This document shows positions 1 to 64,000 of a stretch of 64,000 nucleotides of DNA, piece by piece. The stretch's first letter is position 1. Each line of letters opens with the position of its first letter. A model generated the notes under the pieces. That model saw only the letters and a program-made list of their open reading frames with translations. It was not told where the DNA came from and did not search any database. The translations under genes and the position numbers were made by a program. Origin of the DNA: Cloeon dipterum (lineage: Eukaryota > Arthropoda > Insecta > Ephemeroptera > Baetidae); the NCBI RefSeq assembly GCF_949628265.1, contig NC_088786.1:40383681-40447680 (forward strand), written 5' to 3'.

Positions 1-344
1 TCTCAAATAATTGAAAGAGGTAAAGATAAATCATTCCCACAAAACTATGGTTCTTCACACAAAAAAATATAAAAGTATCCGGATACAGGGGTGTAGTTTT
101 GGGGGTAGATGAATCGGTTGAAGAGCATTGTGCTGGAGTATTTATATCTTTGCAGCAGGAAGTTGTTTTTGTTCACTCCCAGCATCATTTCAGCGCAAGG
201 GTACCGGAAGGCGGAAGGCCCAGTGTTGAAGAAAGAGTCGGGCAGAATTTGGCGGCTGCGACACCACATCTCGTGCGTCTGGTTGATCGAATCCGTGTCG
301 CCGGTCGGCACGGTTAAACTCGTTGATCCTGTTTTCAAATCGTT

Positions 345-735
345 TTAATTCCTCGAGACCGTCTTTGACGAAGTTTCTGAGCCCACAAATCGATTCCTGA
401 GGGTCGAATTAGGTAAATTGGAAATTTGACCAAACAAAAAAGTCCAGCGCTGCGTGCAAACTTTTTTTTCCCACCAAAACAATATGAATGCCAGAACTAT
501 ACGCATGCATCAGAGCTGGCTGGATGTAACAAGAAGTCATTCGTACAGGTGGTCTCTCTGCAAAAGTGCTCAAAACCAGCGCACCTCTCGCAAATACGTT
601 CATATTGTTTTGGCGGGAAAAAAAGGTTCGCACGTCTCGCTGCACTTTTTCGAGGGAAAAAACTTGCACTTTACCTAATTCAACCCTCAGGAAGCGATTG
701 GTGTGCTCAGAAACGTCGTCAAAGACGCTCTTTAA
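345..735. mobile_element. Palindromic TTAA MITE, copy 1 (intron 26 of gene A)
   Basis: The arms are GACCGTCTTTGACGAAG... and its reverse complement near 730, and both continue inward through CAATCGATTCCTGAGGGTC. TTAA is present at both borders (345-348, 732-735). The whole unit can fold back on itself. No ORF belongs to it. Confidence 0.8.
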
Positions 736-1739
736 ATGAAGAAATGGATTTTTTTACCGGTTATTTGACTGGTCAGTTTCATCTGCGCAATGCTCGAAGG
801 CTCGTACAATTTGAACCCGCGCTCACAACATATTTTGTACACTTCAATTGGATTCTAGAATATAGAAATGCTGGAAGTTTGACAAATATGATAAAAGAAT
901 AAACGTGTTTACAATCTTTCCACCCTTATCGACATTTCCGACGTAATACGTCCTGTTCAACATTGTTTTCAGGAATCCAAATTTGTCTTTTCAAAAATAT
1001 AAACGCAAGACTTTAATCAAGATTAATGAAAAATTACCAGATAATTGTGGAGAATCGTACAGCAAATCTCTGGCCGTTTGCTGTATCGAAAAAATTATTA
1101 TACATATTTGTACATAAATTTATAGATACATTTAATTCGCACGGAGTAGAATTTGACATCCAACAAAAGTTGCGCAACGGAACACACGGCGTCGGAGGCA
1201 AAAGCTGTATGGAATTATTTAAAGAATTTCTGAAAAACCAAAAATCTTAATATAGGATCTAACGAATGTTCCATTGTCAAAGTTTAATTTGATTATGTCG
1301 GAGACTATACTTGGCGCCTTTTCCTGGCCACATCTGTATGTCTCGTGGGCAGTCACGCACTCATCGTCATATTCTTTAAAATAAATACATAGGATTGATT
1401 TTTAAAAAGTATAAATGATTGTTACTTATATCTTTGCACTCGTCGTAAGCAACAAATCCTTGCTGCAGTTTTACAGGATCCTCTTGAGATACGAATTCTA
1501 TCTGGCGGAGCATTGCAATGCTAACCAATGCATTGTAGTCGAACTTTAATTATAAAAATGAAAGTGAGAATTAAAATTTAAACAGTGCTTCGGGGCAAAT
1601 CAGACTGAATTTATTAAGTTACTGAAAAATTCCCAGCCCTAGAAATGATTGAATACTTTACCAATCCGACTTCAACTCCAATGCATTTCAAAAAGCACTG
1701 TAAATAAAAGATTATGCATAAAGGTCAAATAAAAAAAGG

Positions 1740-2121
1740 TTAAAGACCGTTTTTGACGAAGCTTTAGAGCACTACGATCGTTTCTTGAGGGTCGAATTAG
1801 GTAAAGTGGATCAATTTTTCCAACCGAAAAGTGCAGCGCGACGTGCGAACTTTTTCCCGCCAAAACAAAATGAATGCGAGAAGTGCGCATGCGTGAGAGC
1901 TGGATGGACGTGACATAATTCGTACAGGGGGTCTCTCTGCAAATGCTCAAACTAGCTCTCACGCGTGCACATTACTTGCATTTAGGTGCATATTGTTTTG
2001 GCGGGAAAAAGGTTCGCACGTCGCGCTGCACTTTTTTAACGGAAAAAACATCCATTTTACCTAATTCGACCCTCAGGAATCGATTGGTGGGCTCAAAAAC
2101 TTCGTCAAAGACACTCTTTAA
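1740..2121. mobile_element. Palindromic TTAA MITE, copy 2 (intron 19 of gene A)
   Basis: TTAA flanks are at 1740-1743 and 2118-2121. The arms contain TTTTTCCCGCCAAAAC and TGCGCATGCGT, E2F-like and NRF-1-like words, with their complements in the other arm. Confidence 0.85.
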
Positions 2122-3416
2122 CAGTTATAGAATAACGAACCTTCATATTAATGGAGATGTTTGCCGTAAGAAATTGGCTCGCTTGCAAGAGAATGTCAAT
2201 TTGCTCTAGACGAGAAAATGAATTAATTTTCAACAACCACGCAATTAAAAGAGTTCGAACCAGGTGTAATATCCCAAGTCTCAGCGCATTCGGTCTGCAT
2301 GGCCCTTTGGATGGTGTTTTTCTTGCGCATCTCGCACAAAAAGTCTTTTTCCTCCGTGCAATTCGCGGTGACCAACAACACGGATGCGTTCCTAACTTCG
2401 AGATAAACGCAATGTAAACCTGTTTGAGGGTGTCCGGCCTTCCACTTGAGCTCAGCGTCCACAAATCCGCGGTCAAGAGAGCACCACCTGAAGTTGGAAT
2501 CGCATCCCAGATCCGTTCCAGAAATCCAGAAATCGCCTAAGGTCGCTGGAGAAAATTCTTGAAGCCACAAATTGTATTATTTAAAAATTCAGCAAATTAA
2601 ACTAAATAATTTAACACTTGTGACGATTTTTGAGAAGCAGCTTAATTTTCCTGCCGTCTCCATCGAGGCCAGGGTCAGACCGATTTTGCAGCAATTGTCT
2701 CGGGCAGTGGACCAGTTTGACTTGAATAACGGGAATTGAAGAGAGTTAAAAATTAATTTAAATTTACCGGGGTTTTTGTGTAGGTCAAAATGCTGCGACC
2801 GCACCCGTCGTACCAGTTTCCATACGAGAAAAAGTCTTCGAAGACTTGGTAAATTATTTGATATTGATTTTAAACCTCTTTTATACCATTCAGTTCAGTT
2901 CCAGTTGAGTCAAAAAGCGAGGCCTACATTGAATTCCATGTTTTCTCATTTTGACTGCAATTAAAATTAATATCTTTTTACGTCCCGAGTGCAGTTACTC
3001 GTGGGACAGGTCGCGATGCACAGGGGCGGTGGAGTGGTGGTTATTTTAGTTATTTCCCTCTGAAAAATTAAATTTCTGATTCAAATTGAAACCTATTATT
3101 TCTTGAAATTCACCTCGCAAGCAAAAATGAGGAGGTTAGAACAATTTCTATCCGTCAAGATGGATTTGCTGGTGTTGAAATTAAACCGGAAGTGCGTGCA
3201 GGTCTCGTTCCCGCCTTTGTTGTCGGGTTGTCCGCGCTCCCAGGTCAGGTCCTGGGCGAAGAGGGCGGGCCCAGCGGACGTGCACCACGACCAACGTATC
3301 AATGGCGAACCCTTTCGCGTCCCAGACGTCCAGTAGTTGAAATTCGCCTTCCAATTATCTAAAGAAATGATTAAGAAAGAGAATTCCTGGAAGAGAGTAA
3401 AAACTTTTAAAAGATA

Positions 3417-5258
3417 CCCGCACAGAAAAATATGTTCCAAAGTTAACCCTGGGCTATACCATCTTCACCAAAGATTAACCGCCAGGAATGACTTTTTTAT
3501 GTCCCAAAGTTAACTAATGTCACGCTTTTTCTTGTTCAAGGTTAACCTTTTTGGTTAATCAGAAAAAATATTCCTGGAATAACCCAGGAATATCCTTGGA
3601 GAAGAATTATTTTCTGCCTCTTGGATTAACCCTGGGTTATTCTTGGAACAATATTTTGGTTAACCTTTCGATTATTCTTTGAACAACTTTAAGCGTGACA
3701 TAAGTTATCCCTGGATTATTTTTTTAAGTTAACCCTAGATTGTTCCTAGAGAATAACCCTGGAATATTATTTATTTTATTTTTATTTTTTTGCTTTTATT
3801 TAGGATTGTCGATTTAAATAGCAAAAACTTTAATCTTTATTACTTAAAATATAGCATAATTTATTTTTATCCAAACAATTACATACATATTACGAAAAAT
3901 TATGGAAAAATTACAGTTTCCGCCGGGCTACACAACTCGCCAGTTCCTGCAAGACTCCCATAATACTTTTATGTTGGATTCTCATAAGAACTGGCGAGAT
4001 GTGACAATGAAGTCCGGCGGAAACTGAAATTTTTCCATGTACAAAATTTTCTAACACGCCGGTATCGTTTATCTTGAGGCCTAACTCAAAACTGAGGATC
4101 GCGGCAGCCGTTGGCAAATAAGCGTCCGACGCGTCCTTGTCCAGCCGATCCAGGCAATCCGTCCGAACCGCCGGCTGTCCGATTGTCCTTCACTATCACT
4201 TTTGGCGTCTAGCGATGTCCGATGTCCGTTAAAACCGTTAAAACACTTTGAACTTAAACTTTGAACGGCCGTTGACGACTCGCTTGCGCTTGACTCTTTC
4301 GTTAGACTAGGGAAGAGAGCGAAGCAGGAATTATGGAAGTGGAAGTCGCCTGCTTGTTCTTGCCTGTCTGTCCTGCTGCCCGTCGCCCCCTCCCCCGCTC
4401 CATAACACAGGCAGGCAGAAGGCATTCCATGCAAGCGCGTGCATGCTTGTGCAGCCGCCGCTACCGCGCGCAGAATAAAATCGTCCTTTTAACCCTTTTT
4501 TGTCCTTCGTCATGACCAGATCTGTATTTAGATTTGCCCGTTTGTCGTTATATTTAACTAGGAAAATTTATTTGGCTTTAGTGATAGTAAATAAGTTAAG
4601 CAAAGTTTCAACTTTTGACTCTGGGGCTTCATAAATTTTAGTTAAATAATCAAAAAATTGTTTGGTCGTAATATTTTAATTAAATACTACATCCAAAAAT
4701 TATAAATAAATATTTGCGAGAATATTTTTTGCGCGTACAAGTTTGATAAATCTATAAAAACGTGGAATGCGTGTATTTAATTTTTAATAATTAAGAACCG
4801 CTCGAAAAATCTGGGGAAGTAGTTAATTATTCTAGTGGGCATCTTGAAGAAATATTCCTGGAATATTCATTTGGTTAATTTTTTAGGTTAACCCTTGAAT
4901 GATCCAAAAGAATATTTCTGGAATATTCATAAGATTAACTTTTTAGGTTAACCCTTGAATGATCCAAAAGAATATTTCTGGAACATTTAATAAGATTAAT
5001 TTTTTGGGTTAACCCTGGAATGATCCAAAAGAATATTCCTGGAATATTTATGCATGGTTAATACAATTTTCACTGCCAGGAATATTCTAGGGATATTCCT
5101 GATGATTAATTTTTAGGGTGAACTTTAAATAATCTGTGGCTAACCTGGAATAATCGTGGAATAATCTTGGATTAATTTTTCGGATTAATCTTTTCGGATA
5201 AAAATCGAATAGCCCAAGATTATTCCGGATATTTTTGGAATATAATTTTCTGTGCGGG
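3417..5258. mobile_element. Non-autonomous TA-flanked DNA transposon in exon 12 of gene A
   Basis: Terminal inverted repeats of about 17 bp begin CCCGCACAGAAAA at both ends, and TA duplications flank it (3415-3416, 5259-5260). The 1842-bp interior has no transposase frame. It holds TTAACCCTGG-type motifs near both ends, about 3.5 tandem units of roughly 60 bp at about 4850-5070, an inner palindrome at about 3906-4040 and a GC-rich patch at 4090-4520. The TA target suggests a Tc1/mariner-type or similar mobiliser; the family is not proven. Confidence 0.8.
4850..5070 (+). repeat. Subterminal tandem repeat (about 60-bp unit) inside the TA-flanked element
   Basis: Each unit contains GAATATT(C/T)CTGGAA, a TTAAYTTTTT stretch, GGTTAACCC and GAATGATCCAAAA. 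Three full units and a partial one can be seen. Subterminal repeats of this sort are usual transposase-binding arrays. Confidence 0.75.
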
Positions 5259-5509
5259 TATGGTCAGGTTGGTCAGGCCAAACTGCTCGGCTGCGTTCTC
5301 AATGTTCAGAGGTTCCATTCCCAAAGCGCAGCATTGTTTGTAATTATTTAACCATGTCATCTGATAAATTAATTAATAAATTTTAAAGATTTGACATTTT
5401 CTTTCGTTTATACCGGTTTGTTTCCCAAGAGATACGTGTAATTACCGGTATTGATCCAAACACCGTATGAAGTTTTATCTAAAACATTAAATATTTCAAT
5501 TTTCTTGAG

Positions 5510-5715
5510 TTCTAATCGAATCCTGAGAATTGAAATAGGTGGGGGAAATAATTATTTCGAGTTTAAAATGTTCTGCGACGTGCGAGCAACGGCGCAAAGC
5601 AAAACGTGAGATTTGCTTCGCGCCTTACAAACCTGTTTTCGATCTAAATAACCTAAATTATTATATTCACCCCAGCAAATTCGACCCTCAGGAATCGATT
5701 GCAGGAACAAAATTG
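5510..5715. mobile_element. Degenerate relic of the TTAA MITE (intron 10 of gene A)
   Basis: It retains CGAATCCTGAG near 5517 and TCGACCCTCAGGAATCGATTG near 5687 with part of the GCGACGTGCGA core between. The outer ends are eroded. This is an older insertion than the other copies. Confidence 0.55.
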
Positions 5716-6349
5716 AACAAAAATTACTTATCAAGTTTCCAGCGGCGTCAAATAAGGAATCCTTCAGGATAAAGATCAATATTTAATCCGACTTAGATTA
5801 TAATTTAACTCACATTCTTGGTGCACAAATTCGGACAGTCAACGGTATACACACAGATGTACTGCAGAGAATCATTGCAATTTTTGTGCACCATTCCACT
5901 GCTCCCGCTCCCGCCGGAGTTGACGAAAGCGAGACAGCGTTCTTGGGTGGTAGGGGCGGTCGTGGTCGGCAGCCAGAATTTCGGAGATGAAATTAACTCG
6001 GAAGAAACGTTCTCGCCCGTCGAGCACCACGCGTACTGTTTTTCCAAATCGCAATTTAAGTCTTCGCTGGAGCCGCTTGTCCAGTAGGTGCTTGAAGCGT
6101 TCAAAGAGCTCAGGCAGTCTAGTGCCTCGAGGCTGGGAACGGACAAAAGCGTCATGTTCATCGCCTTGCACTGAAGTGCGGCTTCGTTTCTCGTAGCCTT
6201 GAGTTGTTCTTTTATTTAACTGTTTTTGCAGATGATTCAAGATTCACTCACAGTCACGTTTGATACGTAATAAAGGGTATTTTTGCTGCAGTTATTCCCG
6301 TTTTGCATGAATCCTTCCGCTGTATAAAAATAAATTTTTAATTTTTCGG

Positions 6350-6739
6350 TTAAACATCGTCTTTGACGAAGTTTTTGAGCACACCAATCGATTCTTGAGG
6401 GTCAAATTAGGTAAAGTTAATGTTTTTTCCGTTAAAAAAGTGCAGCGCGACGTGCGAACTTTTTTCCCGCCAAAACAATTTGAATGCGAGAAGTACGCAT
6501 GCGTCAGAGCAGGTTTGAGCACTTGCAGAGAGAGCGCCTGTACGAATGACTTCTTTTTCAGATCCAGCCAGCTCTCACGCAAGCGCACTTCTCACAAAAA
6601 GATTCATATTGTTTTGGCGGGAAAAAAGTTCGCACGTCGCGCTGCACTTCTTGGTCGGGAAAAAATATCAAATTTACCTAATTCGAACCTGGAGAATCGA
6701 TTGATGTGCTCAAAAACTTCGTCAAAGACGATCTTTTAA
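6350..6739. mobile_element. Palindromic TTAA MITE, copy 3 (intron 6 of gene A)
   Basis: TTAA flanks are at 6350-6353 and 6736-6739. The arms are nearly complete and carry GTGCAGCGCGACGTGCGAAC and TTTTCCCGCCAAAAC. Confidence 0.85.
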
Positions 6740-7778
6740 GAATAAATTAAAAAATTGCATACTTGAAGCCGGTTTTGGAGTAGGATTTTTCTGGAAATGG
6801 ATATTTTTTTAATATTTAAATCCGATGGTTTTTAATTTTATAACCTTTTGATACGAGTTATAAGCTGTACAGTTCAATTTGCATGGAATGGGCTGCAAAA
6901 AATTAATTAATTTAATCTTCCGTCCAAGTTGTGCACCAACCTTGGTTGTTGTTGTGGTTGTAGTTGTTGTGGTACTGATTGAAGTTGTTGTTGCTACTCC
7001 TGTTGTGGTCGAGGTTCTTACTGAGGTTGTTGAACTCGTTGATTGTTCGAGTATTGAGACAGTATTTTTTATTGAAGTGAGCTCTGTCACAACAACGGTA
7101 TTTTTTGTTGGAGGATCCAATACTGAGACAGTTATTGCTGTTGATGAAGTTATTAGAGAAGTTTCTGAAGTTAATATGGCGGAGGTTGAAGACGTATCCG
7201 TTGTCCCTGTTGAGGTGGTTGTCTCTGTTACTGGCTCGGTTGTCATGTAGACACTGGTTTCAGTGGTTTCCCCTTCGGAAGTGGTGACCTCTGTCTCTGG
7301 AAAAGTGGCCGCGTCAGAGAGCAAGGAGGTTATTGGAATCGTTGGCGTCTCCTTTATTATAATTGTCGGTTTTAATTGAAGAAAGTATAGAAAAATCTTG
7401 GAAATTAATACTTGGCTTTCCTTGCTGTTCATTGGAGACGAAGATGTTTTGCTTTTTGTCGCGTTTTTCTTCGGCATACATCTTTTCAAACCGCAACATT
7501 TGACGATGATTCTTCTCCGCTGCACTTTTCGCACGATAATTTTGATGGGAACTATAGAAGCCTAAGTTTTTTCAATAAATTATAAAAATTTCGAAAAATT
7601 ACCAGAATTTAAACCGATATTGCGGTTCATTTTAACCACGCCGATTTTGTTAGGCTATAGGAAATTACTCATGCGTGAAATAATAAATTTTTCTTTAAAT
7701 TAGACTCACTGATCGATGTTTGGCTTCTTCGGTCGATAAAACCAACGTCAAAAAGAGACTCCAGCAGTAGATATTCAT

Positions 7779-9219
7779 CGCTTTCGGCTTGTCAACAGGC
7801 GCAGTGACTGGTTTACATTTTCAGTTCCATCGCCATGATTCAGTGACGCAAATCAACATCCTGCTCGGCGAGTTGTGAGCAATGGTAAAAATTTTAAAAA
7901 TTAATAATATTAAAGCAACAACCACAACTCTCAGCAATGCAAATAATTTTTTCAAATTAAATAAAAATCAATTTTATACAGAAATTATATAATCTTAAAA
8001 TCATACCCTTGAATAATTTGACTGACGTATAATTTTTGTATCTTAATGTATTTAATATTAAAATATAGTTGTGTGCTCCCAGCAAATCAAAACAGAAATG
8101 AGATTTCAAAAATTAAAATTTTGCCTCTCTGCTGACGAAGAGCAGAGTGGAAAATTTTATTATAAAAATGAGGACACGCAAATTGCGATTCAAGGAAAAT
8201 AATGCCTATGAAATTTCTGAAAATTAAACAGGAAGCACCGCTGACGCACATGGAAAAACGAACGAATGCCGCAGCAACCAGCGCTCAGCAGAGCGTAAAA
8301 TTCAATCAGAAACTAGCAGGCACTCATTCCAATCGATTTTATAAAACTTCCATGCGTATTAAACTATGTAAAATTATTTTAATAAGGGCTGTGAGATATA
8401 GCAAATAAAACTAATTGATTTTTCACCGTCATAAGGGAGAAAAAAAAACTTTAAAAGTTCATTAAAAAAATAAAACAGGATTTATTTTAAATAATTATAT
8501 TATACATTAATTTTAATTAAAAAGTGTTATCTTCAATAAAAAAAACATCCCATGCATCGTTCCAGCTCAATTTGAAGTAAATTGAGCTACGCCGGGACAT
8601 CTGACAATTTAAAAAAAAATATCTTCAACCTCATTAGCCTAGACATCACCAAAAATGTTTTAGACTATCGATATATATCGTCTGAAAAAATACCGATGTT
8701 AAAATATCGTCCTATATAACCCATGTTAAGCCACAATAAAACATCGATAAAAATCGATAAATATCGTCAGAAAAAGTATCAATATTAAAAATCGATTTTT
8801 ATTTGGCCATGTCTACATTAGCCATTTTCGGCGAGTGTCAAATTGTGCAGTCAAAAATTTCCTTTAGATGAATTCCTTGACGTTTGGAGTTACTCAATAG
8901 TTGAATGTTTCGCAGCTTTCAAAAGGCAATTTTCATATTCAATTAGGTCGACCAGCAAGAATTCCACAATTTTCCGCTGTTCAATATTCGCTGCTGAACT
9001 AGGCAGTGGAAATTGTTGGAAAAATAATTATCTCTGAAACCGCGCATACGTCAACCGTTGCAGGATGCAGGCTCCGGTAGAGCGTGAAAAATTCACAGAG
9101 CTATACGATATGAGCACACACTGCGCGTGCGTGATCAATCGCCTGCGCTTTTATTCTGCTTCTGTTAAAGCAGACATATGGACACGCGGCTCTAGTCAAC
9201 AAAATTCTTTTTAGCAACA
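7779..9219. promoter_or_regulatory. Divergent intergenic region between genes A and B
   Basis: A 1.44-kb AT-rich spacer separates two genes transcribed away from each other, so it must hold both promoters. From about 8080 onward it is homologous to the region upstream of gene C (16195-17606). Clustered TATCGATA-type words occur at about 8660-8800; they resemble the DRE core motif but could be simple repeat. No additional gene was seen; the short ORF at 8202-8408 lies in the duplicated flank. Confidence 0.5.
9148..9160 (+). promoter_or_regulatory. Candidate core-promoter motif of gene B (CTTTTATTCTGCT)
   Basis: This motif lies 60-72 bp before the start codon and is matched at the same relative place upstream of other members: 17530-17542 (C), 54616-54627 reverse (F), and weaker versions at 47514-47523 (E) and 39688-39697 (D). 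It may act as a TATA-like element in TTTATT form. No transcript evidence is available here. Confidence 0.4.
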
Positions 9220-12200
9220 ATGGCTTCCATCCGTGCAATCATCCTCTTGGCACTTATGATTGTTGTGATCAGCCTCTCGCAAGCAAAACAAGTGAGTGAC
9301 GTTTTTTTCTCAATAATATGTGTATTTGAACACTGTAAAATTAATTAGGAAAAGAAGAAGATCATTAAGGCAGTGCGGATCAACGGAAATTCTGGTAAAT
9401 TTAATTGATTATTAAAATTAAAACCCTAAAACTGACACGCAGTGGCCAAAAATGTTAATTTGGTTTAATTTAGTTATACATATATGTTTTAATAGATTAA
9501 ATGATACTGTTTAAGGTCCTATTAAAATATATCTGCGGAAGAATGTTCGAAGGAAAAATATAATCAAGTGTTGCGGCTTCAAGAAATGCATGGGCAAAGC
9601 TAAAAACGGGACCAAACCCAAAAACATTTCTAATTATTCCCCATCTACGCTCTCTGCGAATGATGACGATGTGCTGGCGACCACGATTCTGGAAAAAGCG
9701 GCCATTGCGACAGGAAGTTCTACTGACGCAAACGAGGAAAATGCGGCAGAAAATAGTGAAACGAGTGAGTAGAAATGAAAAATTAATAACATTTTATTAA
9801 AATATGGGAAACAGCAGCTCAAGATTATCAAGATACGAGCGGGAATCCTCAAGAAAACGCAGTCAGCAGCACTTTTCAAGGGACAAATAATGCGCCTACT
9901 GACGTCACAACATTAATGAGTGACGTCACCAATCAAGGGAACATTCCAGACGGTGCTGAAACGACAGCGGCGGCAGGAGCTGATTTATCCTCAACTGGTG
10001 GCGCCAATGCCGACCCGTTAACGGCAGGATCTGCGGGAAATTCTTTGTCCGTGTCTTCATCCTCAGGAGGAATAGCAAATACGCCAGGACCAACACCGCC
10101 AATCCCGTCAAGCACAACAAAATTATCTTTGAATTTACCATCAGGAATAACTTCAACTCTATTGCCCTCATCCCTTAACAATTTGCCAGCTTCAATAACT
10201 TTACCAAGTGTGCCGCCAGTTGGAACAACAACTTTAGCATTAAACCCTGCTCCAACGTCTTCAACCATCACGACAACAACAATCACAACAACCACAGTAA
10301 ATTGGGCGCTTTTATTATAATTAATTTGAGTAAAATAAAATGAAAAATAAAAATTTAGCCTATCCCATGTCGATTGCCGTGTAAAGATTTTGACGACTTC
10401 TTATTGGTAATGCAAATTTGATTTAAATATCTCTGATTGTGTTCAATTTTCTATATAGGCTACTCCAACATCAAAACCATCTCCTAGTACATCAAACCTC
10501 TATCATTTTAAACAAAAATATAATTTGCATTTTAGCGGATGGCTCAATTCTAAAATCTGCAAAGTGTGGCAACAGGCAATATTACGTTTCAACAGCTAAA
10601 GTAGAGATTTCTAGATAGGGGCGACCATTTTTATTTCATTTTTTTAATCTCAAAGGTGACGAGAAATGAAGCAGGACTGCGGTGCAAAGCGATGGACATG
10701 TCCCTCCTGACCGTTCCTTCTGTTGAGGAACTGACCTGTCTCAGCAGTTTGCAAGGTTTCGACTCATTTTTGTTTCCTGAATTTTAAATTTTCGATTTAA
10801 ATTCAAGCCGGGACATTTTGGACGAGTGGTTCGAAGGGAAATCCAAGCTGTGACGAGAGTTTCGGGTGGTGTTCAACGGGGTTCAATGTCTCGGAAATGC
10901 TTCTTTCTGCGCCCAAATATTTCCTTCCGACCACCAAAGCTCCTTCCGTCGACGAAAGCTGTCTGGCAGTCGTAAATTCCGCCGCCGCAGCGAGCGGGAT
11001 GACGCTGAGAAAATGTGACGAAGCGCTGCCCTTCATCTGCCAGTTCAACGTCGACTGTCCAAAATTATGCGATAAAGATGTATGTTCGAACTTAAGAAAA
11101 CGACTCAATTTATCCTTTTTAAAAGGTTTCCTTATTTGACCCGGCTGGAAATTTAATAAGTAGATAGAGAGACATCATACACTCTGGCTTTTTTATGAAT
11201 TTTCTTATCTTTAGATAAAACTTCCTATGGAATTTGGATCAATATCGGCAACTATACTTATCTCCTGGGAAACAAGCCGGTATTTTTAAAAATTCACCCT
11301 TAAATTCTATATTTTTAAATAATTTTTGGACAGATGTCTTGGCTGTCCAACTACCTCCGTTGCTGCGCTTTAGGAATGGAGACGCTCAACATTGAAAACC
11401 TGGCCGAGCAAAAAGGCCTGAAAACATTTTCTCTCGCCTTTAATACAAGTTTGATGCATTATGGTGTAATTTGCCCTTACGAAATTTTCATTTCTAGCAA
11501 ACTGGAAAGCGAATTACAATTACTGGACTTCCGGCACGTGGAAAGGCGCTCCTCCGAATCAGTTTTCGTGGTGCAAACCCAGCGGTCCCTCCGTTCTCTC
11601 CGGTGATTTGGTTTGGGAAAAGGGACAGCCGGACAACGCGGGCAGCAACGAGAGCTGCGTCCACTTCCGGTTCGTATTGAATTCAACAGGCACCATCATG
11701 ACCGATAGGAATTGCGCCAATAAATACATATTTGCATGCAAGGTGGATTAATTATCAAGTCAATTTTTGTAACTCTGATTAAATATTTCTTCAGGGTCCA
11801 ATCAGTACAACTGCAAAGCCGTGCGTTGCTTCGTGTCCGACCAAGAATTGCGACCGAAATGTCTGCATCATTCGTAATTCTGTTGGATTTTTATTAAAAT
11901 TATTAAAATATTTAAAAGCTCGCGCTCTTCAACGGTTATGAACTTAAAGGTATTTCTATAACGTATTAAAGATTTTAGAATCATTATATAATCAGTAATA
12001 AAAATTCTAGACTATTTCAAATACGGCAACTGGTATGATGGATGTGGCAGGAACATTCTTATATTTACAACAAGCCAGGTATATAATTTTCAAATTTGTT
12101 GCACCCAAAGTCACAGCTATTATAAAAACGAGTTCTATTAATTTAAAGTCAAACTGGGCAAATGCATGGGATTGGTGCTGCAAGGTCGGCTTGACCCTGA

Positions 12201-14649
12201 TGTCCATGGAGTCGGCGGGAAAAGCAAGTTGCTATTCAAAAATCGTGTCCAGTATGATAAAAATATTCTTAATTGTGAGTCACGTATAGTTTTTAAATCA
12301 AGGGTTTCGAACTCCGACATATGGAGACTTCTGGCTCTCAGGCACAGACAAGGATTGTCCTTCCACCTTCCGATGGTGCTCGCTAAGCAAGAATTTCATC
12401 GACCCTGAGCTGAAATGGAAGGCTGGACACCCGAAAGACGGTTTGGACTGCGTTTACCTCGAGGTTCGAAACGGATCCGTGCTGCTCGCCTCCGCCAACT
12501 GCACCGAGAAGAAAGATTTTCTCTGCGAAGTGAGAAAGAACAACACGTTTCAAAAGGCCATGCAGGCCGAATGTGCGGAAATTTGGGATATTTCTACTGG
12601 TTTTATGATTTAATTGAATTGAATCCTATAAAATTATCTGATTTTAAATCAGAGGAAATCGATATGCTGTTGAATGTGAGCGCGTTTCTCTCTCCAACTG
12701 CGAAAATCTCGCTTAATTTGAAGGTTTTTGAGTAATTCATCTCAATACTTTTTAATTTATTATAACATTTATAAATTTAGTGCTTCTTGAAATGTGTCGG
12801 AGTTGAGGTTGGAATGGTATGATATTATTGTCCAGGAAATGCTGATGAATCTTTTAAACTGCACTTATTTTTATTAAAGTTTGACCTGGGTGCTTTGAAC
12901 GCGATAGCGACGTTGCAGCAGATAGAAATCGTTTCTCAGGAAGAACCGGTGAAAATGGAAAAGGCATTCGTCGCTTACGACACCTGCAGCGGAAAACGTT
13001 GTTTCTATGATTAAATTGTTCTCCTTATGACTTATAAAATTCCAGAGTTTGACGACGAGTGCGTGACCGCTTACGAAACTTTCAAATGCGGCCAGGAGCA
13101 AGCCCCTGACATTGTCTCGCAAATCGTTTCGAACAATTTCGACAACGGAACGATCGTTAGGACTACAGATAATTTTAATATAATTTATTCTAAATATTTC
13201 CTTTGTAGCTGTCTCCTCCGACTCCGTGCCTTCCATATCGCCATTCGTGTTGGCTCACTAATGAATTTCCCTGCGTCAAAAATGTATAATGTTCATTTAG
13301 CCTGAAAATGTTTTTTTTCTGTTTCAAAAATGCATTTAAATGTGGCGTTTCCAGAAACTAGATGCTTATTTTCCTGAAAAAATTAGTTAAATCTTTTTAC
13401 TGCAAAATTGTTGTTTATATTATAGTCATTCGATCAGCTCTTTATTTAAAGAAGGCTGGTTTCAGTAAATTGAATGTGTTACCGCAATTATTAAGAATAA
13501 AATTTCATGGTTATTCGATTTAGCAAACGGCTATCGATGCACTCCTCACTTTGGGAAAAGGTAATCAATACCAGCAGGGTTTGAAAATTAGCATTTTTTT
13601 CAAATTACTATATGTTAGATGATTTTGGAAAAGTGGTTTATGCGTCAGACAATATTAAGAGGTACTACGTCAGAGACTTTGATCATTCGGCAAATATAGT
13701 AAATTATTGATTTGAAATACTCTCGAAAATTTACTATTTTAATTTTAGAATCCGATAGATGCCTACAAACATTGCTGCGGAATTGGATGGAAAATCTTTG
13801 AGCCCATGACCCTTGAAGAAAGCCAATATGTCGGTAATCAATATGGTAAAGAAAATAAAATTCTAAAATGTTACCCAATTTTTTATATTAGCGGAATCTT
13901 GAATTCTTTTTCCATTATTACGAATTTTTTCATTCTTTAAAGAATATATTTCAATTAAAAGCAAATTTTCTAAATTCCATGAAATACAACTATGGATTTG
14001 TATTAAATCTCTTAGAACTACTCTCGTCCTGAACATGAACTTAATCTCTGATTCTTAAAGACCGACTTTGACGAAGTTCCTATATAAGCTCACCAAAAGC
14101 TCGATTCTTGATGCATGCGTACAGGCGATCTCTCTGCAAGTGGGAACTGCACTTTTTGACCGGAAAAAATGATCCACTTTAACAAATTCGTCCCTCAAGA
14201 ATCGATTGGCGGTGAGCTATTAGCTATTAGGATCTTCGTCAAAGACGGTCTTCAAATTAAGTGGTATTGATCTCTGCGTTTAAAAAAATCTTGAAAAGAA
14301 CAAATTTTTGAAAAATGTATTAACCCCAAAAATTGCATATACGCTTTTCGAACAAATTGATGCATTTTCAGGTTCTAACTCCGGGGCGGTGCTCGTTGGC
14401 GACACCGAGTCCATCAACAAGACGCACTTCATGTGGTGTCAAAGCCGCAGAATCGTGCCAGCAGAAAATGTAATGCCGCAACAAGATTTGTTCTGCGAAT
14501 CGTCTTATCTGATCACGTACACGCTCTACGGCTATATTGAAAAATCATACATTCCTGGTGGCGACATCATCAAGTACAAGCTCAACTACGGCACGGGCCT
14601 CAACCAACCAATGTCTAATCTCCACAGCTTTGCCTGCCAGGAACCCTAG
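9220..14649 (+). CDS. Gene B: secreted mucin - 3 CTLD - PBP/GOBP (odorant-binding-like) - CTLD chimeric protein, intact
   Basis: Exons: 9220-9291, 9349-9394, 9516-9764, 9815-10296, 10359-10406, 10459-10486, 10536-10600, 10656-10755, 10808-11079, 11126-11159, 11215-11279, 11334-11448 (or -11463), 11498-11742, 11795-11860, 11919-11949, 12011-12078, 12149-12251, 12303-12599, 12653-12723, 12781-12816, 12880-12997, 13046-13155, 13209-13283, 13524-13560, 13619-13698, 13749-13845, 14372-14649. All are GT-AG and the total is divisible by three (about 1095 aa). Residues 1-23 form a signal peptide ending ISLSQA. A Lys-rich KCCGFKKCMGK motif follows, then a Ser/Thr/Pro segment (about 120-283). CTLD1 is at about 318-440, CTLD2 about 465-610 (keeps GQPDN), CTLD3 about 640-775, the OBP-like domain about 780-905 and CTLD4 about 955-1095. 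Secretion is inferred from the signal peptide and no transmembrane segment was noticed. Biochemical function is unknown; a secreted glycosylated binding protein is the inference. It is divergent from gene A and tandem with gene C. Confidence 0.88.
9815..10296 (+). other. Mucin-like Ser/Thr/Pro segment of gene B (exon 4)
   Basis: A single 482-bp exon encodes about 160 residues rich in Ser, Thr, Pro, Ala and Gly. It ends in a Thr run (TTTTITTTT) and would suit dense O-glycosylation. The equivalents are 18193-18683 (C), 38554-39044 (D), 46367-46854 (E) and 53453-53955 (F). All keep a non-degenerate core such as LPSGITSTL and SLNNLPASITLP, which is more conserved than a plain mucin spacer would need. 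Gene A's counterpart (within 6941-7551) is Thr/Ser-rich but not alignable in detail. Length differs by multiples of three among copies, showing in-frame change. Confidence 0.8.
12303..13155 (+). other. PBP/GOBP-like (odorant-binding protein) domain coding segment within gene B
   Basis: The domain starts in the last part of exon 18, which also encodes the second half of CTLD3, and runs through exons 19-22. The six cysteines are AEC (exon 18), the CFLKC pair (exon 20), DTC (exon 21), and DEC and FKC (exon 22). Their spacing is C1-x32-C2-x3-C3-x42-C4-x8-C5-x8-C6. The C2-x3-C3 and C5-x8-C6 spacings are the diagnostic insect OBP pattern, and the wording around them (LKCFLKCVGVEVGM, DDECVTAYETFKC) is typical of the family. 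Exon 23 (13209-13283) follows with three more cysteines in a Pro-rich stretch that I cannot assign. The same segment is present and open in all six genes: A about 1264-2290, C 31070-31658, D 35680-36260, E 43524-44115, F 50626-51210. Confidence 0.85.
14055..14260. mobile_element. Palindromic TTAA MITE, internally deleted copy 4 (intron 26 of gene B)
   Basis: Both outer arms are present (GACTTTGACGAAG ... CTTCGTCAAAGACGGTC), but most of the centre is missing, leaving about 200 bp. TTAA lies on the left and TTAA or TCAA on the right. Confidence 0.75.
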
Positions 14650-14908
14650 ATCAAGGGATTTTTCTTTGTTTTGATTTTGCACATTTTTTAACTCGGTTTT
14701 TGGAGCAGTGTTTTTCGTTTTTCGTGCCTGATTCTACTCTGCTCTTATAAAACTTTGAGAGCGTTTTTGTTGAACATTTAACATTTTGTCTTTTTTGCGA
14801 ATTTTTGTCATCGGTTGCACACTTGCAATAATATTCATTATTGCCTCTGGTTGTCCTGGATGTTTATTTTTCTGTTATTTAGAATGTGAAATTTCCATAA
14901 ATGGATCA

Positions 14909-14914
14909 AATAAA
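14909..14914 (+). terminator. Polyadenylation signal AATAAA downstream of gene B
   Basis: AATAAA lies about 260 bp after the stop codon and is followed by a GT/T-rich stretch. The homologous signal after gene C is at 33035-33040. Confidence 0.5.
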
Positions 14915-15414
14915 AGAGCGTTTCAATTCAATTGTCTGTTTATTTATTCTCCATAATAGGTCAAACATTTCAAAAACCCATTATTGGAGAAATTTAGGCG
15001 TTTGTGTGTGAAAATCTATTTATTAAACCTCGTTTTATTTTTCACTGATTGCACAACATTAATTTTGTGAAGGATTTCAGACAATTTTTTTGCTATTAAT
15101 ACAAGCTCATTGTGCTTCCCATTGGGGCGGGTGCATTTTTGAAGATAAAAAGCAGTAGCAAATTAATAGGTTTGTGCTGGAAAATCGCAAAAAGTTGCTT
15201 TGGTATCGATCTCAGGGTGGGCTACCCTGAAAAAGGTTATCATGGTAGGTTAGGGGGTAGCGGTTGTTTGGACCTTTCATTTGAGACCCTGTGACTTCAA
15301 GTCCATCAACTCATCAAATTATTAGAAAATTAAAACCGTCCGATGCGCGAGCACTGATTGTGTGATTGTGAGAAACGAGCGCGCCGGCATTCTTTAAAGC
15401 TGTATGGCAACTTA

Positions 15415-15700
15415 GGGGTGGAGAGCAAACACCCCTAAACCCTTCAGATACTCAGAACTGATTGAGACGAGTCCAACGGTGGATAGTTTTGGCGATTCTG
15501 ATGTTTTGAAACCGAGATTTTGAGTTTGCAAAATACGAAAAAGTCGAAATTTTCGTGATTTTCGTGTTTTTGCATTTTTTGCCAAGTCCAAAACTCGGGT
15601 TCTAACCATCAGAATTGCAAAAACTACCCACCATTGGATTTATCTCAACCTCTTTTAAGAAGTTAAAGGGTTTAGGGGGTGCATACACCCTTCCCCTGTC
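15415..15700. repeat. Palindromic intergenic repeat
   Basis: The left arm (GACGAGTCCAACGGTGG...CTGATGTTTTGAAACCGAG) and right arm (CTCGGGTTCTAACCATCAG...CCACCATTGGATT) are approximate reverse complements around a short centre. Copies or parts recur at about 33465-33760, 41515-41640 and 47925-48050. Confidence 0.7.
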
Positions 15701-16553
15701 ATCCCCATTGCTACAGTTTTGATAAAAAAAACGACCACCGTCCCTGGCGCCGCTCAATGTTGCATATTTAAATCTGAATGGCCACTTAGGGATGAGAAGA
15801 AATCACCCCTAAACTTTTCAGCTACTCAGAAAAGGTTGAGACGAGTCTAACGGTGGGTAGTTTTTGAAATTCTGATACTTAAAACCAGGGCTTTGGAGGT
15901 GCAAACGAACCAAAATCACGAAAAAAATACATTTCTTCAATAAATTACGTTTTTCTTGCAACTCAAAATCTCGGGTTCTAACGATTAGTTGGACTCGTCT
16001 CGAACTTCCCTGACGCGAAAATCACCTTTTTCAAAAAATGTGAAATTTCGACCTCCTTTTAAATTGGAATTTTCATCCAATATTTTAGGATTCAACTTAG
16101 GTCACCTATTAGGGCAACATCTTCGCCGAATTTAATCAAGATCTGAAAACCGCGTGCCAAAGAGGGTGTCTTTCTGCGTATTATGTATAAAAAAATGGTT
16201 GTTTGTGCTCCCTGAAAACCAAATCAGAAACTACAAGTTTCAAAGAATTAAAATTTTGCCTCTTTGCTCACGAAGAGCAGCGTGGAAAATCTTCATGATA
16301 AAAAGAGTTCGCGAACTACGTATGATTCAGCAAAAATTTTACCTATGAAATTTCTGAAAATTAAACAGGAAGCAGCACCGCTGACGCACGTAGAGAACGT
16401 ATCAACACGGATGCAGCAGCACCAGCGCTCTGCAGAGCGACAAATTCAATCAGAAACTAGCACGTACTCACTGCCACTGATTCCCATCGACTTTTATAAA
16501 GTTTCTTATTATGTGTTAAATAAATTAAATTATTTTAATATGCTCAGGGCTCT

Positions 16554-16931
16554 TTAAGACAGTCTTTGACGAAGGTTCTGAGACCACCAATCGATTCCTG
16601 AGGGTCGAAATTGGTAAAGAGGATGATTTTTTCCAACCAAAAAGTGCAGTGCGACGTGCGAAACTTTTTTTCCCGCCAAGACAATATAAATGCGAGAAGT
16701 GCGCATGCGTGAGAGCTGGTTTGAGACCGCCTGTACGAACGAATTCTTTGTCATATCCAACCAGGTCTCACGCATGCGCACTTCTCGTAAATATGTTAAT
16801 TAAGTTTTGGCGGGAAAAATGTGCACACGTCACGCTGGACTTTTTTTAACGGAAAAAACGTCCATTTTACCTAATTCGACCCTCAGGAATCGATTGGTGG
16901 ACTCAAAAACTTCGTCAAAGATGGACTTTAA
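16554..16931. mobile_element. Palindromic TTAA MITE, copy 5 (upstream of gene C)
   Basis: TTAA flanks are at 16554-16557 and 16928-16931. The homologous flank of gene B (near 8390-8420) lacks it, giving an approximate empty site. Confidence 0.85.
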
Positions 16932-17606
16932 GAGGAGTGCAAATAAAATAAATTGATATCTCGACATCAGCCGTAATCTGTGAGCAAAATTTGATTCTTT
17001 TATATTATGAAATTTAAAGATGTCCATAAAAATTAGAAGCGGATTCATTTTAAAGAATGATTTGTATTAATTAAAAAGTGCGTTACATAAAATAAATAAG
17101 TAAAAATCCCAAGCATCGTTCTAGCTCAATTTGAATTAAACTGACGAAAAAGGAGCAACGTGACATCTGATGATTTAAAAAATACTAAACCTGCGAAGAG
17201 TCATTTTCGGAGAGAGTAAAAAATGAACCATCAATCATCAAAACTAATGCCGTCAAAAACCTCCTTTACAATTCCTTGACATTTGACGTTCCTAAATAGT
17301 TGAATGCTTCGTATCTCTCAAACAATTATTTTAATTTCCAATCACGTTGACCAGTCAGTTCAGAGAATTTCAAATTCCAGCTGAACTACGCAGTGGAAAA
17401 TGCTGGAAAAATTATTCTCTCTGAAACTATACGCCAATCGAAATTGCTCAATACAGGATTCAAGCTCCGGTAGAGCGTGGAAAATTCAGAGCAACGATGA
17501 GCACACTGCGCGCTTGAATCATTCGTGTGCTTTTATTCTGCCTCTGTTAAAGCAGAGATCGATATGGACGGCTAGCCATTAGCCACCTAACTTCTTTTGA
17601 GGAAGA
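16932..17606. promoter_or_regulatory. Upstream region of gene C
   Basis: It is homologous to 8400-9219 upstream of gene B, with shared stretches such as the GCTCCGGTAGAGCGTG block (17464 and 9071) and the TTTTATTCTGC motif just before the gene. It probably holds the promoter. No other gene was seen. Confidence 0.5.
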
Positions 17607-18723
17607 ATGGCTTCCATCTGTGCAATCATCCTCTTGGCATTTATGATTATTGCAATCAGCCTGTTGCAAGCTGAACAAGTGAGTGAAATTCCGATTAATT
17701 TATTTATGTATTTGAACTATAATATTCATTAGGAAAAGAAAAAGATCATTAAGGCAGTGCGGATCACCGGCAATGCTGGTAAATTTCATTTTGTATATTG
17801 GGTTTGGAATTTAAATTAGTTAAAACCCTAAAACTGGCACAGTGGCTTGATATGTTTGGTTTAATTAAATGATTTTGTTTAAGGTTCTATTAAAATATAT
17901 CTGACGAAGAAAGTTCGAAGGCAAAATATATAATCAAGTGTTGCGGCTTCAAGAAATGCATGGGCAAAGCCAAAAACGGGACGACTGGTTACAAAAAGAA
18001 TGAGACTACGTCCATCAGCAATAAAATTTCCCCATCAACGCATCGCGGGATCGTTGACGATATGCTGGCGACCACGATTCCGGGAAATGCGGCCATTGCG
18101 ACAGGAAGTTCGGCCAATGCTGACGGCGAAAATGCAGCAACGAGTAATTGAAACCGAATATTTTATTAAAATGATTAACGCGCGGGAAACAGCTCAAGAA
18201 TTTCAAGATTCGAGCGGGAAATCTGAAGAAAACGCAGCCGGCAGCACTTTTGAAGGGACAAATAATGCGCAAACTGACGTCACAACATTAATGAGTGACG
18301 TCACCAATCAAGGAAATATTCCAGGCGGTGTTGAAACGTCGACGGCGGCAGTTGCTGATTCATCCTCAACTGGTGGCAACAACAATGTCGACCCAACAGC
18401 AGGATCCGCGGGCAATTCTTTGCCAATGTCTCAATCCTCAGGAGGAATAGCAAATAAGCCAGGACCAACACCAGCAATTCCATCCAGCACAACAAAATTA
18501 TCTTTAAATTTGCCTTCAGGAATAACTTCAACTCTATTGCCCTCATCCCTTAACAATCTGCCAGCTTCAATAACCTTGCCAAGTGTGCCGCCGGGTGGAA
18601 CAACTACTTTGGCATTAAATCCTGCTCCAACGTCTTCAACCATCACGACAACAACCACAACCTCAACAACTACAACAACACCAGTATATAAAGGCTTTTA
18701 ATTACACTTATGAATTTGAGAAT

Positions 18724-19166
18724 TGTCAGGGTTTTACCTGACGATATTACGATCGCATTAATAATTGTTCCGCACCGATATGTAATTGACGTTAACTTTC
18801 GGGCACCCACAAGGGAGAGCGGAGGGAGAGACTCAGGTATCAATAAAGGCAACGCAAGAACCTCCCCCTCACGAGCACACGACCCGCTCGCACCAACGCA
18901 TTCTCTCTCCTGACGGCACACGAGCAAGAGGGTAACACTCTCGCTCCCCCGCTCGTCCCTCTGGGTAGCCACGCTGTGTACTGTCGCCGCTAACTACAAT
19001 AAACTGGTATGGTATAGTAACTGGGCATTTTCCCTTCTTGTCCACCCTGCACCCTGTAAAGTCTACTTTGGCCACAGAAGATAAGACTCTGACCTCGTGA
19101 TAGGGAGAAGGCGCGCCGGCAGGGCCGACTGCTCCCATTCGGCGGCCCTGCCCCGCGTCGCTGACA
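18724..19166 (+). repeat. 5' LTR
   Basis: It is bounded by TGTCAG...CTGACA and almost identical to 28390-28834. It is more GC-rich than its surroundings and has an AATAAA-like word in the middle (CAATAAA near 18840). Confidence 0.9.
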
Positions 19167-19451
19167 TGTGGAGGTACAGCGGCGAGATGACCCGTAAGTT
19201 ATAATGTCAGCCCTCACGAGCGAAGAGTTTTTTTTCCTGTTGCAAAAGTGCCCTCCCAAACCCAGCCCTCCAAATTTTTTGGACCCGAAACCCCCCCAAC
19301 AAGCGCGTAATTTCCTCCTAAAGGACATGTAAAATCGAACTTACGTACGCGTCATGCAAATTTTGTAAATATTGTATAATTTAAAATATGTCAGGTGCAC
19401 ATTAGGCGATCTAATTTTTTCTTTGCACGCTGAGACATACGTAAATTTAAC

Positions 19452-21386
19452 ATGGACGGTAAATCTATGCAAATCGGACGCCGGTTGCTCGACGAATTTT
19501 TCGGTGAAAGTACTGAGGACGTTGAATTATACGTACAGGACTTACACGTAATTAGAAAAATCTCGGGAATGACAAAAGATGAAACACTTGATGTTCTTGC
19601 AGACAAATTACAAGGACACGCAAAAAACTGGCATTTGCAGTGGGAATGTGACCCATTAAATGTAAATAAGGGACTTGATGAACTTTTGAACGATTTGAAA
19701 AGTTGGCACAATGATTTAAAGCACTCGCACTACGTTAAAAACCGGAGAAAATTTAGCGAGCCGCGAGACTCTTCCCCTTTTTCAGATAGCGATCAATCTA
19801 CCGATAACGTTGAGACAGATTACACCTTTAGAGTCAGCCGAGACCGTAAGAAAAAATCAAAAACACAAAAGGAGGAAAAAGATGAACTAATTTTACTCCT
19901 CCTCAAACAGTTGCAACAAAAAGAAGAGCAAGTGCGCACTCTTCAAGTGGCACCTTGCACCGCACAGAACACATACGCGTTAACTTATCCTCATACTAAT
20001 TATGTACTCATGCAAACCCCGCAACCTGTACAACAACAGTTCGTGGAAATCCTTCCTCAGCCGCAACCACAGCATGTTTTCCCAATTTACCAATACCCAG
20101 CCCAATATCCGTCATACCAAGCGCATCCACCACCAGATTTCGCACCTGCCTACCAAACGGCACCCCAATCAGAGCAACATCAATTTTTCTCATACCGAGT
20201 CCCCAAAATTTGCTTCAAATGCAAACGCAGTGGACACATTAGAAAACAATGCAGATCTCGCGGAGGAGATGCGTATCGCGGAAATAGGAGACAAAATTAC
20301 TCTTCGCGCACGCACAGCCATATAACATCTCAGCCGGCAACGACATGCGGCATTCCAACAAACGCGATTTCACCCCAGACCGCGCACTCGACTCAAACGC
20401 GAAAGGTACTCCATAACGTGCCGGTTTATGCACCTAAATCAGCAGCAAACCCAGGAAAGAAGAATCAAAAAGGGGTATCGTCAATCACGCAAAATCAAAG
20501 CCTCGCCAGGGAACGAACTCATGTAAATATTGTAAATTCCATTTCCCCCAAAGAAGCCGAGTCTTCAGTTCCCTCGGAAAAGGGTAATTCGCAACAACAA
20601 AAGCACGCGATTAACCAAATACCGTTCTCATCAGTGCCAAAATCAAGTTCAAGCGAGTATTTTGATTTGTCATATTTTCAAGACGAAAACCAAAAGCCAG
20701 TAGTGAATTTGCACGAACAAAAGAGAGAAGTTACGCACACAACCGGATTTGTAGCTCAAAGTGCATTAATGTCCGAAAAAAGGTCTCCAGAAAATACATG
20801 TACATTGGCGGAAACCATGAATGTCGGAATAACTGGACAACTAGAGTCATTCCAATCAGCTCAGGTGAAAAATGAGATAGGAAGATCTCAAGTTGAGAAA
20901 AAGAAAAATCCAAAGAAGATCAATTCACAAGGGAAAATTGAACGTAAAAAGTTAAAGAACGCGCAAAACGCTGAAATTCAAATTGCAAAAGACACTGCTA
21001 TAGAAAATGGCGTAGTTGTAAATAAGTTCGTACCGCAGAAAAAAGCGTTAATCAGTACAGCAGAAAATAGCATCACATTACCAGGAAAATGTGTAGTAGC
21101 TACTGTAGCAGCAGTTAAGCAAGAAACTAATAACTTGAATGAGCGCGAAAATCACGTTGAAAACGGTGATAAGACTATTCCCAGTGACAGGAGTAAGGAA
21201 AAAATTGAAATTCCTTTGAAACTAAAACCCATTATCAAGAACACAGTAGATTTTTTACGAAATCTTGGGAACTTTAGTAGCAAGTGGCGCAATAAGCGAA
21301 AGCACGAAAAAGACAACACAAAAACCTTCGAAATGGTTAAAATACCGAAAAGCGAGGTATGGCCGAACAAACCACAGAACGGTTGA
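19452..21386 (+). CDS. Gag-like protein of the LTR element
   Basis: An open frame of 644 codons. The first 100 residues are an acidic, helical-looking retrotransposon Gag-type region. A Gln/Pro/Tyr-rich stretch follows. A CCHC zinc knuckle lies at about residues 253-268 (C-x2-C-x4-H-x4-C, read as CFKCKRSGHIRKQC). The C-terminal half is Lys-rich and low in complexity. It would package element RNA. No pol frame follows it. Confidence 0.8.
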   Translation: MDGKSMQIGRRLLDEFFGESTEDVELYVQDLHVIRKISGMTKDETLDVLADKLQGHAKNWHLQWECDPLNVNKGLDELLNDLKSWHNDLKHSHYVKNRRKFSEPRDSSPFSDSDQSTDNVETDYTFRVSRDRKKKSKTQKEEKDELILLLLKQLQQKEEQVRTLQVAPCTAQNTYALTYPHTNYVLMQTPQPVQQQFVEILPQPQPQHVFPIYQYPAQYPSYQAHPPPDFAPAYQTAPQSEQHQFFSYRVPKICFKCKRSGHIRKQCRSRGGDAYRGNRRQNYSSRTHSHITSQPATTCGIPTNAISPQTAHSTQTRKVLHNVPVYAPKSAANPGKKNQKGVSSITQNQSLARERTHVNIVNSISPKEAESSVPSEKGNSQQQKHAINQIPFSSVPKSSSSEYFDLSYFQDENQKPVVNLHEQKREVTHTTGFVAQSALMSEKRSPENTCTLAETMNVGITGQLESFQSAQVKNEIGRSQVEKKKNPKKINSQGKIERKKLKNAQNAEIQIAKDTAIENGVVVNKFVPQKKALISTAENSITLPGKCVVATVAAVKQETNNLNERENHVENGDKTIPSDRSKEKIEIPLKLKPIIKNTVDFLRNLGNFSSKWRNKRKHEKDNTKTFEMVKIPKSEVWPNKPQNG

Positions 21387-24300
21387 GATTTAAAGTTGCA
21401 TATGTAAAATAATTTGTAAAGTTATCTTAGCATTTCGATTTGTGAAATTTACATTCAGTAGTTTGAACGTCAAACGCTTTTCTTCGAAAAATATGCATGA
21501 TTTTCCAAATAAATATATTAGATATGATTTCCTTTCAAGAAATGACATGAAACAAATTTGAGAAGACGGAATACAAAATATTCCTAAAAGCAGTAATGAT
21601 AAATTGTCCTCTACGCGCAGTAAAAATATAAAGAAGAACGGAATGATCCGTATATGAAATCCAGGTTGTCGCAAGGTTATCGAATTTTTAAGGTCCCGAT
21701 CGCAGATTTTTTAAAAGTAAATTAACGTCCACGAAAGAAAAAACGACGGTATATATTCTTTTTCTTCTTCCTTCACACTGATTTCTTAAGGTCAGGTCTC
21801 TAGATCTCTCTACAGGAATGTGTATTATATTAATCCAGGTCAATGAACCAAGTCAATGCCAAGTACCCCCGTCCCTTAACTTTTCACTCGCCAGCACAAA
21901 GCGTAATACAAAACCTTCAAAACGTTAGCAAACAATAGAACACAGCATGAAAGCCTTTACATAAATTCTCATCACAGGCGGCGCAATTTTTATTCAAAAA
22001 ATATTCTAAATAAAATCCTACTCCCCTAAAAGTAACCAACAACCACCAATGTCAGTCAATTTTCCCTAAATTCATTTCCCACGAATTCTCTGTATACATC
22101 ATTAACAACAAAGAGGTTTAGAACCTATCACCAGGGGTTCCACCTCCTTGCTCATAGAAAAAATAACATTTCCTTAAAAAATACCCTCACATCTAAAAAG
22201 TCCCACAAAGCGGCAAGACATTAAAGCTTCAAGTTCATACAGGTCAAAGAACCCTATCTCACGCTCGCCCTCTTACAAACGAAACACATCTGTTTTAGAA
22301 GGTCAAGCGAGCGATCAAACATGACATACCTTTGTGCTTGGTTCTATACAAAAAAAAGGTTATTGTCAAGTTCTTACAAAGCTTAAAAAATTCCTATCTT
22401 TTTATGAAACACTGACACATTCTATTCTTTCATCTATTATTACGATTTCTATATGTATTTAATTTATGTCACATTCTTATTTCTCTATTTCAATATAAAA
22501 CACAATACTCAATACCCATACATTAAGTTTTAAGTAATGAATCAATACGGCAGGAACACGCAATTAGGTTTAATAATAAAGTGCAGAAAGCTTTCCCGTG
22601 ATTGAGAACCAAGAAGGAGATAAATCCAATTGTTAGTTTTTACTCCTATAGAGCAACACAAATATTTGTCGCGGTTTTATTTAATTTTTCATTACGCGAC
22701 ACACACACTTGGTCAAGTTTGAGGTTACCATACCCAAAACTTCCAACGTGGGCAGAAAATTCCGGCCAATCGGGCAGTTGACTCAAATTCGTTTTTTTAT
22801 CTTAACTTTAAGAGCGCGCAAATTTTTTTCATATTAGTTTTAAAGAGGTCAACTGTTTTATTTCTTTATTGATTAGTGGTTGCAATTGACGGTTACAGGA
22901 CAGAAGCGAGATAGTATGTCACAAAATTGAATTTTTTTATATCTTGGTTACATTTCGGAAACACACGGTTTTTGGATAATGAATGAAGAGTAATGAGATT
23001 AAAGAATGAGTTATCACTGCGTTAAATCCTGCATAGAAAAGTAAGAGTTATGGAAATTTCACACAGTTTCGTGAAAATAAAGAGAAAATAATAAGATTTT
23101 ATATTGCGATAAAAGCATCGGCTTCACCCCATGACGGTGAACGAAATATGTGTTTCGACACTCTAGTTTTTTTATAATTTTCAAATATACCTCAACGTGT
23201 GAGCATGGTAGACACAAAACGAGACGAACTTCTAGATATTCACGATATTAAAGAAAAAAGGTTCAAAACAAAGTGACGATAATTTATAAAAGTTATGCAT
23301 ATGATACTCAACGAGTAAAGATATTTCTCGAGTCTAATTTTCTCAAAGCGATCAAAGGGAAACTTTTGGAGAATGTAAAGTCAAATTATTAAGCGCGGCA
23401 AGGAGGAAAAAGAGAAATTGAGCTTAAAACATCCACCTCGAACCCCCAGGAACCAGGGACACTCACTAATATAACAATGCGAAAACATACGTGACTAAAC
23501 CTTAAGGTCTGAAGCAAAGAACTGTTTATTTTGTTGGAATAAAAAGAATACATGAAGCTGACACAAAAAGAGCATAAAATTCTAAAATCATTTGTCCATC
23601 AAATAAATGGCATTAGATCGTTTCTCTAAGCATTCAAATGACTTTACATTAAAGACAAGGTAATTCAATTAAACATGAAGTTTGTATATATTTTAGTTAT
23701 TAATGGACATAGGTATTGACACGACACCCTTCTCACTGCTACTAAGATGAGATACCACATGAACGGATACAAAAAAAAATCAAGAAAAATAATTATTATA
23801 TCAATCAGATATTTATGTAATAGCAAAAAAGAGAGTTAAACAAAATGCAACAACCCCTCGTCCCCGCGCGCCAGCCAGCCATAAGAAAATTTAGCTTATT
23901 TTATCAAAATTCTCAACGAAACCCATATTAACGTAACTTGTAATTCAAATCCATTCCGTGATTGGAAGCCTTTTAGTATGATTAATTATAGAATCACTTC
24001 GATTTCAATACACCAAATCATTCAAATTAACCTTTAAATTTAAACAACTCTAGATACTTAATCTTTTTTCATTTAAATAATTAAAGAGATATTAAATTTT
24101 CATAACAAAGATTCGTAAAGAAAATATTAATTATTCAATCATTTTGCAATTTTCATAGTCTCATAAATTTTGGAAGACTGGACTTTATTTACGTTTGGAA
24201 GTCACTTGGCAAATCTAGTCCTGTGTTTTGCATGGCCAGCAAAACACAGATCGTAGCCTGAGGATTTCTGACTGCTAATATAGGCAGAAGGCAAATAAAT

Positions 24301-27300
24301 ATTACTAACATCTCATAAGTATTTCAACTTACTGCAACCCGTGAGCAGCCAAGTTAGTAATAATTATGACTGATTGTTGGTCTTATTCTTTAGCCGAGTT
24401 GAATAATAGTCCAGTGAACCGCAGTTAAAGAAAAATTAATTTCATTGGAAACATAATTAGAGAAAAAGATAGTAATTAGCAAAGCAGATTTTGTAATCTT
24501 GAGATTTTTGAGCATAGCATGACATAGTGACAGAGACAGAAAAAATAGACACGCGGCGGCGGCGGCGGTGGCGTTGGTTTAACATAATAGCCCTGTTAGG
24601 CATGCAACACCATTGTACACAGAGTGTAGCAAATGTCAACCATTTTCGTGACATTAAACAAAAAATTCACCACGCATTTCTAATACAATTTACGGTTGCA
24701 AATTTTTTTTCGAAAAAAAGGTATCAACATTGTCGATGTCAATACTTGTAAATATAACCATTAGTCTCGACGATTACTACAAGAAAAGTCGTACATCTCC
24801 CCTCACCCCACGTTCCGTTCTAATTAAATTTTATTTTCAGTTTAATTTCGTATTCTTTTCAGATTCTTTGAAATGCTCATGTTAAAGCAATCAGGTAGAG
24901 AATAAATTTTGAGTAGATTTGAGTTTAAAGAGTTTTGAGAAATGAATTTATTTAAGAAATAAATTAAAAATCTAGATTATTGTAAATAAAATATCAAGTT
25001 GAATTAATAATTTCGAAATACTGAGCATTTCCAACGATAATTTAAATTTAACCTAAGAGTATAACAATGGCACAGATATTAAAGTTATTTATCTTATGGA
25101 AAACAAAATAAAGAACAAAATAGATGTTAAATATTTAAAATTATAATATCAGATTGATTCATGTCCATTGATGAGTTATTTGCATTTATTACAATATAGA
25201 AGATTTGACTAAATTTTGAGTTAGTACCAGCCATTAAATTGAACAAAACTAATAATACGTTGTAAAATTTACAGAAGCCCGACGTTGTTTCCAGTAAATG
25301 TATATTGACTACTTCACACATGTTTCCCATCAAGAAAAAGGCAGACCACGGTTAAAGGTAGATTGTAATTCGAGTTCAACAAATTTGGGTCTCTCAAACA
25401 AAAAATGCAGCAAATTATTATTTTTTTCTCCTTTCTAAGAATGCTATTGCAAAGTATAGCCAAAAAACAATTAAATTCAACAACTAGATGAGCGTAAATC
25501 AAAACCAATTCAGACTGTAAAAAATGGATTCTAATTTTTTTTGCATAATTGAACATATTATCCCATATCATACTGATCAGACACAATCATATTAAGTTGG
25601 CAATATTAATTGAACATACTTCAAAGGACGATCGCAAATTTTATTTGGAATAATTTCGTTAGCATTCTCATTATACCACATTTCAAGAATAACATCACTT
25701 CTCATTGTGCAAGAAATCTATTGAATTCAGCCATAATAGCAATCCCGCCGAAACGACAAATAATAGACTCAACATAATAGGAACACTCCAAAAGAAGACA
25801 TTTTCACAAACATAATACACCACACAATTCTGCCTGAAAGTAAATACAACACACTGAAAAAAAAAAAAACTAACAAGTGAGAAAACCAACAGTTTAATAT
25901 GAAATTAAATACACATGCACTTGAGCAATAATACACAAATCACCACTAAAGTCTCAAATTAATTTCGTTTTTTTTAATTCACGGAGGTCAAAGAATTAAC
26001 AACAATACACCTTTATAAATAAATAAATTGCGTATCAACAAATTCTCACTTTATATCTTCTAACAAAACCAAATATTACGGCAGTTTTAAATAACCTTAG
26101 AAAATTTTTTTTTTCTTCACGAGCCCACCACTCACATGATACACTGTTAAATTGGACCGAATGATCATTTCAAAACAAAACACACACTTTCATGGCTTAA
26201 ATTCTATGCCACATTTTTCCCCTAATTCAGCAACCCTACTCTAGAACACATTAGAACACCCTCATCTACACAAAAAGACTAACCTAGCCAAAAAGTAGCA
26301 AAACAAGAAATAACAGAGAAAAATGGTATTAATGGATTCAGTAGTACATCAACGTATTTTTCAACATTTTCAAGAATATTAATGTATGCTATATAGCTGC
26401 TCAAATTAAGTTACAAAGTTTATGAATATAAAGAATAATAATAAACGCTTAGAAAAAAGAGTATATCGTTGAGCTTTATAAAATAATAATTCATATTCAA
26501 GACAAATTAATTAATTTGCATACAACAGTAGAATTTGATAGACATTGATTTTGCACTATAATCATTTTATGCAAGCATTTAATTTTTTTCCTTTTGTTTT
26601 ATTTTCCGATTTGTTTATAATATAATCTTTTCATATGTTTCTCACGATGGAATTGAAATTTTGAATTTTAAGGCACCAGTAAGAAGTTTTTTTATAAAGT
26701 TCACAGAAAATTCAAGTAACGTACATTTAGTGCCATTTCCTGTAAATACTTTCCACTGTACCTATATTCCACCCATGGGCACATGACCCGAAGACGCAGT
26801 CACAGAGAGTAACTCCTAAACGACACTCTGGAATTGACCATAAAGTGGCTTACGAAAAAAGCAGACCTCTCGAAACTCAAGGAAACCACACCTTTAACAA
26901 GCGGAATCTGACCATTGAAGTGGTACCTGAAACAGATGACCCCTGGAAAATCAGAAGCCTTCCAGCCAAAGACTATTGTGACTCTGCCATTCCACAACGA
27001 TGCGACCCACTCTATCACCTGCAACAAACATTCGAGTGTACCTAGTAGCACCGTACGTTCGGTCAGCAAGTGCAGATATCCATGACGAAACGAACATGGA
27101 CCCAGACATTACGACATTTTCGAAAAAATGACAAACAAGTGTTGTGCAGTGCTATAACAAAAAATAATGACATTTACTCATAGTGCAGAGGACGCGAGTG
27201 TTATATTATTATGTTCGGTATATTTCTTTAATTTAACGACGAAGAATTGTATTCATTTTCATTCTATCTCAGCAAACGGTTGTCCAAATTAGATATAAGC

Positions 27301-28389
27301 AATTTTTTCGCTTTTCAAGGTAACAAAACGGACAGCCTTTCAAACGAGTTCAAGAAGTTTTCTTTGTTTTGTTCAGACTAGGAAATCAAGGGATACAACG
27401 CGAAAATCGTTTCCTTATTAATTTTACTTAAATTTAAGATAGACATTCATTTGCCAGATCTTAGCATACTTTAATTTATTAAGTTACATTACATCACATT
27501 AAGCGTTAAATTTATTCCACATTAACATTTTGCTATCGGAGTATTTCCTTTTCTTTTTTATTTCAAATCGCGATTCATTAACAAGAGCAAAAAAAGACAC
27601 CATCGCCAACCTGTATCATTCATAAATATATTTTTTCAGAGATTGATTTGTAAAACATTGCTCACCAAGTCATAACGAATGAGAGAGTTTCAATAAACAT
27701 CATAAAAGTTGCAACCCCAGAGTGTCCTGGCTAAAACTCAACACACAACTGCAAGCGTGCATGGGACTATATACACGACACATCGCACAAGGCGTAATTC
27801 ATCCTTGAAGCATACTATGCCGCAAAATTATAGCAACTGAAGACCACCAAGATATCACTCGCCAACAACCACACCTGATAACCAAGAAGCCGTTAAACAC
27901 CACCTGGCATCATCAGACAAAGCCATTCAACATGCAACTTTCTTCGTTTTTCCTCGCTTGGTTATGAGCAAACGATTTGCTAATCATTTTTCCTAAAATT
28001 TTTTTTTCATCTATTCATGCGCTCCACATTTTATTTTAATTGTTTTGTAAATTTCGATTTCAAATTTGCCAAATTTTTTTCTTTGATGGTTGGAGGAGTA
28101 GAAGGTTTCCTACAATTTAATTACAATTAACTTTTAATATAAATCTCCGAAAGTGAAAGTTAGACACCTAAGACACACATTAGAAAACACATACACACAT
28201 CTACACTTTGATACATACTTAGTTAAGATTTGAAAGAAAAATTAGATTAAACTGAGGTAATTAGGGCACACAAACAACACAAACACATGAATACACAATT
28301 ATGTCCGAAATTAAAATGTAAACACGGGATATAAATCAAATGTTAGAATTAAGAAAAACAATAAAACAAAAAACCAAACCCCAATGAGA
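21387..28389 (+). other. Internal region of the LTR element without recognisable coding
   Basis: About 7 kb, strongly AT-rich, with only short open stretches. The largest slightly GC-richer island, around 26760-27060, contains a 66-codon frame I do not recognise. There is a short CGG-repeat patch near 24556. No pol motif was seen in any frame. Confidence 0.7.
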
Positions 28390-28834
28390 TGTCAGGGTTT
28401 TACCTGACGATATTACGATCGCATTAATAATTGTTCCGCACCGATATGTAATTGACGTTAACTTTCGGGCACCCACAAGGGAGAGCGGAGGGAGAGACTC
28501 AGGTATCAATAAAGGCAACGCAAGAACCTCCCCCTCACGAGCACACGACCCGCTCGCACCAACGCATTCTCTCTCCTGACGGCACACGAGCAAGAGGGTA
28601 ACACTCTCGCTCCCCCGCTCGTCCCTCTGGGTAGCCACGCTGTGTACTGTCGCCGCTAACTACAATAAACTGGTATGGTATAGTAACTGGGCATTTTCCC
28701 TTCTTGTCCACCCTGCACCCTGTAAAGTCTACTTTGGCCACAGAAGATAATAGACTCTGACCTCGTGATAGGGAGAAGGCGCGCCGGCAGGGCCGACTGC
28801 TCCCATTCGGCGGCCCTGCCCCGCGTCGCTGACA
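28390..28834 (+). repeat. 3' LTR
   Basis: It matches the 5' LTR nearly throughout and is followed directly by the AGAAT target duplication and the intron-4 acceptor of gene C at about 28860. Confidence 0.9.
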
Positions 28835-31800
28835 AGAATAATTGTAAATTAAAATTTTAGCCTATCCCATGTCAATTGCCTTGCAAAGATTTTGACGAAT
28901 TCTTATTGGTAAAGCAAAATTTAATCGAATTATCTGATTTAGTTCCATTTTCTGTTCAGGCTAATCCTACATCAAAACCATCTCCGAGTAATATACCTAA
29001 ATTTATTATTTTAACAAAAATAAGATTGAATTTCTAGCGGACGGCTCAATTAAAAAATCTACAAAGTGCGGCAACAAGCAATATTACGTTTCAACGGCTA
29101 AAGTAGACATTTCTTGATACGGCTGGAACCATTTATTTAATTTTTTAATCAAAGGTGACGAGAAATGAAGCAGGACTTCGGTGCAAAGCGATGGACATGT
29201 CCCTTTTGACCGTTCCTTCTGTCGAGGAATTGACATGTCTCAGCAGTTTGCAAGGTTTCGGATCATTTTTAATCGCAGAAAAAGATGTTTTGATTTAAAA
29301 TTCAAGTCGCGACATTTTGGACGAGTGGCTCGAAGGGAAATCCAAGCTGTGACGAGAGTTTCGGGTGGTGTTCAACGGGGTTTAAAGTGTCAGACACACT
29401 TCTTTCCGCGCCCAAATATTTCCTTCCAACCACCGCAGCCCCTTCCGTCAACGAAAACTGTCTCGCGGTCGTCAACTCCGCCGCCGCAGCCAGCGGGATG
29501 ACGCTGAGAAAATGTGACGAAGCGCTGCCCTTCATCTGCCAGTTCAACGTCGACTGCCCGAAATTATGCGATAAAGATGTATGTTCGTTCTTTAGAAAAC
29601 GATTCAATTTATCCTTTTTAAAAGGTTTCCTTATTTGACCCGGCTGGAAATTTAATAAGTAAATTAAAAGTCAGAAACGTGTGAGGCTTTCTTTATTTTT
29701 AATTTCAACATTTTTAGATAAAACCTCTTACGGAATTTGGATCGAGATCGGCAACTACACTTATCTCCTGGGAAACAAGCCGGTTCTTATTTAAATTTAA
29801 ACCTAAAATGTCTGTCTCAAATAAAATTTGGACAGATGTCCTGGCTGTCCAACTACCTCCGTTGCTGCGCCTTGGGAATGGAGACGCTCAACATTGACAA
29901 CTTGGCCGAGCAAAAAGGCCTGAATAAATTTTCTCTCGACTTCAATACAAGTCTGATGCGAAATGGTGTAATTTTCCCTTACGAAATTTGCATTTCTAGC
30001 AAACTGGAAAGCGAATTACAATTACTGGACTTCCGGCACGTGGAAAGGCGCTCCTCCGAAACAGTTTTCGTGGTGCAAACCCAGCGGGCCGTCCGTTCTC
30101 GCCGGCGATTTGGTTTGGGAAAAGGGACAGCCGGACAACGCTGGCAGCAACGAGAGCTGCGTCCACTTCCGGTTCGTATTGAATTCAACAGGCACCATCA
30201 TGACCGATAGAAACTGCGCAAATAAATACATATTCGCTTGCAAGGTGGATTAACTATTTAGTTAATTTTTGTAACTCTAATTGAATATGCATATCAGGGT
30301 CCAATCAGTATAACCGCAAAGCCGTGCGTTGCTTCGTGTCCAACAAAGAATTGTGCACGAAATGTTTGTTTCTTTGTTATTTTATGTTGAATTTTTATTA
30401 AAATTATCAAAATATGTATTATAGGTGAAGCTCTTCAGTGATACTAATGAGCTTTTAGGTATTTTAGAACTAGTTTTTATTAGCATAAATAATACAAATT
30501 CCAGACTATTACCAATACGGCAACTGGTACGATGGATGTGGCAGGAACATTCTTACTTTTACAACAAACACCGTAAATTACTTTTAATTTTTGTCTCCAA
30601 ATTACTTCAAAAATCAAAAGATTTTGTAATTTATTATCATTTAACTTGAAGTCGAACTGGACAAATGCTTGGGATTGGTGCTGCAAGGTCGGCTTGACCC
30701 TGATGTCCATGGAGTCGGCGGGAAAAACGAGTTGCTATTCAAAAATCGTGTCCAGTACGATAAAAGAGTCAATTTAAACACTTGTATTTTTATGTTTTAA
30801 TATTAAAGAGTTTCAAACTCCAACATTTGGAGACTTCTGGCTCTCCGGGACAGACCAGGGTTGTCCTTCCACCTTTCGATGGTGCTCGTTAAGCAAGAAT
30901 TTCATTGAACCTGAGCTCAAATGGAAGGATGGACACCCGGTGGACGGTTTAAATTGTGTTTATCTCGAGGTCAGAAACGGATCCGTTCTGCTCGCCTCCG
31001 CCAACTGCACCGAGAAGAAAGATTTTCTCTGCGAAGTGAGAAAGAACAACACGTTTCAAAAGGCCATGCAGACCGAATGTGCGGAAATTTGGGATATTTC
31101 TACTGGTTTGTTTATTTTAATTGAAACAAATCCGATAAGTTAATCTTTTTATAAATAAGATGAAATCGATATGCTGTTGAATGTGAGCGCGTTTCTCTCT
31201 CCAACTGCGAAAATCTCGCTCAATTTGAAGGTTTAAGAATATTTTTGAAACATTCCAATCTTTTTAACCATAATTAAAATCAGTGCTTCTTGAAATGTGT
31301 CGGAGTTGAAGTTGGAATGGTTTGATATTATTGTCCGGAAAATGCTGACGAATCTTTTAAACCGCACTTATATTTATTAAAGTTTGACTTGGGGGCTTTG
31401 AACGCGATTGCAACGTTGCAGCAGATAGAAATCGTTTCTCAGGAAGAACCGGTGAAAATGGAAAAAGCATTCGTCGCCTACGACACCTGCAGCGGAAAAC
31501 GTTGTTTCTATGATTAAATTGTTCTCCTTATGACTTATAAAATTCCAGAGTTTGACGACGAGTGCGTGACCGCTTACGAAACCTTCAAATGCGGCCAGGA
31601 GCAAGCCCCTGATATTGTCTCGAAAATCGTTTCAAACAATTTCGACAACGGAACAATCGTTAGGACTACAGATAATTTTAAAATAATTTATTCCTATTAA
31701 AAACTTGTAGCTGTCTCCTCCGACTCCGTGCCTTCCGTATCGCCACTCGTGTTGGCTCACCAATGGATTTCCCTGCGTCAAAAATGTGTGATCAATTTTA

Positions 31801-32793
31801 GCCTGAAAATCAATTTTATCTTTTTTATATTTTCATCATTAATTTTTTTCAAAATAATTCTCATAAAACAGCATCTGATTTTAATTTTAAATTTTGAAAT
31901 TTCAAATTATTTTTCGATTTAGCAAACGGCTATTGATGCACTGCTCACTTTGGGAAAAGGTATTCAATATACCAGGGTTTAAAAATTAGCGTTTATTCAA
32001 ATTACTATTTTTAGATGATTTTGGAACTGTGGTGAAAGCGTCAGACAATATTAAGAGGTACTACGTCAGAAACTCTGATTCTTCAGGAAATCTAGTACGA
32101 ATTTTAGGACTAAAATATTCTCCATAACTGATTATTTTAATTTTAGAGCCCTATCGATGCGTACAAATTTTGCTGCGGAATTGGATGGAATCTCATTGAG
32201 CCAATGCACATTTTAGAAATTCAATATTTTGACATATTTTTTGGTATGAACAGAAGTGCATATATTTAAAAAATTAATTTTGTTGAAACCATCTGGATTT
32301 TTAAAAATTACGAATCTTAGATTCTTAAATGAATTAAACTGTGTGGTGTGTGCGTCTGGCAATTATTTCTGTTTCAAGAAACAAGAAAATAGATCGTGTT
32401 GCTAAATTAATTAAAGAGTATGCTCTCTATCAACAAACTAAATTCCCAAAGACGCATAATATGATGTCAGCTATTTTTCGCATTCTAATTAGAACAAATT
32501 TATGCATTTTTGCAGGCATTTCTTTAACACAAACACTCACTGGCGACACTGTGTCCATCAACCAGACGCACTTCATGTGGTGTCAAAGCCGCAGAATCGT
32601 GCCAGTAGACATTGTCATGCCGAGACAAGAATTATTCTGCGATCCATCCTATTTCGTCATGGACACGAGCACGGGCTATATTGAAAAATCATACATTCCT
32701 AGTGGCGACACCATCAAGTTCAAGCTCAACTACGGCACGGGCCTCAACCAACCAGCGTCTCTGCTCTACAGCTTTGTCTGCCAGGAACCCTAG

Positions 32794-34630
32794 CCGACGC
32801 ATATTTCTTTTTGTTTCGATTTTGCACATTTTTCAACTGTGTGGGCTGTGTGTTTACTTATTGTTGTTGGCTCTGCTCTTCAGCAATTTTATTATTTAGT
32901 CTTTTGCGATTTTTTTTGTCATCAGTTATGCACATTTCCAATAATATTCATAATAATGTCAGCTGCGTTCCTCAGGCGCTATTTGCAGTCGACCTGGAAC
33001 TGAAATGGCTTATGGATTTTTCTAACGGGGATCAAATAAAAGAGTGTGTAAAAAAATCTGCATTTCAGCCTCGTTTTATTCGTCACTGTTCATATAAAAT
33101 TAATTTTGGGAAATATGTATAGGATTTCAGACGTTTTTTGCGCATTATATGCTATTAATACAAGCTCATTGTGCTTCCCGTCGGGGCGGATGCATTTTTG
33201 AAGATAAAAAGCAGCAGCAAAAATTAATAGGTTTGTGCTGGAAAAATCGCAAAAAGTTGCTTTGGTATCGATCTCAGGGTGGGTTACCCTGAAAAAGGTC
33301 ATCAGGGTAGGTCAGGGGGTAGCGGTTGTTCGGACCTTTCATTTGAGACCCTGTGACTTCAAGTCCATCAACTCATCAAATTATTAGAAAATTAAAACCG
33401 TCCGATGCGAGCACTGATTGTGAGAAACGAGGCCGCCGGCATTCTTTAAAGCTGTATGGCAACTTAGGGGTGGAGAGCAAACACCCCTAAACCCTTCAGA
33501 TACTCAGAACTGATTGAAACGAGTCCAACGGTTGGTAGTTTTTGCAATTCTGATGTTTTGAAACCGAGATTTGGAGTTTGCAAAATACGAAAAAGTCGAA
33601 ATTTTCGTGATTTTCGTGTTTTTGCATTTTTTGCCAAGTCCAAAACTCGGGTTCTAACTCTCAGAATTGCAAAAACTAATTACCGTTGGATTTATCTCAA
33701 CCTCTTTTAAGAAGTTAAAGGGTTTAGGGGGTGCATACACCCTTCCCCTGTCATCCCCATTGCTACAGTTTTGATAAAAAAACGACCACCGTCCCTGGCG
33801 ACGCTCAATGTTGCATATTTAAATCTGAATGGCCACTTAGGGGTGAGAAGAAATCACCCCTAAACTTTTCAGTTACTCAGAAAAGATTGAGATGAGTCCA
33901 ATGCTTGGTAGTTTTTGAATTTCTGATGCTTGGAACCTGAGATATTAAGTTGCAAAATTAAAAAAAAACGCGAAATAAAAGCCAATTTTTCACTTTTTGA
34001 GATTTATATTGGGTTTTAACTATCAGGATTGCAAAAACTACCCCCCGTTAGACTCTTCCCAACCTTTTCTAATGCACAGAAAGGTTTTTGACGCGATAAT
34101 TTATTGTATTTTAATAATTTAGAGCGTGCAAAATCCAGACAAATGTAATTAATCTCTGCTCTCAATGTTGGTTTTTTTTAAAAAAAAAAAAAAAGTCCGT
34201 GATTTAATCGGTCTTTTAGCCAGACAAAAAGAAACTTGATTGTCTTACTCAGGCTAAGAATTGTAGAAAGCTCCTAGGAACGAAATTGTAGCGAAATTGT
34301 TATTCTTGTTGTGAGTGGAAAAGAAAGAAATATTAGCAGGCGAAACTTCTTGATAATTCTCTTTATTATTTTTTATTCGCATCCAGAACAAGATGATGGA
34401 TATATTTTCTTACGATACAATTATTTAGACACATCAGATAATTGCTTAAATTAACTCACGAACTCTATAGGAGTTTAGTGTTAAGAAAAAAGAATTCTAT
34501 TTAGCTGTTTAATGAACAAAACACACGCAGCAACCGCTCGAAATCAGCAAACAAAACCAATTTTGTAAAACCCGCATAAAACAAAAAATTCTTCTTCTAG
34601 TTTAGGGACTCTCGCAGATAAAGCTTTGAG
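32794..34630. other. Convergent intergenic region between genes C and D
   Basis: It holds the 3' ends of both genes (AATAAA at 33035-33040 for C). At 33120-34100 lies the repeat block shared with 15010-16000. At 34100-34610 lies the D-side flank, which recurs after gene E at 41990-42480. The former ending of gene D's last exon is at 34614-34630. No other gene was seen. Confidence 0.6.
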
Positions 34631-37600
34631 CTACATTAGCGATGGAACTGACGGAGAAAGTCGATATGTTGTTGCGACTGTATACTGAATGATATCCTTA
34701 TTTGTAACGAATAATAGCCTAAGATTCCCATAGCCCGGCTGCACAAACTTGGTGTAGAAGTTCGGAAAGCACGATACGGACTCCGCAAGAATATCCGAAG
34801 GCACAACCTGGCGGCTTCGGCACCAAACGTCGTGAGTATCGTTCAAGTACTCGGTGTCGCCCACGATTGCATTTGCTCCACCTCCTGCAAAAAAAATACA
34901 GTCTCAATTTTATGATTTTAAATAGTTTGTATTCTCGAAGACATTGGTATTCTTATTATTCTACAATAAATTTTTGTCTGCAGCGAAATTAAAAGGCAGC
35001 ATTTGCATACCGAGCAAATTGTAAATCTGAGTATCGTCAACACTGGACACGGGCTCGTACAGTTTCCATCCAATTGCGCAGCAATATTTGTATGCATCGA
35101 TAGGATTCTACAGTAAACACCGCAAATTTTCAAGAAAATTAAAAAGTATTCCATTTTTTACATAATTTTCTGTAATATTTTTATTCCTGAGGTAAAACAT
35201 CTTGTTGGCAGTCACGGTCGATCCTCCCACAGTTCCGGAAGGATCTGAAAAAGGATTATTGTCAAGATAGAGATATCTTAAATTTCGACGCTCTTTACCT
35301 TTATAGCTCAAAACTAAATCGGCGATCGCTTGCTAATTTAAAAAATTCGGTTATTCTATTGCAGAGCAAAAAATTCAAATAATAATTCACTTGATGCAAA
35401 TTAATACTTGACTACGATTTTGAAATTTTATTTGTATAAGATTTCAAATGAAAAAAAACATGCATGACTAAAGATATATAAGAGAAATTCTTCTTTAAGA
35501 AGAATGAAATTAGTGTAAACAAACACACTGCTGTTTAAATTTTAAAACATACATCTTTGACGCAGGGAATTTCATTAGTTAGCCAACACGATCGGCGAAC
35601 CGGAACGCACGGAATCGGAGGAGATAGCTACAAGTTTTTACTTCAAACAAATTATGTTAAAAAAATCTGAATATCTTACAACTGTTCCGTTGTCGAAATT
35701 ATTTGTAACGATTTGCGAGACAAGGTCAGGCGCTTGCTCCTGGCCGCATTTGAAAGTTTCGTAAGCGGTCACGCATTCGTCGTCAAACTCTGGAATTTTA
35801 ACCTGATGTCTAAAGAATAAAAAATTAAAAAGATAAGCAACGTTTTCCGCTGCAGGTGTCGTAAGCGACGAAGGCAGATTCCATTTTCATCGGTTCTTCC
35901 TGAGTGAAGATTTCTATTTGTTGCAACGTTGCAATCGCGCTCAAGGCACCCAGGTCAAACTTAAAGAAAAATTCGAGTATTTTGAGTTAATATTCAGCAT
36001 TTAGACCACATTGAGTACCATTCCAACTTCAACTCCGACACATTTTAAGAAGCACTATAATTTATAACGTGTTAAACGATTTCTAAGATAAATGATAAGT
36101 AGACCTTCAAATTCAGCGAGATGTTCGCAGTTGGAGAGAGAAACGCGCTCACATTCAACAGCATATCGATTTCCTCTAATTTAAAATGATATAAAATTAT
36201 CAGATTTATTTAAATTAATTTTAAAACCAATCGAAATATCCCAAATTTCCGCGCATTCGGTCTGCATGGCCCTTTGGAAGGTCGCCTTCTTTCTCACTTC
36301 GCAGAGAAAATCTTTCTTCTCGGCGCAGTTGGCGGAGGCGAGCAGCACGGATCCGTTTCTAACTTCGAGGTAAACGCAATCCAAACCGTCCACCGGGTGT
36401 CCAGCCTTCCATTTGAGCTCAGGGTTGATGAAATTCTTGCTCAGCGAGCACCATCGGAAGGTGGAAGGACAGCCCTTGTCCGTCCCAGAGAGCCAGAAGT
36501 CTCCATATGTTGGAGTTTGAAACTCTAGAATTTTAAAATAAGTAGGAAAAGTGTTTGAATTGATCCATGATATCATACTGGATACGATTCTGGAATAACA
36601 ACTCGCTTTTCCCGCCGACTCCATGGACATCAGGGTCATCCCGACCATGCAGCACAAATCCCACGCATCTGCCCAGCTCGACTTTAAGATAATTAACAAT
36701 ATTTTTACAAGGCGGCTGTGGTTTTAGTTGCAAATATATCGATGTAATAGTTTGTAAAGTAATTTACCTGGTTTCTTGTAAATGTTAGAAGATTCCTGCC
36801 ACACCCGTCGTACCATTTGCCGTACGAATAAAAGTCTAGATATAATTTTTTTTATTGAAATGATTAAAATATAAATATTTTCACGTTAGAATACCAAGTA
36901 GCTCTTTTTTATAATTGAAGAGCGTTTCCTACATGTATTGAAATTAATTTAAATAAATTTAATTCAAAAAAGATTAATACATTTCGCTCGCATTTCTCAG
37001 TCGGACACGAAGCAACGCACGGCTTTGGAGTGGTACTTCTGGGTCCCTGAATTATCATATTCAGCAATATTTTAAAAATTCAATCCCATAAATCACCTTG
37101 CAAGCGAATATGTATTTATTGGCGCAGTTCCTATCGGTCATGATGGTGCCTGTGGAATTCAAAACGAACCGGAAGTGGACGCAGCTCTCGTTGCTGCCCG
37201 CGTTGTCCGGCTGTCCCTTTTCCCAAACTAAATCGCCGGCGAGAACGGAGGGACCGCTGGGTTTGCACCACGAAAACTGGTTCGGAGGAGAACCTTTCCA
37301 AGTTCCAGAAGTCCAGTAGTTGTAATTTGCTTTCCAGTTTGCTACAAATCAAAAATTTTGTCAAGAAAAATTGCACCATATTGCATCAGACTTGTGTTAA
37401 AGTTGAGAGAAAACATTTTAAGTGCGATCTGTTCTGCCAAATTGTCAATGCTGAGTGTCTCCATTCCCAAAGCGCAGCAACGGAGGTAGTTGGACAGCCA
37501 GGACATCTGTCCAAATATGATTTAATGCAGAAATTTGGGGTGAATTTGAATAAAAACTGGTTTGTTCCCCAGGAGATAAGTATAGTTGCCAATCTCGATC

Positions 37601-39640
37601 CAAATTCCATAGGAAGTTTTATCTAAAGAAAAGAAAGTTCATAAAAAGCCAGAGTGTATGATGTCTTTCTATGTACTTATTAAATTTCCAGTAGGGTCAA
37701 ACAAGGAGATCTTTGAATGATACTCAAATTTATTTGAGATATTTTGAGGATAGAATAGAAACAGACATTTTTTTCGCATAATTTCGGGCAGTCGACATTG
37801 AACTGGCAGATGAAGGGCAGCGCTTCGTCACATTTTCTTAAAGTCATCCCGCTTGCTGCGGCGGCGGAATTGACGACCGCCAGACAGCTTTCGTCGACGG
37901 AAGGGGCTTTGGTGGTTGGCACGAAATATTTTGGCGCGGAAAGAAGGGATTCCGACACTTTGAACCCCGTCGAACACCACCCGTAAATATTGTCACAGCT
38001 TGGAATGTTTTCCTTTGAGCCACTTGTCCAGAACGTCCCGGCTGGAATTTAAATCAAAGTTTCTTTTTCCGCAAATAAAAATTTGGGGAAACCTTGCAAA
38101 CTGCTGAGACAAGTCAGCTCCTCGACAGAAGGAACGGTCAGGAGGGACATGTCCATCGCTTTGCACCGCAGTCCTGCTTCATTTCTCGTCACCTTTGATT
38201 AAAAAATTAAATAAATGGTTCCAGCAGTATCAAGAAATTTCTACTTTCGCCGTTGAGACGTAATATTGCCTGTTGCTACACTTTGAAGATTTTAGAATTG
38301 AGCCATCCGCTAAAATATAATTAATATTATGTGTTTAAAATGATAAAGTTTTGATATATATATATATTACTCGGAGAGGGTTTTGATGTTGGATTAGCCT
38401 ATACAGAAAATCTTGAATTCTGCCCGATATAAATTAATATTCTCGGTTACCAATAAGAAGTCGTCAAAATCTTTGCACGGCAATGAACATGGGATAGGCT
38501 AAAATATTTTTATGCTTTTTGTATGCCTCAATTTAAGTATTAAGCAAATATACTGTGGTTGTTGTAGTTGTTGTCGTCGTGGTTGTTTTAATTGTTGTCG
38601 TCGTGATGGTTGAAGACGTTGGAGCAGGATTTACTGACAATTTAGTCGTTCCACCTGGCGGCACACTTGGTAAAGTTATTGAAGCTGGCAAATTGTTAAG
38701 GGATGAGGGCAATAATAAAGTTGAAGTTATTCCTGAAGGCAAATTCAAAGATAATTTGGTTGTGCTTGACGGGATTGGTGGTGTTGGTCCTGGTGTACTG
38801 GCTATTCCTCCTGACAATGAGGATGGAGACATTGGTAAAGAATTGACCGCGGATCCTGCCGTAGGCGGGTCGGCATTGGCGCCTCCAGTGGAGGATAAAA
38901 CAGTTACTGCTGCCGTTGACTTTTCATCGTCGCCCGGAATTATATCTTGATTAGTGACGTCAGCAGGTGCATCAGTCATCCCTTTAGAATTGCTGCTGAC
39001 TGCGTTTTCTTCAGAATTGCCGCTCGAATCTTGGGGATTTTGAGCTATGTTTCCAACATTTTAATCAAATATTATTATTTTTCAGAGCTACTCACTCGTT
39101 TCACTGTTTTCTGCCGCATTTTCCTCGTTTGCGTCAGTAGAACTTCCTGTCGCAATGGCCGCTTTTCCCAGAATCGTGGTGACCAGCACATCGTCATCAT
39201 TCGCAGAAAGCGTAGATGGGGAATAGTTAGAAGTGTTTTTGGGTTTGGTCCCGTTTTTAGCTTTGCCCATGCATTTCTTGAAGCCGCAACACTTGATTAT
39301 AGTTTGTCTTCGAAGTGTCTTGGCCGGCAAATATATTTTCACGCGACCTTTTAAACAATTTCATTAAATAATTAAATTATGGGGAATTAACAATTGTATA
39401 TTTAAATTTTTCATTAATCTTAAGAGCGAAACGTGTTTTTTGTCTTACAATCCCGGTCACAAAACAAATTACCCGCATTGCCGCTGATTCGCACTGTCTT
39501 AATTTTCTTGTTCTTCAATCGGATATAAATTAAATTATTATTTATAATATATGAAATTTGCTACTTACTTGTTTAGCTTGCGAGACGGTGATTACAACCA
39601 CGATGATCGATAAAAGGATAATTGAACAGATGGAAGTCAT
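34631..39640 (-). CDS. Gene D: mucin - CTLD - OBP-like - CTLD paralogue with an altered C-terminus
   Basis: Exons 5'->3': 39569-39640, 39473-39512, 39096-39347, 38554-39044, 38451-38498, 38371-38398, 38245-38309, 38093-38192, 37767-38041, 37677-37710, 37558-37622, 37392-37506, 37097-37341, 36981-37046, 36895-36928, 36768-36835, 36579-36681, 36228-36524, 36105-36175, 36019-36054, 35842-35959, 35680-35789, 35553-35627, 35299-35332, 35162-35244, 35011-35107, 34631-34884. The frame is continuous (about 1091 aa) with the same domains as B. In the last exon it has an extra TA near 34681-34684 relative to gene E. This shifts the final residues and drops the closing CTLD4 cysteine, although the old ending is still readable as DNA down to about 34614. 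It may be an early pseudogene, a tolerated truncation, or an assembly slip. Its 3' flank matches that of gene E. Confidence 0.8.
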
Positions 39641-42484
39641 AATTCCTGAAGAGAAGTCTGCACTTCTACCTACATGCTTGCACACGAGCAGAATAATTAG
39701 CTAAAGTTTTGCGTGGCGCTCTGCTGCTGTTTTCGTGCTCTGAATTCTGAGTGAATATCCTGTTCAGCGAGTTTGCACTTCCGGCACATGACGTGCTCTG
39801 AGCATTATTTTCAAATGGGAAAGCATTATTCTGCCGTTCTGCGCTCACAAATGAAGGCAGAAATTTTGAAAACTCCATCATGAGATAGCTAAAAATTATC
39901 AGCTGCGGGGCTGTATAAAATGAAAACTAACACGTTTCTATGTTAAGCAGATTGGGAACCTAAAGAAATGGTAATTATTACGTTAATTGTTGATTATTTT
40001 TTGTACTTCTGCAATAATTAGAACCCGACAATTGGAGGTTAAAGAGCCAAAAATTCGAAAATATTTTTTATTAGTCATTTTTGCACCACTAGACATCTGA
40101 GCCGCCCGCATTTTGATCGGCGGCTGGCTTTCCGGCTCCGAGCCGTCAATTTAGACATCGGCGGCTGGCTGGCAAAATTTCATCGGCTCGGCTGGCGGCT
40201 GGCTTGCAGCCGGCTCATGTGCTTTTTAAGACTGCATAACTCGAAAATCGCAACTAACAACTTACGCGTAACACGCTGTAAACTGCAGCGATCGCAAAAA
40301 TCCGCATTTTTCAGGAAAAAAACAAACTGCATTGCTAAAAAATATTTTAGAGTTTTTTTTATGAAATTTTGCGATTTTTTTCTGAATCACGTGCATTTTT
40401 ATAGAACTTCAAAAATGCTCATGATGCTGGATGACCAAAAGTAGGGATTTTTAAAAAAAATCGGTGGGTTAATTCCTCTGAAAGACCGAAAATTTTAACA
40501 CTCAACAGTCATCGTAATTTTCCAAAATTTCTGACTTTTGACACGGAATGTGACCATTTTTGGGTTTTTCGAAAAAATGCAGAAAAACCTAAATCTGGAG
40601 GATTTTCCCGCTGGTATTATACGCAAAAAATAGTGGTTAATTTTTGCACATTGCAAAATTGGGGAACCCTGGTAAGCTATACAAGTATGCTATAAAATGG
40701 ATGACAAAGTAATGTTAAAATTAAGTTTTTTGTATTACATTTTTGTTTTTCCTTTCAAATGGCAATAATTTAAGTTTATATTTTAGGAATGAAGAAGCAA
40801 TGAAATTTTAAGATGAAAGAAGCGAATTAGGTGGGAAATCGGTATTCATATTGGAAAAACAGGTTGCGAACAGGGTTCGCCAATTTCACAATGCGCAAAA
40901 AATCAGCTGGCAACGAACCCACAGCTTTGGGGTCTCCCGCATTTTTCAGATTTTAACCCCTAAAAAGTCATATTTCGCGCCGTAAAAAGCTGAAAATTTG
41001 GAAAATTGCGTTGATGGAAAAGTCAAAATGTTCAGACTCTTAGTGAAACCATCAGTGGCTTTTATACTGATTTTGTAAAAATCCCTGTTTTTGGTTATCC
41101 ATCATGAGAATTTTCCATAAAAATGCATGTGTTATTTAAAAACTGCTCAAAATTGCAGAAAAAACGCTTAAAACAGTTTTTTGTACATTGGGGGTTTTTC
41201 CGAAAAAATTGCGGTTTTGCGGAGGAAAAATGCGGTTGCAAGTTACATAAATTTGCAACTCACAACAGCGTTTTTTAAGACAGTTGACTTACTGAGTACG
41301 AACTACTTCAGAAAAAATTTCCATGAAACAGAGAACGGCGCAAAGTTTTTTTTTTAACTTTGGAGCACGTGAAATGAAAAAATGGAAAAGATAAAAATTA
41401 TGGGTGGCTGGCTGGCTGGCGCGGCTCAGCTGGCTGAGCCGATTAAAAAGGTCGGCGGCTGGCGGCTCGAGAAAAGGACCGGCAGAGTCGTGGTGTTTTT
41501 TGCATTTATTGCCAAGTCCAAAACTCGGGTTCTAACTCTCAGAATTGCCAAAACTAATCACCATTGGATTTGTCTCAACATCTTTTAAGAAGTTGAAGGG
41601 TTTAGGGGGTGCATACATCCTTCCCCTTTCATCCCCATTGCTACAGTTTTGTTAAAAAAACGACCACCGTCCCTGGCGCCGCTCAATGTTGCATATTTAA
41701 AGCTGAATGGCCACTTAGGGGTGAGAAGAAATCACCCCTAAACTTTTCAGTTACTCAGAAAAGATTGATATGAGTCCAATGGTGGGTAGTTTTTGAAATT
41801 CTGATGCTTGGAACCTGAGATATTATTAAGTTGCAAAATTTCGAAAAACACAAAATAAAAGCAAATTTTTCAATTTTTGAGATTTTTGCTACTCCAAATA
41901 ATGGGTTATAACTATCAGAATTGCAAAAACTACCCCCCGCTAGACTCTTTTCAACTTTTTCTGAGGCACAGAAGGGTTTTTGACGCGATAATTTATTGTA
42001 TTTTAATAATTTAGAGCCTTAAAATCCAGACAAACGTAATTAATCTCTGCTCTCGATGTTTTTTTTTTTAAAAAAAAGCCTGTGATTTTAATCGGTCTTT
42101 TAGCCAGACAAAAAGAAACATGATTGTCTTACTCAGGCTAAGAATTGTAGAAAGCTCCCCTATAGGAACCAAATTTTAGCAAAATTGTTATTCTTATTGT
42201 GAGTGGAAGAAATAATATTATTAGGTGAAACTTCTTGATAATTCTCTTTATTATTTTTTATTCGCAGAACAAGATGGTGGATATTTTCATACGATCGATA
42301 CAATTATTTAGACACATCAGATAATTGCTTAAATTAACTCACGAACTCGATAGGAGTTTATTGTTAAGAAAAAAGAATTCTATTTTGCTGTTTAATGAAC
42401 AAAACACACGCAGCAACCGCTCGAAATCAGCAAACAAAACCAATTTTGTAAAACCCGCATAAAACAAAAAATCCTTCTTCTAGT
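39641..42484. other. Intergenic region between genes D and E
   Basis: 39641-40075 is the upstream region of D, closely matching 47467-47900 upstream of E. 40090-41480 is a separate block edged by CGGCTGG-rich DNA. 41490-42480 is the repeat block and 3' flank of gene E, matching 33600-34610. Nothing coding is supported; the short ORFs are AT-rich noise. Confidence 0.55.
40090..41480. repeat. Block bounded by CGGCTGG-rich ends, possible insertion
   Basis: About 1.35 kb. Both ends are rich in GGCGGCTGGCTGG words and begin or end with a GAGCCGCC-type word in inverted orientation. The interior is AT-rich with poly-A/T patches and no gene. It sits inside a repeat that is continuous elsewhere (for example 47880-47960), which suggests insertion. 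The element type is unknown. Confidence 0.45.
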
Positions 42485-45400
42485 TTAGGGACTCTCGCAG
42501 ATAAAGCTTTGAGGTACATCAGGGAAGGAACTGACGGAGAAAGTCGATATGTTGTTGCGACTGTACTGAATGATATCCTTATTTGGAACGAATAATTGCC
42601 TCAGATGCGCATAGCCCGTCTGTAAAAACTTGGTGTAGAAGTTCGGAATGCACGGTTCAGACCCCACAATAATAGCCGAAGGCACAATTTGGCGGCTTCG
42701 GCACCAAACGTCGTGAGTACCGTTGAAATACTCGGTGTCGCCCACGATTGCATTTGCTCCCCCTGCAAAAAAATACAGTCTCAATTTTATGATTTTTAAT
42801 AATTTGTATTCTCGAAAAAAATGGTTCTTATTATTCTACAATAAATTTTTGTCTGCAGCGAAATTAAAAGGCAGCATTTGCATACCGCCGAGCAAATTGA
42901 AAATACGAGTATCGTCAACACTGGACACGGGCTCGAACAGTTTCCATCCAATTGCGCAGCAATATTTGTATGCATCGATAGGATTCTACAATAAACACCG
43001 CGAATTTTCAAGAAAATTAAAAAGCATTCCATTTTTTACATAATTTTCTTTAAAATCCCTTTTCCTGAGGTACAACATCTTGTTGCCAGTCACGCTCGCC
43101 ACAATTCCGGACGGATCTGAAAAGGGGTTATCGTCAAGATAGAGATATCTTAAATTTCGACGCTCTTTAATTACCTTGATTGCTCAAAACTAAATCGGCG
43201 ATCGCTTGCTAATTTAAAAAATTCGGTTATTTTATTGCAGAGCAAAAAATTTAAATAATAATTCACTTGATGCAAATTAATACTTATTGAATAGGATTTT
43301 GAAAAACCTGCATGACTAAAGATATAAGAGAAATTTTTCTTTAAGAAGAATGAAAGAAGTGTAAACAAACACACTGCTGTTTAAATTTTAAAACATACAT
43401 CTTTGACGCAGGGGATTTCATTAGTGAGCCAACACGATCGGCGATACGGAAGGCACGGGATCGGAGGAGATAGCTAAGTTTTTACTTAAAAAAAATTATG
43501 TTAAAAAAATCTGAATATCTTACAACTGTTCCGTTGTCGAAATTATTTTTAACGATTTTTGAGACAATTTCAGGCGCTTGCTCCTGGCCGCATTTGAAAG
43601 TTTCGTAAGCGGTCACGCACTCGTCGTCAAACTCTGGAATTTTAAACTAAATTCGTAAATAGTAGAAAAGTTAAATAGAAATAACGTTTTCCGCTGCAGG
43701 TGTCGTAGGCGACGAATGCTTTTTCCATTTTCACCGGTTCTTCCTGAGTGAAGATTTCTATTTGCTGCAACGTTGCAATCGCGTTCAAAGCACCCAGATC
43801 AAACTTTAATCAAAATAAAGATTAAAAGTTTCATCAGCATTTCCTGGACATAATAATATCATACCATTCCAACTTCAACTCCGACACATTTCAAGAAGCA
43901 CTAATTTATTCCGTGTTGAAAGTTTTCAAAATTTAGATAAATTATCAAAAAAAAACCTTCAAATTAAGCGAGATTTTCGCAGTTGGAGAGAGAAACTCGC
44001 TCACATTCAACAGCATATCGATTTCCTCTGAATTAAAATGAGATAAAATAATCTGATGTATTTAAATTGATTTTAAAACCAATCGAAATATCCCAAATTT
44101 CCGCGCATTCGGTCTGCATGGCCCTTTGGAAGGTCGCCTCCTTTCTCACTTCGCAGAGAAAATCTTTTTTCTCGGCGCAGTCGGCGGAGGCGAGCAGCAC
44201 GGATCCGTTTCTGACTTCGAGGTAAACGCAGTCCAAACCGTCTTTCGGGTGTCCATCCTTCCATTTGAGCTCAGGTTCAATGAAATTCTTGCTTAACGAG
44301 CACCATCGAAAGGTGGAAGGACAACCCTTGTCTGTCCCTGAGAGCCAGAAGTCTCCAAATGTTGGAGTTTGAAACTCTTTAATATTAAAACATAAAAATA
44401 CAAGTGTTTAAATTGACTCTTTTATCGTACTGGACACGATTTTTGAATAGCAACTTGCTTTTCCCGCCGATTCCATGGACATCAGGGTCAAGCCGACCTT
44501 GCAGCACCAATCCCAAGCATTTGTCCAGTTTGACTTCAAGTTAAAAGGATAATAAATTACAAAATCTTTTGATTTTTGACGCAAATAAAGTAGTTTACGG
44601 GGTTAGTTGTAAAAGTAAGAATGTTCCTGCCACATCCGTCGTACCAGTTGCCGTATTTGAAATAGTCTAGAATTTTTATTACTATAATGCCTAAATTTTA
44701 ATTTAAAATACCTAAAAGCTCATTTTTAGCAAAGAGCTTCTCCTATATTACATATTTTGATAATTTTAATTAAATCCAACATAAACTAACAAAGAAACAA
44801 ACATTTCGCTCGCAATCCTTAGTCGGACACGACGCGACGCACGGCTTTTGGGTTGTACTTCTGGGACCCTGATATGCATATTTAATCAGAGTTACAAAAT
44901 TGACTTGATAATTAATCCACCTTGCACGCGAATATGTATTTATTGGCGCAGTTTCTGTCGGTCATGATGGTGCCTGTGAAATTCAAAACGAAGCGGAAGT
45001 GGACGCAGCTCTCGTTGCTGCCCGCGTTGTCCGGCTGTCCCTTTTCCCAAACCAAATCGTCGGCGAGGACAGACGGCCCGCTGGGTTTGCACCAAGAAAA
45101 CTGATTCGGAGGAGCGCCTTTCCAAGTTCCAGAAGTCCAGTAATTGTAATTCGCTTTCCAGTTTCCTAGAAATTAAAATTTTGTCAAGGAAAATTACACC
45201 ATTTTGCATCGGCAGCAGACTTGTATTGAAGTCGAGAGAAAATTTATTCAGGCCTTTTTGCTCGGCCAGGTTGTCAATGTTGAGCGTCTCCATTCCTAAA
45301 GCGCAGCAACGGAGGTAGTTGGACAGCCAAGACATCTGTCCAAATATGATTTAATGCAGAAATTTTTGGAGTGAATTTGAATAAAAACTGGTTTGTTTCC

Positions 45401-47466
45401 GAGGAGATAAGTGTAGTTGCCGATCTCGATCCAAATTCCGTAAGAAGTTTTATCTAAAAATGTTAAAATTAAAAATAAAGAAAGCCTCACACGTTTCTGA
45501 CATTTAATTTACTTATTAAATTTCCAGCCAGGTCAAATAAGGAAACCTTTTAAAAAGAATAAATTGAATCGTTTTCTAAAGAACGGACATACATCTTTAT
45601 CGCATAATTTCGGGCATTCGACGTTGAACTGGCAGATGAAGGGCAGCGCTTCGTCACATTTTCTCAAAGTCATCCCTCTGGCTGCGGCGGCGGAATTTAC
45701 GACTGCCAGACAGCTTTCGTTGACGGAAGGGGCTGCGGTGGTCGGAAGGAAATATTTGGGCGCAGAAAGAAGCATTTCCGACACTTTGAACCCCGTTGAA
45801 CACCAGCCGAAACTCCCATCACAGCTCGGATTTCCCTTTGAACCACTCGTCCAAAATGTCCCGGCTGGAATTTTAAACCAAAACTTCTTTTTCTGCGATA
45901 AAAGATGCTCCAAAACCTTGCAAACTGCCGAGACATGTCAGTTCCTCGACGGAAGGGACGGTCAAAAGGGACATGTCCATCGCTTTGCACCGAAGTCCCG
46001 CTTCATTTCTCGTCACCTTTGATAAAAAAATTAAATAAATAGTTCCAGCAGTATCAAGAAATTTCTACTTTAGCTGTTGAAACGTAATATTGCCTGTTGC
46101 CACACTTTGCAGATTTTAGAATTGAGCCATCCGCTAAAATACAATTTGTATATTTTTCTGTTAAATGATACAATTTTGATTTTACTAGGAGATGGTTTTG
46201 AAGTTGGATTAGCCTAAACAGAAAATCTTGAATTCAGCCCGATATAAATTAATATTTTCGGTTACCAATAAGAAGTCGTCAAATTCTTTGCACGGCAATA
46301 AACATGGAATAGGCTAAAATATTTGTATACAGTTACTGCCTCAATTTAAGTATTAAGCAAATTTACTGTGGTTGTTGTACTTGTTGAAGTTGTGGTTGTT
46401 TTAATTGTTGTCGTCGTGATGGTTGAAGACGTTGCAGCAAGATTTAATGCCAAAGTAGTTGTTCCAATTGGCGGCTCACTTGGTAAAGTTATTGAAACTG
46501 GCAGATTGTTAGGCGAAGAAGTGAATAAAGTTGACGTTATTCCTGATGGTAAATTTAAAGGTGTTGTTGTGCTCGATTGAATTGCTGGTGTTGGTCCTGG
46601 TGTACTGGCTATTTCTCCTGATAATGAGGATGGAGACGTTGGCAATAAAGAATTGCCCGCGGATCCTGCCGTAGGCGGGTCGGCATTGGCGCCTCCAGTG
46701 GAGGATAAAACAGTTACTGCCGCCGTTGACTTTTCTTCGCCGCTCGGAATTATATCTTGATTAGTGACGTCAGCAGGTGCATCAGTCATCCCTTTAGAAT
46801 TGCTACTCAATTCGTTTTCTTCAGAATTCCCGTTCGAATCTTTAGAATTTTGAGCTGTGTTTCCAACATTTTAATCAAATATTATTAAATTTTCATTGCT
46901 ACTCACTCGTTTCACTGTTTTCTGCCGCATTTTTCTCGTTTGCGTCAGTAGAACTTCCTGTCGCAATGGCCGCTTTTCCCAGAATCGTGGTTGTCAGCAC
47001 ATCGTCATCATTCGAAGAGAGCGTAGATGGGGAATAATTAGAAGTGTTTTTGAAATTTGTCCCGTTTTTGGCTTTGCCCATGCATTTCTTGAAGCCGCAA
47101 CACTTGATAATATTTTGTCTTCGAAGTGTCTTCGCCGGCAGATATATTTTAACAGGACCTTTTAAACAATTTCATTAAATAATTAAATTATGGGGCATTA
47201 AAAACAATTGTATATTTAAATTTTCCATTAATCTTTAGACCGAAACGTGTGTTTTGTCTTACAATCCTGCGGTCACAAAACAAAACATGTTTACCTGCAT
47301 TGCCGCTGATTCGCACTGTCTTAATTTTGATGTTCTTCAAGCGGATATAAATTAAATTATTATACATAATGCATATATGAAATTTTCTACTTACTTGTTT
47401 AGCTTGAGAGATGGTGATTGCAACCACGATGATCGATAAAAGGATAATTGAACAGATGGAAGTCAT
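42485..47466 (-). CDS. Gene E: mucin - 3 CTLD - OBP-like - CTLD paralogue, intact
   Basis: Exons 5'->3': 47395-47466, 47295-47334, 46907-47158, 46367-46854, 46266-46313, 46186-46213, 46069-46133, 45917-46016, 45593-45864, 45513-45546, 45389-45453, 45221-45335, 44921-45165, 44803-44868, 44712-44742, 44599-44666, 44431-44533, 44080-44376, 43957-44027, 43865-43900, 43686-43803, 43524-43633, 43399-43473, 43175-43208, 43040-43116, 42886-42985, 42485-42762. Phases match gene B and the sum is 1096 codons (1095 aa). The signal peptide begins MTSICSIILL. The OBP-like domain keeps CFLKC and DDECVTAYETFKC. CTLD4 ends SFICESP. It is closest to D, with shared upstream and downstream flanks, so D and E are a tandem pair. 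Confidence 0.88.
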
Positions 47467-49455
47467 AATTCCTGAAGATAGGTCTGCACCTCTACCTACA
47501 TGCTTGCACACGAGCTGAATAAATTGTTAGTTTGGCGTGGCTCTCTGCTGCTGTTCGTGCTCTGAATTCTGAGTGAATATCCTGTTCAGCGAGTTTGCAA
47601 TTCCGGCATATGACGTGCTCTGAGCATTATTTTCAAATGGGGAACCATCATTCTGCGCTCACAAATTAAGTCAAAATTTTTGAAAACTCCATCATGATAG
47701 CTAAAAATTATCAGCTGCGGGGCTGTATAAAATGAAAACTACACGTTTCCATGTTAAGCAGATTGGGAACCTAAAGAAATGGTAATTATTACGTTAATTG
47801 TCGATTATTTGGTTATTTTTTGTACTTCTGCTATTATTAGAACTCAAGATTTGGAGGTACAAAAAGCCCAAAATTCGAAAATATTTTATTTAGTCATTTT
47901 TGCACCACCGAATCTTGGGTTCTAATCGTCAGAATTTCAAAATGTACCCACAATTGGACTCGTCTAGACTTCCTTTGAGAATATGTAGGGTTTAGGGGGT
48001 GCTTACCCCCATCCCCTTTTCATCCCCCTTGCTACAATTATTATAATAAGCGACCAGCATTCATGGTGCCGTTCGAAAAACGCGAAATAAATTCAATTTT
48101 TTCACTTGTAAAGATTTTCGGCATCCAAATCTCAGGTTTCAACTATAAGAATTGCAAAAACTACCCGCTGTTAGACTCATTTTAACCTTCTCAGATATAA
48201 AGAAGGGGGTTTAATGTGATAATTTACCGTCTTTTAATAATTTGAAGCCTTCAAACTCGAGAGAAGCGTAATTTTATCACCTCACATTTATTTTAATTTA
48301 TTTTCTTTTAATTAAATTATTGATTTGGCTTCAAATTTAAAATCAAGAGTTAAATGCAGTGGTAGTAGAAGGTATAATATCTTTAGAACAATTAAAGTAT
48401 TTCAAAACCAATAAACAAATGATTGAACCATTTTTTATTGTTAATCAAATAACATTTTCTGTTTTTTTTCTGCATCGGTTGCTGGAATTTTCTCAGTTTT
48501 GCCTGTAAAAACAGTCGAGAGGTGACGCTGCTCAACCTAGGAACGCAATTTTTTCTAAATTTGATCACCGAATAACGTCAAGCAGGTTGCATACCTTGCT
48601 GGTTCTGCAGGCGCTTTTCCAGTCGAGTTTTTACACTGCCATTTTTGAGTCATTTTGATTATGTCCTCTGTGTGCTCTCGGTGTTGAGAATGATCTTTTT
48701 ACAAACGCCCTGCGATTTCGTCTTTAAGCCAACCAAAATGAATTTGATGGTTTTTATTTATTTATTCGTTGATTCGCGTCTATAGGCAAATATATATTAT
48801 TGAGAAGAATGTATTGCTTAAAAATAGCACGGTTCGTTTTAAATTGATTTTCCCGTGATGAGTCTGTAAGTGTTAAGAGAACGAATTGTTCTGCGTTTTG
48901 ATTGTTGTTTATTCTTGCCAAAAAGTCGTTCAATTAAATATCAAATATATAAATATTACAGCAAAAGAAACAGCATTCAATGCTAGCAGATGTCTTCAAG
49001 AACAATCAGATAAATTTGAGGAATAAATATTTAAAAAGATTTGAATTAAATTCATTTATAAATGTCAGGATATCGCGATGAATTCATTTTTATATTTTCT
49101 GCTACTCAGGGCTACGAGAGGGGAAAAGAGAGGGGAGAAAACCGCCTTCGAATCTACCCCTCTTGCACCCTGAATGCAAATATCGATACATTCAGATATC
49201 GGCTACAGTAATATTGATCGAAATCTGTTATCCTATACCCTTGGGGGCGGATCACGGCACCGTTTTTTAGCTCGACCTTGAAACACTGTACAATGCTTGC
49301 CTTATGACCAGCGTTGCCATTTGTTCTCAAGGTTGCGTTGCCGTGATCCGCCCTTTGGAAAAAAGATAGAATTCAGCAAACAAATAAACGGTCCCACTCC
49401 AAAAACGAAGAGAAAAAATAAGTGCAAAACCCAAATAATAAATCCTTTTTATGGT
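47467..49455. other. Intergenic region between genes E and F
   Basis: 47467-47900 is the upstream region of E, duplicated upstream of D. At 47925-48260 lies part of the dispersed repeat. The rest is AT-rich with the inverted repeat at 49245-49353 and the 3' flank of gene F. No gene was seen. Confidence 0.55.
49245..49353. repeat. Short inverted-repeat unit with perfect 15-bp ends
   Basis: GGGCGGATCACGGCA at 49245-49259 is the exact reverse complement of 49339-49353. The unit is about 109 bp, MITE-like or a strong hairpin, and lies about 100 bp beyond the stop codon of gene F. Confidence 0.6.
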
Positions 49456-52400
49456 CTAGGGTTCCTGGCAGACAAAGCTGTGAAATGTAGAATATACACT
49501 GTTGAAGATGGCAGTCGATATGTTGTTGCGGATGTACTTGATGATATCGCCGCCACTTTCAATGTATGATGGGGTAAGATACCCGCTGCTCGATCCTGGA
49601 TCAATCACATACAAGGACGAATCGCACATTTCTGCTGGAAGAGATATTTCTTTGGGCACAATTTGGCGGCTTCGGCACCAAATGTCGTGTGTCTGATTGA
49701 AGTACTCGGTGTCGCCTATGATTGTCATTGCTGTACCTCCAGATGCTGAAAAGTGTACAGTTTGAATTTCAATATTCAACTTCTTTGAATTTTAAGGTTG
49801 GTACTTTCAAGACTTTTATGTTGTATATTCGCAAAGATAAAAATGGAAATAATTAAAACCGAAAAGTATATACCGCCGTTATTATTGTTCATAAGATAGT
49901 TTTCATCAACGGTCATAGGCTCGTAGAGTTTCCATCCAATTGCACAGCAATATTTGTATGCAATTATAGGATTCTGCAATTGACATAGCAAACTTTCAAC
50001 GAATATTTAGTTCAAAAATTATTTATTTTTTACCAATTGTCCTAAATTATCTATTTTTCTGATGTAGAGTCTCTTGCCGAGCCCCGGCGAATTCACCACA
50101 ACTCCAGAAGCCGTGCCTGCGTTATTACGATTATATTTTGTCAAGAAAGGATATGGAGCAGTATTTTACTTTAAAGTTCGATATTCTTTACCTTGGTCAG
50201 CCTGCGAAGCGATGAGGGCATCGTAAGTGGCTTGCTAAATTCAATAATTAAGTAATATTATTGCAGTTGAAACGCTTTTCCTACTTGATGCAAATTAATT
50301 TTAAAACAGCGTTTGCTGAACAGTTTTTTGTATTTTCAGACACGTGATATTAATTTCTAAGATTCGAAGGAAAAAAGTGCAAATGTAAAAGACACAGAAG
50401 ACGATATTATTGAAAAACTGCATTTTTTTCTTATTTAAGATCGAAGGATGCAAAAGTAACAAAAACACTGCTGTTAAATTGAAACATACATCTTTGACGC
50501 AGGGAATTTCATTAGTGAGAAAACACGATCGGCGATACGGAAGGCACGGATTCGGAGGAGAAAACTACAATTAATATAATTCAAATGAAATTTCTTTAAA
50601 TATGTATATCTGTTAGGAGTCCTACGATTGTTCCGTTGTCGAAATTGTTTGAAACGATTTTCGAGACAATATCAGGGGCTTGCTCCTGGCCGCATTTGAA
50701 AGTTTCGTAAGCGGTCACGCACTCGTCGTCAAACTCTGGAATTTTATTAGTCATAAGGAGAACAATTTAATAGAAACAACGTTTTCCGCTGCAGGTGTCG
50801 TAAGCGACGAATGCCTTTTCCATTTTCACCGGTTCTTCCTGAGAAACGATTTCAATTTGCTGCAACGTTGCAATCGCGTTCAAAGCCCCCAGGTCAAACT
50901 TTAATAAAAAAAGATGTGGTTTATATGATTCATCAGTATTTCCTGAACAATAATATCAAACCATTCCAACTTCAACTCCGACACATTTCAAGAAGCACTA
51001 ATTTATTCCGTGTTGAAAGATTTCAAAGTTTAGATAAATTATCAAAAAAACCTTCAAATTGAGCGAGATTTTCGCAGTTGGAGAGAGAAACTCGCTCACA
51101 TTCAACAGCATATCGATTTCATCTAATATAAAATGTGATAAACTTATCGAATTTATTTCAAATTAAATATAAAACCGATCGAAATATCCCAAATTTCCGC
51201 GCATTCGGTCTGCATGGCCCTTTGGAAGGTCGCCTTCTTTCTCACTTCGCAGAGAAAATCTTTCTTCTCGGCGCAGTTGGCGGAGGCGAGCAGCACGGAT
51301 CCGTTTCTGACCTCGAGGTAAACGCAGTCCAAACCGTCCATTGGATGTCCATCCTTCCATTTAAGCTCTGGTTCGATGAAATTCTTGCTCAGCGAACACC
51401 ATCGAAAGGTGGAAGGACAGCCCTGGTCTGTCCCTGAAAGCCAGAAGTCTCCAAATGTGGGGGTTTGAAATCCTTGATTTAAAAATTTAAATATAAAATT
51501 GTTTGAATTGATTCTTTTAATCATACTGGACACGATTTTTGAATAGCAACTCGTTTTTCCCGCCGATTCCAACGACATCAGGGTCAAGCCGACCTTGCAG
51601 CACCAATCCCAGGCATTTGTCCAGTTCGACTTCAAGTTAAAGAAGAATAAATATTACAAGATCTTTGAAAAGGATTTAAAGTAATTTACGTACGGGGTTA
51701 GTTGTAAAAGTTAGAATGTTCCTGCCACAGCCGTCGTACCAGTTGCCGTATTTGAAATAGTCTAGAATTTGTATTACTAATGCTCAAATTTTAATTTAAA
51801 ATACCTAAAAGCTCATTATTATCACTGAAGAGCTTCACCTATAATACATATTTTGATAATTTTAATAAAAATCCAAGAGAAATAATAAATACTAACATTT
51901 CGCGCACAATTCTTTGTTGGACACGAAGCAACGCACGGCTTTGGGGTTGTACTTCTGGGCCCCTGAATTATCATATTCAGTAAGATTTTAAAAATTCAGT
52001 CGCAGTAAATACCTTGCACGCGAATATATATTTATTGGCGCAGTTCCTATCGGTCATGATGGTGCCTGTGGAATTCAAAACGAAGCGGAAGTGGACGCAG
52101 CTCTCGTTGCTGCCCGCGTTGTCCGGCTGTCCCTTTTCCCAAACCAAATCGCCGGCGAGGACGGAGGGCCCGCTGGGTTTGCACCACGAAAACTGATTCG
52201 GAGGAGCGCCTTTCCACGTGCCGGAAGTCCAGTAATTGTAATTCGCTTTCCAGTTTCCTAGAAATAAAAAATTGTCCCAGGAAAAATTGCATCATATTGC
52301 ATCAGACTTGTAGTAAAGTTTAGAGAAAATTTCTTCAGGCCCATTTGCTCTGCCAAGTTGTCGATGCTGAGCGTCTCCATTCCCAATGCGCAGCAACGGA

Positions 52401-54556
52401 GGTAGTTGGACAGCCAGGTCATCTGCCCAAATTTTATTTGCGATACAGACATTTTAGGAGTAAATTTAAATAAGAACCGGCTTGTTTCCCAGGAGATAAG
52501 TATAGTTGCCGATCTCGATCCAAATTCCGTAAGAAGTTTTATCTAAAATATTAAAATAAAAAATAAAGAAAGCCTCACACGTTTCTGACATTTAATTTAC
52601 TTATCAAATTTCCAGCCGGGTCAAATAAGGAAACCTTTTAAAAAGGATAAATCAAATCGTTTTTCTAAAGAACGGACATACATCTTTATCGCATAATTTC
52701 GGGCAGTCGACGTTGAACTGGCAGATGAAGGGCAGCGCTTCGTCACATTTTCTCAAAGTCATCCCGCTCGCTGCGGCGGCGGAGTTGACGACCGCGAGAC
52801 AGCTTTCGTCGACGGAAGGAGCTTTGGTGGTCGGCACGAAATAATTGGGCGTTGAAAGAAGGGTTTCCGAGACTTTGAACCCCGTTGAACACCAGCCGAA
52901 ACTCCCGTCACAGCTTGGATTTCCCTTCGAGCCACTCGTCCAAAATGTCCCGGCTGGATTTAAATTCGAATTTTCTTTTTCAGTAAATAAAAATAATCCG
53001 AAACCTTGCAAACTGCTGAGACAGGTCAGCTCCTCGACAGAAGGAACGGTCAGGAGGGACATGTCCATCGCTTTGCACCGCAGTCCTGCTTCATTTCTCG
53101 TCACCTTTGGTTCAAACATTGTAAAAATGGTCGCCCCTATCTAGAAATCTCTACTTTAGCTGTTGAAACGTAATATTGCCTGTTGCCACACTTTGCAGAT
53201 TTTAGAATTGAGCCATCCGCTAAAATGTAAATTATATTTTTTTTTTAATTGATGAAATTGTTATATATTACTAGGAGAAGGTTTTGACGTTGGATTAGCC
53301 TATACAGAAAATCTTGCATTCATCCCGATATAAATTAATATTCTCGGTTACCAATAAGAAGTCGTCAAAATCTTTGCACGGCAATGAACATGGCATAGGC
53401 TAAAATATTTTTATGCATTTAATGCCTCAATTTAAGTATTAAGCAAAGATACTGTGGTTGTCGTAGTTGTTGTCGTCGTGGTTGTTTTAATTGTTGTTGT
53501 CGTGATGGTTGAAGACGTTGGAGCAGGATTTACTGACAATTTAGTCGTTCCACCTGGCGGCACACTTGGCAAAGTTATTGAAACTGGCAGATTGCTAGGT
53601 GAAGAAGTCAACAAAGTTGAAGTTATTCCTGAAGGTAAATTTAAAGATATTTTTGTTGTGCTGGATGGAATTGCTGGTGTTGGTCCTGGCGTATTTGCTA
53701 TTCCTCCTGATGAAGGGGACATTGGCAAAGAATTGCCCGCGGATCCTGCTGTTGGGTCGACATTGTTGTTGCCACCAGTTGAGGATGAATCAGTTTGTAC
53801 CGCCCTCGACGTTTCAACACCGCCTGGATTATTTCCTTGATTGGTGACGTCACTCATTAATATTGTGACGTCAGTAGGCGCATTAATTGTCCCTTTAAAA
53901 GTGCTGCTGACTGCATTTTCTTCAGATTTCCCGCTCGAATCTTGATAATCTTGAGCTGTTTCCCACGCGTTAATCATTTTAATAAAATATTCGGTTTCAT
54001 TTACTCGTTTCACTGTTCGCTGCTGCATTTTCGCCGTCGGCATTGGCAGAACTTCCTGTCGCAATGGCCGCATTTTCCAGAATCGTGGTCGCCAGCATAT
54101 CGTCATCGTTCCCGCGATTCGTAGATGGGTAAAATTTATTGCTGATGGGCGTGGTCTCATACTTTTTGTATTCATTCGTCCCGTTTTTTGCTTTTCCCAT
54201 GCATTTCTTGAAGCCGCAACACTTGACAATATTTTGCCTTCGAAGAGTCTTGGCCGGCAAATATATTTTCACGCGACCTTTTAAACATTCAAATATAAAT
54301 TAAGGTCTGAGAAAATTAAAGATGAATTTTATTTAACACAGAATCGTGAATTTAAATGAGAGTAACATGAAAATTACCAGCATTGCCGCTGATTCGCACT
54401 GCCTTAATTTTCTTGTTCTTCACACGGATATAAATTTAATTATTATATATAATATAAAAAATAGTAATTTTAATCTTAACTTACTTGTTTGGCTTGCGAG
54501 ATGGTGATTGCAACCAAGACGATCGATAAAAGGATAATTGAACAGATGGAAGTCAT
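49456..54556 (-). CDS. Gene F: mucin - 3 CTLD - OBP-like - CTLD paralogue, intact
   Basis: Exons 5'->3': 54485-54556, 54378-54417, 54005-54277, 53453-53955, 53352-53399, 53272-53299, 53155-53219, 53005-53104, 52682-52953, 52601-52634, 52478-52542, 52308-52422, 52013-52257, 51897-51962, 51805-51838, 51694-51761, 51527-51629, 51176-51472, 51052-51122, 50962-50997, 50781-50898, 50626-50735, 50490-50564, 50192-50234, 50034-50116, 49874-49973, 49456-49745. The sum is 1118 codons (1117 aa). It has the longest mucin exon of the five B-type copies and the most divergent C-terminal exons (24-27). Exon 12 has only one usable donor, at 52308. This indicates that the shared ACAA|GT donor, not the later TATG|GT site seen in B, C, D and E, is the real one. 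It is the outermost member of the minus-strand block. Confidence 0.88.
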
Positions 54557-55079
54557 ATTAATCCTAAAAAGAAGCTGAACGGCTGGATTTCATCCACATC
54601 ACTGCTTGCACACGAGCTGAATAAAAGCTCGATTGGAGCTGGCAGCTCTCGCATCAGCTATCTATCCATCTGTTTTGTTTTGTGCTCTGGATCTTGTTCG
54701 CCGAATTTTATGACGCATTTCCTGCATCGACTAATTTCCAAATGATGCGCGTTTCTCATTTTCATTTCATTAATTTCGAAATCATTCACATCACGATAGA
54801 AAATTTTCAGCCAATGATGGCCGACGAATTAATAAAATGTTTTTGTGTTTGGTGTACATACTGAAAATTCTAAAGAAATTAAAAATTTTCACTCTGTTTT
54901 CTAAATTTCCAAAGGGATGGATTTAAAACGAGACATTTTGAGCTCGCCGCTTGCGGTTAGCATGGAAACTTTGGAGCCGATTTCCTAAGAATTTTCAATG
55001 GCAACCAGACAAAATTTTTAGATTTTTCCCAATTAGACGAATATGAAAGGGATAGATAAAATTCCAATCAGTTGGTGAC
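54557..55079. promoter_or_regulatory. Upstream region of gene F
   Basis: It contains the reverse-strand CTTTTATTCAGC motif (54616-54627) about 60 bp before the start codon and the CTCGTGTGCAAGCA word shared with D and E. Beyond about 54700 nothing recognisable is seen. Confidence 0.45.
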
Positions 55080-55215
55080 AGACAGAGCTATCCCGTGTGG
55101 AATTCAGAGCGAAAAGAGGAAGTGGGCGCAGCTCTCATTTCCACCTTTGTTATCGAGCTTTCCCGCTGGTACCCCTTTTCCATTTGTATCGGTGGTCCCC
55201 AGCAGTCGAAATCAT
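55080..55215 (-). pseudogene. Relic of a CTLD2 exon (seventh copy fragment)
   Basis: On the minus strand this reads KLDNKGGNESCAHFLFSL before a stop, matching the exon-13 wording of the cluster genes (GQPDNAGSNESCVHFRF). An upstream KWKRG corresponds to VWEKG. Flanking exons are missing, and a MITE copy (55245-55614) sits just beside it. It marks the former extent of the cluster. Confidence 0.65.
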
Positions 55216-55244
55216 TCGCCTTCGGTTTGTCTTAAAGGATTTAC

Positions 55245-55614
55245 TTAAAAAGACCATCGTTGACAAAGTTTCTGAGCACACCAATCGATTCCTGAGGGTC
55301 GAATTAGGTAAAGTGCATGTTTTTTCCGTTAAAAAAGTGCAGCGCGATGTGCGAACTTTTTTCCCGCCAAAACAAAATAAATGCAAGAAGGGTGCATGCG
55401 TCAGAGCTGGCTGGATCTGCCAAAGAAGTCTCTCTGTAAGTGCTCAAACCAGTTCAGACGCATGCGCACATCTCGAATTCATATTGTTTTGGCGGGAAAA
55501 AAGTTCGCACGTCGCGCTGCACTTCTTGGTCGGAAAAAATATCCACTTTACCTAATTCAACCCTCAGGAATCGATTGGTGGGCTCAGAAATTTCGTCAAA
55601 GACTGTTGTTTTAA
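55245..55614. mobile_element. Palindromic TTAA MITE, copy 6 (beyond gene F)
   Basis: TTAA flanks are at 55245-55248 and 55611-55614, and the arms are complete with the CCCGCCAAAAC core. ORFs across it are by-products of the palindrome. Confidence 0.85.
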
Positions 55615-55649
55615 TTTTGTTTTCTATTTCATTATATTTGGAGCCAATT

Positions 55650-56093
55650 ATACCCATTTTTCAGATCTTTGTAGGTTTCCTAACCAGCCCGTTGGCTCGC
55701 ATTGTTAAGGCACTCTCAGGAGTGTCAAAGCAATGTGAGGTATTTGAGCAGTTCGGAGATCTAATACTGGCTACCCAATCCGTCAGAGATGGCAAAAAGT
55801 GGTTAGTTTAGTGACTCGAATTGCTCAAATTGCTCGACGGGCTGGGAGGCGCACCGGCGCCGACTCGCTACTTGCTGGTTTGCACCTTTCCAGCATGCGT
55901 GATTTGGCTTCACGGGACAAATGTCTAGCGTTTCAATGCAGTCCTCGGTGCAGAGGCAAGTGGCCCTTCAGTGGGCTGGGTCCCTGTGCGGCCTGGTGCG
56001 CCCATGTTATCCGTTCGCGGTGTTATTGGGACCCGGGTTTCAGCATTCGTGCTAGTGCAGTGCGCGCCCTTCCCGGTCCTCGGACGGACAAGG

Positions 56094-56124
<31 letters not shown>

Positions 56125-56125
56125 C
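55650..56125 (+). mobile_element. Poly(A)-terminated retroposon fragment
   Basis: A relatively GC-rich stretch, unlike its neighbours, ends in CGGACAAGGAT followed by a run of nearly 30 A at about 56096-56124. That is the shape of a LINE or SINE 3' end. An open stretch (about 55800-56120) runs into the A tail, so it could be the tail of a LINE frame. The left limit and the family are uncertain. Confidence 0.5.
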
Positions 56126-57492
56126 AAGGAAATAACTTCGACGACTGCTGCAATTCGTGCAGTATTTCCTGATTTAAACGAAAACTGGCTCCGAAATTCA
56201 ATTGGTTAAAATTAAATCTCATAAGGATTTCGTTTTTCAAGGCTCAATATGAACTACTTTACAGATGAATGGGTGCCAGGTTAATATAAAAATCATTTTG
56301 AATAATATATAATTTATTTTCGTTTGAATTTTCTTACAATTAATAAATATTCGTATTCACATCCATGCATGTTCGTCTCGATGAATCTATTACATAATTA
56401 TATTGCATTAAAATATCAGTTAAAAGCGATACACATTGACCAGAAGAGCACAGTTAAAATTTCATTTCCACGTTTAGCGAATGAATCAAAATTTGCCGAA
56501 CACAAATCGTTGCAAAGAAGCACGAAATCGGCTGCACAAGACACGATCGAGAGTCAATCAATTATTTGATAAAATAAGGCGATACAAAAGCCACTGGAAT
56601 ATTTGAACAAATTTCTTTTTCAAGCCAGTTCTTGTCAAGAAGTCCAGTCGCTGCCCGAGTGCGCACGTTGCAGTGCCGCTCGCGTTCGCAGCCAGTTTCG
56701 AATCTCCATGTGCACCAAGCGCGCCAACAACTGCAAATTTTCAAATTTCAGCATTATTCTCCGCGAATTGGATGGGATATTATGGCGATGAATTTTTAGG
56801 TGAGTGTCTATGGTGAATTATCAGGTTTAGAGCTCGGGAAAGGGGGCGTTCCCTAATTTTCTGTATAAAAAATCCCCGAAAATCATGACTGGGTTGATAT
56901 ATCACCTTGAATTTTTCACTGCCTAACGTAGTTTTACATCCTGAACAACTTTTCTATTTGCGAAAAATCCGCAGATCGAAGGTCAAGGTCACTTTTTGCG
57001 ACCTTTTTGCGAAAATCCAAAATTAAGGGATGATAGCACCCTCCGATTTTTTCGGGGTTCATGGCTGAAATGTAGCCCGTGAAATCCTGAACAAGCACAC
57101 CAAGTTTCAAAGGTGTAACCGCAATAGTTTTGTGGCAAATCGAATTTGAAAGTTAAAAAACCTGCTCGATCACGCATGCGCAGTTCGTTAAGTGTATTTA
57201 TTCATATTTTATTTATTTAAACACATCAAGAGGGCCTAGGGTGGACCTAGAAAGGTCAAAATCGACATTCAGGGTCAGTACCTGACGTGACCCTGATGTA
57301 AAAATATCGAAAATTTCCAATTTAATTGATTTTGATGTCTTTTCTTAGGTTTTCGCCGCTGTACAGCTCGAATAAAATGCCAAAACTGCGGAAATACAAT
57401 CCTGAAACCGGTCTTTGAAATAATTGACAGCCAAAAAAAATTGAAAATCTTCAATTTATGAAAAGATCCTTCAGTTTTTTTTTACCTTATTC
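56126..57492. other. Intergenic DNA before the SLC37 gene
   Basis: AT-rich. There is a GC-richer patch at 56640-56720. No gene, RNA gene or clear repeat was recognised. It contains the 3' flank of the SLC37-like gene. Confidence 0.5.
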
Positions 57493-60400
57493 TTATTTAA
57501 AGCAATAAATAAAATAAGAAATAATCAGACTCACGATTAGCGCGAGGACGTCGGAGATCATGAGCATGTAGAAGACATTCTTCCACCCCGTGGAGGAAAT
57601 GAGGCCGGCCAACAGCGGGCCGACAGCGGCGCCGATGGAGCCGGTGCCGTCGATGATGGCGGTGACGGTGGCCAGCGCCTTGCTGCTGCCCTCGAGCGAG
57701 GGGTGCGTGCCCAGCTGCGCTGACACGGCCGTCGTGATCAGCGCGTACGGCCCGTTCACCAACGCCCCGGTCACGATCAGCAATGGCACCACCACGTTCA
57801 GGCCCAGGGTGCCCCACAACTCGTACGCAAAGAGCTGAAAGAATTAAATGTGAGTCATTTGTCGTTAAAAAAAAACCGAACGCTCACCGATGGCACAGCT
57901 AAAATAAGCATCACAGCGCAAGTGGTAGCACTCATCCCCGTGGAGTCGCTGATGGCCCCTGCCGCGATGCCACCGACGATGCCGCCGATGTCGAAGATTG
58001 AGGAAATGTCGGCACTCATTTCGGCTCCTGCCCCGGCTGGAATTTAATTTTTAATTCGTCACTGACTGAAATTAAATATTTAATTACAGGCGCTGTGGAT
58101 GTAGAGGGGCAGCCAGTAGAGGAATGTGTAGCTCACGAGCTTGGCGAAGAAAAGACTTAGGCTGAACTCGACCACGCCCTGAAAACAGCAAAATAATTAG
58201 AAAATTCGTGAAAAATGTCAAATTATATCTACTTACAGGAATGCACAGCGCTTGGTAAAAGGTAATTGCTTTCGGTCCAGAAAGAAGGGCTTCGTCTTCT
58301 GCCGCATTGCTCTGAAAATTTTTGTTTCGTTAAAAATAAGAAATTAAAATAAATAAAAATCTCACATCAGCATCAGGATGGTGATCCACGTCACTGTCGG
58401 ACGAGATTTCTTCCGAACTGACGTTGGTTGGATTGACAATTCTCCTGTACGGCTGCTGCTGGATTGTCTGTTTGGCAATAAAACGACAGAAATTATACAG
58501 AAATAAATAAAATTACGGATAAGCGCTGATGAAAAAATGAGGCGAGGAAAAATTGAAATGTCATTACTGGGGAGGTGACGCTAGCAGCATGCATAGAATT
58601 GGGCAAAAGGAGGCGGTACCGAGCGTTGACCTGCAATCAGCAACAATCATCGGCTTCACGCATGCAAATGAGGACAAGATTCAAATAATGCTCTAAAACT
58701 ACAAGGAACTACTTGGTCCATAAATTAATTAAACAAGTGGCTTCCTCAGGTCACGTGACCTGGGGAAGGTCGGCAACAGGAAAAGGTAAAAAATCATCGG
58801 CAAAAGTGCTTGAAAGTACAGGAAATGCATTAAAAAACAGTCTTGGAGCGGATCTCAGGTCGGGGTACCCTGAAAAAGGTCGCTAAGGTACCCCAGGTCA
58901 CAGCCCTTCCTGAGGCCTGTCCGACGAGGGGTCGTGGTCGATGATCGGACAAACAGCCGAATTTTTACAAAAATAATAATTTTCACCCGTGTGCGTCGCA
59001 AAGCCGAGAAAACGGATAAAAATTAATTTTAATTTTTCTATGAGCGCGAAAAATCTGAAAATTGGTTTCCAGACTGTTGGTGGTCCTGCGCGTGCGATGA
59101 AGTCAGTAAAACTCTTTAAATGTGATCTATTTGAAAAAAAATGGCAAATATTTGTTTTCCCATGTTAACCATATGGAAAAAGCATTTTTTGAACTTAAAA
59201 ATCCATCTATTCATAGTATTTGTATCGGATCGGCTCGTATTTGGTCTTAAAATGATCCCTGATAAATTTAGCATCGACTGAGCAGTTACTTTATTGATTC
59301 ATTGCCCTGGACCGCAGATACGACCGGCAAAATTCTATAAAATTTCGACTTTTTTGTAAATTTGGCAGAAAAAAATTCGTAAAAATTCGACTAATGGTCC
59401 CATCCTGAAAAACCACACACGGGCGGACGCGCCTCGTTGTGGGGCATCGATTGGTACCCGAAACAGCGCCATCTGACCCATAGGGCCCCGCCTGGGCCTC
59501 GAAAATCTAAGTCGGCAAGCGTCACCAATCGTGTTTTTTCAGATTTTAAAAATTAATAACTCGGCTTCTATTGGTCGTATCGTAAAAAACCAAAAATAAT
59601 CCGACTCGCCGTGAAAATCTGCTTATTTTAGGCCCAATTGCTGCTGCCGCCAAATTCTACGCGATTTTTAAGTAATTTTTTTATTCGCCGGATTTAAAAT
59701 TCTGGCTAGGAAGAGTTTGAGAAACTAAATAATAAAAATTGATGCTCATTTCCGACATTTTATGACCAAAACAATTGTCAGTTTTAATATAAAACGGAAA
59801 AATCTACTCATGCAAAATTAGCCGGTGAAGAAATTGATGAACAATTAAAAACCCAGCAAAATGCTCCGATGTGTTAACAAAAAATTCGAACCCTGCTGCC
59901 TGGTCGCTCTGGCGGAGGGCATCCAACCTCTGCAGGCTCTGCGGGGAGGAAGAGGAACATGAGGAAGCCAGAACCGGCCACAATGAGGGCCGGCACGAAA
60001 AACGAGAGCGCCCAGTCCGTGTCGACGAAGGCCCCGGCCACCACGGAGCCGAGAATGTTGCCCACGGACGTGTGAGAGTTCCAAATTCCGAAAATCAAGC
60101 CTAAACGCAAATGTTAGCATCAATTTGTCACGGGAATAGATTTAAAAAACCTCTTTTTCCCTCTCCGAACCAGTTTCCGATGACGGTGACGACGCCAGGC
60201 CATCCGGTGGTTTGAAAGATGCCTCCCAAAACCTGCACTGCGATCAAATAGGTCATGTTGTGAATGTTGTAGGAGTAGGCTACACCAAAAAGGTAGCAAA
60301 ATATGCCCGAGAAGATCATTCCGAGCGACAGGAAGTAGCGCAAGTTCACCCTCTCCGCCACGAAGCCGCTGCAAAACGATTTAAATTAATAAATTACATT

Positions 60401-60901
60401 CTTTTCTCCAAATTTTAATCACCTGACAAACATTGCTGCGGCGTAGGCAAACAGGAAGGCGGAGTCCAGCGTGCCCAAGAGGGCGGACGCGTTTTGCCCG
60501 TCTGAAAATTTTATTTTTAATTTAATTTTACAAAAATTTAAAAAAATAATTATACCGAAGGGAGCCCAATCGCACCAGTTGTTCCTGTTGGTGGCGTTGA
60601 TGACGACCCATGGCGGAGGCTCCAAGCCGGTGCAGTTTTGGTTCAAGACGGCCTTCACCACGCTGATGGGTTTGCGCGACAGGTGGTAGGACATGTACGC
60701 CACGTACGTCAGCAGCAGCACGAAAAATCGGTACCTGAAGACGGTTAAAAATTACAATTAATTTCCCTTCAATATCAGACCATCAAATCCCTTTTATTAC
60801 CAGAGTGTCTTGTTTATTCGGAGAGACGGGCAGCACTTCCTGGAAAGGCACTGGAACGCCCGAATTCCGTACGGAGTGTCCATAACGGCGGGAGGACTCA
60901 T
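57493..60901 (-). CDS. SLC37-family sugar-phosphate exchanger (MFS)
   Basis: Exons 5'->3': 60801-60901, 60556-60734, 60423-60501, 60151-60368, 59892-60100, 58568-58630, 58366-58467, 58237-58311, 58088-58178, 57888-58036, 57493-57834. The sum is 536 codons (535 aa), close to SLC37A1/A2 size. Diagnostic wording includes [64 protein letters not shown] and SAQLGTHPS. These are the conserved MFS helices and loops of glucose-6-phosphate/phosphate antiporters. A luminal glycosylation-type NCTG lies between helices 1 and 2. Known homologues exchange sugar phosphates for phosphate in the endoplasmic reticulum membrane. Exon 6 (63 bp, phase 0-0) is a possible cassette in the cytosolic loop. A C-terminus inside exon 11 is assumed; an alternative donor at 57535 cannot be excluded. 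Which SLC37 member it is remains open. Confidence 0.9.
58845..58960. repeat. Dispersed repeat fragment in an SLC37 intron
   Basis: The words GATCTCAGGTCGGGGTACCC and CCTGAAAAAGGTC resemble the block at 15205-15300 and 33264-33360 in the lectin cluster flanks. One repeat family therefore reaches both halves of the window. Confidence 0.5.
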
Positions 60902-61881
60902 TTTTCCCTGCTGTCCAGGCAATCACAAGGCTGGCTCTACTCTACATGTGCCTTCAAGGGAGAAAACAACCTGCAGGCGAGCTCAAGGCGACTTCGCGGC
61001 CAGCCTGAATTCCCTGAAACGAAGACGATTATTACGCTTAAACGGCGTGTTTACAGTTTACGGCCAGTGCGTAGTGTCTGCTGATGGACACGCGCATTAA
61101 ATTCGTGAAAATGCGTTCGAAAAACTTACACAAGACGACAGGCAGGGCAGCAGTAGATGAAATAAGAAAATAAATAATCACAATCAGCTGCTCCTGAGTC
61201 AGCAACAGCAGCTCGACGCTGATTGGCTCTCACGGCTGGTCTCGAATTTCATTGGCTGGCGGGGGAATCCGCTCCTTCTTGGCGCGTTGGGAAATTCTTT
61301 GTTGTTTTCTTTGAATTTGGTTAATTACTTAGCGACCTAAAACCTAAATGGAATGGAAATTCAATAATAATTCTAGTTGTATTTTATGGTGTGACGTCTA
61401 AAATTCCCACCGCCATTAAAACGAGGATAAAGAAATATTGGAAGTCACAGAAACAGCAGCTCGACGCTGATTGGCTCTCAGCGTTTCATCGCAGCTGATC
61501 TCGAATTTCATTGGCTGCGCGGTAAATTCGCACGTTCCTTTTGGCGCGTTGGGAAATTCTTTGAAATTAGTTAATTACTTGATAATCCATAGCGACCTAA
61601 AGTGAATGGAAATTCCGGAAATTCAATAATTCTAGTTATAATCAAAGTTCATGACGTCTTAAATTCCCGCTGGTATTAAAATATGGTTATTTGAAATTCA
61701 TTTAACTCTCAAAAATGGAAAATTAAGGATTTATTTCGTTAAATGTCAAAATATTCAGTTAAAAAATTAAATTAAAATTAAAAATTCATTCATTCAAATA
61801 ATTAAAAACATATTTTCTTATTCAGTGGTTAATAATTATTCCGAAAATTAAATTAAATTGGCTTCCATTCAAACTCATTAT
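60902..61881. promoter_or_regulatory. Upstream region of the SLC37 gene with a duplicated CCAAT module
   Basis: Two diverged copies of a roughly 110-bp module lie at 61205-61310 and 61452-61570. Each has CGACGCTGATTGGCT, a second ATTGGCT about 30-40 bp on, and TTGGCGCGTTGGGAAATTC. ATTGG is the reverse of the CCAAT box; TTTTGGCGCG in the second copy fits an E2F site. The module lies 300-670 bp before the SLC37 start and just beyond the 3' end of the next minus-strand gene. Confidence 0.55.
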
Positions 61882-62833
61882 TTATTTCTGCAAAATTTTC
61901 AAAATCTCATCAAATTTCTTATCAATCTTTTCCTCAAGGTGCGCGAATTTCGCGTCAATATATTGAGTAATTTTCTCCTCGACTTGCATCAAGTACATTT
62001 TGTCAGCGTTCAGAGTTGCTTCACCTCCAGGACAGTAGACGTTACTCTGAAAAATAATTATTTCATCACAGCTGCGCTCTAACAAAACAACTTTAAAATT
62101 TTACCTGGAAGCTCGGTTGGCTCATGACAATTTCTTTGAAACTCTCGGCGTTTTTCGTCAGAGGCACTTTGGAGTCAAGTAAAATATTTTCCACTCTCTC
62201 AGCCATGGAGACGCTTTCGTTGAGCACCGAACAAGGCTCGACGACGATTCCCATTCCTAAAATCCACATCTCATTGCGCCTTGCTGCCCCTGCAAACTGT
62301 TATAAACGGATTTACAAATATTTTAATCCAAAAATTCCACAATTACTCTAATGGAGCATTTTCTTGTTGACGTTTTCGGCGCTAGTTTCGCTCTGTAAAC
62401 CTGCATTTCGTCTTCGTCGTCGCAATCGTCAGTGTTGACTGCATTTGTGGTGCTTTCGTACTCGCCGAGCCGGCCGAACAGCTCCAGCACCTTCGCCTGA
62501 ATCACAAAAATTAATAAGAATATTTTAATTCATTATTCTACCACCTCTGAGACTATCCAAACGCTTTTGATGCTAATTTTCGGATCAGTGAGCTCGACAG
62601 ACACTTCAAGCTGATCGGCTTCGTCCTGCCGAGACAAGGCAATGCACGAGTCGAGAGTCACGATTTCATCTATGTCAACACTGAGAGGAATAATTACAGG
62701 ATTTTAATTTAATAATATGCCAGAAAAATTACATCTTTGACGAATCTATGAGAGTGACAGCGTTTTTAATCTTCTTCTCATTAGTGATCCTCCAGTTGCA
62801 GGAAATTTTGAGCGAATTCGAATGCTCTGCCAT
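61882..62833 (-). CDS. PAAT-like protein (C10orf88 homologue, ABC-transporter-associated)
   Basis: Exons 5'->3': 62733-62833, 62545-62680, 62347-62496, 62105-62296, 61882-62046. The sum is 248 codons (247 aa). The resemblance is to human PAAT/C10orf88: VWIVSEAKVLELF against its VVSEARNMEVY region, an acidic stretch followed by VYRAKLAPKTSTRKCSIR matching its KKNLKLESSTHACKIKL type, and a C-terminal helical part. The human protein associates with mitochondrial ABC transporters, and function here is by homology only. It is shorter than the vertebrate protein. The exon-4 acceptor at 62296/62297 is chosen because only it keeps frame (a second AG lies 7 bp further on). The C-terminal 40 residues look like a coiled coil (FAHLEEKIDKKFDEILK). 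Confidence 0.65.
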
Positions 62834-63707
62834 GACGTGGAAGGGCAGAATTTTGATTTTACAGGGAATTTACACCTTCTCGTTTGCATACGCGTGCAAT
62901 CGCACTCTTTGTTTGTGTCTACCGGCCAGCGACGCTGATGTTGACAGGCTGTATCTCAGCTGATTCAGGCTGCGCACTGCAGAAGAGGGGCGTGGCCTTT
63001 GAAAAAGAAAATAAATAAAATTCTTTGTATTTCAGTGTTGACAAATGGCTGAACTGTTTCGAGCTTATTTGTTTTGGAATTTAAAAATAATTCAGTGTTT
63101 TTTGTTTGTTGGAATGTCCAGTAAAGTGTTTTTAATTCGATGAAATGACAAGCAGTGAAAAACATCATGATAGCCTCCCTCTAAGGATGGTAGGAAAAGG
63201 AGTTAAAATTAACTGTTCAAAAATGATGGCTCGACTCTGAGTTTTATCAAAATCTACAACCAAATATTAATTTAAAATGCTGAAAGATGCAATTCTTTAT
63301 TTTAAACTGCCTTCTAGATGTTTAAGTTGCTTTTAAACTTCTGGTTTCTTTACTCCTTGTTCTACACACCTTTAACTGGTGGAACTTCTGAGGGGCGTGG
63401 TCGCTGAATTCTTATCACGTAAAAATAATTCTTTTTCTGTTTTGTAGAAACTATAAACACAAAATCCGCATTTTAATAGATAAAATTTTCATAATTAAAA
63501 AAAATAAGCCAACTTCAAGCGGTTTGGCCTGATAATTAAAGTGTTTTTACAGAAATTTAGGCATTAGGGTCACGCCCCCCTGACGATTCATTATTTTTGT
63601 CGTGTTTTCACAAGTGCAGCTGATTGCTCGTCAGAATTTGACTATTATTCGGCCGGAAGAAGTTTCAGGTGCGTCTAAAATAGGAATTTAAGATCGAAAG
63701 GAGCAAA
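62834..63707. promoter_or_regulatory. Divergent promoter region between the PAAT-like gene and SNF8
   Basis: 870 bp between start codons of opposite-strand genes. No core element could be named with confidence. A GCCGGAAGAAGTT word (ETS-like, near 63651) lies about 50 bp before the SNF8 start codon. No other gene was seen. Confidence 0.4.
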
Positions 63708-64000
63708 ATGCGTCGTCGCACGGGGGTCGGGGCGATCCACAAGCAGAAGCTGGAGCAGGAAAAGTACAAGGACAAGGGCAGCGAGATGCAGGAGTCGCAC
63801 CTGGAGCAGATGTCGCGGCAGATGGAGGTGTTCAGGGCGAATTTGGAGGAGTTTGCCGGCAAGCACAAGCACGAGATCAAGAAGAACGCGCAGTTCCGGC
63901 GGCAGTTCCAGAGCATGTGCGCCGCCATCGGGGTGGACCCGCTGGCGTCCGGCAAGGGCTTCTGGTCGGTGCTCGGCATCGGCGACTTCTACTTCGAGCT
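63708..64000 (+). CDS. SNF8: Vacuolar-sorting protein SNF8/VPS22 (ESCRT-II subunit), 5' part
   Basis: The first 97 codons, cut by the window end with no intron yet. The reading [47 protein letters not shown] and GDFYFEL is nearly word for word that of animal SNF8/EAP30. The start is set by the family N-terminus. SNF8 with VPS25 and VPS36 forms ESCRT-II, which sorts ubiquitinated membrane cargo at endosomes. The codon use is GC-rich compared with the lectin cluster, as for the SLC37 gene. Confidence 0.95.

Follow-up and report, generated by a model that had tools for sequence, protein, structure and literature searches.

The 64,000-nucleotide stretch of DNA analysed here (C1:40383681-40447680 of the 190-Mb Cloeon dipterum genome; hereafter the window) carries six copies of a gene that joins a mucin-like segment, C-type lectin domains (CTLDs) and an odorant-binding protein (OBP) domain in one predicted chain. 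We are close to certain that these genes belong to a baetid mayfly family that descends from an old fusion, has been duplicated as a unit and encodes one chain at each locus. Two of the best-known insect domain families are joined here in a way for which we found no published description. A sequence-only reading of the same DNA had proposed a chimeric lectin-OBP gene family from three genes (B, E and F); that reading is supported, and the family is far larger and older than it envisaged, with six copies in the window and not three.

BLAST searches with pieces of gene B located copies A to F (A, D, E and F on the minus strand, B and C on the plus strand; Table 1), and the order CTLD1, CTLD2, CTLD3, OBP, CTLD4 is found in all six. 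Spliced alignment gives stop-free models for every copy, with C modelled as two parts. Gene B reads from an ATG at 9220 to a TAG at 14649 with no stop between and with GT-AG borders at every intron, and the continuous 27-exon model proposed for it, with the same order in E and F, stands: all three are stop-free, with 27 exons each. The length of 1095 aa given for both B and E holds for E, whereas B has 1094 residues. A 48-nt exon of B (10359-10406) was identified by comparison with the database protein P0002, and the Pfam scores of B reported below come from a 1078-aa version without this exon. The encoded protein begins with a predicted signal peptide, a Cys-rich stub and a Ser/Thr-rich segment, continues through CTLD1-3 and a six-cysteine OBP domain, and ends in a degenerate CTLD4. 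Residues 74-300 contain 31% S+T and 10% P, the Ser/Thr/Pro-rich composition of mucins; there are 16 N-linked sequons, and no membrane anchor was noted in B by eye. The stub, RxxIxxCCGxxxC with three cysteines, recurs when a majority consensus is taken over family members from both Cloeon and Neocloeon.

Table 1. Fusion genes of the window and features of gene B (positions are those of the window)
Feature	Positions	Strand	Description
Gene A, divergent copy	48..7778	-	26 exons, 1032 aa; mucin exons uncertain
Gene B, complete lectin-OBP fusion gene	9220..14649	+	27 exons, 1094 aa
Putative signal peptide of B	9220..9285	+	residues 1-22, by eye
Basic CCGxxxC stub of B, conserved	9560..9589	+	residues 55-64
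Ser/Thr-rich mucin-like segment of B	9617..10370	+	residues 74-286, contains introns
CTLD1 of B	10562..11046	+	residues 317-442
CTLD2 of B	11253..11742	+	residues 478-606; QPD motif and D at WND position
CTLD3 of B	12052..12529	+	residues 653-771; best Lectin_C stretch
Exon 18 of B, fusion point	12303..12599	+	second half of CTLD3 and OBP start with Cys1
OBP domain of B	12557..13116	+	residues 781-893, exons 18-22; PBP_GOBP
Degenerate CTLD4 of B, fast evolving	13749..14646	+	residues 971-1094; from shape of relatives and omega
Gene C, 5' part	17607..18683 (alternative end 18698)	+	upstream of LTR element; exon 2-3 junction uncertain
Gene C, 3' part	28861..32790	+	CTLD1-CTLD2-CTLD3-OBP-CTLD4
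Gene D	34605..39640	-	28 exons, 1087 aa; final exons less certain
Gene E	42488..47466	-	27 exons, 1095 aa
Gene F	49459..54556	-	27 exons, 1117 aa

Classic insect OBPs are single-domain secreted proteins of about 120-200 aa with six cysteines, X3 between C2 and C3 and X8 between C5 and C6. The cysteines of the OBP domain of B (residues 786, 819, 823, 866, 875 and 884; spacing 32-3-42-8-8) follow this pattern. The PBP/GOBP-like domain that the sequence-only reading had recognised is borne out by Pfam matches to PBP_GOBP well above the cut-off of 22 bits in B (9.9e-10, 39 bits), E (3.8e-9, 37.1 bits) and F (1.4e-9, 38.5 bits), in the same chains as matches to Lectin_C. LUSH matches the domain in sequence (E 2.4e-8), and the predicted structures of two relatives match solved OBPs as well as C-type lectins, with an all-helical OBP fold. 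The PBP_GOBP match and the OBP fold, whose absence had been named as grounds for doubting the fusion, are thus present in the three genes and in the relatives, respectively. Chance helical similarity is ruled out as the source of the OBP match by Pfam, LUSH, the cysteine spacing and the fold of the relatives.

The two domain families meet within one exon. Exon 18 (12303-12599) contains both the end of CTLD3, at base 12529, and the OBP Cys1 codon, which starts at 12572. Exon 20 (12781-12816) is a 36-nt microexon that holds Cys2 and Cys3 and has a matching exon in the other copies; Cys4 is encoded by exon 21, and exon 22 carries both Cys5 and Cys6. Gene B has lengths of 53, 57, 63, 48 and 53 bp for introns 18-22; in E and F these introns range from 45 to 63 bp. 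Because Cys1 lies within the CTLD3 exon and the next introns are of about 50 bp, it is unlikely that neighbouring genes have been misjoined. In a fusion subfamily at C5:9322637-9360898 the CTLD and helix 1 of the OBP lie on either side of an intron, and the single-exon junction is therefore not universal; the intron-bearing form is possibly closer to the ancestral state.

Lectin_C (PF00059; cut-off 22.6 bits) is found in the 1078-aa version of B at 6e-12 (46.7 bits, three stretches), in E at 2.1e-8 (35.3 bits) and in F at 1.1e-11 (45.8 bits), with one stretch, CTLD3, passing alone in E and in F. As separate pieces, CTLD1 of F scores 21.8 bits, just below the cut-off, and CTLD2 of F gives no Pfam match. 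The fourth CTLD that had been proposed is present in its place in the order, but it is degenerate, with no Pfam match when the piece from D was scanned. In the model of the relative P0045 the CTLD4 region is confident (block-mean pLDDT 81-98 from residue 261). Two-CTLD mannose-receptor chains align with residues 1-436 of this model, at an rmsd of about 17; in predicted structure, the CTLD3 domain of one relative aligns with CRD4 of the mannose receptor. The calcium/sugar site of C-type lectins is marked by EPN or QPD plus WND. Among at least 102 proteins, 52 of the 63 that match the CTLD2 pattern have QPD with TD or SD, and since the N of WND is thereby replaced, calcium-dependent sugar binding is unsure.

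The domains evolve at very different rates. For the ten pairs among genes B to F, omega is 0.05-0.26 for the OBP domain, 0.11-0.19 for CTLD1, 0.05-0.14 for CTLD2 and 0.06-0.21 for CTLD3, but 0.51-0.80 for CTLD4; the mucin segment gives 0.40-0.62 in the six pairs without C, and in pairs with A dS is near or past saturation. The OBP domain is under purifying selection, and CTLD4 is the fast part. Mean pairwise identities, taken over the Cloeon rows covering each domain (20-25 of 25), are 0.66 for CTLD2, 0.62 for CTLD3, 0.60 for the OBP domain and 0.33 for CTLD4. Intron identity is 0.73-0.76 at the 3' end against 0.77-0.82 at the 5' end, with a chance floor of the alignment of 0.63. As omega of CTLD4 stays below 1 and the 3' introns are just slightly more divergent, neither positive selection nor gene conversion is supported. 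Between the copies B, E and F, exons 24-27 (13524-14649 in B; linker and CTLD4) are 0.53-0.78 identical, below most exons and mostly under the intron identity of 0.77-0.81 (chance floor again 0.63). Exons 1, 2 and 15 are likewise variable between copies.

Three protein searches, the final one by shared words over 8000 candidates, yielded at least 102 relatives; among the matches listed, 73 are C. dipterum proteins, 29 are those of Neocloeon triangulifer and none is from another species. Neocloeon, like Cloeon (PMC8703493), belongs to the Baetidae, and the lectin-OBP fusion is present in it too, so that the domain order does recur in another insect, as the sequence-only reading had suggested looking for. 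In a Pfam scan of 20 relatives, PBP_GOBP is above cut-off in 19 and Lectin_C in 15, and the best Lectin_C stretch usually lies immediately N-terminal of the OBP domain. Of the at least 102 relatives, 74 keep the six-cysteine pattern and 28 do not. Five of these 28 models, P0041, P0042, P0046, P0049 and P0050, begin at a Met within CTLD1 and end by read-through into an intron, P0041 after exon 20 and the other four after exon 19, just before the microexon; given such starts and ends they look like faulty annotation, or may alternatively be real isoforms that spoil the OBP domain. The RefSeq model nearest gene A (P0024, 90.6% over 565 residues) joins CTLD3 to the OBP domain but omits the Cys2-Cys3 microexon in frame, an annotation slip or a real isoform. 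We note that GenBank entries named 'Hypothetical predicted protein [Cloeon dipterum]', e.g., P0002 and P0003, carry PF00059 and PF01395; the databases already contain fusion proteins with both Pfam domains precomputed.

CTLD3 and OBP distances are strongly correlated over 69 proteins (r = 0.927; none of 2000 permutations above 0.111), a value to which two deep family branches contribute, and the nearest neighbours by the two domains agree in only 33 of the 69. In a joint tree, whose details are unsure because several branches are long, Cloeon and Neocloeon rows interleave with seven changes, at least three of them forced by starred branches, which places several family lineages before the split of the genera. 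A single branch (SH-aLRT 99) unites 29 B-type Cloeon rows.

To count fused loci across the genome we used OBP and CTLD exon queries that were all derived from the family, and pseudogenes may be among the loci counted. A peptide of the exon-18 type gave at least 97 matches at E 1.2e-27 or better (among the best 150 of 406 candidates), none with stops and with a gap to the next score, 8.9e-18; one of them extends no further than residue 88, and another is a partial match covering 31-99. With the Cys5-Cys6 exon as query, 96 matches at 3e-7 or better were obtained (all 143 candidates scored), three weaker rows being assigned to, and counted with, other subfamilies. A Cys5-Cys6 exon lies 518-1707 bp downstream of 96 of the 97 exon-18 matches, on the same strand (median 668.5), and all 96 Cys5-Cys6 exons have an exon-18 match upstream. 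A second Cys5-Cys6 query added 53 loci, its at least 130 matches (E up to 0.01; best 150 of 173 candidates) including 77 within the earlier 96. At 51 of these 53 a same-strand CTLD exon precedes the match by less than 2.5 kb (checked with home-made profiles at eight loci); one of the remaining two is fused as well, and the other, C5:27974831, is a fragment that follows a complete fused gene. Among the matches listed for these family-derived queries, a close upstream CTLD exon is therefore found at 148 of 149 OBP exons, 147 of these 148 being secure, as at C1:17069296 only the last CTLD of the preceding gene and a short CTLD remnant lie upstream. The recurrence of the domain order in six tandem copies, at these loci and in Neocloeon is more than chance would produce.

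When the Pfam PF01395 profile was compared with the genome, one match (of four candidates) was obtained, at C3:3625495-3625665, the low yield being due to the shortness of the OBP exons. No CTLD was found within the 9.9 kb scanned around it (C3:3621000-3630900), and it is probably an ordinary single-domain OBP that serves as a control for the family. OBPs free of lectin domains thus exist, and the family-derived queries missed this one. A LUSH fragment gave no match in the genome, a result that carries no weight on the number of single-domain OBPs.

The fusion resembles several known systems in part. With classic OBPs (PF01395; LUSH, AgamOBP4, LmigOBP1) it shares the six cysteines, their spacing, the all-helical fold and a sequence match, but here the module of about 110 residues sits between lectin domains in a chain of 1094 aa with CTLDs, so an OBP domain is present without the protein being an OBP in the usual sense. 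Tandem CTLDs (PF00059) are shared with mannose-receptor type proteins; these also carry FN2 and ricin-type domains and are anchored in the membrane, in contrast to the mucin segment and OBP module found here, with no anchor noted by eye. In double-domain OBPs and D7 salivary proteins, too, the OBP fold is one building block of a longer secreted chain, but they repeat that fold, whereas here it is joined to an unrelated domain family. No lectin-OBP fusion was found described in the open-access literature searched, which agrees with the earlier statement that no described protein was known to join the two domains, although database entries exist. One paper, PMC8418000, contains the names of both Pfam families. 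None of three mayfly papers (PMC11597413, PMC11634025 and PMC7644658) uses 'lectin', 'odorant', 'OBP' or 'mucin' in its main text.

An OBP expansion has been reported in the same species, with 191 OBPs, of which 167 are complete and 82 of these expressed in gills, three OBPs being located in HRP-positive gill cell clusters (PMC7250882). The 191 were obtained by BLASTP and Pfam-based HMMER searches of annotated proteins, plus TBLASTN (PMC7250882), a strategy that should catch PF01395 within fusions; P0002 and P0003 should lie within its reach if they come from the annotated proteins of that study. 'Lectin' and 'mucin' do not occur in the main text of that paper, and we found no fusion described in it. 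With 148 fused loci in the genome, many of the published OBPs are likely to be fusions, and the count of 191, together with the inference of gill chemosensing, probably rests largely on the fusion family. It is an evenly balanced proposition that these 'OBPs' are mostly about 150 mucin-lectin-OBP chimeras, that the gill claim rests largely on a surface glycoprotein family, and that a mucus-type recognition protein, with a terminal lectin domain that diversifies from copy to copy, has recruited the OBP fold as its ligand-holding module. A family of about 148 loci in a single genome changes how mayfly OBP counts should be read; the heptageniid Parafronurus youi is reported to have 10 OBPs of 135-252 aa, by a different method from the C. 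dipterum study (PMC13205551), and a damselfly to have four (PMC5381652). The inference that gills are chemosensory organs becomes testable by asking which gill OBPs are fusions.

What the fusion proteins do can be proposed from their domains. They would be secreted, mucus-like surface glycoproteins in which O-glycosylation of the mucin segment would keep the chain extended and hydrated, and the CCGxxxC stub, with its odd number of cysteines, may cross-link chains. CTLD2, with its conserved QPD site, may hold glycans, the conserved OBP module could accommodate a hydrophobic ligand of small size, and CTLD4, which changes fast, might provide copy-specific recognition. Such proteins might form a coat on water-facing nymphal surfaces (gill, cuticle and gut) that traps or presents hydrophobic molecules and microbes, a setting that we put forward tentatively. 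The combination of fusion identity and surface-glycoprotein function is our best explanation, and we give it about an even chance of being right as a whole. The earlier suggestion of a joint ligand-plus-glycan role in saliva, silk, gut or immunity is a guess. With this family one can ask, on natural material, whether an OBP pocket is able to work inside a glycan-binding mucus protein.

Two other functions are each unlikely but deserve consideration. The proteins may be chemosensory, a tethered OBP of gill or antennal sensilla in which mucin and lectins anchor the chain in sensillar or gill-surface fluid and the OBP carries waterborne odorants to receptors. The gill expression and HRP-positive clusters noted above (PMC7250882) favour this, and 148 fused loci make it likely that many of the OBPs of that study are fusions. 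On the other hand, amplification, linkage to lectins and a fast-evolving C-terminal domain would more closely resemble surface defence, and 1094 aa with four CTLDs is unlike known sensillar OBPs. An equally doubtful reading makes the protein a multi-lectin component of immunity whose OBP fold serves only as a disulfide-braced spacer with no ligand; three to four CTLDs, the N-linked sequons and the rapid change of CTLD4 would fit such a protein. The OBP domain is nonetheless conserved about as well as CTLD2 and CTLD3 and keeps its six cysteines and classic fold, which speaks against a spacer, although conservation by itself is no proof of a ligand. A mistaken joining of a lectin gene with an OBP gene next to it is extremely improbable, and we reject it: some database models do stop after exon 19, but OBP Cys1 lies within the CTLD3 exon, the introns are 45-63 bp, the exon-18 matches are paired with a downstream OBP exon genome-wide, and database models in two genera join CTLD and OBP.

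Some further observations concern the window itself. For gene A, an alternative model has 24 exons and 1056 aa. Gene C is split in its fourth intron by an LTR retrotransposon of about 10 kb (18724-28834). Between its LTR pieces (300 and 83 nt) identity is 100%, with a difference of 2 nt in the length between them, and this identity indicates a young insertion; the element has a single ORF, of 650 aa, whose zinc-knuckle match is weak and below cut-off. At about 56000-64000 the minus strand carries exons of an MFS transporter (MFS_1, 1e-24; exon borders approximate), which we take to resemble a sugar-phosphate exchanger.
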